Source: Clarkia xantiana subsp. parviflora
Lineage: Eukaryota; Streptophyta; Magnoliopsida; Myrtales; Onagraceae
Reading direction: 5' to 3'
DNA length: 64,000 nt
Assembly: GCA_036873135.1 (NCBI GenBank)
Contig: JAPTYO010000002.1
Coordinates: 50,710,204-50,774,203, forward strand
A program made the position numbers and the translations under genes. Shown here piece by piece: positions 1 through 64,000 of this stretch (within the stretch, counting starts at the first letter, position 1; each line of letters opens with the position of its first letter). Below the pieces are notes generated by a model. That model saw only the letters and a program-made list of their open reading frames with translations. It was not told the origin of the DNA and ran no database searches.

Positions 1-1143
1 CCGAGGAAGGACAAGCGGGAGGATCATCACATTCCTCTCAATAGTTCTATGGCTGCCGTGTTAACGGTGATGGATCGACAGGGTATCTCCAGGTACCCCC
101 CGAAGAAGGAAGGAGAATTTTTGGGAGCTCGCACCGATCGTTACTGTCGGTTCCACCGCGCCAGCATTCACGACACTAACCATTGTCGGGAGTTGAAGAA
201 GGAGATCGAAAAGCTGATCCAGAAGGGGAAGCTTAAGGAGTTTGTGGCTGGGAGGCGGAGTCGATCCCGCTCCCGATCTCGATCGCGGTCCCGTTCCCGA
301 TCCCGCGATCGGTCCCCAAAGAAGAAGAAGTCTGAGCCGGAGTCTTCTGGTGTCCGTAAGGAGAAGCGGGGCACCATTAATGTGATTCATGGAGGATTGG
401 CTGCAGGAGGTGATACCACAGCCTCTCGGGAAGTCTATGCCTCTAGAATTTCCGCTGCTGTGGTGCTAGGCAAGAGGACCCGATCCTGGACCGTGAAGGA
501 AGAGATGGTGATTTCCTTTTCAGCGGAGGACCTGGTAGGTGTGGAGACTCCACACGATGATGCTTTGGTCGTGACCCTGGACGTGGATGGGTACGAGATG
601 AAGCGAATTTTGATCGACGGAGGGAGCTCCTCCGATATTCTGTTTATGGATGCGCTGGAGGCCATGGGGAAAACGAAGAAGGACCTGAAGCAGGTGAACT
701 TCCCGATGGTTGAATTCTCTGGTTCTACCTCCTATCCGCTGGGAATGATCACCTTACCAGTGGAGTTCGGTAGTGGGTGGAAAGCGGAGAGGAGGAATGT
801 GGAGTTCGTGGTGGTTGAGTCCGCGGGGACCTATAATGCGATTATCGGGAGAACTACCATCAACCCGCTGATGGCAGTTGCCTCGACTGTTCACCAGAAG
901 ATGAAGTTCCCGACTGACCACGGAGTAGGGGAGGTCAAGGGCGACCAGGTGGCTTCCAGGAAGTGCTATGTTAATGCCACCCGAAGGAGAATACGGGAGG
1001 CTATGACTATCCTCCAGACCGTTGCTGATCCCAGAGAGGAGTTTGGGCGTCCCGCCCCTATGGAGGATTTGAAGGAGGTCGAGATTGACGGACCTCAGAG
1101 GAAGGTGAAAATCGAGTCCGCCCTGTCTGACGAGAGGGCCTGA
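1..1143 (+). pseudogene. gag-pro: Gag C-terminus and aspartic protease of G0
   Basis: The frame is open from base 1 and the fragment enters in the middle of Gag. A CCHC-type knuckle (YCRFH..., then HDTNHC) lies around 150-190. It is followed by an unusually regular Arg-Ser dipeptide tract and a basic patch at about 255-335. The protease follows, with the active-site motif LIDGGSSSDIL at about 610-645 and the flap-side motif YNAIIGRTTINP at about 832-866. The reading frame ends in TGA at 1141-1143. The related copy in G3 continues from this point toward RT without a stop, so this is a nonsense mutation and not a natural domain end. The protease would process the Gag-Pol polyprotein in the virus-like particle. 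Confidence 0.88.
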
Positions 1144-3255
1144 GAATTGATTGAGCTGCTGAAGGAGTTCAAGGAGCTGTTTGCCTGGTCCCCGAGTGAC
1201 ATGTCAGGAATCAGCCCCGATGTGATTGTGCATGAGCTGAAGATTGATCCCGCGATCAAGCCTATGGGCGTCCGATGGGCGCAGACAAGAGGATCACGAT
1301 CCAGCAGGAGGTGGGCAGGTTGCTCAATGCTAGATTTATCAAGGAGCTCCGATTCCAGACTTGGGTCGCCAACCGGTTCTGGTGAAGAAGAGCAATGGGA
1401 AATGGCAGATGTGTGTTGATTTCCGCGACTTGAATAAGGCTTGCCCGAAGGATTGTTACCCGCTTCCGAGGATCGACCAGTTGGTGGATGCCACGTCGGG
1501 ACACGAATTGCTGAGCTTCATGGATGCTTACTCTGGCTATAATCAGATCAAGACGGCTAAGGAGGATGCCCCCGACACTGCCTTTTATGCTGATAGTGAC
1601 ATTATCACTACGATGTCATGCCCTTTGGATTGATTAATACCGGGGCAACTTATCAAAGGATGGTGAAAAAGCTGTTCGGGGACATGCTGGGGAAAACCAT
1701 GGAGGCTTACGTGGACGATATGCTGGTAAAGTCCCGACAGGCCGAAGATCATGTAAGCAACTTGGCGGTGGCGTTTGAGCGGATGAGGCTTCATCAAGTT
1801 TGTTTTAACCCAGCCAAGTGCGCCTTTGGAGTGCACTCGGGGAAGTTTTTGGGCTTTATGGTAAGCCAAAGGGGAATTGAGGTGAACCCCGAGAAGCTGA
1901 GGGCAATCGAGGAGATGCAGTCTCCGACGAATCATCGGGAGGTGCAAGTGCTGAATGGCCGACTAGCTGCAATGAATCGCTTCCTGTCTAAGGCAAGCGA
2001 CCGATCCATGCCAATTTTAGAAGTGCTGAGGGCCAACAAGAAATTCGAGTGGACTGCCAAGTGTGAAGAGGCATTCCAGGCACTCAAGCAGCACCTCCGT
2101 ACCCTCCCACCATTGGCTAAACCGATTCCAGGCGAGCCGCTCTATCTATATTTGGCTGTTTCTGAGTTTGCTATTAGCTCTGTGTTAGTGAAGATTGTCG
2201 AGGGTAACCAAGTCCCCGTTTATTATGTAAGCAAGGCATTTGCCAAATCTGAAATGAATTATCCCGCCGTTAAGAAGTATCTTTTTTCGTTGATCATTAC
2301 TGCTCGGAAGCTGAGGCCTTACTTCCATGCGCATGAGATTACTGTGTTGACGAATCAGCCTTTGAAGCATTTTTTGAACTGACCTGATGCGTCGGGGAGA
2401 TTAGTGAAATGGGCAGTCGAGCTTAGTGAGTTCCGCATTCACTTTGCTCCGAGAACGGCTATTAAAGGTCAGGCTTTGGCGGATTTCATAGCAGAGTCTA
2501 CAGCCCCCGATCTGGAAGAAGCGGGTCCTATAGAGGGGGCAAACATGGAGGTCCCGATAGCAGAGCAACCAGAAATGGCAGAGCAATCAGAACAGCCAAA
2601 TGAGGAAAATACTTGGGAAATGTACACTGATGGCTCTTCGAGTTCAGACGGATCAGGAGCAGGGTTCGTATTGATACCACCTGGCGGAGGCGAGCCCCTT
2701 CGATATGCTTAGGCCTTAACGTTTAGGGCCAGCAACAATGAAGCTGAGTATGAGGCTCTTATCACAGGCCTCAAAATTGCCAAAGGTACGGGAGTTGGTC
2801 ACTTAAGGGTGAAATGTGACGCTAGCCTGATTGTGAATCAAGTCCAAGGACGATATGAGGCAAAGAGCCCGGTGATGAGAAAGTACCTTCGTGAGGTGCA
2901 AGTCTTGAAGGAGAGTTTCAAAAGTTTCGATATTGAGGCAATCTAGAGGGAGGAAAACGCGGAAGCGGATGCCTTAAGCAAATTTGCCTTGGGGGCACCC
3001 CTCGAGGAAAATCGGAAGGTGCACTTCTTGGAGAAGGTGATCTTGTCGACCACCGATCCATCGGAGGTGTGTGCCATTGAAGCAGGATCAGAGGAGGAGC
3101 CCACTTGGATGACCCCGATGGCTGCGTACCTGACCACGGGGGCAGTCCCCGATGATGAAGTAGTAGCTGACAGGATACGCCGGATCGCGGTTAATTACGT
3201 GGTGGTGGACAATCAGCTATACAAAAATGGGTGGTTCTCAACTCCTTACTTGAAA
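1144..3255 (+). pseudogene. pol: Pol remnant of G0: RT, RNase H, archaeal-type RNase H
   Basis: The RT N-terminus begins at about 1150. A small rearrangement near 1263-1285 shifts the frame. RT resumes with WQMCVDFRDLNKACPKDCYP (about 1400-1460) and loses one base near 1605. It continues with MPFGLINTGATYQRM and the catalytic YVDDMLVKS (about 1708-1735). The conventional RNase H spans about 2130-2380 and ends in TGA at 2380-2382. The archaeal-type RNase H starts at EMYTDGSSSSDGSGAGF (about 2620). It has a stop at 2710-2712, continues past NNEAEYEAL and KCDASLIVNQV, and has another stop near 2944. The fragment ends at FSTPYLKC, just before the integrase zinc finger, where G1 inserted. At least four stops and two frameshifts make it a pseudogene. 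Confidence 0.88.
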
Positions 3256-3914
3256 TGTTGGATCACGGTTGGAACTCCGGTACGGTCTTAACGGAAATCC
3301 GAAATCCTTCGCTCCACGTAATCCTGCAAGAAGGGAATAGACCGGGCGGTGACCCAGAATCCCTCTCCAATGCTTAAATGAGAATCCCGTGGCAGGCAAG
3401 GCAAGCAAAAGTATCAGTATGTAGGTGCGTATATGTGATCTGAGGTAACTTCCTCCTTTATATAGGAGAGGAGTTACCCCAGTTACCTGATGAACTGCCA
3501 GGGCAGTTAGCCCACGTTCCGCTTATCTCGGCCACTTGCCCACGTTCCGCTTATCTCGGGCCACTTCCCCACTACTCTGATAGTGGGCGTGTTTCTCGGC
3601 CTCAACCTCTGATAGCAAGTCCCGACCAATATCGGGGACTCCAGAGTTATCTCATTAGGTCACCGCTCGGGGCCCCTCGTCATCGTGACAGGGCCAATCG
3701 TTCTTAGGGATTCAATATCGGGGCTACTTAAAGGCATATTATCGGGAGCGTCCAGCTCGCATATCGGGACCGACCTTGTCAGGACCCTTCACCATCGCGA
3801 CCCATCTTGTCGGGACCCTTCGCATTGGTCTTCATGACCTCTTTTAGGGCCCAGTGGGCCTATTCACCGTTTACTCGTCGTTAAAGGGCCTAACGGCTAT
3901 AGAGAAACCCATCA
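3256..3914 (-). repeat. 3' LTR of G1 (659 bp)
   Basis: It begins TGTTGGATCACGG on the plus strand, the complement of the LTR end CCGTGATCCAACA seen in G3. It ends in CCCATCA, the complement of the LTR start TGATGGG. It carries a TATA-like TATATAAAGGAGG on the minus strand near 3456-3468 and short repeats built on CCACGTTCCGCTTATCTCGG (about 3512-3560), which correspond to the U3 repeats in G3 and G5. It is clearly diverged from the 697-bp LTRs of G3 and G5. Confidence 0.9.
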
Positions 3915-3931
3915 TTTTCTCCCAAGACATG
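3915..3931 (-). promoter_or_regulatory. Polypurine tract of G1
   Basis: On the minus strand this reads ATGTCTTGGGAGAAAA directly before the LTR start TGATGGG. It matches the TGTCTTGGGGGCAAA tract of G3. It would prime plus-strand DNA synthesis and fixes G1 as a minus-strand element whose 3' LTR lies at 3256-3914. Confidence 0.8.
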
Positions 3932-4147
3932 AGGGACTTACAGTTTGTCGTGTCTTTCAACTCCCGACCTCCCGATATCGGTATCGGAGGCTTTTCCCTT
4001 GACAAAATTTATTAACACGGATCTTCTCGTCCACGATTCCTCGATACCTCGGGGATAGTCACCAAATCCGAGAAGACTTTTCGGTTACTCGGCCATTAAA
4101 TGCAGCGGGTAACGAAGCGACGGCTTGGGTTCTCGTGTCTGCTTTTT

Positions 4148-4166
4148 CTGAAAAAGCACTTTTCAG
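4148..4166. promoter_or_regulatory. Inverted repeat upstream of the G1 antisense gene
   Basis: CTGAAAAAGCACTTTTCAG is a near-perfect dyad about 120 bp upstream of the TATA box of the antisense gene. A dyad occurs at the equivalent place in G3 (40848-40865, perfect) and, degenerate, in G5 (58108-58126). Conservation across three copies suggests a binding site. Function is inferred. Confidence 0.45.
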
Positions 4167-4282
4167 GCCGTTTCATCATTAACGTCTCTTTCCATTCTGC
4201 CCACTTTTATCTCAACGACTCGGATTGAAACGTTTCACCTTCAACGGTCCAGATTACAATGTCCTTTCGACTATCCCTTCTC

Positions 4283-4290
4283 CTATAAAA
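4283..4290 (+). promoter_or_regulatory. TATA box of the G1 antisense gene
   Basis: CTATAAAACCCT stands about 160 bp before the ATG at 4451. The same box with CTATAAAACCCT context is found before the antisense gene in G3 (40731-40724, minus) and G5 (58242-58249) at almost the same distance, so the gene appears to have its own promoter inside the element. Confidence 0.65.
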
Positions 4291-4450
4291 CCCTCAATTC
4301 TGGGCACTGTCCTTCTTTCTCTTTTACCGTTTCATTCTCTGCGATTTCAGAAGCTCTGCAACTTCGAAAGCTCAAGTTCTTCTTCGGCTTCCTGTTTTCC
4401 GATCAGTCTTCCGGCGACCTTTAAGATCATCCTTTTCGCTCCAATTCATC

Positions 4451-7277
4451 ATGTCTGGTAAGACTTCCTTCTCTGATGTTAGCGTAGCTTTTCCCTTGTA
4501 TTTGATCAGTTTGCTTGCATTTTTCCGAAAACCCACCACGCCTTTTCTTGCCATGGATAATTTTCAGACAGCGGATCCAGTTCTGAGGGGAGAAAACCCT
4601 TCAACTTCGATTACGCACCCAATGAAATCTCGGTGATTGCCTGATGATGCAGCTCTCCGAGAAAGATTCATCACCTTAACCTGAGAGCCTCGCCTTCCTT
4701 ACTCTCGCTACCGTGCCTTGAGCGACCCTATGGTCACTCGTCCCGAGGAAGGGGAGGTATTTGTCTCCACCGGACAAATATCGGCGGGGATCCGATCCCC
4801 TTTTGTGGGAATTTGGTCGAGATGTGGGCCCATTACAAGACGCATCCGACTACCTTCTCCCCCCACGCCATCCGCGTGTGGAATGCTTTTCAAGTCCTCT
4901 GCTTCCGACAAAAGTGGGTCTACAGCCTCCAACTCTTCCGGACCTTCTAAGGAATGAAGTGCAATGAGGCTGGGGTTTGCGCCTTCTATCCTCGGGTGCC
5001 TAAATGGAATAACCAGCAGCTTGCGCGGTGTAGTTGGACCAGCGACACCTGGAAGGTTGTCAGGGTTCGGGGGCTCCTCATTGACACAGGGTCCGACAAC
5101 AGCGGGTGGAAGAGGAACTACTTCTTCATTAAGAACAGTTCTATCCCATGGCCCCGATGGGAGGTTGAAGCGGACTCTCCTCCCGCTTATCACACCTATT
5201 CCGATGAAGATTTCCAAATACTTCACTGCATCCAGCTTTACCGTTGGGGGGAATCTTACACCCCCCTCGACGCTAACTCCCTCAAGGAGCGGGACCTGGT
5301 GGATGTCGGGATCCGCCTCCTCGATATGATCTCCGGGGGTCAACTCCACGACGGCCCCTCCAATATGGTTCCTTGGGTAATATTTCTGATCATGTCTCTG
5401 TTTTCCATTGTTTGCAGCTAAGAAGGTATCACTGCTGACCAATATCCTCCTTAAGCAGGGAGAGACCGACGCTGTCCAGCGCCCCGCGCGGAAGAGGAAG
5501 TCAGCAAAGAAGGCCACCGCTTCGTCGGCATCTCCCTCCGCGGAGAGGACTAAGCGGACCCGAGTAGAGGAGATGGACAGGCTCTTCAATGTCCAAAATG
5601 CCGAAGAAGGTAAACAGCTCCGCCTAGCTATTAAGTCGTACAGGAAGCAAATTCCTAAGGAGTTAATCCCCTCCAGCACGGAAGCCAGAATCAGAGAGAT
5701 CAAACGCATCCTCCGAGGGGAAACTCCCCGCATCCTCAAAGAGGGTTACTACAACTACCACGTGAAAGACCAATACCTCTCCCGATGCGTCATTTGGTGT
5801 AAGGATCCTGACCAACTTCCTGACTATCTTTCTGAAGCATCTCATCCTCCAAGTGCAGGTCAATCGGGAACTCAGTCGGGGGTTGGAGCTTCAGCAGGGG
5901 CACCACGTTCCGGTGCTCAAGTTGGAGAAGGTCTCCCTCAACTTCCTGCCCCGATAGGATCGGGGGCTGAAGAAACCCCGACAGGCGATCAGTTTCGTCG
6001 AGTGGAAGATCTGGAATCCTCCGAGGAGACAGGCGAGGGCCTCGCCTTGGTTCGTCGTCGGGGGACGAGGCAGTCCCCACTGAAGACAACCTCCAGGGGG
6101 CTGCCCCCCTCATCTCCTTCGCAGCAGCACTCGCCCATTCACAGCTTGACTCCCTCTGGGTCCCAAGGCGACTCGGAGATACGCACCTCCAAGACTCCAG
6201 TCGGTCCTCCTCCTCTCCCCTTGGACGGGAGCTTCTACAAGGTCTACGACCCCGACCAGGAGGCGGCTCCCTGGACCCCGATCCAGACGCTGCAAGGAGT
6301 CCAGCTCCGACAGGGTGATACATACCCGGAGCTGGGTCTGCATTTGGTGGCAGGCTCGGTTCTGCCGTCTCTGAAACTTCTGCTCTCCCTGGCTCGGGAG
6401 GACATCCACGCGGATATCCGTGGAATGGCCATTCGTCGGGTGGAGGTAAGGTTCCTATTTTCACCCTTTAATCGATAAGGCAGGATATTCATGTGCTAAC
6501 CTTTTCCTCTTTTCTTCGCAGGAGATGGCGGACATAAACCGCTGCTTCGGGTACATCCTGGCCCTCGAGGATGCTCTGGAGCAGGAGCGGGCCAAGGGGG
6601 CTCCCGCGGTTGTAGCCAAGCTAGAGGAGGATATCGCCGCTTCCGAGTCTTCGAGGGGAAAATTGGCTAAGGAGCAGGCCCTCCTTAATCGAAAGACCCG
6701 GGACCTCCAAAAGCAGGTTCAGGACTTCGAGGGGCTGCTGAAGCGGGAGCAGCAGGAGCGGAAAAAGGATGCGGAGGCTCGGGACAGACTTGTCCTCGAG
6801 AAGAAGGCTCTGGAAGACGCCAAGGCGAGGCTGGAGCGGGAAATTGCTGAGGTCCCTGCCAAGCTAGCCGAGGCTGAGACCAAGGGTCGGGAAGATTATC
6901 GGGGGTCTGAGGACTTCCAAGCTGACGCGGTGAAATTCTGCACCACAGAGGTGGAGAACACCCTCTTCAACGCAGTCGAGGAGCTCCATCTGGAGTATGG
7001 CGACGCCATTAATTTCGATAAGTCTGCGACTCTCGCCCCCTTTGCGAAGAGGTATTTCGACCTCTCGGAGGAGAGTGATGAGGGCAACACCCCCGCGGGT
7101 ATTGAAGACGTGGCGGAGCTTCCAAGTGCCGATCTCCCGACAGTTGATCCCCCAATAATCGACCCTCCAGCAACTGAACCTTCACTGACTGACCTCCAAG
7201 GGTCCGGTCCTGTGGAGCCTTCTACCACAGATCTCGTGGATCCTGCTTCCGCCGATGCTGACGAGGACCAAGCTTAA
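4451..7277 (+). pseudogene. Antisense spliced gene of G1 (PF04195-like 'putative gypsy type transposon' protein)
   Basis: The gene lies on the strand opposite to G1 gag-pol. The inferred exons are 4451-4457 (ATGTCTG), 4568-5376, 5423-6445 and 6522-7277. Introns carry GT...AG ends (GTAAGA...TTTTCAG, GTAATA...GCAGCTAAG, GTAAGG...CTTCGCAG). At the second join only the second AG keeps the frame. Exon 2 encodes the PF04195-like region (HPTTFSPHAIRVWNAFQVLC). Exon 3 holds a basic, NLS-like stretch (ARKRKSAKK) and a low-complexity Pro/Ser/Gly middle. Exon 4 is a long coiled coil (about 6522-6900) with a Pro/Asp/Thr-rich tail. Exon 2 has a frameshift near 4800 and a stop at 4948-4950, so this copy is dead. 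Homology to PF04195 is my recognition, not a search result. Function is unknown; a nuclear role is possible. Confidence 0.72.
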
Positions 7278-7377
7278 TGCTCTATCTTTATAGTCCTTGT
7301 AATTTTTCTCTCTTTGTAATGAATCCTCGGGCCTTTGAGCCCTCACAAATATCAAACTATTTTAGTTCTGATTTATC

Positions 7378-7783
7378 GTTGCACTTCTTAAAGCGACTTA
7401 ACTATGCCACTTAAGGCGATTTAGCACGTCACCTAAGACATTTCAACACATCACTTAAGACGATTTAGCCCACACCACTTAAGGCGATTTAATCGTGCCA
7501 ACTAAGGCAATTCAATTCGCACCACCTAAGGCGACTTAGCCACACTTAGAAGAAATCTAAGAACCACGCACCACTTAATGCGACTTTGCCACTTAAGGCC
7601 ATTTACTTGCACCACTTACACTTAGAATAAATCTAAGAACAATCTGATCGGAACAAACGATAGATAACTTGCACCACTTAAGGCAACTTAATAACATCGT
7701 GCACCACTGAAGGCGACTTAATAACATCGTGCACCACTGAAGGCGACTTAATAACAACTTGCACCACTAAAGGCGACTTAATA
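7378..7783. repeat. Tandem array of about 20-bp units, G1
   Basis: Units built on CACCACTTAAGGCGACTTA are repeated about 15 times with variation. The sequence includes the hairpin-forming CTTAGAATAAATCTAAG and a variant. The array sits between the 3' ends of two convergent genes, the antisense gene (ending 7277) and integrase (ending 7784), as in G3 and G5. It may serve both as a 3' region; that is inference. Confidence 0.85.
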
Positions 7784-9353
7784 TCAAACATGACATTTCT
7801 TCAAGTGTTCACCACTGAAAGAATGCCTCAATACTTTGCCATCGAGGTCTTCCAACTTATACGCATTTGGAGCTGGCATCCCCACGACCTTATAAGGTCC
7901 TTCCAATTTTGGCGACATCTTGTTGATCCGATCCAAAAGGGTGAACTCGTTCCGACGCCAAACCAGTTCTCCGACAAAGAACTGTCGGGACTTATCTCGC
8001 CGATTGTAATATCTGGCCGTCGCCAAACGCATTCGAGCCTGGACTTCATCGGTATCCCACCTCTTTTCCTCGAGCAAGTCCAATTCCAGACGTCTCATTT
8101 CATCATTCGTCAAAGGCTCGTAGTACCTCATCCGATGGGACGCCACAGCTATTTCCACGGGAGCAACTGCCTCTGTGCCATAAACAAGGCCAAACGGAGT
8201 CTCCCCAGTTGATCGTTTGGGTGTCGTTCTAACAGCCCAAAGCACATTTTCCAGATCGTTCAGCCATTTTCCCTTCAAGGCAAAGACCCTTTTCTTCAGG
8301 CCATCCATCACGATTTTGTTGGCTGACTCCACCTGTCCATTAGTTTGAGCATGATGGACAGAGGCTGTCCGATGCTCGATATTCTGCTCCTCCAGATACT
8401 CCTTCACTTGAGCCCCGTTAAACGGAGGACCATTATCGCTGATCAACACCTTAGGAATCCCGTATCTGGATATAATATGGGTCTGGAGAAACTTGACGAT
8501 TTGGTTCCCCGTTGTCTTGGCCAATGCCTTAGCTTCTATCCATTTTGAGAAATAATCAATGGCTACAAGCAAATATTTGCACTGACCTTTTTCTTGTGGG
8601 AGGGGTCCCACCAAGTCGATACCCCACTGCGCGAAGGGCCAAGCACTCTTGATGGACGTCAGATTAGCAGTCGGAGCCACGATCGGACTAACATCGTCGC
8701 CTCCTTGCTCATCGAAGGCCAGTAATAGCCCAAATTCAGCACTTTCCGCGCAATGGATCGGGCACCTTTGTGACAAGCCGCGACCCCTTCGTGCACCTCC
8801 CTAAGGATCCGATTTGCATCGGGCTCAGCCACACATTTCAAGTAAGGAGTTGAGAAACACCCCTTTTTGATAGCTGATTGTCAACCACCACGTAATTAAC
8901 CGCGATCCGGCGTATCCTGTCAGCTACTACTTCATCATCGGGGACTGCCCCCGTGGTCAGGTACGCGGCAATCGGGGTCATCCAAGTGGGCTCCTCCTCC
9001 GATCCTGCTTCAATGGCACACACCTCTGATGGATCGGTGGACGACAAGATCACCTTCTCCAAGAAGTGCACCTTCCGATTTTCCTCGAGGGGTGCCCCCA
9101 AGGCAAATTTGCTTAAGGCATCCGCTTCCGCGTTTTTCTCCCTCGAGATTGCCTCAATATCGAAACTTTTGAAACTCTCCTTCAAGACTTGCACCACACG
9201 AAGGTACTTTCTCATCACCGGGCTCTTTGCCTCATATCGTCCTTGGACTTGATTCACAATCAGGCTAGCGTCACATTTCACCCTTAAGTGACCAACTCCC
9301 GTACCTTTGGCAATTTTGAGGCCTGTGATAAGAGCCTCATACTCAGCTTCAAC
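7784..9353 (-). pseudogene. pol: Integrase and archaeal-type RNase H C-terminus of G1
   Basis: On the minus strand, 9353-8840 encodes the end of the archaeal-type RNase H and the linker (KCDASLIVNQVQGRYEAKS, later EADALSKFALGAPL). A frameshift follows after DNQL. The integrase then has the HH half of its zinc finger (HEGVAACHKGARS). A deletion near 8690 removes the CxxC half and shifts the frame. The catalytic core is uninterrupted: GIDLVGPL (first Asp), ISDNGPPF (second Asp) and NGQVESANK (Glu). The C-terminal domain ends HLKKCHV at 7784. Without the zinc finger this integrase would not work. No chromodomain follows, as expected for the Tat lineage. Confidence 0.88.
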
Positions 9354-10163
9354 CCTAACTCAGCTTCATTTTATTTTTGACAGGATTTATTTACGAAAGG
9401 GAATCAACGTTCTGCGGGCACTACAACACTCCTAACAGATGAGTAGCACAATGCCCATCGTTTACACCGGTCGCACGGAAAACCTCGTATGAACTATTCA
9501 GAGACGGAGACAGTGATTGAAGACTGAAATGTTGATCCTATTAGATGGCAATACATTAGCAGGCACCCTCCCATTCCGGCGAGTGGGAGCTGTTAGCATG
9601 TGGTGACATGGCGCTGTAATTGGTAGCCTGTCAATGTTAAGGAAATTACCTAAGTTAATTAGGTAATCGTCATATTAGGTTAATTGGGTCAGACCCAATA
9701 CCTAATTGACATGGGAGGCCCAAAATTGGGCCTTCCCCTTAATAAGCATGGTTCGGCCGAACCATGTACCACATTGGATGGAATTAACTTTTGCCCACTC
9801 CACCAATGCTATATATAGGGGGTCTCCTAAGGGGTTTAACACATCAATCAAATTAATAAGTCCCTCCATTGAGGAACTTGGGAGTAACCCTCTCACCCTT
9901 AGTTGAGATTTTCTGTGCACATCAGTCTGAGGTTCTGTCCCCGTTGAAGAATCGATCAGAGGATATGCTGTGGAGCTTATACCGCGTAGGAATTCTTCTC
10001 ACGAAGAACTTGTACGAGCTCCGACCGGAGGATCAAAACTCCCTCCACAATGTTCTTGGGCAGGAAAGCTATTGAGGTATGTGTATATTATTCCGCTGCG
10101 TAATTAGATTACATACTAGTACACGTTTAGCATTCCGTAGTATTACGTCCCCGTAATCCAACA
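9354..10163 (+). mobile_element. C0: 3' end of a Ty1/copia element
   Basis: The stretch 9369-9590 matches the end of the long 3' region of C1 (GGGAATCAACGTTCTGCGGG, then ACAGATGAGTAGCAC) and ends in the purine tract GAGTGGGAGC. A complete LTR follows. Everything upstream of the 3' region is missing at the junction with G1. The LTR is followed by copia leader sequence without a primer binding site. Either C0 inserted into the leader of C2 (candidate TSD CAATA, 10164-10168), or this LTR is the 5' LTR of C2 with its PBS deleted. Confidence 0.75.
9591..10163 (+). repeat. Copia LTR of C0 (573 bp)
   Basis: It starts TGTTAGCATGTGG and ends GTAATCCAACA, matching the LTRs of C1 at both ends. A TATA-like CTATATATAGGGGG lies near 9810-9823. 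The purine tract GAGTGGGAGC directly upstream marks it as a 3' LTR. Confidence 0.88.
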
Positions 10164-10514
10164 CAATATTCACAAGATAATTGTGTATATTAACTATCAA
10201 TATATCTAGCAAAATATTAGGGAACTAGATAATATTGATAATATAGTTGCCTAAAAAATTGAGAAAATCTATATTATTGATGAAATATATATCCCTAAAT
10301 ATTCAATCATGACAATAATATATTTTCTAAAAGATATATATTGTTGATTGATTATATATCTCTAAATATAGAATCTTGACAATAAATATATATATCCTAT
10401 TGGTCCTAAATATATATATATATGTGAAGAAAATTGGACATTATTTAATAATTAATTGTTACTTGGTGGCCAAGTTATGTTTTTAGTGGACTTTAAACAC
10501 TATTTGGCCCACAA

Positions 10515-10860
10515 GTAATAATTCGGCCCGAACCCTATGAGTTATGGACCGATCCAATTTTAGCACATCCGGGTCGGGTCAACCAACCCGGAACACCATG
10601 TGAACCGGACCGGACCGGTCTTACCGAACCGAACTGGGTTCGAATTACACGGGTTGAACCGGAGCGGGTCAAACGCCGAGTTTTCTCAATCGGTCCGACC
10701 CATTCGGGTCGGTCCAGGGCAAATAATATGGGTCAAACCGACCCGGTTTGAGTGACAAACCGAACCGAAACCTATTTTAAACCGAACCGGTCCGGCAGAA
10801 CCATTTTACCGAACCGGACTGGTTCGAACCGGTCTGAACCGAACCGGAATTAATACGAAC
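10515..10860. repeat. Degenerate CCGGTTCGGTT-type repeats in the C2 leader
   Basis: The stretch is packed with variants of GGTTCGGTTCGG and its complement AACCGAACCGG, interspersed with CGGGTCGGGTC. Similar tracts occur at the same place in the leaders of C1 (about 12370-12600) and C3 (about 50625-50900), so they belong to the family and not to the insertion site. Confidence 0.7.
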
Positions 10861-10877
10861 CAAATTAATTAATTAAA

Positions 10878-10882
10878 ATAGG
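10878..10882. repeat. Target site duplication of C1 (left copy)
   Basis: ATAGG lies directly before the 5' LTR of C1 and is repeated directly after the 3' LTR at 19317-19321. The restored site AAAATAGGATG matches the C1 leader at 12638-12648, so C1 landed in the homologous leader of its relative C2. Confidence 0.9.
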
Positions 10883-11444
10883 TGTTAGCATATGGTGACG
10901 TGGCGCCGTAATAGGAGCCCGTTAACTAAGGGAATTAGCTATGTTAATTAGGTAATTGTCAATCTGGGCTAATTGGGTCAAATCCAATTAGTAATTGACA
11001 AGGGAGGCCCAAAATTGGGCATTCCCCTTATACATGCAATTCGGCCGGCCACCCTATACCACATTGGTTGGAGTTGCCTTTTGGCAACTCCACCAATACT
11101 ATATATAGGGGTGTCTGCTAAGGGTTTATTCACTCATTCATAATAACAAGGATCTCCATTGAGAACACTTGTTTCCCTTAGTTAAATTTCGGCACCATTA
11201 CATTTGGTCTGATGTTCCATCTCCGTTGAAGAATCGATTAGAGGTCTTGTTGTGGAGCTACATCGCGTGGGACTTCTTCTAACGAATAACTTGCACGTGG
11301 TCCTGACCGGAGGATCAGAACTCCCTCCACATCGTTCTTGGGCAGGAAATATAAAAGGTATGTGTACTAATTCCGCTGCGTAGATTAGATTTCTTGCTAG
11401 TACACGTTTAGCATTCTGTAGTATTACGTCCCCGTAATCCAACA
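10883..11444 (+). repeat. 5' LTR of C1 (562 bp)
   Basis: It starts TGTTAGCATATGG and ends GTAATCCAACA. The TATA-like box CTATATATAGGGG lies near 11099-11111. It is 29 bp longer than the 3' LTR, because the 3' copy has a replaced segment. Confidence 0.92.
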
Positions 11445-11445
11445 G

Positions 11446-11457
11446 TGGTATCAGAGC
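11446..11457 (+). promoter_or_regulatory. Primer binding site of C1
   Basis: TGGTATCAGAGC begins one base after the LTR end. It is the standard copia primer binding site complementary to the 3' end of initiator methionine tRNA. Confidence 0.93.
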
Positions 11458-13600
11458 CTGTGTTAGGAGTTCTTAAAATTTTGATAAACCGATGTTCTTG
11501 ATGTTCATAAAAATCGAATTTTTGATGTTCATGAACACCATGAAGAATCCGAAATTTTTAAGTAGATTCCATGTGTTTGATCTTTAAAAACTTAAAATTT
11601 TTAAATTTACATGTTTTTCTAGATCAACGCCGAATTTTTCATGATCAATTTAAGTTTGGTGTTCATGATCTTCAAGAACACCATGAGTTTTATCAAGAAC
11701 ATGTTTTGGTTTCATGATCAAGTTAGAGTTTGATCTTAAAATTTGACAACTTTTCCAATTTTCTTGTTAGTGCTGAAAATTCCTAGGGGTGTTTTAGGTA
11801 AAAAAAAATTAATTTTCTAGGCCACCAAGCAATTAAAAATTCTGCACAATCTATAATAGATATAGTTTGCCATTTTTAAATTTTATTAATAGGTAACTAT
11901 ATCTATAAGTTGGAAATAATGATAGGTTCTAATATAATATTGTAAAAGATATTAACTATCAATATATATGGATTAAAATAGGGTTAATATATATATTAAT
12001 AGATTTAGTTACTATTAAACAATTAAGAAGATATATTGTATACATATTTTAATCCCTAAAAGATATATTCGACAATATTTATATATATAATTCGGTTGAA
12101 AATATATTAATATATATATATATATATAAATATATATAAGTACCGAATTTTATATATTTATATATATATATAATTCGGCCAAAATTGTATATTAATATAT
12201 ATTTATATTGTTGATTGATTTAGATCTCAAAGATAGAATCTTGACAATATTTTTATATATATATAAGCATTATTGGAAATTATTTTATATAATTAATAAT
12301 TCTTGATGGCTAACTTAAGTTTTATGGTGGATTTTAAAACCCTACTTAGCCTATAGAATTATTTCGGGCGAACCCTAGGGTTCATGGGCCGGTCCAATTG
12401 CTAAACCGGATCGGGATAAACCTATCCGGGTTTTCTTAATCGGGTTGGGTCGGACCATAGTAACTAAATTGAACCTAACATAACCGGTTTTGAGTGATAA
12501 ACCGAACCACTATCTTATTTTATTGAACCGTTTCAGACCAATATGGAATTTTTAAAAATAGACCGAGTTGAACCGGATTTTAAATTTGAACCGAACCTCT
12601 TTAAAATTTTCGGAAATTTTAAATTGTTCAATAAAATAGGATGTCAAATTTTAAATCCAAATTTTTTTCGAACTTTAAAATTAGGCTAAACAGTGCTCAT
12701 AGGGTTTGTATTTTAATACACGGTTTCAATCAAAACCCTAATGTCTGGTTTCGATTATGTGGATGGATCTCGGACTTGCATGTTTTTGGGACTGGATTAA
12801 ATTAGTGGGCTGATTTGCAATTATTACTTTCTTCACCATATATTTTGATATAATTATAACTGTCGTCTTGACTTAGTCAAGCTAGCTGGGTATTATATTG
12901 CGAGCATTGAGCTCTGGGATTTAAATATATGGTTTGCGCAATAGGATAGACATGCTATGCTAATTGAAAGTGCCTAGTATCCATGTCTAGAAATTCGCAT
13001 GATTGATTGTAAGCATGAATTGCAAAAAAGCCCCTAATATTTTCAAAGCGTTTTATAAAATCGAAAATTCCAGTCGCCGATTATGCATGATGTGTGCGGA
13101 TATTGCATGTTTTGACGCGTATGCTAGGATGTTCACAATAGAACGCATGTGATAATTTACTTTACGTAGAATTATGTATGCTAGGAACATTAGACACATG
13201 ACGCGTAAGCATGTTGTGTTCGATATTTATGGCATGGTATGATGATTTGCTAAATGTAGTACAATTATAAATATGCATGCGTAAATTATCATATAATATT
13301 ACAAAATCATAAGGGCCTTGGGAAAGCCAAGATCGAGTATGCTTATTTGAAAATTCCCGTTCCGGTAATTTGCAATAGAATAACCGTTTTCAAAAGACTG
13401 ATCTATTAGATTGAATACGACAATAGTGTGAATTCTTTCATGAAACCCCCTTCCTCGGTTTACTGAAGGTTGGTTTGGTTTAGTGACTGAAGAATCACTA
13501 TTCGTCGTATTCCATCATATTAGATAATCCGATGTTTGCAATTCTGTGAAAATGTTGTTCTCTTCCTAAACTTTGCATGATTGTCAATGTGTTAATATAG
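11458..13600 (+). other. Long leader of C1, no coding region
   Basis: These 2.1 kb between PBS and gag are AT-rich with several TA-dinucleotide runs (about 12110-12180), then a tract of degenerate GGTTCGG repeats (about 12370-12600). Stops are frequent in all frames. The end, GCATGATTGTCAATGTGTTA before the gag ATG, is conserved in C2 and C3. Confidence 0.75.
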
Positions 13601-14476
13601 ATGGCTGCAACTAGCAATGTCATTTCCCAGTTGAATAAGGGAATAAGATTGAATAGCGGTAATTATAAAATATGGAATAAACGAGTTAAGATGATAATCT
13701 CTGAAATAAGAGGTCTGGAGCATTTGACCACAAAACGAACTAGGCCTGAGGAAGACCTCACAAATGAGCAAAAGACGTTCTATGATGAATGGGATGTCAA
13801 GAATCATGATGTTCGTTGCACCTTGCTCTCTATGTTGGAAGACGAGATTCTCTATAGGTTTGACCATTTGGGGACTGCCAAGGACCTATGGGATGGTCTT
13901 AAGGCAACATTTGGTGTCTACACCATTGCCCAAAAGAGAGTGTTAAACATCGCTCTTGACACCTATAAGAAGAATCCCAAGCATACGATAAAAGATCATA
14001 TTATGCATATGTGTAACTTGATCGCTGAGCTCAAGGAAGCAGGTGAAAACCTGTCTGAGGAACAACAAATCAACTACATGACCCGCTCTTTACCCGACTC
14101 TTGGAATATCATGAAAATGAGCCTTACCCATGCTACCCATCTCGATACTCTCGAGAAGGTACAAGTTCATCTTGAGCTGGAGGAAGATAGACTCAAGGCT
14201 GAAAAGTCTAGATCTGAAATGCATATTGCATCCTCCGCTCCAACCGAACAAAAGGGGAAGCGCAAGAGAAAGGGAAAAAGCTCTCAGAACAAAAATGAGA
14301 AGTTTGTGGCGAACAAATTCCAGAAGAAGTTTAAAGGCAAACAATCTGGTGGTTAGAAAAAGGAAGCAAAGCAGATACGTAAAGAGGAAACTCGAACGTG
14401 TTTCAGGTGTGGTGTGAAAGGACACCTGGCTAATGCTTGCACTAATCCTCCTAAGGTACGTAAAGAGAAAAGATGA
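13601..14476 (+). pseudogene. gag: Gag of C1
   Basis: The protein starts MAATSNVISQLNKGIRLN and is open for 251 codons to a TAG at 14354-14356. In the same frame beyond the stop lies a complete CCHC zinc knuckle (CFRCGVKGHLANAC, about 14398-14440), and the frame ends at 14476. C2 reads Lys where C1 has the TAG, so the stop is a mutation that cuts off the nucleic-acid-binding knuckle. The N-terminal part (YKIWNKRVKMIISE...) has the usual copia Gag helical character, and the C-terminal part is strongly basic (KGKRKRKGKSS). The protein would form the virus-like particle and package RNA. Confidence 0.85.
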
Positions 14477-15569
14477 TGAAAATCATTCATTCTCTTTTGC
14501 TTATAATCACTCGAGAGTAATTCATTTTCTTTTGAATTACAGAACCGAGAAACAGAAGCAACGACCTGATCGAGAATGCCGCATAAGAATAAAGATGGAA
14601 TGAGAGATTCTTTGTCTTTAGATTTGCTAAAACTGCTACTTTTATTTCTGTTTGAAAATAATCTTAAATAAGTTTCTTGGTGGAACACATTATTTTCCCG
14701 ATTATTTACTAATACTTGAATTGAGTATTGTATTTATCATCATTCGTCTTTATCCTATTCACGCTATTCAACACATTGCTCAAGCATCCTTATTTGTTAA
14801 AGTACTCCATTATAGTTTGTATCCCAAATAATGTGCATGTTTAAAACCGATCTTGCTTTTAAATTTGGAGACTAAAACGATTCTCAAAACCACGGTTTTT
14901 AACCGGGTATGCGCGAGGCGCATGTCACCTCGAAAGACGGGACACATCGTTTAAGAATACGAATTTAATAATCAAGTATCTTTATGAATGCAGAATTTTC
15001 GTTTGTAATTCTTCAGATATAACTCATTGATAACTACTTAGATTTTATTTAAGCCTTCCAGCTACTAAAATTTAATTAGAATATCAACCATGGCATTTAA
15101 AGCGACAACTTAAATGCATGGTCCATAAGATAGATAAATCTATGGATGAGTTAAATAAACGAAAAGAAGTAGTTGGTAAAACGACTCTCCCACCATTAGC
15201 CTTGAACGAAGAGTTTGGCTAAAAGCATTCATTAAACACTTCAAGAAACATAGTTCAGAATTACATAATGTTAGAGTTACACATTAACTGTTCCTGCGGG
15301 ATGAGATTAATTTAACTCACATTAATGTAAAACACTATGTTCTGACAAAATCGGTTAACACGTTACCATAAAAGCTAATGAATGATTCGGGTAAAACCTT
15401 ATCACAAAGACGCATTAATTTGCGCATTAAAACGAGTATTCATTAAGAGTACGCACTACACGCGAAGATTACGAGTTTTAAAATTAGCTTGGAACAATGG
15501 TTTCGTTGATAAACATGACAAATTATAAAGGTTTGATGATGAATTTCCAACGCTTTGCAGAACGAAACA
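14477..15569 (+). other. Spacer between gag and pol of C1, no protease or integrase found
   Basis: About 1.1 kb without a meaningful ORF sits where copia elements encode protease and integrase. It contains the perfect hairpin ATGCGC-GAG-GCGCAT (14909-14923) followed by ACCTCGAAAGACGGGACACATCG, a segment recognisable in C2 (about 21612-21658) and C3 (about 48345-48380). The sequence looks like conserved non-coding spacer more than decayed coding DNA. Confidence 0.7.
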
Positions 15570-17650
15570 AGCTAGTACTGATTGAGTTAACAGATGGTTG
15601 ATGGAGATTCTCAGGTCCAACTTACTTCGAGTGGGAGAATTGATATAGCATAAGTGATTGATTTGATAAATGATGATGGAAACGTCTTCATAATAAATCC
15701 AGTGAGAGGGCTCACTCCCCCTCACACATAATCATCACTAAATTTCAAAATGCGAATCAAGTCGGACCTGATAATCATGATAATGAACTATTTCAACTAC
15801 CCATTTTTCCTAGTGGGAGTGGAATAACCAACTTGGTTCCAGATCCTAGTGATCGAGGAATACATCTCGGAGGTAAAAACCCGAGACCGAGAGGATATTC
15901 CAAGTAAGTTCAACCACCACCATTGTTCCCAGTGGGAGTAATGCCCCGATAAGAAGCATTATTCCGAGTGGGAGTAACGATCAGACTAAAACATGGGATT
16001 AACGTGCCTAGACATAGTCAAAGGCAACGAACTTCTCTCGAGAAGTGTCACATCAAATAAGATGAGTTACACATTTTGGTATTTGTCCTTGAACCAGTAA
16101 CGGTTCATCAAGCAAAGGAAGGACCTCAAAACGAGGGAATGGAGGAAAACAATGGAGGATGAAATTTCCTTAATAAGAACTAATTCGTTTTTAGTCTTTA
16201 GTTGATTTATCTGTTAACCACAGAACTAGAAAGTGAAATCTTAGAATTCACTTCTGGTGGAAATTTCGAGTGGTGCAAAACTCAAATAATTGCGAAAGGA
16301 TATACCCAAATTCACGGAGTGAACTTTGATAAAGACGGACTCACCGACTATGCGTTACACCATAGTCAGGACCGTCCTTGCCCATGACTGCAAGTCTCGA
16401 ACTCGAGCATGCATCAAATGGACATTAAGACCAAACCTCTCCAAGTAAAACTGGAAAAAGAGATCTATATGGAGCAGCCGGAGAGTTTCATTACTCCTAG
16501 CAAAGAACACAAAGTTTGCAAACTCCAAAGATCTATATACGGTCTTAAACAATCATCTCGGCAATGGTATCGCAGATTCCACGAGGAAATCGTTGGAAAC
16601 GGATTCGTGAATCTTCACAAGGATCCCTGCGTATACACTAAGACCTCCGAGTTTAAGTATGTCATCATAACACTATACGTGGATGATATACTCATTGCTG
16701 CGAACGATTTGAGTTTCATGAATAAATCAAAGTCCTGGTTAGCATCAGCATCCGAAATGAAAGACATGGGAGAGGCCACGTACATCTTAGGCATCAAAAT
16801 TGCCTGAGATCGTGCCGCCCGGAGATTATGTCTCTCTCAGGAATCATATATCAACAAACTGTTGAAAAGATTCAGAATGCTGGATTCTAAACCCGTGGAT
16901 ACGCCGGTTGTGTTCGGGTGCGCGCTATCGAAGTTTGATGGCCCGAAAAACCAGCAGGACCATGAACAGATGAAGAATGCAGAGTATCTGAGCATTGGTA
17001 GGGCATCTAATGTACGCCATGCTCTGTACTCGGCCAGACATCTGTTACGCTGTGGGCCTAGTAGCAAGATTCTAATCAGATCCTAGTTATCAACATCTAA
17101 AGGCCGTAAAATGAATTATCAGATATCTGAAAGGTTCTGCCGACTACGTTCTGTGCTATGAGGGCGATCGCCTCGAATTGACCGGTTATAGTGACGCCGA
17201 CCACGGTGGCGATCCGGATGATCGTAAGTCCACCACATGAGGAGTTTTCCTCCTTTCTAATGCTGCCATATCATGGGTAAGAAAGAAGCAATCTTGTGTT
17301 GCGCTTTCCACTATGGAATCGGAATTCGTTGCCCTCTCCAAAAACGCACAAGAAGCGGTCTAGCTGAAAAGGCTTCTTACTGCATTAATTGGCACCGACA
17401 AGAAGAGTAAACCTGTAAGGGTGTACTCCGACAATCAAGTGGCCATTGCGGCAGTTAAGAATCCAAAGTACCATAGTAGGACTAAACAATTGATGTGAAA
17501 TACAATTATTCTAGGTCGGTTCTGGAAGAACACATAATCGCTTTAGAATACTTGCCTACAGACAATATGGTCGCAGACCCTTTAACTAAGCCGTTACGTA
17601 GGGAAATTTTTGAAAAGCAAGTAAAACTGCTTGGATTACGTAGGGATTAA
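15570..17650 (+). pseudogene. pol: Copia pol of C1: RT and RNase H
   Basis: The fragment begins in the low-complexity linker that normally follows integrase. It continues with the RT N-terminus at about 16135, broken by indels near 16180-16400. RT is open at 16409-16807, with LEKEIYMEQPESF, QRSIYGLKQSSRQWYRRF and the catalytic YVDDILIAAND (about 16676-16708). A TGA at 16805-16807 and a frameshift near 17080 follow. RNase H reads through GDRLELTGYSDADHGGDPDD-like sequence (about 17160-17225) and ends near the ADPLTKPL motif (about 17575-17600). The stop is TAA at 17648-17650. RT and RNase H would copy the element RNA, but this copy is broken. Confidence 0.85.
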
Positions 17651-18046
17651 ACTGTGTGGCTTGTAAATGTGATAACATTTTGACATTTGAAATTATGTTT
17701 CAATTGAATAAAAGAATTGCAATTTGAGTTTATGATTTATCAACGTCATAATGATTAACAACATCGGATTTTACGGTCTATAAACTAAGTCGTAGGAAGA
17801 AGTAAAATTCTTCCACCAGAATTATGTCGTATGTGAACCTTGCTTCGTCACACAGGCACGGTCATCTTGTAAGGAGAGAGGGACCTCTACCATAACAAGA
17901 TTGGCTAAGAATCAGGGGGGTAAACTTGATTAAACAAAACGATAACTTTTTCACGCTTAACAGCATGACTTAATCTTCGTTTTGTAAATCGCCGAGTTAG
18001 ACTTTTTCCATCACTATATCACATTCAAGGTCAGATGAGAGATTCT

Positions 18047-18098
18047 GCGATAGCACTATTGACATATCCCATCCCTGGCTTTACCAGGTGTGCTATCG
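18047..18098 (+). other. Candidate structured RNA element in the C1 3' region
   Basis: Outer stem CGATAGCAC (18048-18056) pairs with GTGCTATCG (18090-18098). Inner stem CCTGG (18074-18078) pairs with CCAGG (18084-18088) around the loop CTTTA. C2 and C3 keep both stems with compensatory changes: outer pair 9 is C-G here and U-A in C2 and C3; inner pair 5 is G-C here and A-U in C2 and C3. Confidence 0.6.
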
Positions 18099-18773
18099 AC
18101 GCGTGCTTCATACTTCGCGTGCCATATACGACCACGGGGTCATGCTCGGTTGTGCTAGCTAGAATCCTTGTGATTCAAAGGGCGCATACTTCTTCACCTT
18201 GAGCGTGTGATTGATCCCGGATGTATTATGAAGAGGCATCCTAAGTATCCTCATGGACTCAGAAGTTATACCTAAGGTCTAGCTCAATGCTCGCTTCCCG
18301 GCGTACGAGCGTAGTGCCAAAGAAAACGGCCAAGTGACCACTTCTTGGAAATCGGTTGAGTCAGACTAAGGGTATAAGCGATGAAGATGGTCAAGTTCAC
18401 CTTTAATTCACCGACTCTCGTGTTCACTAGGTGGCCGCCAACCGGATATTAGTTGAAGGTTGTGAACACTTGTACGGATTCCCTGGAGAAGTATTCCTTT
18501 GTGGAAAACTGGGCAATTGGAGAATTAACAGTTGACCAAGGATACAGTGCGGTACATAGTTTTATTTCAAACAGGTTTGGTTCATGAAAGGGAATCAACG
18601 TTCTGCGGGCGCTACAATACTCCTAACAGATGAGTAGCACGATGCCCGTCGTATCCGCCGGTCGCACGGCAAGCCAGGTATAAACTATTCGGAGACGGAG
18701 ATGAAGACTGAAGACTGAGATGTTGATACTATTGCGTAACCGTATAGATTAACGAGCACCCTCCCATTCCGGC

Positions 18774-18783
18774 GAGTGGGAGC
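18774..18783 (+). promoter_or_regulatory. Polypurine tract of C1
   Basis: GAGTGGGAGC directly precedes the 3' LTR start TGTTAGC. The same context, CCCATTCCGGCGAGTGGGAGC, precedes the LTR of C0 and, in reverse, that of C3. The flanking CCCATTC and GAGTGGG form a partial inverted repeat. Confidence 0.8.
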
Positions 18784-19316
18784 TGTTAGCATATGGTGAC
18801 GTGGCGCCGTAATAGGAGCCCGTTAACTAAGGGAATTAGCTATGTTAATTAGGTAATTGTCAATCTGGGCTAATTGGGTCAAATCATATTACTAATTGAC
18901 AAGGGAGGCCCAAAATTGGCCTCCCCCTTATACATGCAATTCGGCCGGCCACCATATACCACATTGGTTGGAGTTGCCTTTTGGCGACTCCACCAATACT
19001 ATATATAGGGGTGTCTGCTAAGGGTTTATTCACTCATTCATAATAACAAGGATCTCCATTGAGAACAGTTGTTTCCCTTAGTTAAATTTCGGCACCATCA
19101 CATCTGGTTTGAGGTTCCATCTCCGTTGAAGAATCGATCAGAGGTCTTGTTGTGGAGCTACATAGCGTGGGACTTCTTCTAACAAAGAACTTGCACGTGG
19201 TCCCGACCGGATGTGATGGTGCCGAAAAGGTATGTGTATTAATTTCGCTGCGTAGATTAGATTTCTTGCTAGTACACGTTTAGCATTCCGTAGTATTACG
19301 TCCCCGTAATCCAACA
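18784..19316 (+). repeat. 3' LTR of C1 (533 bp) with an inverted filler
   Basis: Same ends as the 5' LTR. A stretch of about 46 bp present in the 5' LTR (after CTGACCGG, 11311 onward) is replaced here by 16-17 bp. With the adjoining bases these form GATGTGATGGTGCCGAAA (19210-19227), the exact reverse complement of 19087-19104 in the same LTR. Confidence 0.9.
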
Positions 19317-19321
19317 ATAGG

Positions 19322-20259
19322 ATGGTCAAATTTTTAAATCCAAATGTTTTTTCGAACTTTAAATAACCTACATAGTTCTTAAAGGTTTAAATTATTCGCA
19401 TTTTAATTTTAAACCTGATGCCTAGTTTCGATTATTGGGATGGATCTCGGAAATACATGATTTTGGGACTGATTCATTTAATGGGCTGAATTGCAATTGC
19501 TATTTAATTTATATAAATGAATGATTAGAACTCGACTTGACTAATCAAGCTAACTGGATTATGCATATTGTGGGCAGAGCCCTGGTATTCAATTAATGAG
19601 TTGCGCACTAGGATAGACATGCTGTGATGGTAGCAATTGCCTAGGATACATGTTTAAAAGTACGCATGATTGATTTATAGCATGAATTTCAAATCAGCCC
19701 CAAATGTCTTAAAAGGGTAGAATTTAGTCGCCAAATATGCATGTACGTATGGTGTGATCACGCATGATGTGTATGCATGAATGTTGAGGATGGATAAGCA
19801 TGTGATAATTTACCTAATCAGTAGAATTATATATGTAGAGCATGAGCTCCTCGGAACATTAGACGCATGACGCGTATGCATGAGGTGTGTTTGGTTTCTT
19901 GGATGCTAAATGCGCATGATGATTTACTTGTGAAGTAGAATTATATGTGCAAACTTGAGTTCCTAGAAATATTTTCAAAAAGAGCATTGGGAAAGCCAAG
20001 ATCGGGTATTTTAAAAACCTCTCGTTCCGGTTATAGCGATTAAACCGTTTTAAAAGTCTGATCTATTAGAAAGAAGACGACAGTAATGTGAACTCTTTCA
20101 CGACCCTGTTCCTTCGGTTTGCTGTCGGTTGGTTGGGTTAGATGTCTGAGGAATCATTATTAGTCATCTCTTATCTCATAGATATCCGATGGACACAATT
20201 CTTTTTCCAAAAAGGTTTTTTCTTCCCACTTATGCATGATTCTCAATATGTTAGTCTCA
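19322..20259 (+). other. C2 leader, second part
   Basis: It resumes the leader interrupted by C1 and aligns with C1 from about 12649 to 13600. No coding region is present. It ends in GCATGATTCTCAATATGTTA before the gag start. Confidence 0.75.
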
Positions 20260-21130
20260 GTGGCTGCAATTAGCAATGTCATCTCCCAATTAAATAATGG
20301 AGTAAGACTGAATGGTAAGAACTATAAGATCTGGAATAAGCGTCCAAAGATGGTAATTACTGAAATGAAGGGGTTGGACCATTTAATTACTAAGGAAGTT
20401 AGGCCAGAGGTAGACCTCAGTGATGAACAGAAGGCATTCTATGGTCAATGGAATGCCAAGGACCTGGAAGTTCGTTCCGCCTTGATGTCGATGCTGGAAG
20501 ATGACATACTCTACGAGTTTGATCACACTGAGTCTGCTAAGGACCTATGGGATGGTCTCAAAGCTGGGTTTGGTGTTTAAACCATAGCTAAAAGTGATCG
20601 TTAAACATCGCTTTAGACTCATACAAAATGAATCCAAAGCATACGATGCAGGAGCACATTAGAAAAATGTCAAACATGCTTGCTGAACTCAAGAAAGCAG
20701 GAGAAATCCTGCCTGAGGAACAAGGTCCAATGTGTCATCCTCTCTTTACCAGACTCTTGAGGCAGCATGAAAATGCACCTTACCCATGCAACCCATCTCG
20801 ATACCCTCAAGAAGGTGCAAGCTCATCTCGAGCTGGAAGAGGATCAACTCAAGGATGAAAAGCCTAGAGCTGAGATGCACATTGCATCATCCTCTCCAGC
20901 TATGCAAAAGGGTAAGCGCAAGAGAAATGGTAAAGACCTTCATAAGAAGGCTGGCAGCCATTTGGTCCAAACCACATAAAAGGTTCAAATCTAAGCAAAT
21001 TGGTGGTAAGAACAGGCAGAAAAGGCGCGCACGTCGAGAGGAATGTTGAACGTGCTTCAGGTGTGGAGTAAAAGGACACCTGGCCGCTGCCTCTACCAGT
21101 CCTCCAAAGGTACATTCAGAGAAACAATGA
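20260..21130 (+). pseudogene. gag: Gag of C2
   Basis: The homologous start codon has become GTG at 20260 (VAAISNVISQLNNGVRLNG). The frame hits a TAA at 20578-20580 (after KAGFGV), shifts at about 20590 and again near 20723, then continues through LTHATHLDTLKKVQAHLELE to the basic tail. The zinc knuckle reads CFRCGVKGHLAAAS (about 21050-21092), where the last zinc-binding Cys is replaced by Ser. A stop also precedes the knuckle. The protein is about 65-70% like C1 Gag by eye. Confidence 0.82.
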
Positions 21131-22261
21131 CGAATGTCATATATTCTCATCAAATTCCAAATTCTCGAAAGTAATTCAAATTCCGTTTTTTGGATTACAG
21201 GACCGAGAAGAGGAATGAGCGTACAATTGGAGGAAAGACTCCAACATGAATAAGGATTGGATGAAAAAACCATCCTTGATTTGCTTAAGTCTTTCCTTCT
21301 TTTTATTTCTCCTTCATTAATAAATACACTTGGATTACAGGGTTCCTTTTGATAAACAGGAACCTTGAATTTGGGCATGTAATGAATGCTTGAAATGAGT
21401 ATATACATATATATATATATATATACATTATTCATCTTGAGCCGCTGGATCTTATAGTTAAGAACCAATGCAATGCTAATATGAGTGCAATAATATCCTT
21501 ATTTGTTAGTACTCCATTATAAAATTATAGTTGTAATGATGAACATGTACGAAACTGATTAAAACTTAATTTTTGGAAACGAAACGATTTCAGCAAGGGT
21601 TATACTTGGTGATGCGCGCACGTAGCGCAAGTGTTCCTCGAGAGATGGAACACATCGATTCGGAGTACAAAGTTCAAAATAAAGTGTGTCCTTTATTTAA
21701 TCCTCGTAATAAAATTTTCATTTGCTCGGATACCCATACAATGGTTATCACTTATACAAAATTCTCGTAGAGAATCAGAACGAGCATAAGGTGAAAGCCT
21801 AATGCACGTTTCTCGGTGGATAAAACCTTGGGATATGAGTGAGCAATGAAAAAGGAACGTCTGTTAAACGACGTCTCCCACTAAACGCCTTTAACGACAA
21901 AAGATTGGCGAAGCATTAAAATGACACACTCTTTATAAACAAGGTCAATACCATGATATCGCAAGTTAGACACATAACCTCCCTTTCACAGGGGAGTTGT
22001 GGTTATCTGCAAATCATGTGGTGAACCTAGTTAATACATAAATCGGTTATGCGACACCATGTGAGCTATTGGTAATGAGTGAAATCTTACCAAAATTGCG
22101 GCATTTATGATGCAAATAAGACACACACATTTAGTAACGATGGAATGCTGAGAATCATCTCGATACATGTGTGTAATAGATTGGAAGCATGGTGACGTCG
22201 TCGGACATGAGACATTACAATACTTGAGGTAAATTCCATTGCTTTATAAACATCTACGAAC
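21131..22261 (+). other. Spacer between gag and pol of C2
   Basis: This non-coding spacer is equivalent to 14477-15569 in C1, again with no protease or integrase motif. It includes a TA-rich run (about 21404-21430) and the hairpin TGCGC-GCACGTA-GCGCA (21613-21629). Confidence 0.7.
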
Positions 22262-22701
22262 GAAGTCTTGATTGAACTTGAGGATAATGATAATCAGGCC
22301 CCACTCGCTTCGAGTGGGAGATTTGAAGAAGCATAACAAGTGAACGATATGTTAAATGAAGATGGGGATATTTTCATAATAAATCTAGTGTGAGGAGTCA
22401 ATACAACCACACAGATCACTGTTGCTGCAGGTGCGAATCAAGTCGGACCTGATGATCACATTACCAAACTTATGGATGAAAATCCAATTTTACCTCAAGT
22501 AACTACTGTAACAAGTGGGAGAGGTACAACCAACTCGAATCCCATGGAATTAATCTCGGAGCGGGAATTCCGAGACCGAGAAGTCGTTCAAGAAAAGTTG
22601 TTGGTGAAAGTTCATGTAACTCTCTTGTTCCCAGTGGGAGTATTGCACCGACAATGAGCATTATTCCTAGTGGGAGTGTAGTTCAAAATCAAGATTGGAC
22701 T
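22262..22701 (+). pseudogene. pol: Start of copia pol linker of C2
   Basis: The translation resembles the N-terminus of the C3 pol frame (LIELEDNDNQAPLASSGRFEEA at 22266 onward, later the VQNQDW region at about 22680). It is the Pro/Ser/Gly-rich linker between integrase and RT in copia elements. It carries frameshifts and is cut at 22701 by G2; it resumes at 30597. Confidence 0.7.
22697..22701. repeat. Target site duplication of G2 (left copy)
   Basis: GGACT flanks the left LTR and is repeated at 30592-30596 after the right LTR. The restored copia sequence is colinear with the C3 pol frame. Confidence 0.92.
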
Positions 22702-23432
22702 TGTTGGGATCAAAATGACGTGGCTCTAGAACTTCGGGTAACGGACTTCGAGATCTCGCCGGGAGCTAGCTCACTCAGGTATCTTTCTTGACCTCGTGGG
22801 TAATTAGTTTCCTTTGGTGGCTTTGTGCTGGGCGAGGACCTGAAAAGGTGTGGGGAAGGCCCCTGATTCCACTCCGAAGCTTAAGTCAGTAATGGATATC
22901 GAGAGAATATTGTAAAGTATATGATAGAACTTAATTTAGATAATGAAAGTGAACCCCTATTTATAGGGAGATATTTACCGACTTTGCAGGGCGGTTACCC
23001 TTTGGGGAGGGTTTGGTGTAAAGTCGGCTTAAGTAGGTGACAAGTAGGTCGCCACCTCATCTTTCCTTAACTGGGAAGGTTTCTTCTAGGGCGGTGGAAG
23101 CAGGTTGCCACCTGTCCCTTTCCTTTAGAGGAAGGTTTTCTTCTAGGGAGGTGGAAGCAGGTCGCCACCTATACCATTCCTTAGGAGGAAGGTTTTCCGA
23201 TAAGATTTTGATGGTCGACTCGACTTACTCTTTAAATAGGAGAGAGCATCAGACAGCCTAATCGCCTTCTTTCTTTATTAATCATAATCTGGAAGTCGAC
23301 TTTGTCAAATGTGATCGTCGACCTTTTACCTTTGTTTCGTCATTTCGAATAAGGTTGGTCGACGACTTATCGATCTCGCCTTTGAACGTACTTGGATCTA
23401 TTCTAGCAATGTTGTTTAATTGTAACCTAACA
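22702..23432 (-). repeat. 3' LTR of G2 (731 bp)
   Basis: It starts TGTTGGGATCAAAATG and ends GTAACCTAACA on the plus strand. It contains three imperfect repeats of about 58 bp with the core AGCAGGTCGCCACCT (about 23030-23190). The palindromic CCCTATTTATAGGG near 22956-22969 supplies the TATA box on the minus strand. Confidence 0.92.
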
Positions 23433-23447
23433 CTTGCCCCCGAGACA
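23433..23447 (-). promoter_or_regulatory. Polypurine tract of G2
   Basis: It reads ATGTCTCGGGGGCAAG on the minus strand just before the LTR, and is similar to the tract of G3. Confidence 0.8.
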
Positions 23448-23755
23448 TAAGTCGTCAACTTCATTCATGAAGAGGAGGTCTTGAGTCGAGTATAGTTCTT
23501 GAATATATGCGAGCGAGATTCTGCTTCTATCAATTACTTAGCCCTTGGTGTATAGAATGGAATGGGACATCTTGAGTCGAGGCGAGGTATTTACCTTGAT
23601 GGCTTTCCTGACCGTTGGTTCTGGGGAAGCTGAAGAGTCACCTCGATAAACCCTTGATAGGTGCGAGGCAACAGTCATGTTGTCAGGGAACGACCCAATG
23701 AATGACTGACCTCGGGGAGACTTCCTTGGGAAGTTAAGCGGCGGATATTTTTTAG

Positions 23756-23763
23756 TATAAATA
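23756..23763 (+). promoter_or_regulatory. TATA box of the G2 antisense gene
   Basis: TATAAATA in the context TTAGTATAAATACCACC lies shortly before the first open frame of the antisense gene on the plus strand. It corresponds in position to the TATA boxes in G1, G3 and G5. Confidence 0.5.
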
Positions 23764-23792
23764 CCACCATTTACTCTTCACCTTTTTATTTC

Positions 23793-26129
23793 TTGCTCTC
23801 GTTTTTATTCACCCTGGCGAATCAGTATAGTGCCTTTTTCATTAACCCTAATTCGCCTCACTCTTGCACTCCTGAAGAGAGGATTTTAGTTGGAATCGCC
23901 ACTGCTGGTCCTTCCGATCCTTTTCGAGAAACTTCTTTCCTTCGATCTCTTTCCCAGACTACCACGGCTGCTCAATTCCAACAAGGTAGGTCGCAAGGGT
24001 TGATCCCTTCTTTTCCTGAGTGTCCTAAAGAAAATAAATTGTCCAGCGCCGCTTTCGTAAAAGTCGTGACCCTAGCCAATCTGAGCGATCATGAAGGCCC
24101 TCGTTATGTTGGTCCCCCCGGACAAGGATAACGGGCTAGGGATGGAGAGGTCCCAGTATATGCGGGCCAGATTGAGGCGGGGCTCCGATTTCCTTTCTGC
24201 ACAGAGTTGTATGAACTCTGTGAGAATTATGGGATACATGCTTGCCACAGTCAATGCTATCCGCTTCTGGGTTGGTTTTCGGTGTTTGTGCGACGTTTAT
24301 AATTGGACGTACACCCTTCAAGTCTTTAGATGCTTCTATCAATTGTTGAGAAGCAAGTTGTCGATCTTTGGTTTCAAAGGTCGATGGCCCTCAAATGACC
24401 AACTTTCTTGGAAATCGGCCAAGGAATTGGTGGTTGGGCTTAAGTCTTATAATGAAAGTTGGAAGCATTATTACTTATTTTGTCGAGAAGGCGTCATTTG
24501 GCCCTTATCCCTTCCTCTTGGTGCTGATGGTCCCCCCACTCTTCGTGGTTTAACTCCTGAGGAAATTGCCACGGTCGGCCAGATTCACGCCGTCGTGACC
24601 TTGAAAGAGTTTGAACCGTGGAAATCTGTTGAAGATACAACAAAACAGGCTCTTATTAGATCCTCAATTCGTCTTCTCACTGAAGATCCTCCTCTTGATT
24701 GGGTAACTTCTTTTTCATAGTAGCTTTTTTAAATTCACTTCTGGTTTCATGTAGGTCTCTTTGAGAAGATTTTTTATGCTCGTGGTCAGGCGGCAACAGG
24801 AGTGCCCTTGGACGATTCTGCGGCGACCAGCTCTGAGGTCGCCTCTGAACAACCCTCCCTAGCAGGAGCTATTACTGAGGCTGCCCCCGATTCTGAGAAG
24901 GGGGAGTCTGTTGAAGTTGAGGCGAGGGCCTCTCGGATGAGGACGAAAAGGCATGACAAAAGGGGTGTTGACAAGCCCATTAAAAGGGGAAGGGTGGTCG
25001 ACGTCGTTCCCATCTCAGAGTCCCTGGAGACGGTTTCCTTAACCGCTCGCACTACCTCCAACCCCCAAACCTCCAAAGGTAAGAATTTTCTTATTCTTGA
25101 TTTTATCTTCGTTTGGATTTTCGTAGAACTTTTCCAATTTCTTTTCTTTTCGTAGAAGTCGCTCTGGAGGAGAGGGGCTGTGGTGAAGCTTCCCGCTCCC
25201 AAGCCATGACTAGCTTGAAGTTTGAAGGTCCTCCCTTCACTTGGAAAATGCTCCATACTGCCCCTATGTCTTCGTCGGGTACTGCCGACTGGAATCCCCT
25301 CGCCTCTCTGAAGGGTTACTAGTTGAAAGAGGTTCACTCCATTGATAATTGAGAGTTAGCCCTCCACCTCATCAATGGCTCCATCCCTCCTCTGGATCGT
25401 CCCCGCCTTCCCATCGAGCGCGCTGGGGAGAATGCCCGTGTGTTCTTACATCGGCAGGCCAAGGTAAAGAGAACCATTTTCTTTATCACAATAATTTTTT
25501 GAGGTCGATCCTGTACTTATCTCTCTACGTTCCTTTTAGGCCACTCGATATTTTCTTCAAGTTGGTCAGCTGATAGTCGACTTGGACGAGGAAGTTTCCT
25601 CTTAAAAGGGAGACTCGCCTTGGTGGAGTCGGAAGTGGAAGAGGTGCAACGCCTCAAAGGAGAAGTCACTTGCTTAGAAGAGGAGCTTTTTCGCCTGAAG
25701 GAGGCCTCTGTTAACATGACCGAAGAACTGGCCTCCCTGAAGGACACTGTAAGGGCCTCCATGACAATTGGGGCTTTGCTTGATGATGCTCACCGTACCT
25801 CTGCCACTTTTCTAAGGGGTTTTCGTGCCAAGGTGGTTTCTCACCAAGAGGAGGTTGCCTTGTTGAGGGCGGAGGTAGAGGAGCACAAGAAGTCCGCCTC
25901 GGAGATCATTGCTAATTACAAGGCTAGCGTTGATTTTGAAACTGACGCCGCCGTAGCCATCGGGCAGATGCTTCTTTCCAGCTTTGCCACGGTGGTGGAG
26001 GATAAAAAGACCATGGACCCTGATTTTGACTTCTCGAAAGTGGTGGTTCTTCGAGAATACTTGGCGGAGGAGGCTAGGTGTAGGAAAAATGTATACATGT
26101 TTCCTTTTTCTTTTCCCTCCTCGATGTAA
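23793..26129 (+). pseudogene. Antisense spliced gene of G2 (PF04195-like)
   Basis: The gene lies on the strand opposite to gag-protease. The N-terminal region encodes the PF04195-like block: AGQIEAGLRFPF (about 24161-24200) and, after a frameshift, NAIRFWVGFRCLC and YTLQVFRCFYQLL (to about 24355). It stays open to 24720. Candidate introns are GTAACT at 24702 to CATGTAG near 24753, GTAAGA at 25079 to TTTTCGTAG at 25155, and GTAAAG at 25461 to CCTTTTAG at 25540. The middle exon is basic (RMRTKRHDKRG, IKRGR). The last exon (about 25541-26129) encodes a heptad-like coiled coil (EVEEVQRLKGEVTCLEEEL). There are several stops (25319, about 25603). The order of domains matches G1, G3 and G5, although the sequence is very different. 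Function unknown. Confidence 0.65.
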
Positions 26130-26369
26130 TCCCGACTTGATGTAATCAGTACTTATTAATGATAGAAGGGAGACCTCCTTTTTGCAATTCTCATGCATTC
26201 ATTCTTATTTAATCTTACGATAAATTTGCCCAAGATCTAAGGTTACCTTGTTAAGAAAAAGGTAGTACTTAATAGATTTTCTAGAGCAAACGTTCAAACT
26301 CTGTATAATCGATACTTAATATTTAAGAAGGATTTTATCCTTAGAAAATCGAACCTGTCTTCTGAGTCA

Positions 26370-27570
26370 TCGATCCCTTTGAGTGATTTGGTTGATATCA
26401 GATTCCGGATGATCGGTATATGACTTTGAGAAGATCAGCTTATAGTACTCCTCTCTCAAGTAGTCGATCGATCTCAGTGATTTAGGTGATATCAGATCGT
26501 TGATAGTCGACTCTTGATTATCTTCAATATTTATCCTTTCAAGTAGTCGACCGATCTGAGTGATTTAGTTGATATCAGATCGTTGGTAGTCGACTCTTGA
26601 TTTTCTTCAATATTTATCCTTTCAAGTAGTCGACCGATCTGAGTGATATAGTCAAATCATATCGTTGATAGTCGACTCTTGATTTTCTTCAATACTTATC
26701 CTTTCAAGTAGTCGACCGATCTGAGTGATTTAGTTGATATGAGATCGTTGATAGTCGACTCTTGATTCAGAAAAAGTCCAATAGTTAACCTCTTTCAAGT
26801 AGTTGACCGATCTGAGTGATTTAGTTGATATCAGATTCTTGATGGTCGCCCTCGATTCGGAAAAAGTTATTCAATGCTTAACCTCTTTCGAGTAGTCGAA
26901 CAATATGAGTGATTTAGATGATATCAGATTGTTGATGGTCGTTCTCGATTTGGAAAAAGTTCTTCAATACTTAACCTCTTTCGAGTAGTCGACCGATCTG
27001 AGTGATTTAGTTGATATCTGATCGTTGATGGTCGCTCTCGATTTGGAAAAAGCTATTCAATACTTAACTCTTTCGAGTAGTCGACCGATCTGAGTGATTT
27101 AGTAAATATCAGATCGTTGATGGTCGCTCTCGATTTGGAATAAGTTCTTCAATGCCACCTCTTCATCGACTAATCTGAGTGATTTAGATGATATCAGATT
27201 GTTGATGGTCGCTCTCGGTTTGGAATAAGTCCTTCAATACTTAACCTCTTTCGAGTAGTCGACCAATCTGAGTGATTTAGATGATATCAGATTGTTGATG
27301 GTCGCTCTCGATTTGGAATAAGTTCTTCAATACTTAACCTCTTTCGAGTAGTCGACCGATCTGAGTGATTTAGTTGATATCTGATCGTTGATGGTCACTC
27401 TCGATTTGGAAAAAGTTCTTCAATACTTAACCTCTTTCGAGTAGTCGACCGATCTGAGTGATTTAGTTGATATCAGATCGTTGATGGTCGCTCTCGATTT
27501 GGAATAAGTTCTTCAATGCCACTTCTTCATCGACTAATCTGAGTGATTTAGATGATATCATATTGTTGAT
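26370..27570. repeat. Tandem array of 83-92-bp units, G2
   Basis: Fourteen copies of a unit containing GTCGACCGATCTGAGTGATT, then GATATCAGATCGTTGAT and GTCG(A/C)CTCTTGAT. The first spacings are about 83 bp and later ones about 90 bp, with AT-rich spacers that fall into two types. It sits between the antisense gene and the protease, where other Tat elements have pol followed by an array. The period and sequence are unrelated to the arrays in G1, G3 and G5. Confidence 0.88.
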
Positions 27571-27696
27571 AGTCGATTCTTTGAGTATTTTGATGGAAGG
27601 GCTCAGAATTCTTGGAATAAAAGGGGCCTTAAAAGGCTATATTTATTTATCCCTCCTGAAAAACATTAGCCTTAACAGATAAACCAAGTTACTTTC

Positions 27697-28191
27697 TTAA
27701 TTAGGCGCTGTTTCTATGACTTTTCTTTGATTGCGAAGCCGCATTGAGCTGACGTAGCACCGTCGGAACGCGGTTTGATCTCTTCTCACCTCCCCTATCC
27801 CTTGTAGCGTCGGGAACCTCATTAATTGATGAGCGGTTGACGGTATTATCCGATGAGGATTGAGAGTAGTTCTTCCGATGATGGCATTATATTCTGAGGC
27901 AGCGTCGACGACCACAAAAAATACATCAATCGTTAAGGTCGTCTTTCCTTTTGCCAGAATAATTGGTAGCTTAATGGCTCCCATTGGATAGGTAGTTCTT
28001 CCGGCAAATCCTATGAGGGGAAAGTCGACGTTAAGGAGATCTCTTCTAGTTAGCCCCAAATTTTGGAAAGCTTCATAAAAGAGTATATCCGTCAGACTTC
28101 CACTGTCGATGAGAATCCTCTTTACTTCGTATTCCGCCGATGTGGCGGTGATAACCAAGGTGTCATCGTGAGGGTGAGTAACCATCATCAA
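27697..28191 (-). CDS. pro: Aspartic protease of G2
   Basis: An open frame of 164 codons on the minus strand. It has HPHDDTLVITATSAEYEVKR, the active site LIDSGSLTDILF (about residues 30-41), GFAGRTTYPMGAIKLP and EYNAIIGRTTLNPHR. This is the retropepsin layout of Ty3/gypsy elements. The first ATG in the frame is only a convenience; upstream coding continues toward the Gag knuckle through decayed sequence. The frame ends at 27697 and no RT follows. It would process Gag. Confidence 0.85.
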   Translation of the reverse strand: MMMVTHPHDDTLVITATSAEYEVKRILIDSGSLTDILFYEAFQNLGLTRRDLLNVDFPLIGFAGRTTYPMGAIKLPIILAKGKTTLTIDVFFVVVDAASEYNAIIGRTTLNPHRIIPSTAHQLMRFPTLQGIGEVRRDQTAFRRCYVSSMRLRNQRKVIETAPN

Positions 28192-28733
28192 ATCGTCAGT
28201 GGTGAAGCTTATGGTTATCGGGTCGATTTCCTCATGTCTCCTTTCATCTTCTTGTGAGGTTCGAGCAAAGTAGACTTCCCGGGCGACACTAGTTTCTCCT
28301 CTAGAAGCAAAACCTCCGGCGATGACATTTATCGTCCCCCGTTAAGTCGGGGTAGGATTGTTATGAGGGGGGATCGAAAATTCCTCTGAGGGCTACGGCT
28401 TGGTTTCCTTGGCGCTTTAGAAGGTTTTCCAATAAACTTTAGCAGTTTACCTCTTCAAATCAGCGCCTCGATATCGTGTTTTAAAGCAACACATTCGTTT
28501 GTGTCGTGCCCTTGAACTCGATGATAGCGACAATAATCATTCACCTGAGATCCCATCAGACTCTTTCTGACTAGGGGGGATCATCCAGTCTAAGTTTCTC
28601 CATCTCTTGAAGTACCACAGATATATTGTGTGAGAGGAGTGAATTTTGCCGAATAAGGATTAGGATCCCTCTTTATTCCCGGGCGATTTCCATGTCGAAA
28701 AGTTCCTTCTCGCCTTTCTTCTCTCTTGGATGG
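28192..28733 (-). pseudogene. Gag knuckle and Gag-protease linker of G2, decayed
   Basis: Around 28540-28470 the minus strand encodes DYCRYHRVQGHDTNECVALK, the Tat-type zinc knuckle, and then the RGKLLKFIG-like continuation after a stop. Frameshifts separate it from gag and protease. A conserved VAREVYF-like segment appears near 28290-28260. Confidence 0.7.
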
Positions 28734-29804
28734 TCAAGAGGCGGAACTTTCTTCGGCTTTGGTTGTGATCAGCCTCTTGGCTTCTATAGGCGATCTTTCA
28801 TGTGACCTCTCCAAGTCGATATACTTCTTAACCTTGATGGCGAGAGCGTCAATCTTTCGCACCGGCTTCATCACCATGCTATCCTTCAGGGCTTGACTCT
28901 GTACCCTGAGACCCCTCCAGAAGGTTCTAATCAACTCCCCATCAGTGGCGTCTTCATTCAACTGCTGGAGTATTTTGTGGTATCTAGTATAATAATTGGC
29001 TAAGGTTTCGTTAGGACCTTGCTCAACTTTATCTAGAAAGTCCATACTCTTGAGGCGTTGTCTTCGGCCTATGTGACCTTCTATGAACTTCGCCTTCAAT
29101 TCTTCCCATGAATCAATCGAACTATCAGGAAGACCATAAAACCAAGTGGACGTCTCTTCCTTCAGGGTGGTGGTAAAAAGCGCCGCGTAATGGTCCGGAG
29201 TTGCCCCTCTTCCTAAAAGGGAAGAGTTATGGGTGTTGATATGGCGAACCGGGTCTCCTTCGCCCGTGTAGTCCTCGATGTTCCTTGCAAAGACTCGTGG
29301 AGGAACTCGAGTATTCAATAACCTCTTGGAGAAAGGGTGAGAAGTGTGGTCGCGAATGATAAGTAAATCATTCGCTCCTCTTCTTTTCTTCTCCAATAAT
29401 TCCTCTACCTGTCCTATAGTGAATAGGACAGGGCTCTTGTTCGCCATCTCGACTTCCAGGGCTTTGGGGATCTCTTTCTCCAGGATATTTTCTTCCACAA
29501 CCTTTACACTAGAGGCCACCTCTTCCTTTTGGGAGGCTTCTCGAGTTGGTTCCTTTTTGTCAGGAACCGTTCCCACCTGGGTTTGATTCCAGAAAGCTAT
29601 GAATTCCGCCATCATCTCGTGAGGAAAAGCCGGAGGGACTGTTCCTGCTTCCTCGAGATTGGGCAACGACTTGGCATGACTGAGGTTTTCTTCACCACCG
29701 GTGCCGTTATGTTGAGGCGCGGGTGGGTCTTCTCTGGGGTGTGGACTTGAGGTAGTAGGATTTACTTGGGTATTTCCCACCTCCTCTAACCCAGGATTTG
29801 GCAT
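28734..29804 (-). CDS. gag: Gag of G2
   Basis: The ATG at 29804-29802 (MPNPGLEEVGNTQ) follows the PBS by about 38 bp. The frame is open for 356 codons to 28734. It contains the retrotransposon Gag domain: GEGDPVRHINTHNS, ETSTWFYGLPDSSIDSWEEL, FIEGHIGRRQRLKSMDFLDK, NETLANYYTRYHKILQQL and GELIRTFWRGL. This matches the Gag domain of G3 in order and spacing. The N-terminus is acidic and Pro-rich. It would assemble particles for RNA packaging, and it is intact although pol is missing. Confidence 0.88.
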   Translation of the reverse strand: MPNPGLEEVGNTQVNPTTSSPHPREDPPAPQHNGTGGEENLSHAKSLPNLEEAGTVPPAFPHEMMAEFIAFWNQTQVGTVPDKKEPTREASQKEEVASSVKVVEENILEKEIPKALEVEMANKSPVLFTIGQVEELLEKKRRGANDLLIIRDHTSHPFSKRLLNTRVPPRVFARNIEDYTGEGDPVRHINTHNSSLLGRGATPDHYAALFTTTLKEETSTWFYGLPDSSIDSWEELKAKFIEGHIGRRQRLKSMDFLDKVEQGPNETLANYYTRYHKILQQLNEDATDGELIRTFWRGLRVQSQALKDSMVMKPVRKIDALAIKVKKYIDLERSHERSPIEAKRLITTKAEESSAS

Positions 29805-29841
29805 CTTATTCTTCTTGGAGGCCGTGACTTTTTGATCCTGG

Positions 29842-29859
29842 TTCCCACAGACGGTGCCA
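29842..29859 (-). promoter_or_regulatory. Primer binding site of G2
   Basis: It reads TGGCACCGTCTGTGGGAA on the minus strand, two bases inside the 5' LTR. It differs by one base from the PBS of G3 (TGGCGCCGTCTGTGGGAA). I do not assign the tRNA. Confidence 0.85.
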
Positions 29860-29861
29860 AA

Positions 29862-30591
29862 TGTTGGGATCAAAATGACAGGCTCTAGAACTTCGGGTAA
29901 CGGACTTCGAGATCTCGCCGGGAGCTAGCTCACTTAGGTATCTCTCTTGACCTAGTGGGTACTTAGTTTCCTTTGGTGGCTCTGTGCTGGGCGAGGACCT
30001 GAAAAGGGGTGGGGAACGCCCCTGATTCCACTCCGAAGCTTAAGCCAGTAATGGATATCGAGAGAATATTGTAAAGTATATGATAGAACTTAATTTAGAT
30101 AATGAAAGTGAACCCCTATTTATAGGGAGATATTTACCGACTTTGCAGGGCGGTTACCCTTTGGGGAGGGTTTGGTCTAAAGTTGGCTTAAGTAGGTGAC
30201 AAGCAGGTCGCCACCTTATCTTTCCTTAGCTCGGAAGGTTTCTTCTAGGGCGGTGGAAGCAGGTCGCCACCTGTTCCTTTCCTTAAGAGGAAGGTTTTGT
30301 TCTAGGGAGGTGGAAGCAGGTCACCACCTATACCTTTCCTTAGGAGGAAGGTTTTCTGATAAGACTTTGATGGTCGACTAGACTTACTCTTTAAATAGGA
30401 GAGAGCATCAGACAACCTAGTCGCTTTCTTTCTTTATGAATCCTAATCTGGAAGTCGACTTCCTCAAATGTGATCGTCGACCTTTTACCTTTGTTTCATC
30501 ATTTCGAATAAGGTTGGTCGATGACTTATCGATCTCGACTCTGAACGTACTTGGCTTTATTCTAGCAATGTTGTTTAATCGTAACCCAACA
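29862..30591 (-). repeat. 5' LTR of G2 (730 bp)
   Basis: It starts TGTTGGGATCAAAATG and ends GTAACCCAACA on the plus strand. The minus-strand TATA box CTATAAATA lies at 30125-30117 within the palindrome CCCTATTTATAGGG. The three GTCGCCACCT repeats recur at about 30190-30340. Confidence 0.92.
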
Positions 30592-30596
30592 GGACT

Positions 30597-30901
30597 ATCG
30601 AGCCTAGACGTAGTCTGAGGCACCGAACAAGTATCCCGTCGAGAGAGGTGAATTATTCACCCTCACTTCGGTTGATGAATCTGTAACAGTTAAACAAGCT
30701 ATGGAAGGACCTCAAGTGAAAGAATGGAGGAAAGCAATGGAGGTTGAGATCGCCTCTATGAAAGCTAATTAAGTTTGGTCTTTAGTTGATTTGCCTACTG
30801 ACCGCTGAGCAAAAGGTGCCAAGTGGGTTCTAAAATTGAAACTCACTACTGATGGAGCTGTCGAGCGATAAAAAGCTCGACTCGTTAAGAAAGGATATAC
30901 C
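30597..30901 (+). pseudogene. pol: Copia RT N-terminus of C2
   Basis: It joins 22701 once G2 is removed. The translation shows EPRRS, then VKEWRKAMEVEIASMKAN, a TAA, VWSLVDLPTDR, a stop, and KLTTDGAVER-like sequence up to KKGYT. There are several stops and a frameshift near 30640. It is cut by G3 at 30901 and resumes at 41818. Confidence 0.82.
30897..30901. repeat. Target site duplication of G3 (left copy)
   Basis: ATACC flanks the 5' LTR and is repeated at 41813-41817. Removing G3 joins KKGYT to QLHVVDFDETYSP in copia RT. Confidence 0.95.
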
Positions 30902-31598
30902 TGATGGGTTCGATTACAGCCGTCAGACCCTTTAACGGGGAGGAAACGGCAAACAGGCCCACCAGGCCCAAAATGAAGGTCAAGATGACCTAGGAGAAGG
31001 GTCCCGACGAAGGGAGTCCCGACAAGGCAAGGTCCCGACAGAGTCGGTCCCGACGGTGGAGCTGGAAGCTCCCGATGAGAAGCCTTTAAGTAGGCCCCGA
31101 TGATGAATCCCTGAGAATGATTGGCCCTGTCACGATGACGAGGGGCCCCGAGCGGTGACACAACGAGATAACTCTGGAATCCCCGACGGGAGTCGGGACT
31201 CGATTATCAGAGGATAAGGCCAAGATATGCGGGGCGTGGCCGAGATACGCGGAACGTGGTTAAGATACACGGAGCGTGGCCGAGATACGCGGGGCATGGC
31301 TGAGATACGCGAGATCACATCCGAGATACGCGGGATACGGGCTGACCACCCCCAACGGTTCACCAGGTACCTGAGGCATCTCCTTGCCTATAAAAGGGCA
31401 GGAGATCACCTCAGAACACTTACGTTGAATTCAATACACTTTGAGATTACTGCTTGCCAGTCATACGAGATACTTATTTAAGCATCGGAGAGGGATTCTG
31501 GGTCACCGCCCGGTCTATCCCCTCTTGCAGGATTACGTGGAGCGAAGGAGCTAGGATTGTCGTCAAAGTCCGTACCGGAGTTCCACCGTGATCCAACA
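30902..31598 (+). repeat. 5' LTR of G3 (697 bp)
   Basis: It starts TGATGGGTTCG and ends CCGTGATCCAACA. U3 has about six tandem units of 19-22 bp related to GGCGTGGCCGAGATACGCGG (31225-31345). The TATA box CTATAAAAG is at 31388-31396. The U3 repeats look like promoter elements. Confidence 0.95.
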
Positions 31599-31599
31599 T

Positions 31600-31617
31600 T
31601 GGCGCCGTCTGTGGGAA
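31600..31617 (+). promoter_or_regulatory. Primer binding site of G3
   Basis: TGGCGCCGTCTGTGGGAA one base after the LTR. This form of PBS is common in plant Tat-type elements. The tRNA is not assigned here. Confidence 0.9.
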
Positions 31618-31634
31618 ACAAACAAAAAGATAAT

Positions 31635-34253
31635 ATGCCTTCTACTCGATCGATGGCGGCTGGCAAGCACAGAAGACAGGGACAATCCGGTGGTTCCCGT
31701 CACCCCGCTGCAACAAATCTGGATTCAGTACCGGAACAGGAGGAAAACCAGAACCATCCCCCGGCGGAGCTCTCCCAGACAGGGGGGCACAATGGATCGC
31801 ATCCCGAAGATATTGCTCCTCAGCACCAGGGCAACAGGGGGCAGGAGGCCCCCCCAGCTGCAGACTTGACAAGGGCCGTGGCGGAAGCCATGCCTATGTT
31901 TCTGGCAGCCGTAGAGGCTCTCTTGGATCGGAGAGAGGCTGCGAGGAGGCAGGAGGAGATTCCCCCGTTGGAGGAAGTGGCCCCGCCAACAGAGGGTCGG
32001 AACGCACAGGAAGCCCCGCCCCGAGGCCAGTGCGGGAGTAGGGCAAGCGGACAGCCGGAGAGGTTCGTGGTTGATGGGCCAGGACCAGTACAGCACAGGA
32101 CTATTCCCCTGAATGGTCCCATCACTCCCAACCAGGTGGTAAAGATCGTGAACATCTGTATGGGAGAACAGAAGCCGTTGGTATCGGAGCTAAGGGACCG
32201 ATCTACTCATCCCTTCGTCCCCCGACTGATAGACACCCTCGCCCCGCCAGGGCTGGGTATCCCCGAGATTAAGGAGTATGACGGTGAGGGAGATCCAGTT
32301 CGTCATGTCCAGAAGCATCTTATGGCGTGTCTGGGAAGAGCTCCGAACGAAGACATAGTGTGTACACTGTTCCCAAACACACTTGGAGAAAGAGCCCTGA
32401 CCTGGTTCTTTAGTCTGCCCCCAGGCTGCATTACCTGCTGGGCAGACATGCACGACCGTTTTATTCGACAATACCAGGGTCGCAGACGTTTGTTGAAGAG
32501 CGTGAGGTCCCTGACCCAGGTGGTGCAGAGGCCCGACGAATCACTGGCGCACTATTACCAGCGGTACACAGCCAGTGTAGCAGAGATAGACGAGGAAATC
32601 TCAGAGGGCGAAACCATCCGTACCTTCATTCGGAACTTGACAGCCCCCTATGGCTCCGACCTGATGCACAGCGTGGCTGAGAAAGCTGTGTGGAATATGG
32701 AGGCACTACAGAAGAGGGTGAAACGGCAAATCGATGTCCAGGAGTCAAAGATAGCCGCAGGAGAACTGGAGCCCCCAAAGTCGAACAAAGGAAAGCAGTC
32801 GGTTAAACCCCTCGACGATCGTAAGTCAAAGGGCAAACCTGAGAGTAGTCGGAACCGAGGCCGACCTGATCGAAGGGACGATAGACGTTCCTCAAGGAAG
32901 GATAAGCGGGAGGATCTCGACATCCCTCTCAACTGCTCCATAGCGGAAGTGCTGAAAGTCATGGAACGACAAGGTATCTCCAGGTACCCCCCAAAGAAGG
33001 ATGGAGAATTCTTGGGATCTCGCACGGATCGCTACTGCCGATTTCATCGCGCGAATGGTCACGACACCAATCACTGTCGAGAACTGAAGAAGGAGATTGA
33101 AAAGCTGATCCAGAAGGGAAAGCTCAAAGAATGTGTCGGGGATAAGCGGTGTCGATCCCGCTCTCGGTCCCGATCGCGGTCCCATTCCCGATCCCGCGAT
33201 CGGTCCCCAAAGAAGAAGAGAACCGATCCAGAGTCATCCGGTGCTCGCAAGGAGAGACGGGGCACTATCAACGTGATTCATGGAGGGTTTGCTGCTGGAG
33301 GTGATACCTCATCCGCCCGAGAGGTCTATGCCTCTAGAATCCCTACGGCGGTGGTGCTGGGTAAGAGGTTCCGATCCTGGACCTTGAAAGAAGAGATGGT
33401 AATCTCCTTCTCGTCGGAAGACCTCATAGGCGTGGAGACTCCGCACGACGATGCCTTGGTGGTAACCTTGGATGTAGACGGGTTCGAAATGAAGAGAATT
33501 CTAATCGACGGGGGGAGCTCCTCCGACATCCTATTCATGGACGCGCTGGAAGCTATGGGGAAGACGAAGAAAGATCTAAAGGAGGCAAACTTCCCGATGG
33601 TCGGGTTCTCTGGCTCAACCTCCTATCCGCTAGGAGTAATCGCTTTACCCGTGGAGTTTGGTAGCGGGTGGAAATCAGAAAGGAGGAACGTGGAATTCGT
33701 GGTTGTCGATTCCGCGGGGACCTACAACGCGATCATCGGAAGAACCACCATTAATCCCCTGATGGCGGTTGCCTCGACAGTGCATCAGAAGATGAAGTTC
33801 CCGACCGACCATGGAGTCGGAGAGGTTAAGGGCGACCAGGTGGCTTCTCGAAAATGCTATGTTAACGCCACCCGAAGGAGGAGACGAGAGGCCATGACTG
33901 TCCGTCAGACAGACACGGATCCTAGAGAAGAGTTTGGGCGTCCCGCCCCCGTAGAAGATCTGAAAGAAGTCGAGATCGACGGACCCCAGAGGAAGGTGAA
34001 AATCGGGTCTGCTCTGACTGAGGAGACAGCCCAAAAATTGGTGGAATTGTTGAAGGAGTTCAAGGAGCTGTTTTCCTGGTCCCTGAGCGATATGCCAGGA
34101 ATCAGCCCCGATGTAATCGTACACGAGCTGAAGATAGACCCCGCGGTCAAGCCTATCACGCAGAAAAGACGTCCGATGGGCACGGACAAGAAGATCGCGA
34201 TCCAGCAGGAAGTGGGCAGGTTGCTCGATGCTGGGTTCATTAAGGAGCTCTGA
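31635..34253 (+). CDS. gag-pro: Gag-protease of G3 with start of RT
   Basis: I chose the ATG at 31635 (MPSTRSMAAGKHRRQ), the first one after the PBS. The frame is open for about 872 codons. Domains in order: a Pro/Gln/Glu-rich N-terminus; the retrotransposon Gag domain (about residues 205-345, GEGDPVRHVQKHLM to EGETIRTFIRNL); a basic linker; a CCHC-type knuckle (YCRFHRANGHDTNHC, residues 467-481); an Arg-Ser tract with KKKR (about 505-530); protease with LIDGGSSSDILF (about 620-632) and YNAIIGRTTINP; and the RT N-terminus (DVIVHELKIDP). It ends in TGA at 34251-34253 inside RT, where G0 reads Arg. Gag and protease are complete and could be functional. Confidence 0.92.
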   Translation: MPSTRSMAAGKHRRQGQSGGSRHPAATNLDSVPEQEENQNHPPAELSQTGGHNGSHPEDIAPQHQGNRGQEAPPAADLTRAVAEAMPMFLAAVEALLDRREAARRQEEIPPLEEVAPPTEGRNAQEAPPRGQCGSRASGQPERFVVDGPGPVQHRTIPLNGPITPNQVVKIVNICMGEQKPLVSELRDRSTHPFVPRLIDTLAPPGLGIPEIKEYDGEGDPVRHVQKHLMACLGRAPNEDIVCTLFPNTLGERALTWFFSLPPGCITCWADMHDRFIRQYQGRRRLLKSVRSLTQVVQRPDESLAHYYQRYTASVAEIDEEISEGETIRTFIRNLTAPYGSDLMHSVAEKAVWNMEALQKRVKRQIDVQESKIAAGELEPPKSNKGKQSVKPLDDRKSKGKPESSRNRGRPDRRDDRRSSRKDKREDLDIPLNCSIAEVLKVMERQGISRYPPKKDGEFLGSRTDRYCRFHRANGHDTNHCRELKKEIEKLIQKGKLKECVGDKRCRSRSRSRSRSHSRSRDRSPKKKRTDPESSGARKERRGTINVIHGGFAAGGDTSSAREVYASRIPTAVVLGKRFRSWTLKEEMVISFSSEDLIGVETPHDDALVVTLDVDGFEMKRILIDGGSSSDILFMDALEAMGKTKKDLKEANFPMVGFSGSTSYPLGVIALPVEFGSGWKSERRNVEFVVVDSAGTYNAIIGRTTINPLMAVASTVHQKMKFPTDHGVGEVKGDQVASRKCYVNATRRRRREAMTVRQTDTDPREEFGRPAPVEDLKEVEIDGPQRKVKIGSALTEETAQKLVELLKEFKELFSWSLSDMPGISPDVIVHELKIDPAVKPITQKRRPMGTDKKIAIQQEVGRLLDAGFIKEL

Positions 34254-37244
34254 TTCTAGACTTGGGTTGCTAATCCAGTGCTGGTGAAGAAAACTAACGG
34301 GAAATGGCGAATGTGTGTGGACTTCCGCGACTTGAACAAGGCTTGCCCGAAGGACTGTTATCCACTCCCGAGAATCGACCAGTTGGTGGATGCCACGTCG
34401 GGACATGAGCTGTTGAGTTTCATGGATGCATATTCAGGCTACAACCAGATCAAGATGGCCAAGGAAGACGCTCACCAAACAGCGTTCTATGCGGACAGTG
34501 ACATCTATCACTACGATGTCATGCCTTTTGGGTTGATCAATGCTGGGGCCACCTACCAACGGATGGTGAACAAACTGTTTGGGGATATGCTGGGAGAAAC
34601 CATGGAAGCTTACGTGGATGATATGCTGGTGAAGTCCAGACAAGCCGAGGATCATGTGCACAACCTAACCATGGCATTCGAGCGAATGAGGCTCCATCAA
34701 GTTCGCTTGAACCCAACGAAATGCGCCTTTGGAGTCCACTCAGGGAAGTTTTTGGGCTTTATGGTGAGCTAGAGAGGAATTGAGGTGAATCCTGAGAAGC
34801 TGAGGGCAATCGAGGAGATGCAGTCTCCAATAAACCATCGGGAGGTACAAGTGCTGAATGGCCGACTAGCTGCAATGAATCGCTTCTTGTCCAAAGCCAG
34901 CGACCGATCAATGCCGTTTTTTGAAGTCCTGAGGGCCAACAAGAAATTTGAATGGACCGCCAAGTGTGAAGAGGCATTCCAAGCACTCAAGCAGCACCTT
35001 CGCACCCTCCCGCCGTTGGCAAAACCGGTTCCAGGCGAGCCACTCTACCTTTATTTGGCTGTTTCTGAATTTGCCATTAGCTCTGTGTTAGTAAAGATTG
35101 TCGAGGGTAATCAAGTCCCCGTTTATTATGTAAGCAAGGCGTTTGCCAAGTCTGAATTAAACTATCCCGCCGTTGAGAAGTACCTCTTTGCGTTGATTAT
35201 TACTGCTCGGAAGCTAAGGCCTTATTTCCACGCACACGAGATTACTGTGCTGACAAACCAGCCTTTGAAGCATTTTTTGACCCGACCGGACGCGTCGGGA
35301 AGATTAGTGAAGTGGGCAGTAGAGCTTAGTGAGTTTCGAATACACTTTGCTCCAAGAACGGCAATTAAGGGCCAAGCGTTGGCGGATTTTATAGCAGAAT
35401 CCACAGCCCCCGATCTGGAAGATGCGGGCCCTGTAGAGGGGGCAACCGTGGAGGTCCCGATAGAAGAACAACCAGAGAGGGCAGAGCAATCAGAACAGCC
35501 AAACAAGGAAAATACCTGGGAGATGTACACGGATGGCTCCGCGAGTTCGGACGGATCAGGAGCAGGCTTTTTGTTAAAACCACCGGGTGATGGTGAACCG
35601 CTCCGATACGCCTTGGCTTTGACATTCAAGGCCACAAACAACGAAGCGGAGTATGAAGCTCTTATCACGGGCCTAAAAATTGCTAAAGGCACCGGAATCG
35701 ATCACTTGAGAGTGAAGTGCGACGCAGCGTTAATTGTGAACCAGGTTCAAGGGCGATACGAAGCGAGGAGTCCAATAATGAAGAAGTATCTGCGAGAGGT
35801 ACAAGCCCTGAAAGAGAGCTTCAAAAGCTTCGATATCGAGGCAATTCCGAGGGAGGAAAATGTAGAGGCAGATGCCTTGAGAAAATTTGCCCTGGGGGCA
35901 CCCTTGGAAGAAAATCGGAAGGTGCACTTCTTGGAGAAGGTGATCCTATCAAACATCGACCCAACACAGGTGTGCACCATTGAAGCAAGATCGGAGGAGG
36001 AGCCTACTTGGATGACCCCGATAGTCGCGTAGCTGACTACGGGGGCAGTCCCCGATGATCAAGTGACAGCGGACAGGATACGTCGGATCGCGGCCAATTA
36101 TGTGATGCTGGACAATCAGCTATACAAGAAGGGTTGGTTCTCGACTCCGTACTTGAAGTGTGTAGCAGAACCCGACACCAGTCGAATCCTGAAGGAAATG
36201 CATGAAGGGGTCGCGGCTTGTCACGAAGGGGCCCGATCCATTACGAGGAAGGTGTTGAACTTAGGCTACTATTGGCCCACGATGAACAAAGAAGCAACGG
36301 CGTTGGTCCGATCCTGCGACGCGTGCCAGAGGTACGCCCCGAGTATCGTGGCTCCGGCCGCTAATCTGACATCCATCAAGAGCGCGTGGCCCTTCGCGCA
36401 GTGGGGCATCGACTTGGTGGGACCTCTTCCACAAGCACAAGGACAATGTAAGTATTTACTTGTAGCTATCGATTATTTTTTGAAATGGATAGAGGCAAAG
36501 GCGTTGGCCGGAACAACAGGGAACCAGATCGTCAAGTTCCTCCAGACCCATATTGTGTCCAGATATGGGATTCCTAAGGTGGTGATCAGTGACAACGGTC
36601 CACCGTTTAACGGCTCTCAGGTGAGGGAATATCTGGAGGAGTTGAACATCGAGCATCAGACTGCTTCTGTGCGTCATGCTCAGACTAACGGCCAGGTAGA
36701 ATCGGCCAACAAAATTGTGATGGATGGCCTAAAGAAGAGGGTCTATGCCTTGAAGGGCAAGTGGCTGAACGAACTGGAAAACGTGCTTTGGGCTGTTAGA
36801 ACGACACCCAAACGATCAACAGGGGAGACTCCGTTTGGCCTCGTTTATGGCACGGAAGCTGTCGCCCCCATAGAGGTAGCTGTGGCGTCCCATCGGATGA
36901 GATATTACGAGCCCCTGACGAACGATGAAGTGAGACGTCTGGACTTGGACTTACTCGAAGAGAAGAGGCGGGAAGCCGATGAAGTCCAAGCTCGAATGCG
37001 TTTGGCGACGGCCAGGTACTACAATCGGCGAGTGAAATACCGACAGTTCTTCGTCGGGGAGCTGGTTTGGCGTCGCAACGAGTTCACCCTTTTGGATCGA
37101 ATCAACAAGATGTCACCAAAATGGGAAGGACCTTATAAGGTCGTGGGGATGCCAGCTCCAAATGCGTACAAGTTGGAAGACCTCGATGGCAGAACGTTGA
37201 AGCATTCTTTTAGTGGCGAACACTTGAAGAAACACCATGCTTGA
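34254..37244 (+). pseudogene. pol: Pol of G3: RT, two RNases H, integrase
   Basis: The domains are colinear and in one frame but carry in-frame stops at 34251-34253 and 34257-34259 (TGA and TAG), 34770-34772 (TAG) and 36030-36032 (TAG). RT has VDFRDLNKACPKDCYP and the catalytic YVDDMLVKS (34611 onward). The conventional RNase H has lost acidic residues (LAVSEFAISS where DAS is usual; TNQPLKHFL where TDHKPL is usual). The archaeal-type RNase H keeps MYTDGSASSDG, EAEYEALITGL, KCDAALIVNQV and VEADAL. Integrase has the complete HHCC finger (HEGVAACHEG, CDACQRY), the core Asp, Asp, Glu (GIDLVGP, SDNGPPF, NGQVESANK) and a C-terminal domain ending LKKHHA. No chromodomain. Confidence 0.92.
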
Positions 37245-37690
37245 AGAAAGTCGCCTTAAGTGGTGCCCGATGTAAAAAATCGCCTTAAGTGGTGTATGCT
37301 GTTTATCGTTCAATTTGATGTAAGCCAATTTTATGCCATCAATAAAGAGGTTGCTTCCAAAAAGAGTTGTCCTTAGATTTATGCTAAGTATCAAAGTCGC
37401 CTTAAGTGGTGCACGAGAAAAGTCGCCTTCAGTGGTGCACGAGAAAAGTCGCCTTAAGTGGTGCACGAAAAGTCGCCTTGAGTGGTGCACGATACTAAGT
37501 CGCCTTGAGTGGTGCACAATCCTTAGATTTATTCTAAGTATCAAAAAGTCGCCTTGAGTGGTGCACGATACTAAGTCGCCTTGAGTGGCGCACGATCTTT
37601 AGGTTTATCCTAAGTAATAATTAAGTCGTCTTAAGTGATGCACGGAACTAAGTCGCCTTAAGGGGGACAAGTTATTAAATCGTCGAGAAA
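37245..37690. repeat. Tandem array of about 20-bp units, G3
   Basis: About 13 units of AAGTCGCCTTAAGTGGTGCACGA with variants, plus the hairpin CTTAGATTTATTCTAAG. It is the same array as in G1 and G5 (opposite orientation there), lying between the ends of integrase (37244) and the antisense gene (37862). Confidence 0.9.
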
Positions 37691-37861
37691 GACGTGCGAG
37701 AATGTCTTAAGTGTCGAGGTTTCGACCTAAACACGTATAGTAAAGTCACTCGGAGAAGTGCAACGAAAGAATCGGAACTAAAGAAGTCTGATATTGATAA
37801 GGGCTCAAGGGCCCGACGACGACAAAAGAGAAGAAGATACAAGGACTATAAAAGTAAACAT

Positions 37862-40554
37862 TCAAGCTTGGTCCTTGTCGGCAGCGTTGGCAGCAGCTGG
37901 GTCCGCGGAGTCGGTAACAGAAGGATCCACAGGGTTGGCTTCGGGAGGATTGGCTATTGGGGCGTCCGCACTTGGAAGTTCAGAAGCGTCTTCGACAATT
38001 ACGGGGGTACTCCCCCCATCACTCTCCTCGGAAAGAGCAAAATACTTCTTCGCAAAGGGAGCGAGGGAAGGAGACTTGTCGAAGTTAATAGCGTCCCCAT
38101 ACTCCAGGTGGAGCTCCTCAACCGCGTTGAAAAGAGTGTTCTCCACCTCCACGCCAAAGAACTTCATGGCATCGGCTTGGAAGTCCTCGGACCTCCGATA
38201 GTCCTCCCGACCCTTTACCTCCGCCTCGGCCAGCTGCGCAGGAAATCCCGCGATTTGCTCCTCCAGAGCCTTCTTCTCAAGGACCAGCTTGTCCTCGGCA
38301 GCCTTCTTCTCAAGGACTAGCTTGTCCTCGGCAGCCTTCTTCTCCTGGGTCAGCCTGTCCACAGCTGCCTCCCGCTACTGCCGCTCTTGCCTCAAGAGCC
38401 CCTCGAAGTCCCCGATCTGCTGCTGGAGGTCCCGAACCTTCTGATTGAGGACAGCCTGTTCCTTGACAAGCTTTCCCCGCGAAGATTGGGAGGCCTTGAG
38501 ATCCTCCTGAAGCTGCTCGCGGATCCCTCGGTCCCGCTCCCGGGACTCATCGTAGGCAATGACATACCCGATGAGGCGGTTGAAGTCCCCGAGCTCCTGC
38601 AATAAGAAGGAAAAGTGTTAATGGACAAACGACCCGATTTATCATCAAAAAGAAAGAAGCGAAGTCCTACCTCTACACGGCGCATGGCCATATCCCTGAC
38701 CTCCCGATGCATATGCGTCCGATTGAGGCAAATCGGATACCGCATAGTAGGCAGGATCGCGCCTGACAGCAGATGCAGGGCCAGCTCCCGATCCTGCTCC
38801 CCTCGTGTAAGCGGGACTCCTTGAAGCGTCTGGATAAGAGTCCAGGGGGCATTCTCTTGTGAAGGATCAAAGGGCCTGTAGAAGTTCCCATCGAGAGCAA
38901 GAGGAGAAAGAGGACGATGAGTGGAAGGGCATGCCTCCGTCTCGGCCCGAACAGGGGAAGGAGTGAAGTCATGGATGGGCGAGGGCTTTCGCTGCTGCGG
39001 AGAAGATGAAGGAGGCGGCCCCTGAGGGGTTGGTTTTAAGGGGGATTGCCCCGTCTTCGACGCTGACGAAGGGAGCCACCCGTCAGTCTCCTCGGAGGAG
39101 TCCAAAGTTTCCACCTGACGAAACTGTTCGCCAGTTGGAGCCTTCTCTCCAGCTGAGGAAGGCACCCCCGCTGAAGACGGTGCGTCCGCAGAAGCTGCAG
39201 CACCCGATGGAGCTCCCGAGCGACCTGCACCTGGAGGATGAGAAGCTTCAGAAAGGTAGTCAGGAAGTTCATCGGGATTCTTACACCAAATGATACGTCG
39301 GGAGACGTATTGATCCTGCCCACGATAATGATAGTACCCCCCTTCAAGACTCGAGGAGTTTCGCCTCGAAGGATTCGTTTGACGTCAGCAAGTCGATTTA
39401 ATAGCAAGTCGGAGTTTTTTACCTTCTTCAGCATTCTGGACATCAAAGAGCTGGTCCAGATCCACCCGCTTCCGCTTGGGTTGCTCCGCTGAAGGAGACC
39501 CCGACCGAGCAGCAGCCTTCTTGGCGGACTTCCTCTTCCGCGAGGGGCGGACAGCATCAGTCTCCCCCTGCTTAAGGAATAGATCGGTCAGCACAGATAC
39601 CTTCTTGGCTGCAAATAGTAAACAAAGAAGAGTTAGAAGTTTACCCAAGGGACCATATTAGAAGGGCCGTCGAAGAGCTGCCCCCCAGAGACAATATCAA
39701 GGAGTCGGATCCCGGCGTGCACCAGGTCCCGCTCCACAAGAGAGTTGGCGTTGAGAGGAGTGTAAGACTCCCCCCACCGATAAAGCTGGATCAGTTGGAG
39801 AGTTTCAAAATCCTCGTCGGCGTAAGTATGGAAAGCAGGCGGAGGGTCCGCCGCCACCTCCCACCGAGGCCAGGGAATCGAAGAGTGTCGGATAAAGAAG
39901 TAGCTTTTCTTCCAGCTACTGTTATCGGACCCTGTATCAACCAAGAGTCCCCGACCCTTGACCACCTTCCAGGTGTCATGGGTCCAACCACATCGGGCAA
40001 GCTGCTGCTTACTCCACTTAGGCATCCGAGGGTAGAAGGCGCAAACCCCCGCCTCATTGCACTTCATCCCATAAAAGGTTCTAAAGAGCTGGAGGCTGTA
40101 GACCCACTTCTGTCGGAAGCAGAGGACTTGAAAGGCGTTCCAGAGACGGATGGCATGGGGAGAAAAGGTGGTGGGATGTGTTTTGTAATGCTGGCACATC
40201 TCGACCAGATTACCGCAAAAGGGGAATCTGATCCCCGCTGATACTTGTCCCGTAGAGACAAATACCTCCCCTTTCTGGGGACGAGTAACCTCAGGGTCAC
40301 TCGAGGGGCGAGGCCAAGGATATGGGAATCGGGGTTCCCAGGTAATAGTGATACAACCCTCTCGGAGGGCTGCATCATAAGCAGTATTGGAGATCTCATT
40401 CAGAGCATAGTCAAAGTTAAAAGGTTTTCTCCCCTCAGAGCTGGAACCACTGTCTGAAAAGCAACCATGGCAAGAAAAATACAGTGGGACTCTTGGAAAG
40501 CTATGAAAAAGGAAAAGACGAACAAGCAACAAAGAGGAATCCCTTACCAGACAT
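37862..40554 (-). pseudogene. Antisense spliced gene of G3 (PF04195-like)
   Basis: The inferred minus-strand exons are 40554-40548 (ATGTCTG), 40453-39645, 39603-38671 and 38596-37862. The first intron is 94 bp (GTAAGG...TTTTCAG), not a multiple of three, yet exon 1 joins exon 2 in frame (MSDSGSSSEGRKPF). Exon 2 holds the PF04195-like block (FPFCGNLVEMCQHYKTHPTT, SIRLWNAFQVLC-like, FYPRMPKWSKQQLA). Exon 3 holds the basic segment PSRKRKSAKK and PKRKRVDLDQLF, then a Pro/Ser-rich part. Exon 4 begins ELGDFNRLIGYVIAYDE and is a coiled coil with an acidic tail ending DKDQA. Damage: a deletion of about 50 bp near 39390 shifts the frame, and a TAG interrupts exon 4 near 38373. The N-terminal exon is complete. 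Confidence 0.78.
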
Positions 40555-40723
40555 GATGAAGTAGAGGTTAAAGGAGCTGAATGAAACGTCGCTGGAAAGA
40601 TGATTGGAGAAACTCCAAAGACCTTCGAAATCGCAGAGGAGTCGCAGAAAAATCGCAGAGGAATCGCAGAGAGCTCTTGAGAATTCGAAAACGGTAAAAG
40701 TTAAAATTATGACCATGGCTAGG

Positions 40724-40731
40724 GTTTTATA
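40724..40731 (-). promoter_or_regulatory. TATA box of the G3 antisense gene
   Basis: CTATAAAACCCTAG on the minus strand, about 170 bp before the ATG at 40554. Context and distance match G1 and G5. Confidence 0.68.
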
Positions 40732-40847
40732 GTCGAAGAAGACGGTTGAAAGGACACTTTGATCCGAGTCGTCGAAGTCGAAAAGTCTTAATCTGGACCG
40801 TTGAGATGAAACGTGTAGAAGGACAATGGACGTAATGATGAAACGGC

Positions 40848-40865
40848 CTGAAAAGCACTTTTCAG
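40848..40865. promoter_or_regulatory. Perfect dyad upstream of the G3 antisense gene
   Basis: CTGAAAAGCACTTTTCAG is an 8+8 bp inverted repeat with a 2-bp spacer, about 117 bp upstream of the TATA box. Variants lie at the same place in G1 and G5. Confidence 0.5.
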
Positions 40866-41100
40866 AAAAGGACAGGCGCGAAAAATCAGGCACGTGGGCT
40901 GAAAACGTCACTCCATTATCTACTGCGTTTAATGCACTGGGGAACCGAGGAGACCCCTAGGATTTAACCGTTATCTGCAAAACATTGAGGAAACGTGAAG
41001 GAGAAGGCTGATAATTGAGTAACTAAACCAAGGGAAAGATCCCCGATTCCAGCATCGGAAGATCGGGAGTTGGAAGACACGACGAACTAAAAGTCCCTCA

Positions 41101-41115
41101 TGTCTTGGGGGCAAA
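41101..41115 (+). promoter_or_regulatory. Polypurine tract of G3
   Basis: TGTCTTGGGGGCAAA directly before the 3' LTR start TGATGGG. Confidence 0.88.
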
Positions 41116-41812
41116 TGATGGGTTCGATTACAGCCGTCAGACCCTTTAACGGGGAGGAAACGGCAAACAGGCCCACCAGGCCCAAAATGAAGGTCAAGAT
41201 GACCTAGGAGAAGGGTCCCGACGAAGGGAGTCCCGACAAGGCAAGGTCCCGACAGAGTCGGTCCCGACGGTGGAGCTGGAAGCTCCCGATGAGAAGCCTT
41301 TAAGTAGGCCCCGATGATGAATCCCTGAGAATGATTGGCCCTGTCACGATGACGAGGGGCCCCGAGCGGTGACACAACGAGATAACTCTGGAATCCCCGA
41401 CGGGAGTCGGGACTCGATTATCAGAGGATAAGGCCAAGATATGCGGGGCGTGGCCGAGATACGCGGAACGTGGTTAAGATACACGGAGCGTGGCCGAGAT
41501 ACGCGGGGCATGGCTGAGATACACGAGATCACATCCGAGATACGCGGGATACGGGCTAACCACCCCCAACGGTTCACCAGGTACCTGAGGCATCTCCTTG
41601 CCTATAAAAGGGCAGGAGATCACCTCAGAACACTTACGTTGAATTCAATACACTTTGAGATTACTGCTTGCCAGTCATACGAGATACTTTTTTAAGCATC
41701 GGAGAGGGATTCTGGGTCACCGCCCGGTCTATCCCCTCTTGCAGGATTACGTGGAGCGAAGGAGCTAGGATTGTCGTCAAAGTCCGTACTGGAGTTCCAC
41801 CGTGATCCAACA
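41116..41812 (+). repeat. 3' LTR of G3 (697 bp)
   Basis: Same length and ends as the 5' LTR. The four differences I count are all substitutions (near 41522, 41558, 41690 and 41790). TATA box CTATAAAAG at about 41602-41610. Confidence 0.95.
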
Positions 41813-41817
41813 ATACC

Positions 41818-43159
41818 CAACTTCACGTAGTGGACTTTGATGAGACTTACTCACCTACTGTACGTTACACTACAGTATGGGCCATTTTGGTTTTGGTTGC
41901 AAGCCTCGATCTGGAGCTGCACCAAATGGATGTTAAGACTGCATTCCTCCATGGTATCCTGAAGGAAGAGATCTATATGGAGCAGCCGGAGGGTTTCATT
42001 ACTCCTGGCAACGAACACATAGTTTGTAAACACCAAAGATCTATTTACAATCTTAAAAAATCATCCCGACAATAGTACCGCAAATTCCACGAGGAAATCA
42101 TTGGAAATGGATTCAAGAATCTTCACAAGGATGCATACGTGTACACAAAGTCTTCCGAGTCTAAATACGTCATCTTGACAGTATATGTCGATGACATATT
42201 AATTGCCTCAAATGACGTGAGTTACATTAATGAATCAAAGTCCAGGCTAGCATTTGTATTTGAGATGAAGGACATGGGAGAAGCCACGTACATCCTAGGC
42301 ATTAAGATTGCTAGGAATCAGGCTGCTCGTAAAATATGTCTCTCTCAAGAATTCTATATCAACAGGTTGTTGAAAAGGTTTCGAATGCAGGATGCCAAGC
42401 TCGTGGATACGCTGGTTGCATTCGGGTGCGCGCTATCAAAGCATGATGGCCCGAAGAACCTTGCTGAGGGTGAACATATGAAAAGTGCGGAATACTTAAG
42501 TATAGTTGGCAGCTTAATGTATGCCATGCAATGCACTCGTCCAAACATCTGTTACGCAGTGGGCCTAGTAGCACGATTCCAATCAGATCCTGGCACTAAA
42601 CATCTAATAGGGCTGTTAAACAAAAAATTCGATAACTGAAAGGTACCGCCGACTACGCTCCGTGCTTTGAGGGTGGAAAACTAGAATTGCTAGGATTTAA
42701 TGACGCCGACCATGGTGGCGATCCGGATGATCGTAAGTCCACCTCAGGGGGATATTCCTCCTTACTAATGCCGCCATTTCATGAATGAACAAGAAGCAAA
42801 CATGTGTCGCGCTGTCAACGATGGAATCCGAATCCGTTGCCCTCTCCAAGAACGCACAATAAGCGGTCTGGCTTAATAGGCTCTTAACTGCGTTGCTTGG
42901 CGTCGAGTATGGGAGTAAACCTCTGAAGGTATACTCTGACAGTCAAGCAGCAATTGCCGCACTTAAAAACCCTAAGTACCACAGCAGGACGAAACACATT
43001 GATATAAAATATAATTATGCTAAGAATATGGTTGAGGACAATGTTATCACATTAGAATACTTGTGTACTGAAAGTATGATGGCCGATCCATTGACAAAAC
43101 CTTTACGCATGGAAGTTTTCGAAAAGCATGTTAAAATGCTGGGACTGCGTAGGGTTTAA
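41818..43159 (+). pseudogene. pol: Copia RT and RNase H of C2
   Basis: It continues from 30901 with QLHVVDFDETYSPTVRYTTVWAIL, then LHQMDVKTAFLHGILKEEIYMEQPEGF. A TAG interrupts at 42073-42075. RT continues with the catalytic YVDDILIASND (about 42184-42216), EATYILGIKIARN and SLMYAMQCTRPNICYAVGL. A frameshift follows near 42630. RNase H ends with KVYSDSQAAIAALKNPKYHS, then MMADPLTKPL and the stop at 43157-43159. At least one stop and two frameshifts. Confidence 0.87.
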
Positions 43160-44068
43160 GTAGACTGTATCGTGATAACAAATTTTTGAAACTTTATTAA
43201 AATGAATTACAATTTGATTTTATGATTCTTACGACGTCATAATGTTTGAAATTTCATCGGATTTTTACGGTCTATAAACTAGTTGTAGGAGGGACAACCT
43301 CCAAAATAAAATAATGTTGAATGTGTACCATGCCTCGTAACACAGGCTCGGTCGTCTTGACTGAGAAAAAGAGTCTCGATTAAGTCAAGACCGGCTAAAA
43401 ACCACGGTGGCAAACCTGGTTAAGCAGAACGATCAGTTGGTTTACGGAGTAACACGATATGATCAAAGTTCTGCAAATCACCATTACGAACTACGTTCGT
43501 AATAAAACCACATTCTGGGCCATATGACAAATCTGCGATAGTGTATGACATTTCCCACATCCTGACTAAACTCAGGTTATGCTATTGACGCGTGCTTCAT
43601 ACTACGCGTGCCATGTTCGACCACGGGGTTATGCTCGTTCGTGTTAGATAGAATCCACGAGATTCTGACGGGCACAAACTTCTTCACCTTGAGCGTGTGA
43701 CTGATCCCGGGTGCTATATGAAGAAGCATCCAAAGTATCCTTACGAACTCAGAACTCATACCTAATGTCAAGCGCAATGTTCGCTTCCCGGCGTATGAGC
43801 GCAGTGCAAAACAAAAAGGCCTAGTGACCACGTCTTTGAAACCGGTTGGGTTTGAATAAGTGTATGAGCGATGGGGTTAGCTAAGTACACATGAAATTCT
43901 CTGACTCTTGTATTCACTAGATGGCCACCAGCCTGACATTAGTTGAAAGGTTGTGAATACTTGTACGGATGCCCTAAATGAGTATTCCTTTGTGGAAACT
44001 GGGCAATTGGAGAATTACAGTTGACCTAGGATACAGTGCGGCCCTTTTTAATTTTAGCAGGTTGATTA
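43160..44068 (+). other. 3' region of C2, interrupted by C3
   Basis: It aligns with 17651-18560 of C1 and includes the stem-loop at 43536-43587. It ends inside the region at 44068, where C3 begins. The remainder and the 3' LTR of C2 lie beyond C3. No coding region. Confidence 0.78.
43536..43587 (+). other. Candidate structured RNA element in the C2 3' region
   Basis: Outer stem CGATAGTGT (43536-43544) pairs with ATGCTATTG (43579-43587) using three G-U pairs. Inner stem CCTGA (43561-43565) pairs with TCAGG (43572-43576). Compared with C1, outer pair 9 changed from C-G to U-A and inner pair 5 from G-C to A-U. Confidence 0.6.
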
Positions 44069-44656
44069 TGTTGGATTACAGGGTTGACTACTACGAAAAC
44101 ATAACAACAGGTACATGTCAGTATTCAGAATTACGCAGCGAAAGATGTGCACATACCTTAAACCTTTTCCGTATTCGCAAGGATCCCGCTGAGGGAGTTC
44201 ACGATCCACCGGACGGAACCCGTAGAGGTTCTTGTTAAAGAAGCCCTACGCGGTATTAGCTCCACAGCAAAGCCTCTTGGCAGGGACGGATCTCCAAAGT
44301 GTTTTGCTCTAAGAAAATTGGCACACCCTTGGTGTAAGAATATGGTTCGGCCGAAACTAGTATTAGGGAGGAGGGCTTTTCTCTCAAATCACCACTTAGG
44401 AGGAATTGTGAATTACCCCAAATAAACCCTAACACCCTTTATTTATAGGAGGAGCAAAGTGGACAAAAGTCGACTTTGCCCCTAGTAAATTTCGGCCAGC
44501 CTATATGTGTAAGGGAGGCCCAATTTTGGGCCTCTCATGTCAATTTGGATTTGGGTCAAGCCCAACTTCCCTAATGTGACATATACCCAATTTCTTAGGT
44601 AACATATACATATTAATGGGCTACCAATTACAGCCCCCAATTGCCATAGGCTAAAA
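44069..44656 (-). repeat. 3' LTR of C3 (588 bp)
   Basis: It starts TGTTGGATTACAGGG (complement of an LTR end in CCAACA) and ends GGCTAAAA, where the complement of TGTTAGC is expected, so the terminal TG has mutated. It contains a TATA-like CTATAAATAAAGG on the minus strand near 44438-44450. It is diverged from the LTRs of C1. Confidence 0.85.
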
Positions 44657-44668
44657 ACTCCCACTCGT
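44657..44668 (-). promoter_or_regulatory. Polypurine tract of C3
   Basis: It reads CGAGTGGGAGT on the minus strand before the LTR, equivalent to GAGTGGGAGC in C1. Confidence 0.75.
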
Positions 44669-45779
44669 CGGAATGGGAGGGTGCCTGTTAATGTATTGTT
44701 GTCCAAATCACATCAACATTTCACTCTTCTGATCCTTCCCCTGCTTCCGAATAGTTCATATCAGGTTTGCCGTGCGACCGACGGATACGACGGGCATCGT
44801 GCTACTCATTTGTTAGGAGTGTTGTAGAGCCCACGAAACGTTGATTCCCTGTCTCAAATCAACCTGTTAAAAACATCAATTTGTATCGTGCAGTATCCTA
44901 GGTCAACTGTTAATTCTCTAATTGCCCAGTTTCCACATAGGAATACTTCTCCAGGGCATCCGCACAAGTATTCACAACCTTCAACTAATATCCAGTTGGT
45001 GGCCACCTAGTGAATACAAGAGTCGGTGAATTAGAGGAGAACTTGACCATCCCCATCGCTCATACCCTTAGTCAAACCCAACCGGTTTCCAAAGACGTGG
45101 TAACTTGGCCTTTTTCTTCAGCACTGTGCTCATACGCCGTGAAGCGAACACTAAGCCTGACCTTAAGTATGAGTTTTGAGTCCATGAGGATACTTCGGGT
45201 GGCTCTTCATAAGGCTCCCGGGATCAATCACACGCTCGGGGTGAAGAAGTTTGCGCCTATCTGAATCGCAAGGATTCTATCTAGCACAACCGAGCATGAC
45301 CCCGCGGTCGAACGTGGCACGCGTAGTATGAAGCACGCGTCGATAGCATACCCGAACATCTTCAGGTGTGGGATATTTCAATGATGCTATCGCAGACTTT
45401 CATCTAGCCCAAAATGTGGTTAATGACGAACAGAGTTCATCACCGGCGAAGTGCAAAACTAAGATAATGTCATGTTACTCCGAAACCAAATGATCGTTTT
45501 TTGCATAACCAAGTTTCCCAACTGTTCTTAGCCAGTCTTTCTTTGGAAAAGGTCCCCCTCTCCTACAAGACGACCGTGCCCGTGTGAGAAGGCATGGTCC
45601 ACATTTGACATAATTTATGCAGATGATGCGTCCTCATACGACTTAGTTTATAGACCGTAAAATCCGATTTAATCAAACATTATGGCGTCGATGAATCGTA
45701 AACTCAAATTGCAATTCTCTTATTTATGAAAATGTAAATTTCAATTCATCAAAATGTTATCACAGATTCATGCCCACAT
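44669..45779 (-). other. 3' region of C3
   Basis: Non-coding region homologous to 17651-18773 of C1. It includes the complement of GGGAATCAACGTTTCGTGGG (about 44835-44855) and the stem-loop at 45341-45392. Confidence 0.78.
45341..45392 (-). other. Candidate structured RNA element in the C3 3' region
   Basis: On the minus strand CGATAGCAT (45392-45384) pairs perfectly with ATGCTATCG (45349-45341). Inner stem CCTGA (45366-45362) pairs with TCGGG (45355-45351) including one G-U pair. The third member of the family with the same fold. Confidence 0.6.
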
Positions 45780-47841
45780 TTAAACCCTACGCAATCCAAG
45801 CAGTTTAACATGCTTTTCAAATGTCTCCTTGCGTAATTGTTTAGTTAGTGGGTCCGCCACCAAATCATCAGTGGGCGAGTATTCTAAAGTTATTATATTA
45901 TCTTCTACCGTATATTTAGCATAATTATATTTCACATCAATGTGTTTAGTCCTATTATGCTACTTTGGATTCTTACCGCAATCGCTGCTTGACTGTGAGA
46001 GAACACCTTCACATGTTTACTCCCAACATCGCCATCAAGCAGCGCTGTAAGATGCCTTTTCAGCCAGACCGCTTCCTGTGCATTTTAAGAGAGGGCAACG
46101 AATTCTGATTCCATCGTATACAGCGTGAAACATGATTGGTTCTTGCTCGTCCGTGAAATGGCGGCATCAGCAAGGAGAAACACTCCTCCTGTGGTGGACT
46201 TATGATCGTCCGGATCGCCACCATGGTCGGCGTCAATGAATCTGGTCAATTCTAACTTCCTGCCCTCATAACACAGTACGTAGTCAGCAGTACCTTTTAG
46301 ATATTGTATGATCCGCTTTACAGCTTTTAAATGTTGATAGCCAGGGTCTAATTGGAATCTTGCTACTAGGCCATTAGCGTAGCAGATGTCCGGATGAGTG
46401 CAAAGCATGGCGTACATGAGACTTCCGACCATGCTTAAATAATCTGCACTCCTCATCTGTTCACGCTCTTGCTGGTTCTTCGGGCCGTCGCGCTTTGATA
46501 ACGCTCACCCGAATACTACCGGTGTTTCCACGGGTTTGGCATCCTGTAATCTAAACCTTTTCAACAGTTTGTTAATGTAGGCTTCCTAAGATAGACATAA
46601 ACTCCGGATGGCACGATCTCTAGCAATTTTAATGCCTAAGATATGCGTATCCTCTCCTCTGTCTTTCACTCATATACAGATGCCAACAAGGACTTTGATT
46701 CATACATGAAACTCACATTGTTTGCGACAATGAGTATGTCATCCACGTACAAATTTAAGTTGACGTAATTAGACCCTGAGGTATTTGTATACACGATTGG
46801 ATCCTTGTGGAGATTTACGAATCTGTTTCCAACGATTTCCTCGTGGAACCTACGGTACCATTGCCGAGTCGATTGTTTATGACTGCTAATGGATCTTTGG
46901 AGTTTACAAACTTTACGTTCGTTACCAGGAGTAATGGAACCCTCCGGTTGCTCCATATAGATCTCTACCTCCAGGTTTCCGTGGAGGAATGCGGTCTTAA
47001 CATCCATTTGGTGCAGCTCTAGATCGAGGCATGCGACCAGGGCCAGGATTGCCCTGACTGTGGTGTACCGCACAGTCGGTGAGTATGTCTCATCAAATTC
47101 CACTTCGTGAAGATGGGTGTAACCTTTCGCAACCAATCGACCTTTGTATTGGTCAACGTTTCCATCAACAGTGAGTTTCGGTTTCAGAACTCTCTTCGCC
47201 CCTATGGCCCTACGGTCAGCAGGTAAATCAACTAAAGACCATACCGAATTGGCTTTCATTGAGGCGATCTCATCTTCCATTGATTTCCTCCATTCGTTCG
47301 CTTGAGGTCCTTTCAACGCTTGTTGAACCTTCACCGGTTCGTCAACAGAAGTTAGGGTAAATATTTCACCCTTCTCGATGGGATACTTCTTGGGAGAAGT
47401 TCGATGCCTTTGACTTCGTCTAGGCTCGTTAATACCATCTTGATTCTGAACATTGCTCCCACTCAGAATAATGCTTTCTATTGAAGCATCACTCCTACTG
47501 GGAACAAGGACAGTGCTGGAACCTTGACCTACAACTTTTCTTGGACGACCTCTCGGTCTCCGAACCAAATTGGTTAATCCACTCCCACTGGGAATAATGG
47601 GTAGCTGTGGCATTATTGGATTTTCATCTAGCGGTCCGGCAACGTGATTATCAGGTTCAACTTGATTCGCACCTGCAGCAACAGTGATTTTTGTGGTAGG
47701 ATTGAATCCTCCCACTAGATTTACTATGAAAATGTCTCCATTTTCATTTACCATTTCATTCACTTGCGTTGCTGCCTCAAATCTCCCACTCAAAGTAAGT
47801 GGGACCTGACTATCATCGTTATCCTGCTCTAATTCGATCAA
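45780..47841 (-). pseudogene. pol: Copia pol of C3: linker, RT and RNase H
   Basis: Open for 391 codons at 47841-46666. The linker has LIELEQDNDDSQVPLTLSG-like sequence, a basic RRPRGRPRK motif (47562-47536, AT-hook-like) and EPRRSQRHRTSPKKYP. RT follows: WRKSMEDEIASMKANSVWSL, GRLVAKGYTHLHEVEFDETY, DVKTAFLHGNLEVEIYMEQP and YVDDILIVANN. Frameshifts near 46660 and 46500 separate it from the rest (MRSADYLSMVGSLMYAMLC, open at 46456-46085). RNase H continues through another stop to the ADPLTKQL-like motif and TAA at 45782-45780. No integrase core precedes the linker. Confidence 0.86.
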
Positions 47842-49016
47842 GACTTCGTGTGTTATATCTCACCAAGCGTTGAAAATTCGTCCTTAAGGCATGTAACGTC
47901 TCATGTTCGACCACGGTACCATTCTCACAAGCTAATTTAAACATGTATCCTCCAAGAGTAGTCATCATACTCATACTTGTTTAATGTGCATGTTAATGTC
48001 GCATGATGATAAGAATTAATTCATTATCACTCATTTTAGCTTTTATTGCGGTGTGTTTGACCGATTTTGTTGATGAAGTATGTTATCGATGTGAATGTAT
48101 TGCCAAACTTCTCTTTCAAGGCATTTAGTGGGAGAGTCATTTTACCCACGTCATCCATTTCATTGGCTAATTCATCTCAAAGACTTATTCATCTTTGAAC
48201 AGTGCATTGGGCTTTCTCCTTATCATGCGTCAGTTTATACTTTACGAGTTCATCGTGTAAGTATTGAATGAATTATTCCCAAAAGGGAGGCAAATGAAAA
48301 TTCAGCATTCATTCAAAAACACTTCATCAATAGATTCGTACTTTGAAAACGATGTGTTCCATCTTTCGAGGTACACGCGCTTGTGGCTCCTATTCTAGGT
48401 AATATCCCATGGTTTAAATCTTTTCGTTTCCAAAATTCAGTTTAATTTAATCCGATCGGTGTCAAACATGTTCATTATTACAGAATTTATCATTTAATGG
48501 AGTGCTAACAATTAAGAAAGAAATAAACCGGTCCGCCCTTAGAACTACGCAATCGATGGATATTAATGGTATTTTGACGTTTTGTGATATTTAGATGAAT
48601 GAGTACTCTTGTTTGATCCGACCATCGTGGTGGATATTTCGGTTTTTAATTTCGTTTTGGATCGGTCTCGTTTTATTGGGTCGATTAATTTTGACAAGTA
48701 GATCTCATTTCAAATCGAATGGGAACTAATTTATTCAATAAATCTGAATCTTAATAAACCAAAATTCAATTATTTGAACGAACAAATAGGAAATCCATCA
48801 ACAACAATAATAAAGTTTATGATCATAGAATGAAGCTTCAATGAAGGTAAGATAGACAAGCAGTCACGACCACGTTCAGCGTTCCACCTGAAAAGAATTT
48901 ACAAGTGAATTTAATCAGATGTCTTGCATCAAATAAACGTCTTTATGATCTACGTGTTTGGTAAATGAGGTGTACCTATTAGGGCATACAAATAAACAGT
49001 AGTTTGCACCGGACCA
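47842..49016 (-). other. Spacer between gag and pol of C3
   Basis: Non-coding and homologous in part to the spacers of C1 and C2 (a segment around 48345-48400 with the complement of CCTCGAAAGATGGAACACATCG). No protease or integrase motif seen. Confidence 0.7.
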
Positions 49017-49645
49017 TCATTTAGACTTTTTATTGCAGGGTTTAGCCAAGCATTTCCGAAGACCGTCGAATTTGTCATCGGTTGTCTCGGGTTCTTTGAA
49101 AGTGGTTCCTTCCTCATGGTTGGCCTTGTACCGATCTACGATTGTCTTAATCGATGTGATCAGACGTGTGAGTCCATTATCATCAGCAAACCATGATAGA
49201 GGAAATATCTTCATTACTTTTCGAGCTCTTGTCCATACGTCTACTTCGTCAGCGGGATCATGAGCGGCTATAACACCGTCATCACTGCATAGAGTACTAT
49301 AGTATTCTGCCATGAGACCTTTTGCTTCAGCGGCCTTTCCTCCACCGTAACGGAGGCGAATGGCACACCAAAGATGCAATGCACTGCTCTCCATAAACTC
49401 CTCCTCTACTTAAACTGACAGTTTCGAGTAAATCAATTCTCGTGCTGTCTAATCGTTCCTCAACCTTTCCTTGCTGTTGTAGGGGTATGGAATTCGATAC
49501 TTTTCCGTCTCGATCCTTCTTGCTTTTGGATGATATGGTCATGAACATCCACAGCAATAAGGATTTCCTCAAGATTGTTTTTCCATTCATCATAATTCAT
49601 ACCATCCAGATTGCGAGGTTCATAAAAGCGTACTGACCCAGCCAT
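49017..49645 (-). pseudogene. Gag-like ORF of C3, unlike C1/C2 Gag
   Basis: The ATG at 49645-49643 (MAGSVRFYEPRNLDG) sits exactly where C1 and C2 start gag, after the shared leader end CATGATTATCAATGTGTTA. The first part (NYDEWKNNLEEILIAVDVHD) resembles the N-terminus of copia Gag proteins in general. The rest (MESSALHLWCAIRLRYGGGK, EVDVWTRARKVMKIFPLSWF) is not recognised and has no zinc knuckle. It is broken by a frameshift and a stop near 49460-49410 and ends at 49017. About 205 codons in total. I cannot tell whether it is a diverged Gag or a captured gene. Confidence 0.65.
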
Positions 49646-50624
49646 GAATACTAACACATTGATAATCATGCATAATAAGGGAGACAATATTATTTTGAGA
49701 AATAATTGCATACAATGGATATCTATTAAGATGGAATACGACAAATAATTATTCCTTAGCCATCTAAACCAATAGAATGCCAGTAAACCGAGGGAAGGGG
49801 ATTCGTGAAAGAGTTCACATTACTGTCGTCTTCAATCCAATAGAACAGTCTCTTAAAAATGGTTTTATTCGCAAATTACCGGAACGGGAACTTAGAAATA
49901 AGCATACCCGATCTTGGCTTTCCCAATGTCTTTTTTGTATTTAAAAACGTTCCGATGAACTTACACATGCATATATAATTCTACTTCATAAGTAAATCAT
50001 CATAGCAAGCCAAATTCATCAACCAAACCTCACATCATGCATACGCGTCATGCGTTTAATGTTCCGAGGAAAACATGCTAGTATATTTATAATTCTACAT
50101 TCCAAGTAAACTATCACATGCAGCTACATCCTCAACTTTCAAGCATACGTGTCATACATAGAAACTTCCATATCAAACATGCATATTTGGCGACAAGCTT
50201 TTGTTTTTAAAACATTTAAAATATTAGGGGCTGCCCTGCAATAAATGCTTATAATTAATCATGCGTGTTTCTAGACATGAATCCTAGACATTCACAACCA
50301 TCACAACATGTCTGTCCTAGTGCGCAAACCATATATGTAACCAGGGCTTTGCCCCCAACATCCAGCTAGCTTGACATAGTCAAGACAACAATTCTAATAA
50401 ATATATGTGACGAAAAGTAAACAATTCCAATTCAGCCAACTAATTAATCCAGTCCCTAAATCATGCATTTCCGAGATCCATACCCGTAATCGAAACCAGG
50501 CAATAAGGTCTAATTAAGACATGAAAGTTTTAAACCTTCGAGCACTGTGTAGACTAATTAAAGTTAAAAAAACATTTGTATTTTAAAACTTGACCATCCC
50601 ATTTTATTAATTGACTTGAATTCG

Positions 50625-50900
50625 ATTTTAAAAAATCCGGTTCGGTTCAGTCAATTTCGGTCTGGTTCGGTTCGGGTCCAGTAAATCCGGTCTGGTCCGG
50701 TTTTATTTTCAAAATCTGGTTCATTCTGAACCGGTCCAATAAAATAGGGTTCGGTTCAACACACAAAACCGGTTCAGTTAGGTCCACTTAGTTACCTCGT
50801 TTCGACCCAACCCGACTTGGTCGAACCGATTAAGAAAATCTGGTTTGGTTTTTTTTTCTATCCAGTTTAGAAAATTGGACCGGCTCATTAAACCCATAGG
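50625..50900. repeat. Degenerate GGTTCGGTT repeats in the C3 leader
   Basis: Many variants of GGTTCGGTTC and CCGGTCTGGTCCGG. Same family feature as in C1 and C2. Confidence 0.7.
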
Positions 50901-51000
50901 GTTGGGCCAAAATCATCTTCTGGGCTAAGTATGGTTTTAAAATCCACTAAATTAACTTAGCCTCCAAGAATTATTAACTATATAAAATAATTTCCAATAT

Positions 51001-51004
<4 letters not shown>

Positions 51005-51031
<27 letters not shown>

Positions 51032-51048
51032 TTCGGCACACATCAATA

Positions 51049-51104
<56 letters not shown>
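51005..51104. repeat. TA dinucleotide microsatellite in the C3 leader
   Basis: Two TA runs, about 26 bp (51005-51030) and about 54 bp (51051-51104), separated by 20 bp. Shorter TA runs lie at the equivalent place in C1. Confidence 0.9.
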
Positions 51105-51105
<1 letters not shown>

Positions 51106-51741
51106 CCAAGATTCTATCTATAAGACAAGATCAATCAACAATATATATATATATAAATTTCAGCACATACATCTATATATATATATTTTATTTATTGTCA
51201 ATATCTTTAATAGGGAATCAAATATATGACAATATATTTTCTTAATCTTTTAGGTAATTAAATCTATCAATAATATCTTAATCCCTATAAATTAGCTAGA
51301 TATATTGATAGTTATATATTTCCATATATTTAATGTGAACCTATCCTTATATTTCCAATTATAGATATATTATTACCTTTAATATAGTAAACAATAATAC
51401 TAGTATATTTTGGCTGAAACTTTATTTCTTGGGGCCTAAGAAATTAAAAATTTTACCTTGTTAATTTACCTAGGGTTGGTCGAAACACATATTTGGAGAC
51501 AAGTGGTCAAATTTCAAGATCAAATTTTAATAAGATCTACAATCCAATGTTTGATTTTGATAAAAGTCTCATTTTCCTTGAAGATCATGAACATAAATTT
51601 TTACTAAGAACATCATGGAAATTTCGGCACCATCAACTTAAAAATTTCGAAAACTTTAAAAATCACATCTTTAAAATTTTTGGCCAGAAATTTAAATTTT
51701 TAAGAACATCAATTTATCAAAATCAAGCACTTCTAACACAG

Positions 51742-51753
51742 GCTCTGATACCA
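51742..51753 (-). promoter_or_regulatory. Primer binding site of C3
   Basis: It reads TGGTATCAGAGC on the minus strand, complementary to initiator-Met tRNA, two bases inside the remaining 14-bp stub of the 5' LTR (51755-51768). Confidence 0.9.
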
Positions 51754-51768
51754 CTATTGGATTACATG

Positions 51769-52409
51769 TGTTGGATATCTGTCCAATTCGGGTTCATATT
51801 TACGTTTCGGACCTCGCAAAAACGCTAGAACCACAAAACGGATCTTACCGCAGTCACCCCGGGTCAAAACGGTCCGGATGCGCATCGCACCCGGACCGGG
51901 GACCCCCGGATTGCCAAGGATGTCCGGACCAGTCCGGATTGCCCCAGCAATCCGGACCATGTCGGATGTCGACACGGTCCGGTTTACCGACTAATACTGC
52001 GCTTTTACCCCTGTTTTTACTAAGTATGAGAAGTTAGTGCGCATATAGCCAACCTTGATTTCGGTAAGCGTTTTCCTGTTAACCGACATCAAATCGGGCA
52101 CAGTTCTCAGGTTTCCTATAAATAGGGGCCTAGATCTCCCATTTTTGGAGGTTAACTCGAAACTCTAGAGAATTGGCTATTTGTGCTCTGACCTCTCTCT
52201 AAAATCCTGACTTTAGCATCAGAGAGGGCACAACCAGCACCGCCCCCCTCTCCACACTGGTTATCGCCCGCTCTGCATGACCTGGCGTATAGAAGATTGA
52301 GACGAAGATCAAAGTTAGTTCGAGGATCAAGGTAGAAGCCAAAGTCGGTTCGTGGATCGAGGACCGTGAAAAGAAGTTCGAGATATCCCAAGTAGAAACG
52401 ATCTCAACA
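51769..52409 (+). repeat. 5' LTR of G4 (641 bp)
   Basis: It starts TGTTGGATATCTG and ends GATCTCAACA. The TATA box CTATAAATA is at 52115-52123. Repeated GGACC/GGTCC and CCGGATTGCC motifs crowd 51880-51980. The 5-bp inverted ends and the PBS two bases after the end support the boundaries. Confidence 0.85.
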
Positions 52410-52411
52410 CT

Positions 52412-52429
52412 TGGCGCCGTCAGCGTGAT
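52412..52429 (+). promoter_or_regulatory. Primer binding site of G4
   Basis: TGGCGCCGTCAGCGTGAT. The first ten bases equal the PBS of G3 and the rest differs, so primer pairing may be weakened or a different tRNA is used. Confidence 0.6.
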
Positions 52430-52460
52430 TCGAGCAAGAAGTCGTTCCATACTGCAAGCT

Positions 52461-53280
52461 ATGACAGGCAGAAGTACGAAGAAGGTGGGTGCGAGCAAGC
52501 CAAAGCCGACGAGAAGCCAACCAGGACCTTCTCACATTCCAGATGCAGAGTCTACCGCCTCCTCCATGCCAACTGCAACCGCGCAGCATGGTCCCTTTAG
52601 CGGATTACTACATCCGTTTCAACCAAAAGGTCGCGGACATTCAGGGCAACCTCACTGAAGGAGAGATCGTGCGTGCTTTCATTGCGAACTTAGGCCGAAG
52701 AGGATTTTCCCTAGCAGAGAAGATGTCGAGGCGCCCCGCGGAGACACTTGAAGAATTAGCGGCAAGAGTCAAGGAGTTCGTGGATCTAGAAAGATCCAGG
52801 GACCAGAATAAGTCGAAACTCAGCGCAGCTCGTGCTAAAAAGAAGCAGGCGAGACCTCAACAAGGTTCGCAACAACCAAGGCAGTTCCTACCGCAAAAGA
52901 GGTAAGTAAACATGGCAGACTGCGTTCCTTTGAATGCACCACTCTCCGTGATCCTGAAAAAGATGAAGGAAGACAACATGTGGAGGGAGCTGACAAACTT
53001 CCGAAAAGGTCCACTTGGAAAGCAAGAAGACAAATGGTGCGAGAACCATGAATTCTATGGCCACGAGACGGACAACTGTGTCAGCCTAAGATTCCGTGTA
53101 AACAATTTCATCCTCAAAGGAGAGCTCAAGCAGTACGTAGATCAAGGCGACAAGCACCAGAAGAAGAAACATGCTGAGCCATCCAAAAAGATGAACAAGG
53201 GAAAGGAGAAAATGGACGTCAATCCGCCTCCGGCGAAGCGTGGCGTCATCAATGTGATTCATGGAGGGCCAGCTCCATGA
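52461..53280 (+). pseudogene. gag: Shortened Gag of G4
   Basis: The ATG at 52461 gives MTGRSTKKVGASKPKPTRSQ. Near 52590 the frame jumps by an internal deletion into the C-terminal part of the Gag domain (VPLADYYIRFNQKVADIQ, GEIVRAFIANL). Most of the Gag domain is therefore missing. A stop at 52903-52905 is followed in another frame by the knuckle segment (WCENHEFYGHETDNCVSLR, about 53035-53092) and the INVIHGG motif found before the protease in G0 and G3. TGA at 53278-53280. Confidence 0.75.
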
Positions 53281-53889
53281 GGAAACATTTCTAATGCTCG
53301 TGATGTCTATGCTGCACAACTACAAGTTTTGCCCAAGTATGGGAAAAGACGCCAACTGGAGAAGGAAGACGTGATCATCCCGTTCTCAAACGCTGACAAG
53401 AAGCACATAGCCTACCCCCACGATGATGCTCATGTCATTACGATGGATGTCAAAGGATATGATGTTCGAAGGATATTGGTGGATGGTGGAAGTGCCGCTG
53501 ATTTACTGCACGTAGAAGTTCTCAAGAAGTTGGGAAAAACGGAAGCCGATCTTTCGCCAAGTACATTCCCACTAGTCAGTTTCGCAGGAGCTGCAACGTA
53601 CCCGTTGAGTAGTATCACAGTACCAGTCATCCTGGGAGAAGGTTGGAAGGCGCTTCATATCAATGTCACATTTGTAGTGCTGAGCACCCTAGGATCATAC
53701 AATGGCATCCTAGGAAGAACGACAATCAACCCGCACGACATTGTGACATCCACTGCCCACCAAAAGATGAAGTTCCTAACTCCTCATGGGATTGGCGAGG
53801 TGCTGGGCGACCAAACAGCCGCACGGAAGTGCTACGTCAATGCTCTGAGGAAGATGAAGCAAGTGTCCATTGCCATGATAGAAGTTTGA
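53281..53889 (+). pseudogene. pro: Aspartic protease of G4
   Basis: Open from 53281 to TGA at 53887-53889, in frame with the preceding knuckle segment. It has DVYAAQLQVLP, KHIAYPHDDAHVITMD, the active site LVDGGSAADLLH (about 53475-53510), SFAGAATYPL and YNGILGRTTINPHD. Same retropepsin layout as G2 and G3. An in-frame TGA precedes it and another ends it, and the frame continues into a second Gag-like module. Confidence 0.82.
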
Positions 53890-54573
53890 GTAAAAAGAAA
53901 GCTGTTCGCCTCAAATGATGATGATGAGGGGAAAAGGGAATTAACACCAGGTACAGGACTCGATAAGACGCTCTTCCCAACAAAAAAAAGCGTCCTAGAT
54001 GTCAGACAAGAACAAGAAGAGTCCATCACAGCTTACTTCAGGAGGTTCGCCCAGAATGCAGCTGCACTAAGGGCAACCAAAAAAGAAGTCATCGCCGCGT
54101 TTTACTTGAACATGAACGCGCCAACGTTTTTGCTGTTCGGAAGAATATATGGATGGCGTACAACCAAGACGATGGCTTGCCTGAAAGAGAAGTTGGAGAG
54201 CGCAATCTCTTGTGAACGCGAGCTGGGATGGGGTACACCTCTCAGCTCGAATCAGGAAGCTCAAACTTCAAGAAAACCAGGAAGCTCAAGCGTCGATTAC
54301 CCTGACATCTTCACCCCCTTGAACACGGAGGTCGAAGAGATATACATTAAGCTCATGGAAAACAAGCTTCCGGGTCCACTTGAGCCGATGACTGCCTTCC
54401 TAGGTAGAAATGTGGAAGATTGGTGCCGATTACACCAAACATGGGGGCACCATACTAGCAGTTATTTAACTTTGAGAATGGAGATCGAGGAGTTTATTGA
54501 ACATGGAGCCTTGGGAAGCTATGTCGCAAGGAACGATGCTCGTCCGCTACCGAAACATCTTAGAGGGAGATAG
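53890..54573 (+). pseudogene. Second Gag-like module of G4 after the protease
   Basis: In the same frame as the protease, separated only by TGA at 53887-53889. It encodes an acidic/basic linker, ITAYFRRFAQNAAALRATKK (resembles the end of a retrotransposon Gag domain), a basic stretch, LNTEVEEIYIKL, and WCRLHQTWGHHTSSY followed by LRMEIEEFIEHGALGSYV. The last part mirrors the knuckle region of G4 Gag (WCENHEFYGHETDNC, then FILKGELKQYV) and of G3 (YCRFHRANGHDTNHC, then LIQKGKLKECV). The last zinc ligand is replaced by Tyr. It stands where RT should begin. Confidence 0.6.
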
Positions 54574-56057
54574 CCTATCCATTTTTTATCTGTCTTTACA
54601 TCTTTGTCAACATGTTTGTACTTAGAAATATTTTGGAAAGAGCGATCTGTAAACGCCTTCCTGTAAGAGATTGTACGCATAATCAAATTCTAATGAAGAT
54701 TAATCTACTTTCGTAGGTACATCTCTATAATACGCATTCTACTTTGGATTAACACCAAGTAACAAACAACTAGCATATTACTCATATCAACAACTCAAGT
54801 CATTATACAACTTATATTATGCGACATCAAGAAGATTATTATCAACAATACAAGCTAAACACTGTGTAACGATGAACTTACAACATACAACGCCAACATA
54901 TTTATTATCTACACCAACAAGGAGTATATTTCTCCATCTATAACGACGTCTATCTCAAAAAAAATGTCGGCAACACAGAGCCATCACGCTATGTGCACAG
55001 TCAACTTATATGTCACAATGACAACTTGCGGATCATCTACAAAAAGGGACTTATATAAATTCTCTATCAAAATGACGACTATTCCAAAGGCATCAGCAAC
55101 AAGCAATATATTGGATAAACACCAAGATTTATTATCAAAAGTGACATGCTGTGACATCCTCTTTGCAAGGGCAAACCTCATGTTCACATCTATCAAAGTA
55201 GCATGCTGCGACATCCTCTTTGTAAGGGCAAACCCCATGCTTACTTCTAAAAAATGGCATGCAGGGAAATCCTCTTAGAGGCAAATCCTCATGTTCATAG
55301 CCATTCCCTGCATACAAACCAGGATGCGGCACTTAGGTGGGACTGATCACCCCATCTACAAAGTATGTATATCCCTCTTATGGGTTCATACGCCATGAAG
55401 ATACATTCCTTGATAGTATAGCTTCATGTATACTCAAACTATGCATATCCTCTTAAGGATGCATACATAATGAAGACCTATACCTTAAGTGGGCAGGCTT
55501 CACTCAAAAACGCTAGCATGAGCGCACACTGTTTGAAAAACTCATTAAACTTACAAGTCGAGTCTTGTACAACGTCGCCTTAGAGTGGAACTAAGAGACA
55601 GTATAAACTTAAGTCTTGCTTCGTCAAGATGACACTGTTACATGTCAAGTGCCAAGTGCTCGTGCCGAGTACATTACTATCTACAATGCTACAAGTACCA
55701 AGTGTATATATCATGCTATGCCTTGGAAATTTTTCAAGAGGGGCACTAATAACACCCTACAATGCGCAAGTCGCAATATTGGATGTTTATCCATTATAAC
55801 AAGGAGATCAATCTCATCATGCAAGTCCAATACATACGGACAACAAAGCTAACTCAAGGTATGAAATATTACTAGCAAGTTATCACATTTTTGTTATTAT
55901 TGAAAACAGGTCCAAGTGACAAAATACCATGCAAGCAAACACATAAACAAAGGTTGGGACAAAAGCCTCAACGCCACGTCAACCAGTTCACAAAGGGTTC
56001 AACATGCTGAAAGCAAACAACATGATACTATTCAAGAGATAACATCATCTCCAAAGT
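54574..56057. other. AT-rich non-coding region of G4 with short tandem repeats
   Basis: No coding region. Three degenerate units of about 50-60 bp with GCATGCTGCGACATCCTCTT and AGGGCAAACC(C/T)CATG lie at 55141-55300. Other short direct repeats (GTATACTCAAACTATGCATA-type, 55340-55480) follow. In position it corresponds to the tandem array of the other Tat-like elements, between the sense genes and the antisense gene. Confidence 0.65.
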
Positions 56058-57160
56058 CTAAGATAACATCTTCATGAAGTCAACATCAAGCGCAATATCG
56101 TCATTACCATATTCAAAGATCATGGAGAGATAAGCCGCTTCAGCTTCTTTACGCTGTAAATCCGCAACATGGTTAACAACAAAAGAATAATAAGGACCTA
56201 ACTTGTCGAACGGAAAGCCGGAGGCAAGCGCGCGTACTCTGCCAATATAATCATTGGCAAACTCATCAACCATAGATGAAGACTTCGCCTTGGCGGCAGC
56301 AAGGACGGCGGAAGTATGCGCAACAGTGCTGGGATACTCGGCAAGTCCCTTCTCAACCCCTGACTTGTGTGCTTCCTCACGTATATAAGGAAGCGCGACA
56401 TTATGGGCGCTACTACTCTCTGCAATTTGCTGCTTGATAGCAGCAATCTCAGCCTCAAGTTGCTCAACATGGGAACGACGAGCAGCAATGTGTGTATCAA
56501 AATCAGCAACTTGGGAGTTCAAGTTTTTCACCTCCTCCTCGGACTGTGCGAGCTCACGAATAATTGCATTGCTCTTCTGGACAGCAGCCCTCTTCTCGCG
56601 CACAAGCTCAAACACAAAGGATGACATGTTCATCATCCTTGAAATAGCCTAAGTACAATAAACCAAACAACAAGACAATCAACGCAAGGCATATGATTAC
56701 AGCATGCGAACACAGAAGTTATAGCAAGGCTTACGGGGCAAATTCAGCCAAGCTACGCTCAACATATGCTTGTGCTTCTTCGTCTATGGATGGCTTAACG
56801 TCATGATTGCCAGGAGGAACGCACCTTTGAAGCACTCGCACCCCGACTGCCAGTGTGCTGAGCTTGGAATCCTTCGGAAAGTAAAGACTGTCAGTGGAGA
56901 AAGGTGACCGATCTTCTCCAGATACATCCATCCCGTCGGATAGGGTCAAGTCATCACGCTTGATGCCTGGAAGTGCTGCAATAAGGTCAACATAAAACAA
57001 AGAAGATATTAGTAAAAAAATACTAAGTAAAAGAAACATATCGAAGTAAACAACACGTACCTCGACGAGAGGAACGCTCCTCCTCGGGCCGGTCCCTCGA
57101 CCGGGGGGCAGAAGGCGCCACTGTGCGACTCTCGACTCTCTTCCCTTTATCACAAGAAGG
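56058..57160 (-). pseudogene. Antisense spliced gene of G4, 5' part cut by G5
   Basis: On the minus strand: exon 57160-57061 (PRSRDRPEEERSSRR, basic), intron 57060-56976 (GTACGT...TTGCAG), exon 56975-56735 (LPGIKRDDLTLSDGMD, then VKPSIDEEAQAYVERSLAEF), intron 56734-56649 (GTAAGC...ACTTAG), exon 56648-56058. The first join is in phase; the second is not, so a small indel or another splice site is likely. The last exon is a coiled coil (LAQSEEEVKNLNSQVADFDT, VEQLEAEIAAIKQQIAE) of about 190 residues. The position, orientation, introns and coiled-coil end match the antisense genes of the other elements. The PF04195-like part would lie beyond G5. Confidence 0.65.
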
Positions 57161-57857
57161 AGTTGGATCACGGTGGAACTCCGGTACGGACTTTGACGGC
57201 AATCCTAGCTCCTTTGCTCCACGCAATCCTGCAAGAGGGGATAGACGGGCGGTGACCCAGAATCCCTCTCCGATGCTTAAATGAGTATCTCGTATGACTG
57301 GCAAGTAATAAACTCAGAGTGTATTCAACTCAACGTAAGTCTTTCTGAGGTGATCTCCTGCCCTTTTATAGGCAAAGAGATGCCTCAGGTACCTGGCGAA
57401 CCGTTAGGGGTGGTTAGCCCGTATCCCGCATATCTCGGACGTGATCTCGCGTATCTTAGCCATGCCCCGCGTATCTCGGCCACGCTCCGTGTATCTTAAC
57501 CACGTTCCGCGTATCTCGGCCACGCCCCGCATATCTTGGCTTTATCCTCTGATAACGAGTCCCGACTCCCGTCGGGGACTCCAGAGTTATCTCGTTGTGT
57601 CACCGCTCGGGGCCCCTCGTCATCGTGACAGGGCCAATCATTCTCAGGGATTCATCATCGGGGCCTACTTAAAGGCTTCTTATCGGGAGCTTTCAGCTCC
57701 ACTGTCGGAACCGACTCTGTCGGGACCTTGCCTCGTCGGGACTCCCTTCGTCGGGACCCTTCTCTTAGGTCATCTTGACCTTCATTTTGGGGCCTGGTGG
57801 GCCTGTTTGCCGTTTCCTCGCCGTTAAAGGGCCTGACGGCTATAGTCGGACCCATCA
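57161..57857 (-). repeat. 3' LTR of G5 (697 bp)
   Basis: Reverse complement of the G3 LTR, same length. It begins AGTTGGATCACGG where TGTTGGATC is expected, so the terminal base has changed, and ends CGGACCCATCA. U3 repeats of the GGCCACGCCCCGCATATCTTGG type lie at 57430-57540. The TATA box is at about 57361-57369 (minus). Confidence 0.93.
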
Positions 57858-57872
57858 TTTTCCCCCAAGACA
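57858..57872 (-). promoter_or_regulatory. Polypurine tract of G5
   Basis: TGTCTTGGGGGAAAA on the minus strand before the LTR start TGATGGG. Confidence 0.87.
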
Positions 57873-58107
57873 TGAGGGACTTTTAGTTCGTCGTGTCTTT
57901 CAAATCCCGATCTTTCAATACTAGAGTCGGGGATCTTTTCCTTGGTTCAGTTACTCAGTTTATCAGTCTTCTCCTCTACGTTTCCTCAGGGTTTCTGGAT
58001 AACTGTTATATCCCAAGGGTCTTCTCGGTTTCCTAGTGCATTAAATGCAGTAGATAATGGAGTGACGTTTTCGACCCACGTGCCTGATTTTTCGCGCCTG
58101 TCCTTTT

Positions 58108-58126
58108 CTGAAAAAGTGCTTTTTAG
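58108..58126. promoter_or_regulatory. Degenerate dyad upstream of the G5 antisense gene
   Basis: CTGAAAAAGTGCTTTTTAG, about 115 bp before the TATA box. Counterpart of the dyads in G1 and G3, here with one mismatch. Confidence 0.4.
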
Positions 58127-58241
58127 GACGTTTCATCATTACGCCCGTTGTCCTTCTGCACGTTTCATCTCAACGGTCCAGATTAAGACTCTTCGACTTC
58201 GACGACTCGGATCGAAGTGTCCTTTCAACCGTCTTCTTCGA

Positions 58242-58249
58242 CTATAAAA
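58242..58249 (+). promoter_or_regulatory. TATA box of the G5 antisense gene
   Basis: CTATAAAACCCTAG, about 165 bp before the ATG at 58412. Identical core and spacing to G3. Confidence 0.68.
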
Positions 58250-58411
58250 CCCTAGCCACAGTCACAATTTAATTTTTACCGTCTTCGAATTCTCAAAAGC
58301 TCTCTGCGATTCCTCTGCAATTCCAAGCTCTGCGATTTTGAAGGTCTTTGGAGTCTTCCCGATCATCTTTCCGGCGACGTTTCGTTCATCTCCTTCAACC
58401 TCCACTTCATC

Positions 58412-61120
58412 ATGTCTGGTAAGGAATCCCTCTTCGTTGCTTGTTCGTCTTTTCTTTCTAATTTTTCCAAGAGTCCCACTGTATTTTCTTGCCCTGGTTG
58501 CTTTTCAGACAGCGGTTCCAGCTCTGAGGGGAGAAAACCCTTTAATTTTGATTATGCTCCAAATGAGATTTCCAATACTGCCTATGATGCAGCTCTCCGA
58601 GAGGGTTGCATCACCATCACCTGGGAACCTCGTTTCCCATATCCTAGGCATCGTCCCTCGAGTGACTCTGAGGTTACTCGTCCCCATAAAGGGGAGGTGT
58701 TTGTCTCTACGGGACAAATATCACCGGGGATCAGGTTCCCCTTTTGCGGTAATCTGGTCGAGCTGTGCCATCATTACAGAACACATCCCACCACCTTTTC
58801 TCCCCATTCCATCCGCCTCTGGAACGCCTTTCAAGTCCTCTGTCTCCGACAGAAGTGGGTCTACAGCCTCCAACTCTTCAGAACCTTTTATGGGATGAAG
58901 TGCAATGAGGCGGGGATTTGCGCCTTCTACCCCCGGATGCCCAAGTGGAGTAAGCAGCAGCTTGCCCGGTACGGTTGGACCAGTGACACCTGGAAGGTGG
59001 TCAAGGGTCGGGGACTCTTGATCGATACAGGGTCCAACAACAGTAGCTGGAAGAAGAGCTACTTCTTTATCCGTCACTCCTCAATTCCCTGGCCTCGCTG
59101 GGAGGTGGCAGCAGACCCTCCGCCTGCTTTCCACACTTATGCTGACGAGGATTTCGAGACTCTCCAACTTATCCAGCTCTATCGGTGGGAGGAGTCTTAC
59201 ACTCCTCTCAACGCCAACTCACTCGTGGAGCGGAACCTGGTGCACGCCGGGATCCGACTCCTCGATATTGTTTCTGGGGGGCAACTCTTCGACGGCCCTT
59301 CCAATATGGTTCCTTGGGTAAACTTCTAATTCTTCTTTGTTTACTGTTTGCAGCCAAGAAGGTATCTGTGCTGACCGATATGTTCCTTAAGCAGGGGGAG
59401 ACTGATGCTGTCCGCCCCTCGCGGAAGAGGAAGTCTGCCAAGAAGGCTGCTGCTAGGTCAGGGTCTCCTTCAGCGGAGCAGCCCAAGCGGAAGCGGGTGG
59501 ATCTGGACCAGCTCTTCGATGTCCAGAACGCTGAAGAAGGTAAACAACTTCGACTTGCTATTAAATCGAACAAGAGGATGGTCCCGTCGGATTTGATTTC
59601 CTCGACCAAGGAAGGCCGCAATACTGATGTCAAAAGAATCCTTCGAGGCGAAACTCCCCGAGTCTTGACAGCAGGATATTATCATTATCGTGGGAAGGAT
59701 CAATACGTCTCCCAACGTATCATCTGGTGTAAGAATCCCGATGAACTTCCTGACTACCTTTCTGAAGCTTCTCATCCTCCAGGTGCAGGTCGCTCGGGAG
59801 CTTCCTCGGGTGCTGCAGCTTCCGCAGACGCACCGCCTTCAGCGGGGGTGCCTTCCACAGCTGGAGAGAAGGCACCAACTGGCGAACAGTTTCGTCAGGT
59901 GGAAACTCTGAACTCCTCCGAGGAGACTGGCGGGGTTGACCCCCCTCAACAGCGTCGGAAGGCGGGGCAATCCCCCTTGAAACTAACCCCTCAGGGGCCG
60001 CCTCCTTCGTCTTCTCCGCAGCAGCGGCAGCTCTCACCTATCCACGACTTCTCTCCTTCCCCTGTTCGGGCCGAGACGGAGGCGTGCCCTCTCATTCCTC
60101 GTCCTATCTCTCCCCTTGCTCTTGATGGGGACTTCTACAGGCCCTTCAATTCTTCACAGGCGAATGCCCCCTGGACTCCTATTCAGACGCTTCAGGGAGT
60201 CCCGCTCACACAAGGGGAACAGGATCAGGAGCTGGCCCTGCATCTGCTGGCGGGTTCTATTCTGCCTTCTATGCGGCATCCGATTTACCTCAATCGGACG
60301 CATATGCAGCGGGACATTAGGGATATGGCTGTGCGCCGCGTAGAGGTGAGACTTTGCTTCTTTCTTGTTGATGATAGATCGGGTCGTTTGTTCATTAACA
60401 CTTTTCCTTCTTATTGCAGGAGCTCAGGGACTACAATCGCCTCATCGGGTATGTTATTGCCTATGATGAGGCCCGGGAGCGGGACCGAGGGGTCCGCGAG
60501 CAGCTTCAGGCGGATCTCAAGGCCTCCAGTCTTCACGGGGGAAGCTTGCCAAAGAGCTGGCTGTCCTCAATCAGAAGATTCGGGACGTTCAGCAGCAGAT
60601 AGCGGACTTCGAGGGGCTCTTGAGGCAAGAGCGGCAGGAGCGGGGAGCAGTTGTGGATCGGCTGACCCAGGAGAAGAAGGCTGCCGAGGACCAACTGGTC
60701 CTTGAGAAGAAGGCTTTGGAGGAGCTAATCGCGGGGTTTCCTGCGCAGCTGGCCGAAGCGGAGGAAAATGGTCGGGAGGACTATCGGAGGTCGGAGGGCT
60801 TCCAAGCTGATGCCATGAAGTTCTTTGGCGCGGAGGTGGAGAACACTCTCTTCAATGCGGTTGAGGAGCTCCACCTGGAGTACGGGGATGTTATCAACTT
60901 CGACAAGTCTCCTTCTCTCGCTCCTTTTGCGAAGAAGTATTTTGCTCTTTCCGAGGAGAGTGATGGGGGGAGTACCCCCGTAATTGTCGAAGACGCTTCT
61001 GAACTTCCAAGTGCGGACGCCCCGATAGTCAATCCTTCCGAAGCCAATCTTGTGGATCCCTCTGCTACCGACTCCGCGGACCCAGCTGCTGCCGATGCTG
61101 CCGACAAGGACCAAGCTTGA
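58412..61120 (+). pseudogene. Antisense spliced gene of G5 (PF04195-like), nearly intact
   Basis: The inferred exons are 58412-58418 (ATGTCTG), 58509-59317, about 59358-60345 and 60420-61120. The introns are GTAAGG...TTTTCAG (90 bp), GTAAAC...GCAGCCAAG (the second AG keeps the frame) and GTGAGA...TTGCAG (74 bp). Exon 2: MSDSGSSSEGRKPF, FPFCGNLVELCHHYRTHPTT, FYPRMPKWSKQQLA, IPWPRWEVAADPPPAF. Exon 3: PSRKRKSAKKAAARSG and PKRKRVDLDQLF (NLS-like), a Pro/Ser-rich middle, and HPIYLNRTHMQRDIRDMAVR. Exon 4: a coiled coil (LTQEKKAAEDQLVLEKKALE), a conserved block (VENTLFNAVEELHLEYGD) and an acidic Ala/Asp/Pro tail ending DKDQA. The only damage I see is a one-base deletion near 60530. Function unknown; a nuclear DNA- or RNA-associated role is a guess. 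Confidence 0.8.
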
Positions 61121-61212
61121 ATATTTTTATCTTTTAGAGTCCTTGTATTTTCTTCTCTTTTGTCATCGTCGGGCCTTTGAGCCCTTATCAATATCAAACT
61201 TCTCTAGTTCCG

Positions 61213-62108
61213 ATCTTTTGTTGCACTTCTCCGAGTGACTTTACTTATACGCGCTTAAGTCGAAACTTCGAAGACACTTAAGACATTCTCGTATGTCTTT
61301 CCCGACGATTTAATAACTTGCACCACTTAAGGCGACTTAACTCCGTGCATCACTTAAGACGACTTAATTCTGCGCACCACTTAAGGCGACTTAGTTCCAT
61401 GCATCACTTAAGATGACTTTATATTACTTAGGGTAAATCTAAGAATCGTGCATCACTTAAGACGACTTAATTCTGTGCACCACTTAAGGCGACTTAGTTC
61501 CATGCATCACTTAAGACGACTTTCGGATACTTAGAATAAATCTAAGTATTGTGCACCACTCAAGGCGACTTTCCTCGTGCATCACTTAAGACGACTTTCG
61601 GATACTTAGAATAAATCTAAGTATTGTGCACCACTCAAGGCGACTTAGTCCCGCGCATCACTTAAGACGACTTTTGGATACTTAGAATAAATCTAAGCAT
61701 CGTGCATCACTTAAGACGACTTAATTCTGTGCACCACTTAAGGCGACTTAGTTCCATGCATCACTTAAGACGACTTTCGGATACTTAGAATAAATCTAAG
61801 CATTGTGCATCACTTAAGACGACTTAATTCTGTGCACCACTTAAGGCGACTTAGTTCCATGCATCACTTAAGACGACTTTCGGATACTTAGAATAAATCT
61901 AAGGACAACTCTTATTTGGAAGCAACCTCTTTATTCATTGACGGCACAAAATTGGCTTACATCGAATTAAACGATAAACAGCATACACCACTTAAGGCGA
62001 TTTTACATCGAGCACCACTTAAGGCGACTTCATCGGGCACCACTTAAGGCGACTTTATCGGGCACCACTTAAGGCGACTTTCTCGGGCACCACTTAAGGC
62101 GACTTTCT
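61213..62108. repeat. Tandem array of about 20-bp units, G5, with higher-order repeats
   Basis: About 35 units of two alternating types, (C/G)CACCACTTAAGGCGACTT and CATCACTTAAGACGACTT, with the hairpin CTTAGAATAAATCTAAG recurring at least five times. Three near-identical blocks of about 120-130 bp (61440-61900) show higher-order duplication. About twice the length of the arrays in G1 and G3. Confidence 0.9.
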
Positions 62109-64000
62109 TCAAGCATGGTGTTTCTTCAAGTGTTCGCCACTAAAAGAATGCTTTAACGTTCTGCCATCGAGGTCTTCCAACTTGTATGCATTCGGCGCTG
62201 GCATCCTCACGACCTTATAAGGTCCTTCCCATTTTGGTGACATCTTGTTGATTCGATCCAAAAGGGTGAACTCGTTGCGACGCCAAACCAGCTCCCCGAC
62301 GAAGAACTGTCGGGACTTCACTCGCCTATTGTAGTACCTGGCCGTCGCCAAACGCATTCGAGCTTGGACTTCGTCGGCTTCCCGCCTCTTCTCTTCGAGT
62401 AAGTCCAAGTCCAGACGTCTCATTTCATCGTTCGTCAGGGGCTCGTAATATCTCATCCGATGGGACGCCACAGCTACCTCCACGGGGGCGACAGCTTCCG
62501 TGCCATAAACGAGGCCAAACGGAGTCTCCCCCGTTGATCGTTTGGGTGTCGTTCTAACAGCCCAAAGCACGTTTTCCAGTTCGTTCAGCCACTTGCCCTT
62601 CAAGGCATAGACCCTCTTCTTTAGGCCATCCATCACGATTTTGTTGGCTGATTCTACCTGGCCATTAGTCTGAGCATGGCGTACGGAAGCAGTCCGATGC
62701 TCGATGTTCAACTCCTCCAGATACTCCCTCACCTGAGAGCCGTTTAACGGTTGGCCATTGTCGCTGATCACCACCTTAGGAATCCCGTATCTGGACACGA
62801 TATGGGTTTGGAGGAACTTGACGATCTGGTTCCCCGTTGTTCTGGCCAATGCCTTCGCCTCTATCCATTTCGAAAAATAATCGATAGCTACAAGTAAATA
62901 CTTACATTGTCCTTGTGCTTGTGGAAGAGGTCCCACCAAGTCGATGCCCCACTGCGCGAAGGGCCAAGCGCTCTTGATGGATGTCAGGTTGGCGGCCGGA
63001 GCCACGATACTCGGGGCGTACCTCTGGCACGCGTCGCGTGATCGGACCAACGCCGTTGCTTCTTTGTTCATTGTGGGCCAATAGTAGCCCAAGTTCAACA
63101 CCTTCCTCATAATGGATCGGGCCCCTTCGTGACAAGCCGCGACCCCCTCATGCATTTCCTTCAGGATTCGATTGGTGTCGGGTTCTGCTACACACTTCAA
63201 GTACGGAGTCGAGAACCAGCCCTTCTTGTACAGCTGATTGTCCAGCATCACATAATTAGACGCGATCCGACATATCCTGTCTGCTGCTACCTTATCCTCG
63301 GGGACTGCCCCCGTAGTCAGATACACAACTATCGGGGTCATCAAGGTGGGCTCTTCCTCCGATTTTGTCTCAATGGTGCACACCTGCGTTGGGTCGATGT
63401 TTGACAAGATCACCTTCTCCAGGAAGTGCACCTTCCGATTTTCTTCTAAGGGTGCCCCCAGGGCGAATTTGCTCAAGGTGTCTGCCTCTACGTTTTCCTC
63501 CCTCGGAATAGCCTCGATATCGAAGCTTTTGAAGCTCTCTTTCAGGGTTTGTACCTCTCGCAGATACTTTTTCATTATCGGACTCCTTGCTTCGTATCGC
63601 CCTTGAACCTGGTTCACGATTAACGCAGCGTCGCACTTCACTCTCAAGTGATCGATTCCAGTGCCTTTAGCGATTTTTAGGCCCGTGATAAGAGCTTCGT
63701 ACTCCGCTTCGTTGTTTGTGGCCTTGAATGTTAAAGCCAAAGCATATCGGAGCGGTTCACCTTCACCCGGTGGTATCACAAGAAGCCCGCTCCTGATCCG
63801 TCTGAACTCGCGGAGCCATCCGTGTACATCTCCCAGGTATTTTCCATGTTTGGCTGTTCTGATTGCTCTGCCCTCTTTGGTTGTTCTTCTGTCGGGACCT
63901 TTATGGTTGCCCCCTCTACAGGGCCCGCTTCTTCCAGATCGGGGGCTGTAGACTCTGCTAATGCTTGGCCCTTAATGGCTGTCCTCGGAGCGAAGTGTAT
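62109..64000 (-). pseudogene. pol: Archaeal-type RNase H and integrase of G5
   Basis: Open on the minus strand for 556 codons (63779-62109). Upstream, 64000-63780 encodes QSEQPNMENTWEMYTDGSAS and joins through a one-base frameshift near 63780. A three-codon gap removes part of the segment before STAPDLEEAGP. RNase H keeps TDGS, EAEYEAL, KCDAALIVNQV and VEADTL. The integrase zinc finger has HEGVAACHEG, but its first Cys is Arg (SRDACQRY). The core has GIDLVGPL, ISDNGQPL and NGQVESANK. The C-terminal domain ends LKKHHA. The long frame makes this the best preserved integrase in the window, but the finger is defective. Confidence 0.9.

Follow-up and report, generated by a model that had tools for sequence, protein, structure and literature searches.

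Antisense genes and their predicted exons in the window

The 64-kb window (the whole stretch of DNA that was analysed) contains five loci, G1 to G5, at which a gene antisense to gag-pol and just inside the 3ʹ LTR had been described. This arrangement was found in G1, G3, and G5, in which LTR matches, together with pol or gag domains on the opposite strand, placed the antisense gene between pol and the 3ʹ LTR, and also in G2 (an LTR pair and gag), while the position inside the 3ʹ LTR was left unconfirmed for G4. The G3 element (30902..41812, + strand) lies between LTRs at 30902-31598 and 41116-41812 that are 99.4% identical, and Pfam detected gag (PF03732) and RNase H domains on its + strand. 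The G5 element is on the − strand; its 3ʹ LTR (57164..57857) matched the G3 LTR at 95% and its partner, L067:3739-4430, at 98.7%, and its pol, with RNase H and integrase (Pfam RVT_3, rve, and Integrase_H2C2), occupies 62109..63971 on the − strand, opposite to the antisense gene. In G1, positions 3254-3914 matched an LTR, and integrase was found on the − strand at 7787-8800. From the preliminary description, the antisense domain and what is known of the lineage, we take G1, G3, and G5 to be putative Tat/Retand elements; the host element of the antisense gene is probably a Retand-like LTR element.

The gene model was extended to four predicted exons and three GT-AG introns with phases 1, 0, and 0, amounting to about 820 codons. 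In G5 (+ strand), it consists of exon 1 (58412..58418, 7 bp), intron 1 (58419..58508, 90 bp, GTAAGG..TTTTCAG), exon 2 with a region related to Transposase_28 (PF04195) (58509..59317), intron 2 (59318..59394, 77 bp), exon 3 with a basic stretch and a linker (59395..60345), intron 3 (60346..60419, 74 bp), and exon 4 with a coiled coil and an acidic tail (60420..61120, stop codon at 61118-61120). The G1 copy (4451..7277, + strand) has its exons at 4451-4457, 4568-5376, 5459-6445, and 6522-7277, and the G3 copy (37862..40554, − strand) at 40554-40548, 40453-39645, 39567-38671, and 38596-37862; the gene ends given previously, 7277 (G1), 37862 (G3), and 61120 (G5), were all read in the sequence. Exon 2 runs for 269 codons after the split codon and then into GTAA. 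In G1 and G5, the open frame of exon 3 exceeds 300 codons and extends up to a GT; intron 3 (76 bp in G1, 74 bp in G3, and 74 bp in G5) is then followed by exon 4 up to the stop. All three copies are damaged, by stops and a frameshift in exon 2 of G1, in exons 3 and 4 of G3, and by a frameshift in exon 4 of G5, which counts against a spliced gene.

A TATA box, CTATAAAACCCT, common to G1, G3, and G5 had been reported, and exact copies were located at 4283..4294 (+) in G1, 40721..40732 (−, from 40732) in G3, and 58242..58253 (+) in G5, the last being 385 bp inside the LTR. These three were the only exact matches in the window, where 0.39 would be expected at up to one mismatch. The distance to the ATG, previously given as 160-172 bp, had to be corrected: from the first base of the motif it is 168 (G1), 178 (G3), and 170 bp (G5), and from its last base 157, 167, and 159 bp, respectively. 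On the antisense strand of all three, the order is CTATAAAACCCT, TTCATCATGTCTG directly followed by GTAAG, intron 1 ending in TTTTCAG, and exon 2. The conserved TATA box suggests a putative promoter belonging to the antisense gene itself.

The 7-bp first exon was read as ATGTCTG|GTAAG at 4451, 40554, and 58412, and the lengths of the first introns agreed with those described (110 bp in G1, 94 bp in G3, and 90 bp in G5). Removal of intron 1 was said to restore a shared start, and it does give MSDSGSSSEG in G1, G3, and G5. Intron 1 of G5, however, has no in-frame stop (the unspliced frame spans 302 codons), and therefore its removal there restores the shared start, not openness.

The end of intron 2 was harder to place. 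With the first AG after the donor, the intron would be 36 bp (G3 and G5) or 41 bp (G1) and exon 3 would be out of frame; this form was set aside, as it gave no frame longer than 329 codons in any of the 29 copies collected from the host genome. The second CAG, which makes the intron 77 bp in G3 and G5 and 82 bp in G1, keeps the frame, and so does an AG five bases after the first one (in G5, a 41-bp form ending at 59358). Introns in plants seldom measure less than 60-70 bp. In four of the four Transposase_28 loci of other families examined, which were chosen among the fetched loci for their long open frames and had their acceptors placed by eye, a counterpart of 76-90 bp was present at the same place, ending at the second CAG (L009:3111-3186, 76 bp; L010:2623-2706, 84 bp; L012:2727-2810, 84 bp; L016:2976-3065, 90 bp), with a phase 0 donor and no stop in the next 30 codons. 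The first-AG form led to a stop within 30 codons in two of the four (L010 and L016) and left 30 codons open in the other two (L009 and L012), so that this cross-family check was half clear. Against the 77-bp form, the stretch between the acceptors (59354-59394) showed fixed differences at 5 of its 39 sites, a lower proportion than in exon 2, and would fit an exon. On balance, the second CAG is favoured as the probable end of intron 2. The introns after exon 2 in these four loci have two acceptor-like AGs about 30 bp apart, the first being directly followed by GTTNGTTT in three of the four.

The G2 antisense gene (23793..26129, + strand) belongs to another family and lies antisense to a gag domain inside an LTR pair of 94.5% identity. 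Neither the mini-exon nor the CTATAAAACCCT TATA box was seen when looked for at this locus, and its ORF at 24085-24717 had no Transposase_28 match in Pfam, although it could be aligned to exon 2 of G5 at 32% identity. G4 (56058..57160, − strand) retains the 3ʹ part of its gene, with the upstream part beyond the G5 insertion. Its antisense position just inside a 3ʹ LTR is unconfirmed because 57160 is a cut end, the adjoining LTR is that of G5, and no gag or pol domain was found in the two neighbouring ORFs; the LTR pair of G4 itself is probably 51765-52409 and L067:7831-8470. The G4 pieces submitted to Pfam gave no Transposase_28 match.

Two further arrangements were observed around these elements. 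On either side of G5 is a direct repeat of 230 bp (56932-57161 and L067:4431-4660, 100% identical), in place of the 4-6 bp target duplication expected for an LTR element; the G5 element splits the G4 gene. Inverted pol segments (2739-3258 and 8833-9351, 97.7% identical) stand on either side of the G1 antisense gene and LTR, perhaps reflecting the nesting of an element within a member of its own subfamily.

Copies in the host genome and selection on the spliced frame

The host genome (695.6 Mb in 59 contigs) was searched for further copies. Subfamily A (G5-like, n = 22) was collected with the query 58230-58620, for which 40 of 3167 candidates were scored, and comprises the next 20 of the 39 matches after the window's own, together with G3 and G5. 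Subfamily B (G1-like, n = 7) was collected with the query 4270-4900, for which 40 of 4456 candidates were scored, and comprises G1 and, from the 39 other matches, the six ranked 1-5 and 7. As the A copies were picked by likeness over the start region, divergence there is understated. Four A copies (L047, L049, L064, and L065) and one B copy (L071) matched the gene partially and are absent from some pairwise counts; no fetched copy was dropped.

Exon 1 was the same and MSDSGS followed removal of intron 1 in 29 of 29 copies, and the TATA box was exact in 21 of the 22 A copies and 5 of the 7 B copies. The GT or AG at the six splice sites was kept in 26 to 29 of the 29 copies, depending on the site. 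When all three introns were removed, one open frame of 819-822 codons was obtained in 7 of the 29 copies, with intron 2 taken as either 77 or 41 bp. By comparison, no copy had a full-length frame if intron 1 was kept, if intron 2 was kept or if intron 2 was taken as 36 bp, and a single copy had one if intron 3 alone was kept. All of the full-length frames were in A (7/22) and none in B (0/7), which counts against the model.

When the whole genome was searched for exon 1 joined directly to exon 2, 994 matches were obtained at up to three mismatches, none of them with 0 or 1; ATGTCTGACAG was absent among the 100 matches listed of the 994, and the listed ones were intron 1 ends or variants of these. 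The lack of an intron-free copy neither proves nor disproves splicing, and it agrees with stable transmission of the introns. The 994 matches suggest about 1000 genome copies of the exon 1 boundary.

We then estimated dN/dS by the Nei-Gojobori method. Between G1 and the A copies, the values were 0.10 for exon 2 (22 comparisons), 0.33 for exon 3 (22 comparisons), and 0.21 for exon 4 (20 comparisons), although dS was 0.86-1.11, near saturation, which weakens these estimates. Within A, they were 0.11, 0.31, and 0.20, respectively. In shifted frames, dN/dS rose to 0.89-2.41 (G1 versus A) and 0.92-2.71 (within A). A dN/dS near 1 had been named beforehand as the value that would speak against the gene; the spliced frame gave 0.10-0.33 compared with 0.89-2.4 in the shifted frames, indicating that a protein is encoded and was selected. 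As a yardstick, G1, G3, and G5 were compared with one another over the RNase H/integrase region; all three comparisons gave a dN/dS of 0.13-0.14, obtained with a slightly simpler counting method and with less silent divergence (dS 0.15-0.51). Selection on the antisense gene is thus similar in strength to that on this region.

Fixed differences between A and B, defined as bases present in at least 75% of the copies in each subfamily, led to the same picture. By codon position, they numbered 30/13/91 in exon 2, 70/44/107 in exon 3, and 31/34/60 in exon 4, and the ratio of replacement to silent fixed changes per site was 0.14, 0.45, and 0.38, respectively, compared with 0.89-3.33 in shifted frames. 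Fixed divergence was 0/7 in exon 1, 0.18 in exon 2, 0.25 in exon 4, 0.29 in exon 3, 0.34 in intron 1, and 0.42 in intron 3. The nucleotide divergence of exon 3 (0.29) and exon 4 (0.25) is barely under that of the first part of intron 2 (0.29), a point against the model. Within A, sites at which at least four copies carried the rarer base showed 3 replacement and 21 silent changes in exon 2, compared with 61 and 60 among singletons (neutral ratio 3.44); in exon 3, the corresponding numbers were 15 and 21, compared with 101 and 53 (neutral ratio 2.90). Older changes were filtered more than younger ones in both exons.

Predicted product and its relatives

In Pfam, exon 2 of G5 matched Transposase_28 with an E-value of 4.4e-4 and 20.9 bits, below the gathering score of 26.2. 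It could be aligned to all 16 of the other-family Transposase_28 loci fetched (14 distinct places) at 28-36% identity, and all 16 were over the cut-off. Exons 3 and 4 had no match in any of these 16 loci, which counts against the model. Transposase_28 is abundant in the host genome, with at least 150 matches, all over the cut-off (150 scored of 11371 candidates). A protein-collection search with exons 1-3 of G5 returned no relative at E 0.01, nor did one with a Transposase_28 protein of another family, so the support comes from one genome.

Exon 3 contains a basic stretch, RKRKSAKK...PKRKR, resembling a nuclear localisation signal. The structure model of G1 exon 4 has a 100-residue helix (residues 28-127), in which residues 51-110 have a mean pLDDT of more than 90, and a tail modelled with low confidence; the model of exon 2 had a mean pLDDT of 44. 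No bZIP match was found up to E 0.05 in exons 2 and 3 of G5 or exon 4 of G1. The basic stretch and the modelled helix agree with an oligomeric protein of the nucleus, and the predicted product is likely a nuclear coiled-coil accessory factor. A nuclear regulatory role for it is plausible, if somewhat short of probable.

Interpretation and relation to known systems

The claim that the locus is an antisense protein gene, spliced and with a promoter of its own, gained support from codon-level selection and from the splice sites and TATA box, which were conserved against a divergence of introns 1 and 3 at 34% and 42% of aligned sites, respectively. We regard the locus as a genuine coding unit, very probably with splicing, and because of the frame and codon results we consider it highly likely that the antisense locus of G1, G3, and G5 is a spliced protein-coding gene of the element.

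Three other explanations were weighed. The antisense RNA might itself be functional, without coding for protein, and restrain the element by way of double-stranded RNA and small RNAs, with the open frames incidental. A non-coding role has been discussed for antisense transcripts of plant elements (PMC7264820), and the frames are damaged in all three window copies; yet an RNA-only role would not give a dN/dS of 0.10, the codons are under selection comparable to that on the RNase H/integrase region, and a frame of more than 800 codons is open in 7 of the 29 copies, which makes this explanation improbable. Slightly more improbable still is that a host gene or another transposon was captured with its promoter and introns and has been carried as a passenger. 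The promoter and introns do resemble those of a nuclear gene, and Transposase_28 is annotated as transposon-related, but the domain is widespread both in the host genome and in Retand elements of flowering plants (PMC11963269), and selection went on across the subfamilies after any capture. Least probable of all are separate unspliced ORFs, with exons 2, 3, and 4 read from their own starts or by frameshifting and the introns acting as spacers: exon-sized frames are open without splicing and 59354-59394 is conserved like an exon, but GT and AG are retained at the six sites in nearly all copies while the bodies of introns 1 and 3 have diverged by 34-42%, the shared ATG sits in exon 1, and G1 and G3 do not have in common the sole ATG close to the beginning of exon 3.

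If the locus is a spliced gene, RNA polymerase II would start below the internal TATA box, the antisense pre-mRNA would be spliced in the nucleus, and the protein would return there as an accessory factor, most likely to regulate either how the element is transcribed or what becomes of its DNA. The sense genomic RNA would carry the introns as reverse complements, unspliced, and reverse transcription would copy them unchanged; the introns would persist because, in antisense orientation, they are not spliced from the sense genomic RNA. A retroelement could thus carry spliceosomal introns through replication when they are on the antisense strand. We speculated that the introns might serve as a gate, by which sense RNA gives no protein, the introns survive reverse transcription, and protein can arise solely in the nucleus, when an integrated copy is transcribed; such a feedback regulator of the integrated state, a plant counterpart of HBZ in logic and kept for the age of the lineage, seems unlikely.

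Antisense ORFs of this kind have precedents. TRP28 ORFs were reported in 97% of recently active Retand clusters (Vicient 2025, PMC11963269), an earlier survey having found the Transposase_28 domain in 23% of Retand elements (PMC6317226), and in some Retand clusters an additional antisense ORF encodes an Smc domain, which was counted 11 times in 104 antisense ORFs (PMC11963269). Like the TRP28 ORFs, the gene described here is antisense, between pol and the 3ʹ LTR and related to Transposase_28. In that survey, ORFs were called by ORF Finder, and in its text "intron" and "TATA" do not occur and "splic" and "exon" occur only in reference titles (PMC11963269), whereas here the pieces are read as one spliced gene. 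The antisense accessory gene gene23 of maize Grande has a promoter upstream and a nuclear product (review PMC7264820); its promoter is a reported one, whereas that of the present gene is predicted from a TATA box 168-178 bp upstream of the ATG. The novelty of the preliminary description is smaller than implied, antisense Transposase_28 ORFs having been reported for Retand (PMC11963269) and a promoter of its own for gene23 (PMC7264820).

HBZ/APH of HTLV is likewise a spliced antisense transcript of a retroelement, coding for a mostly nuclear regulatory protein (PMC10186651). The HBZ promoter, however, lies in the 3ʹ LTR (PMC10186651), whereas the TATA box at 58242 is internal, the LTR ending at 57857; unlike HBZ (PMC10186651), the present product had no bZIP match, and common ancestry is not claimed. 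In Ogre, of a related plant lineage, a spliceable intron lies between the gag-protease and pol ORFs (PMC6317226), whereas the introns here are antisense.

What appears to be new is the exon-intron structure, antisense Transposase_28 ORFs being known, as is an own promoter in Grande gene23. No exon-intron model for the antisense gene was found in a literature search judged largely from titles and the starts of abstracts, and an earlier description is possible. ORF surveys that do not consider introns would split the gene and miss its start, and may have reported its protein as several distinct ORFs. The four-exon model gives exact joins and a full protein, which makes the gene testable, and since it is under selection comparable to that on integrase, the gene is of importance to the element.

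Repeats were also observed beside the antisense genes. In G2, a unit of about 93 bp is repeated in tandem (26358-27610) between the antisense gene and gag; about half of the Retand clusters have tandem arrays in the corresponding region (PMC11963269). In G5, repeats of about 100-150 bp (CACTTAAG..CGACTTA) occupy 61304-62107, between the end of the antisense gene and pol.
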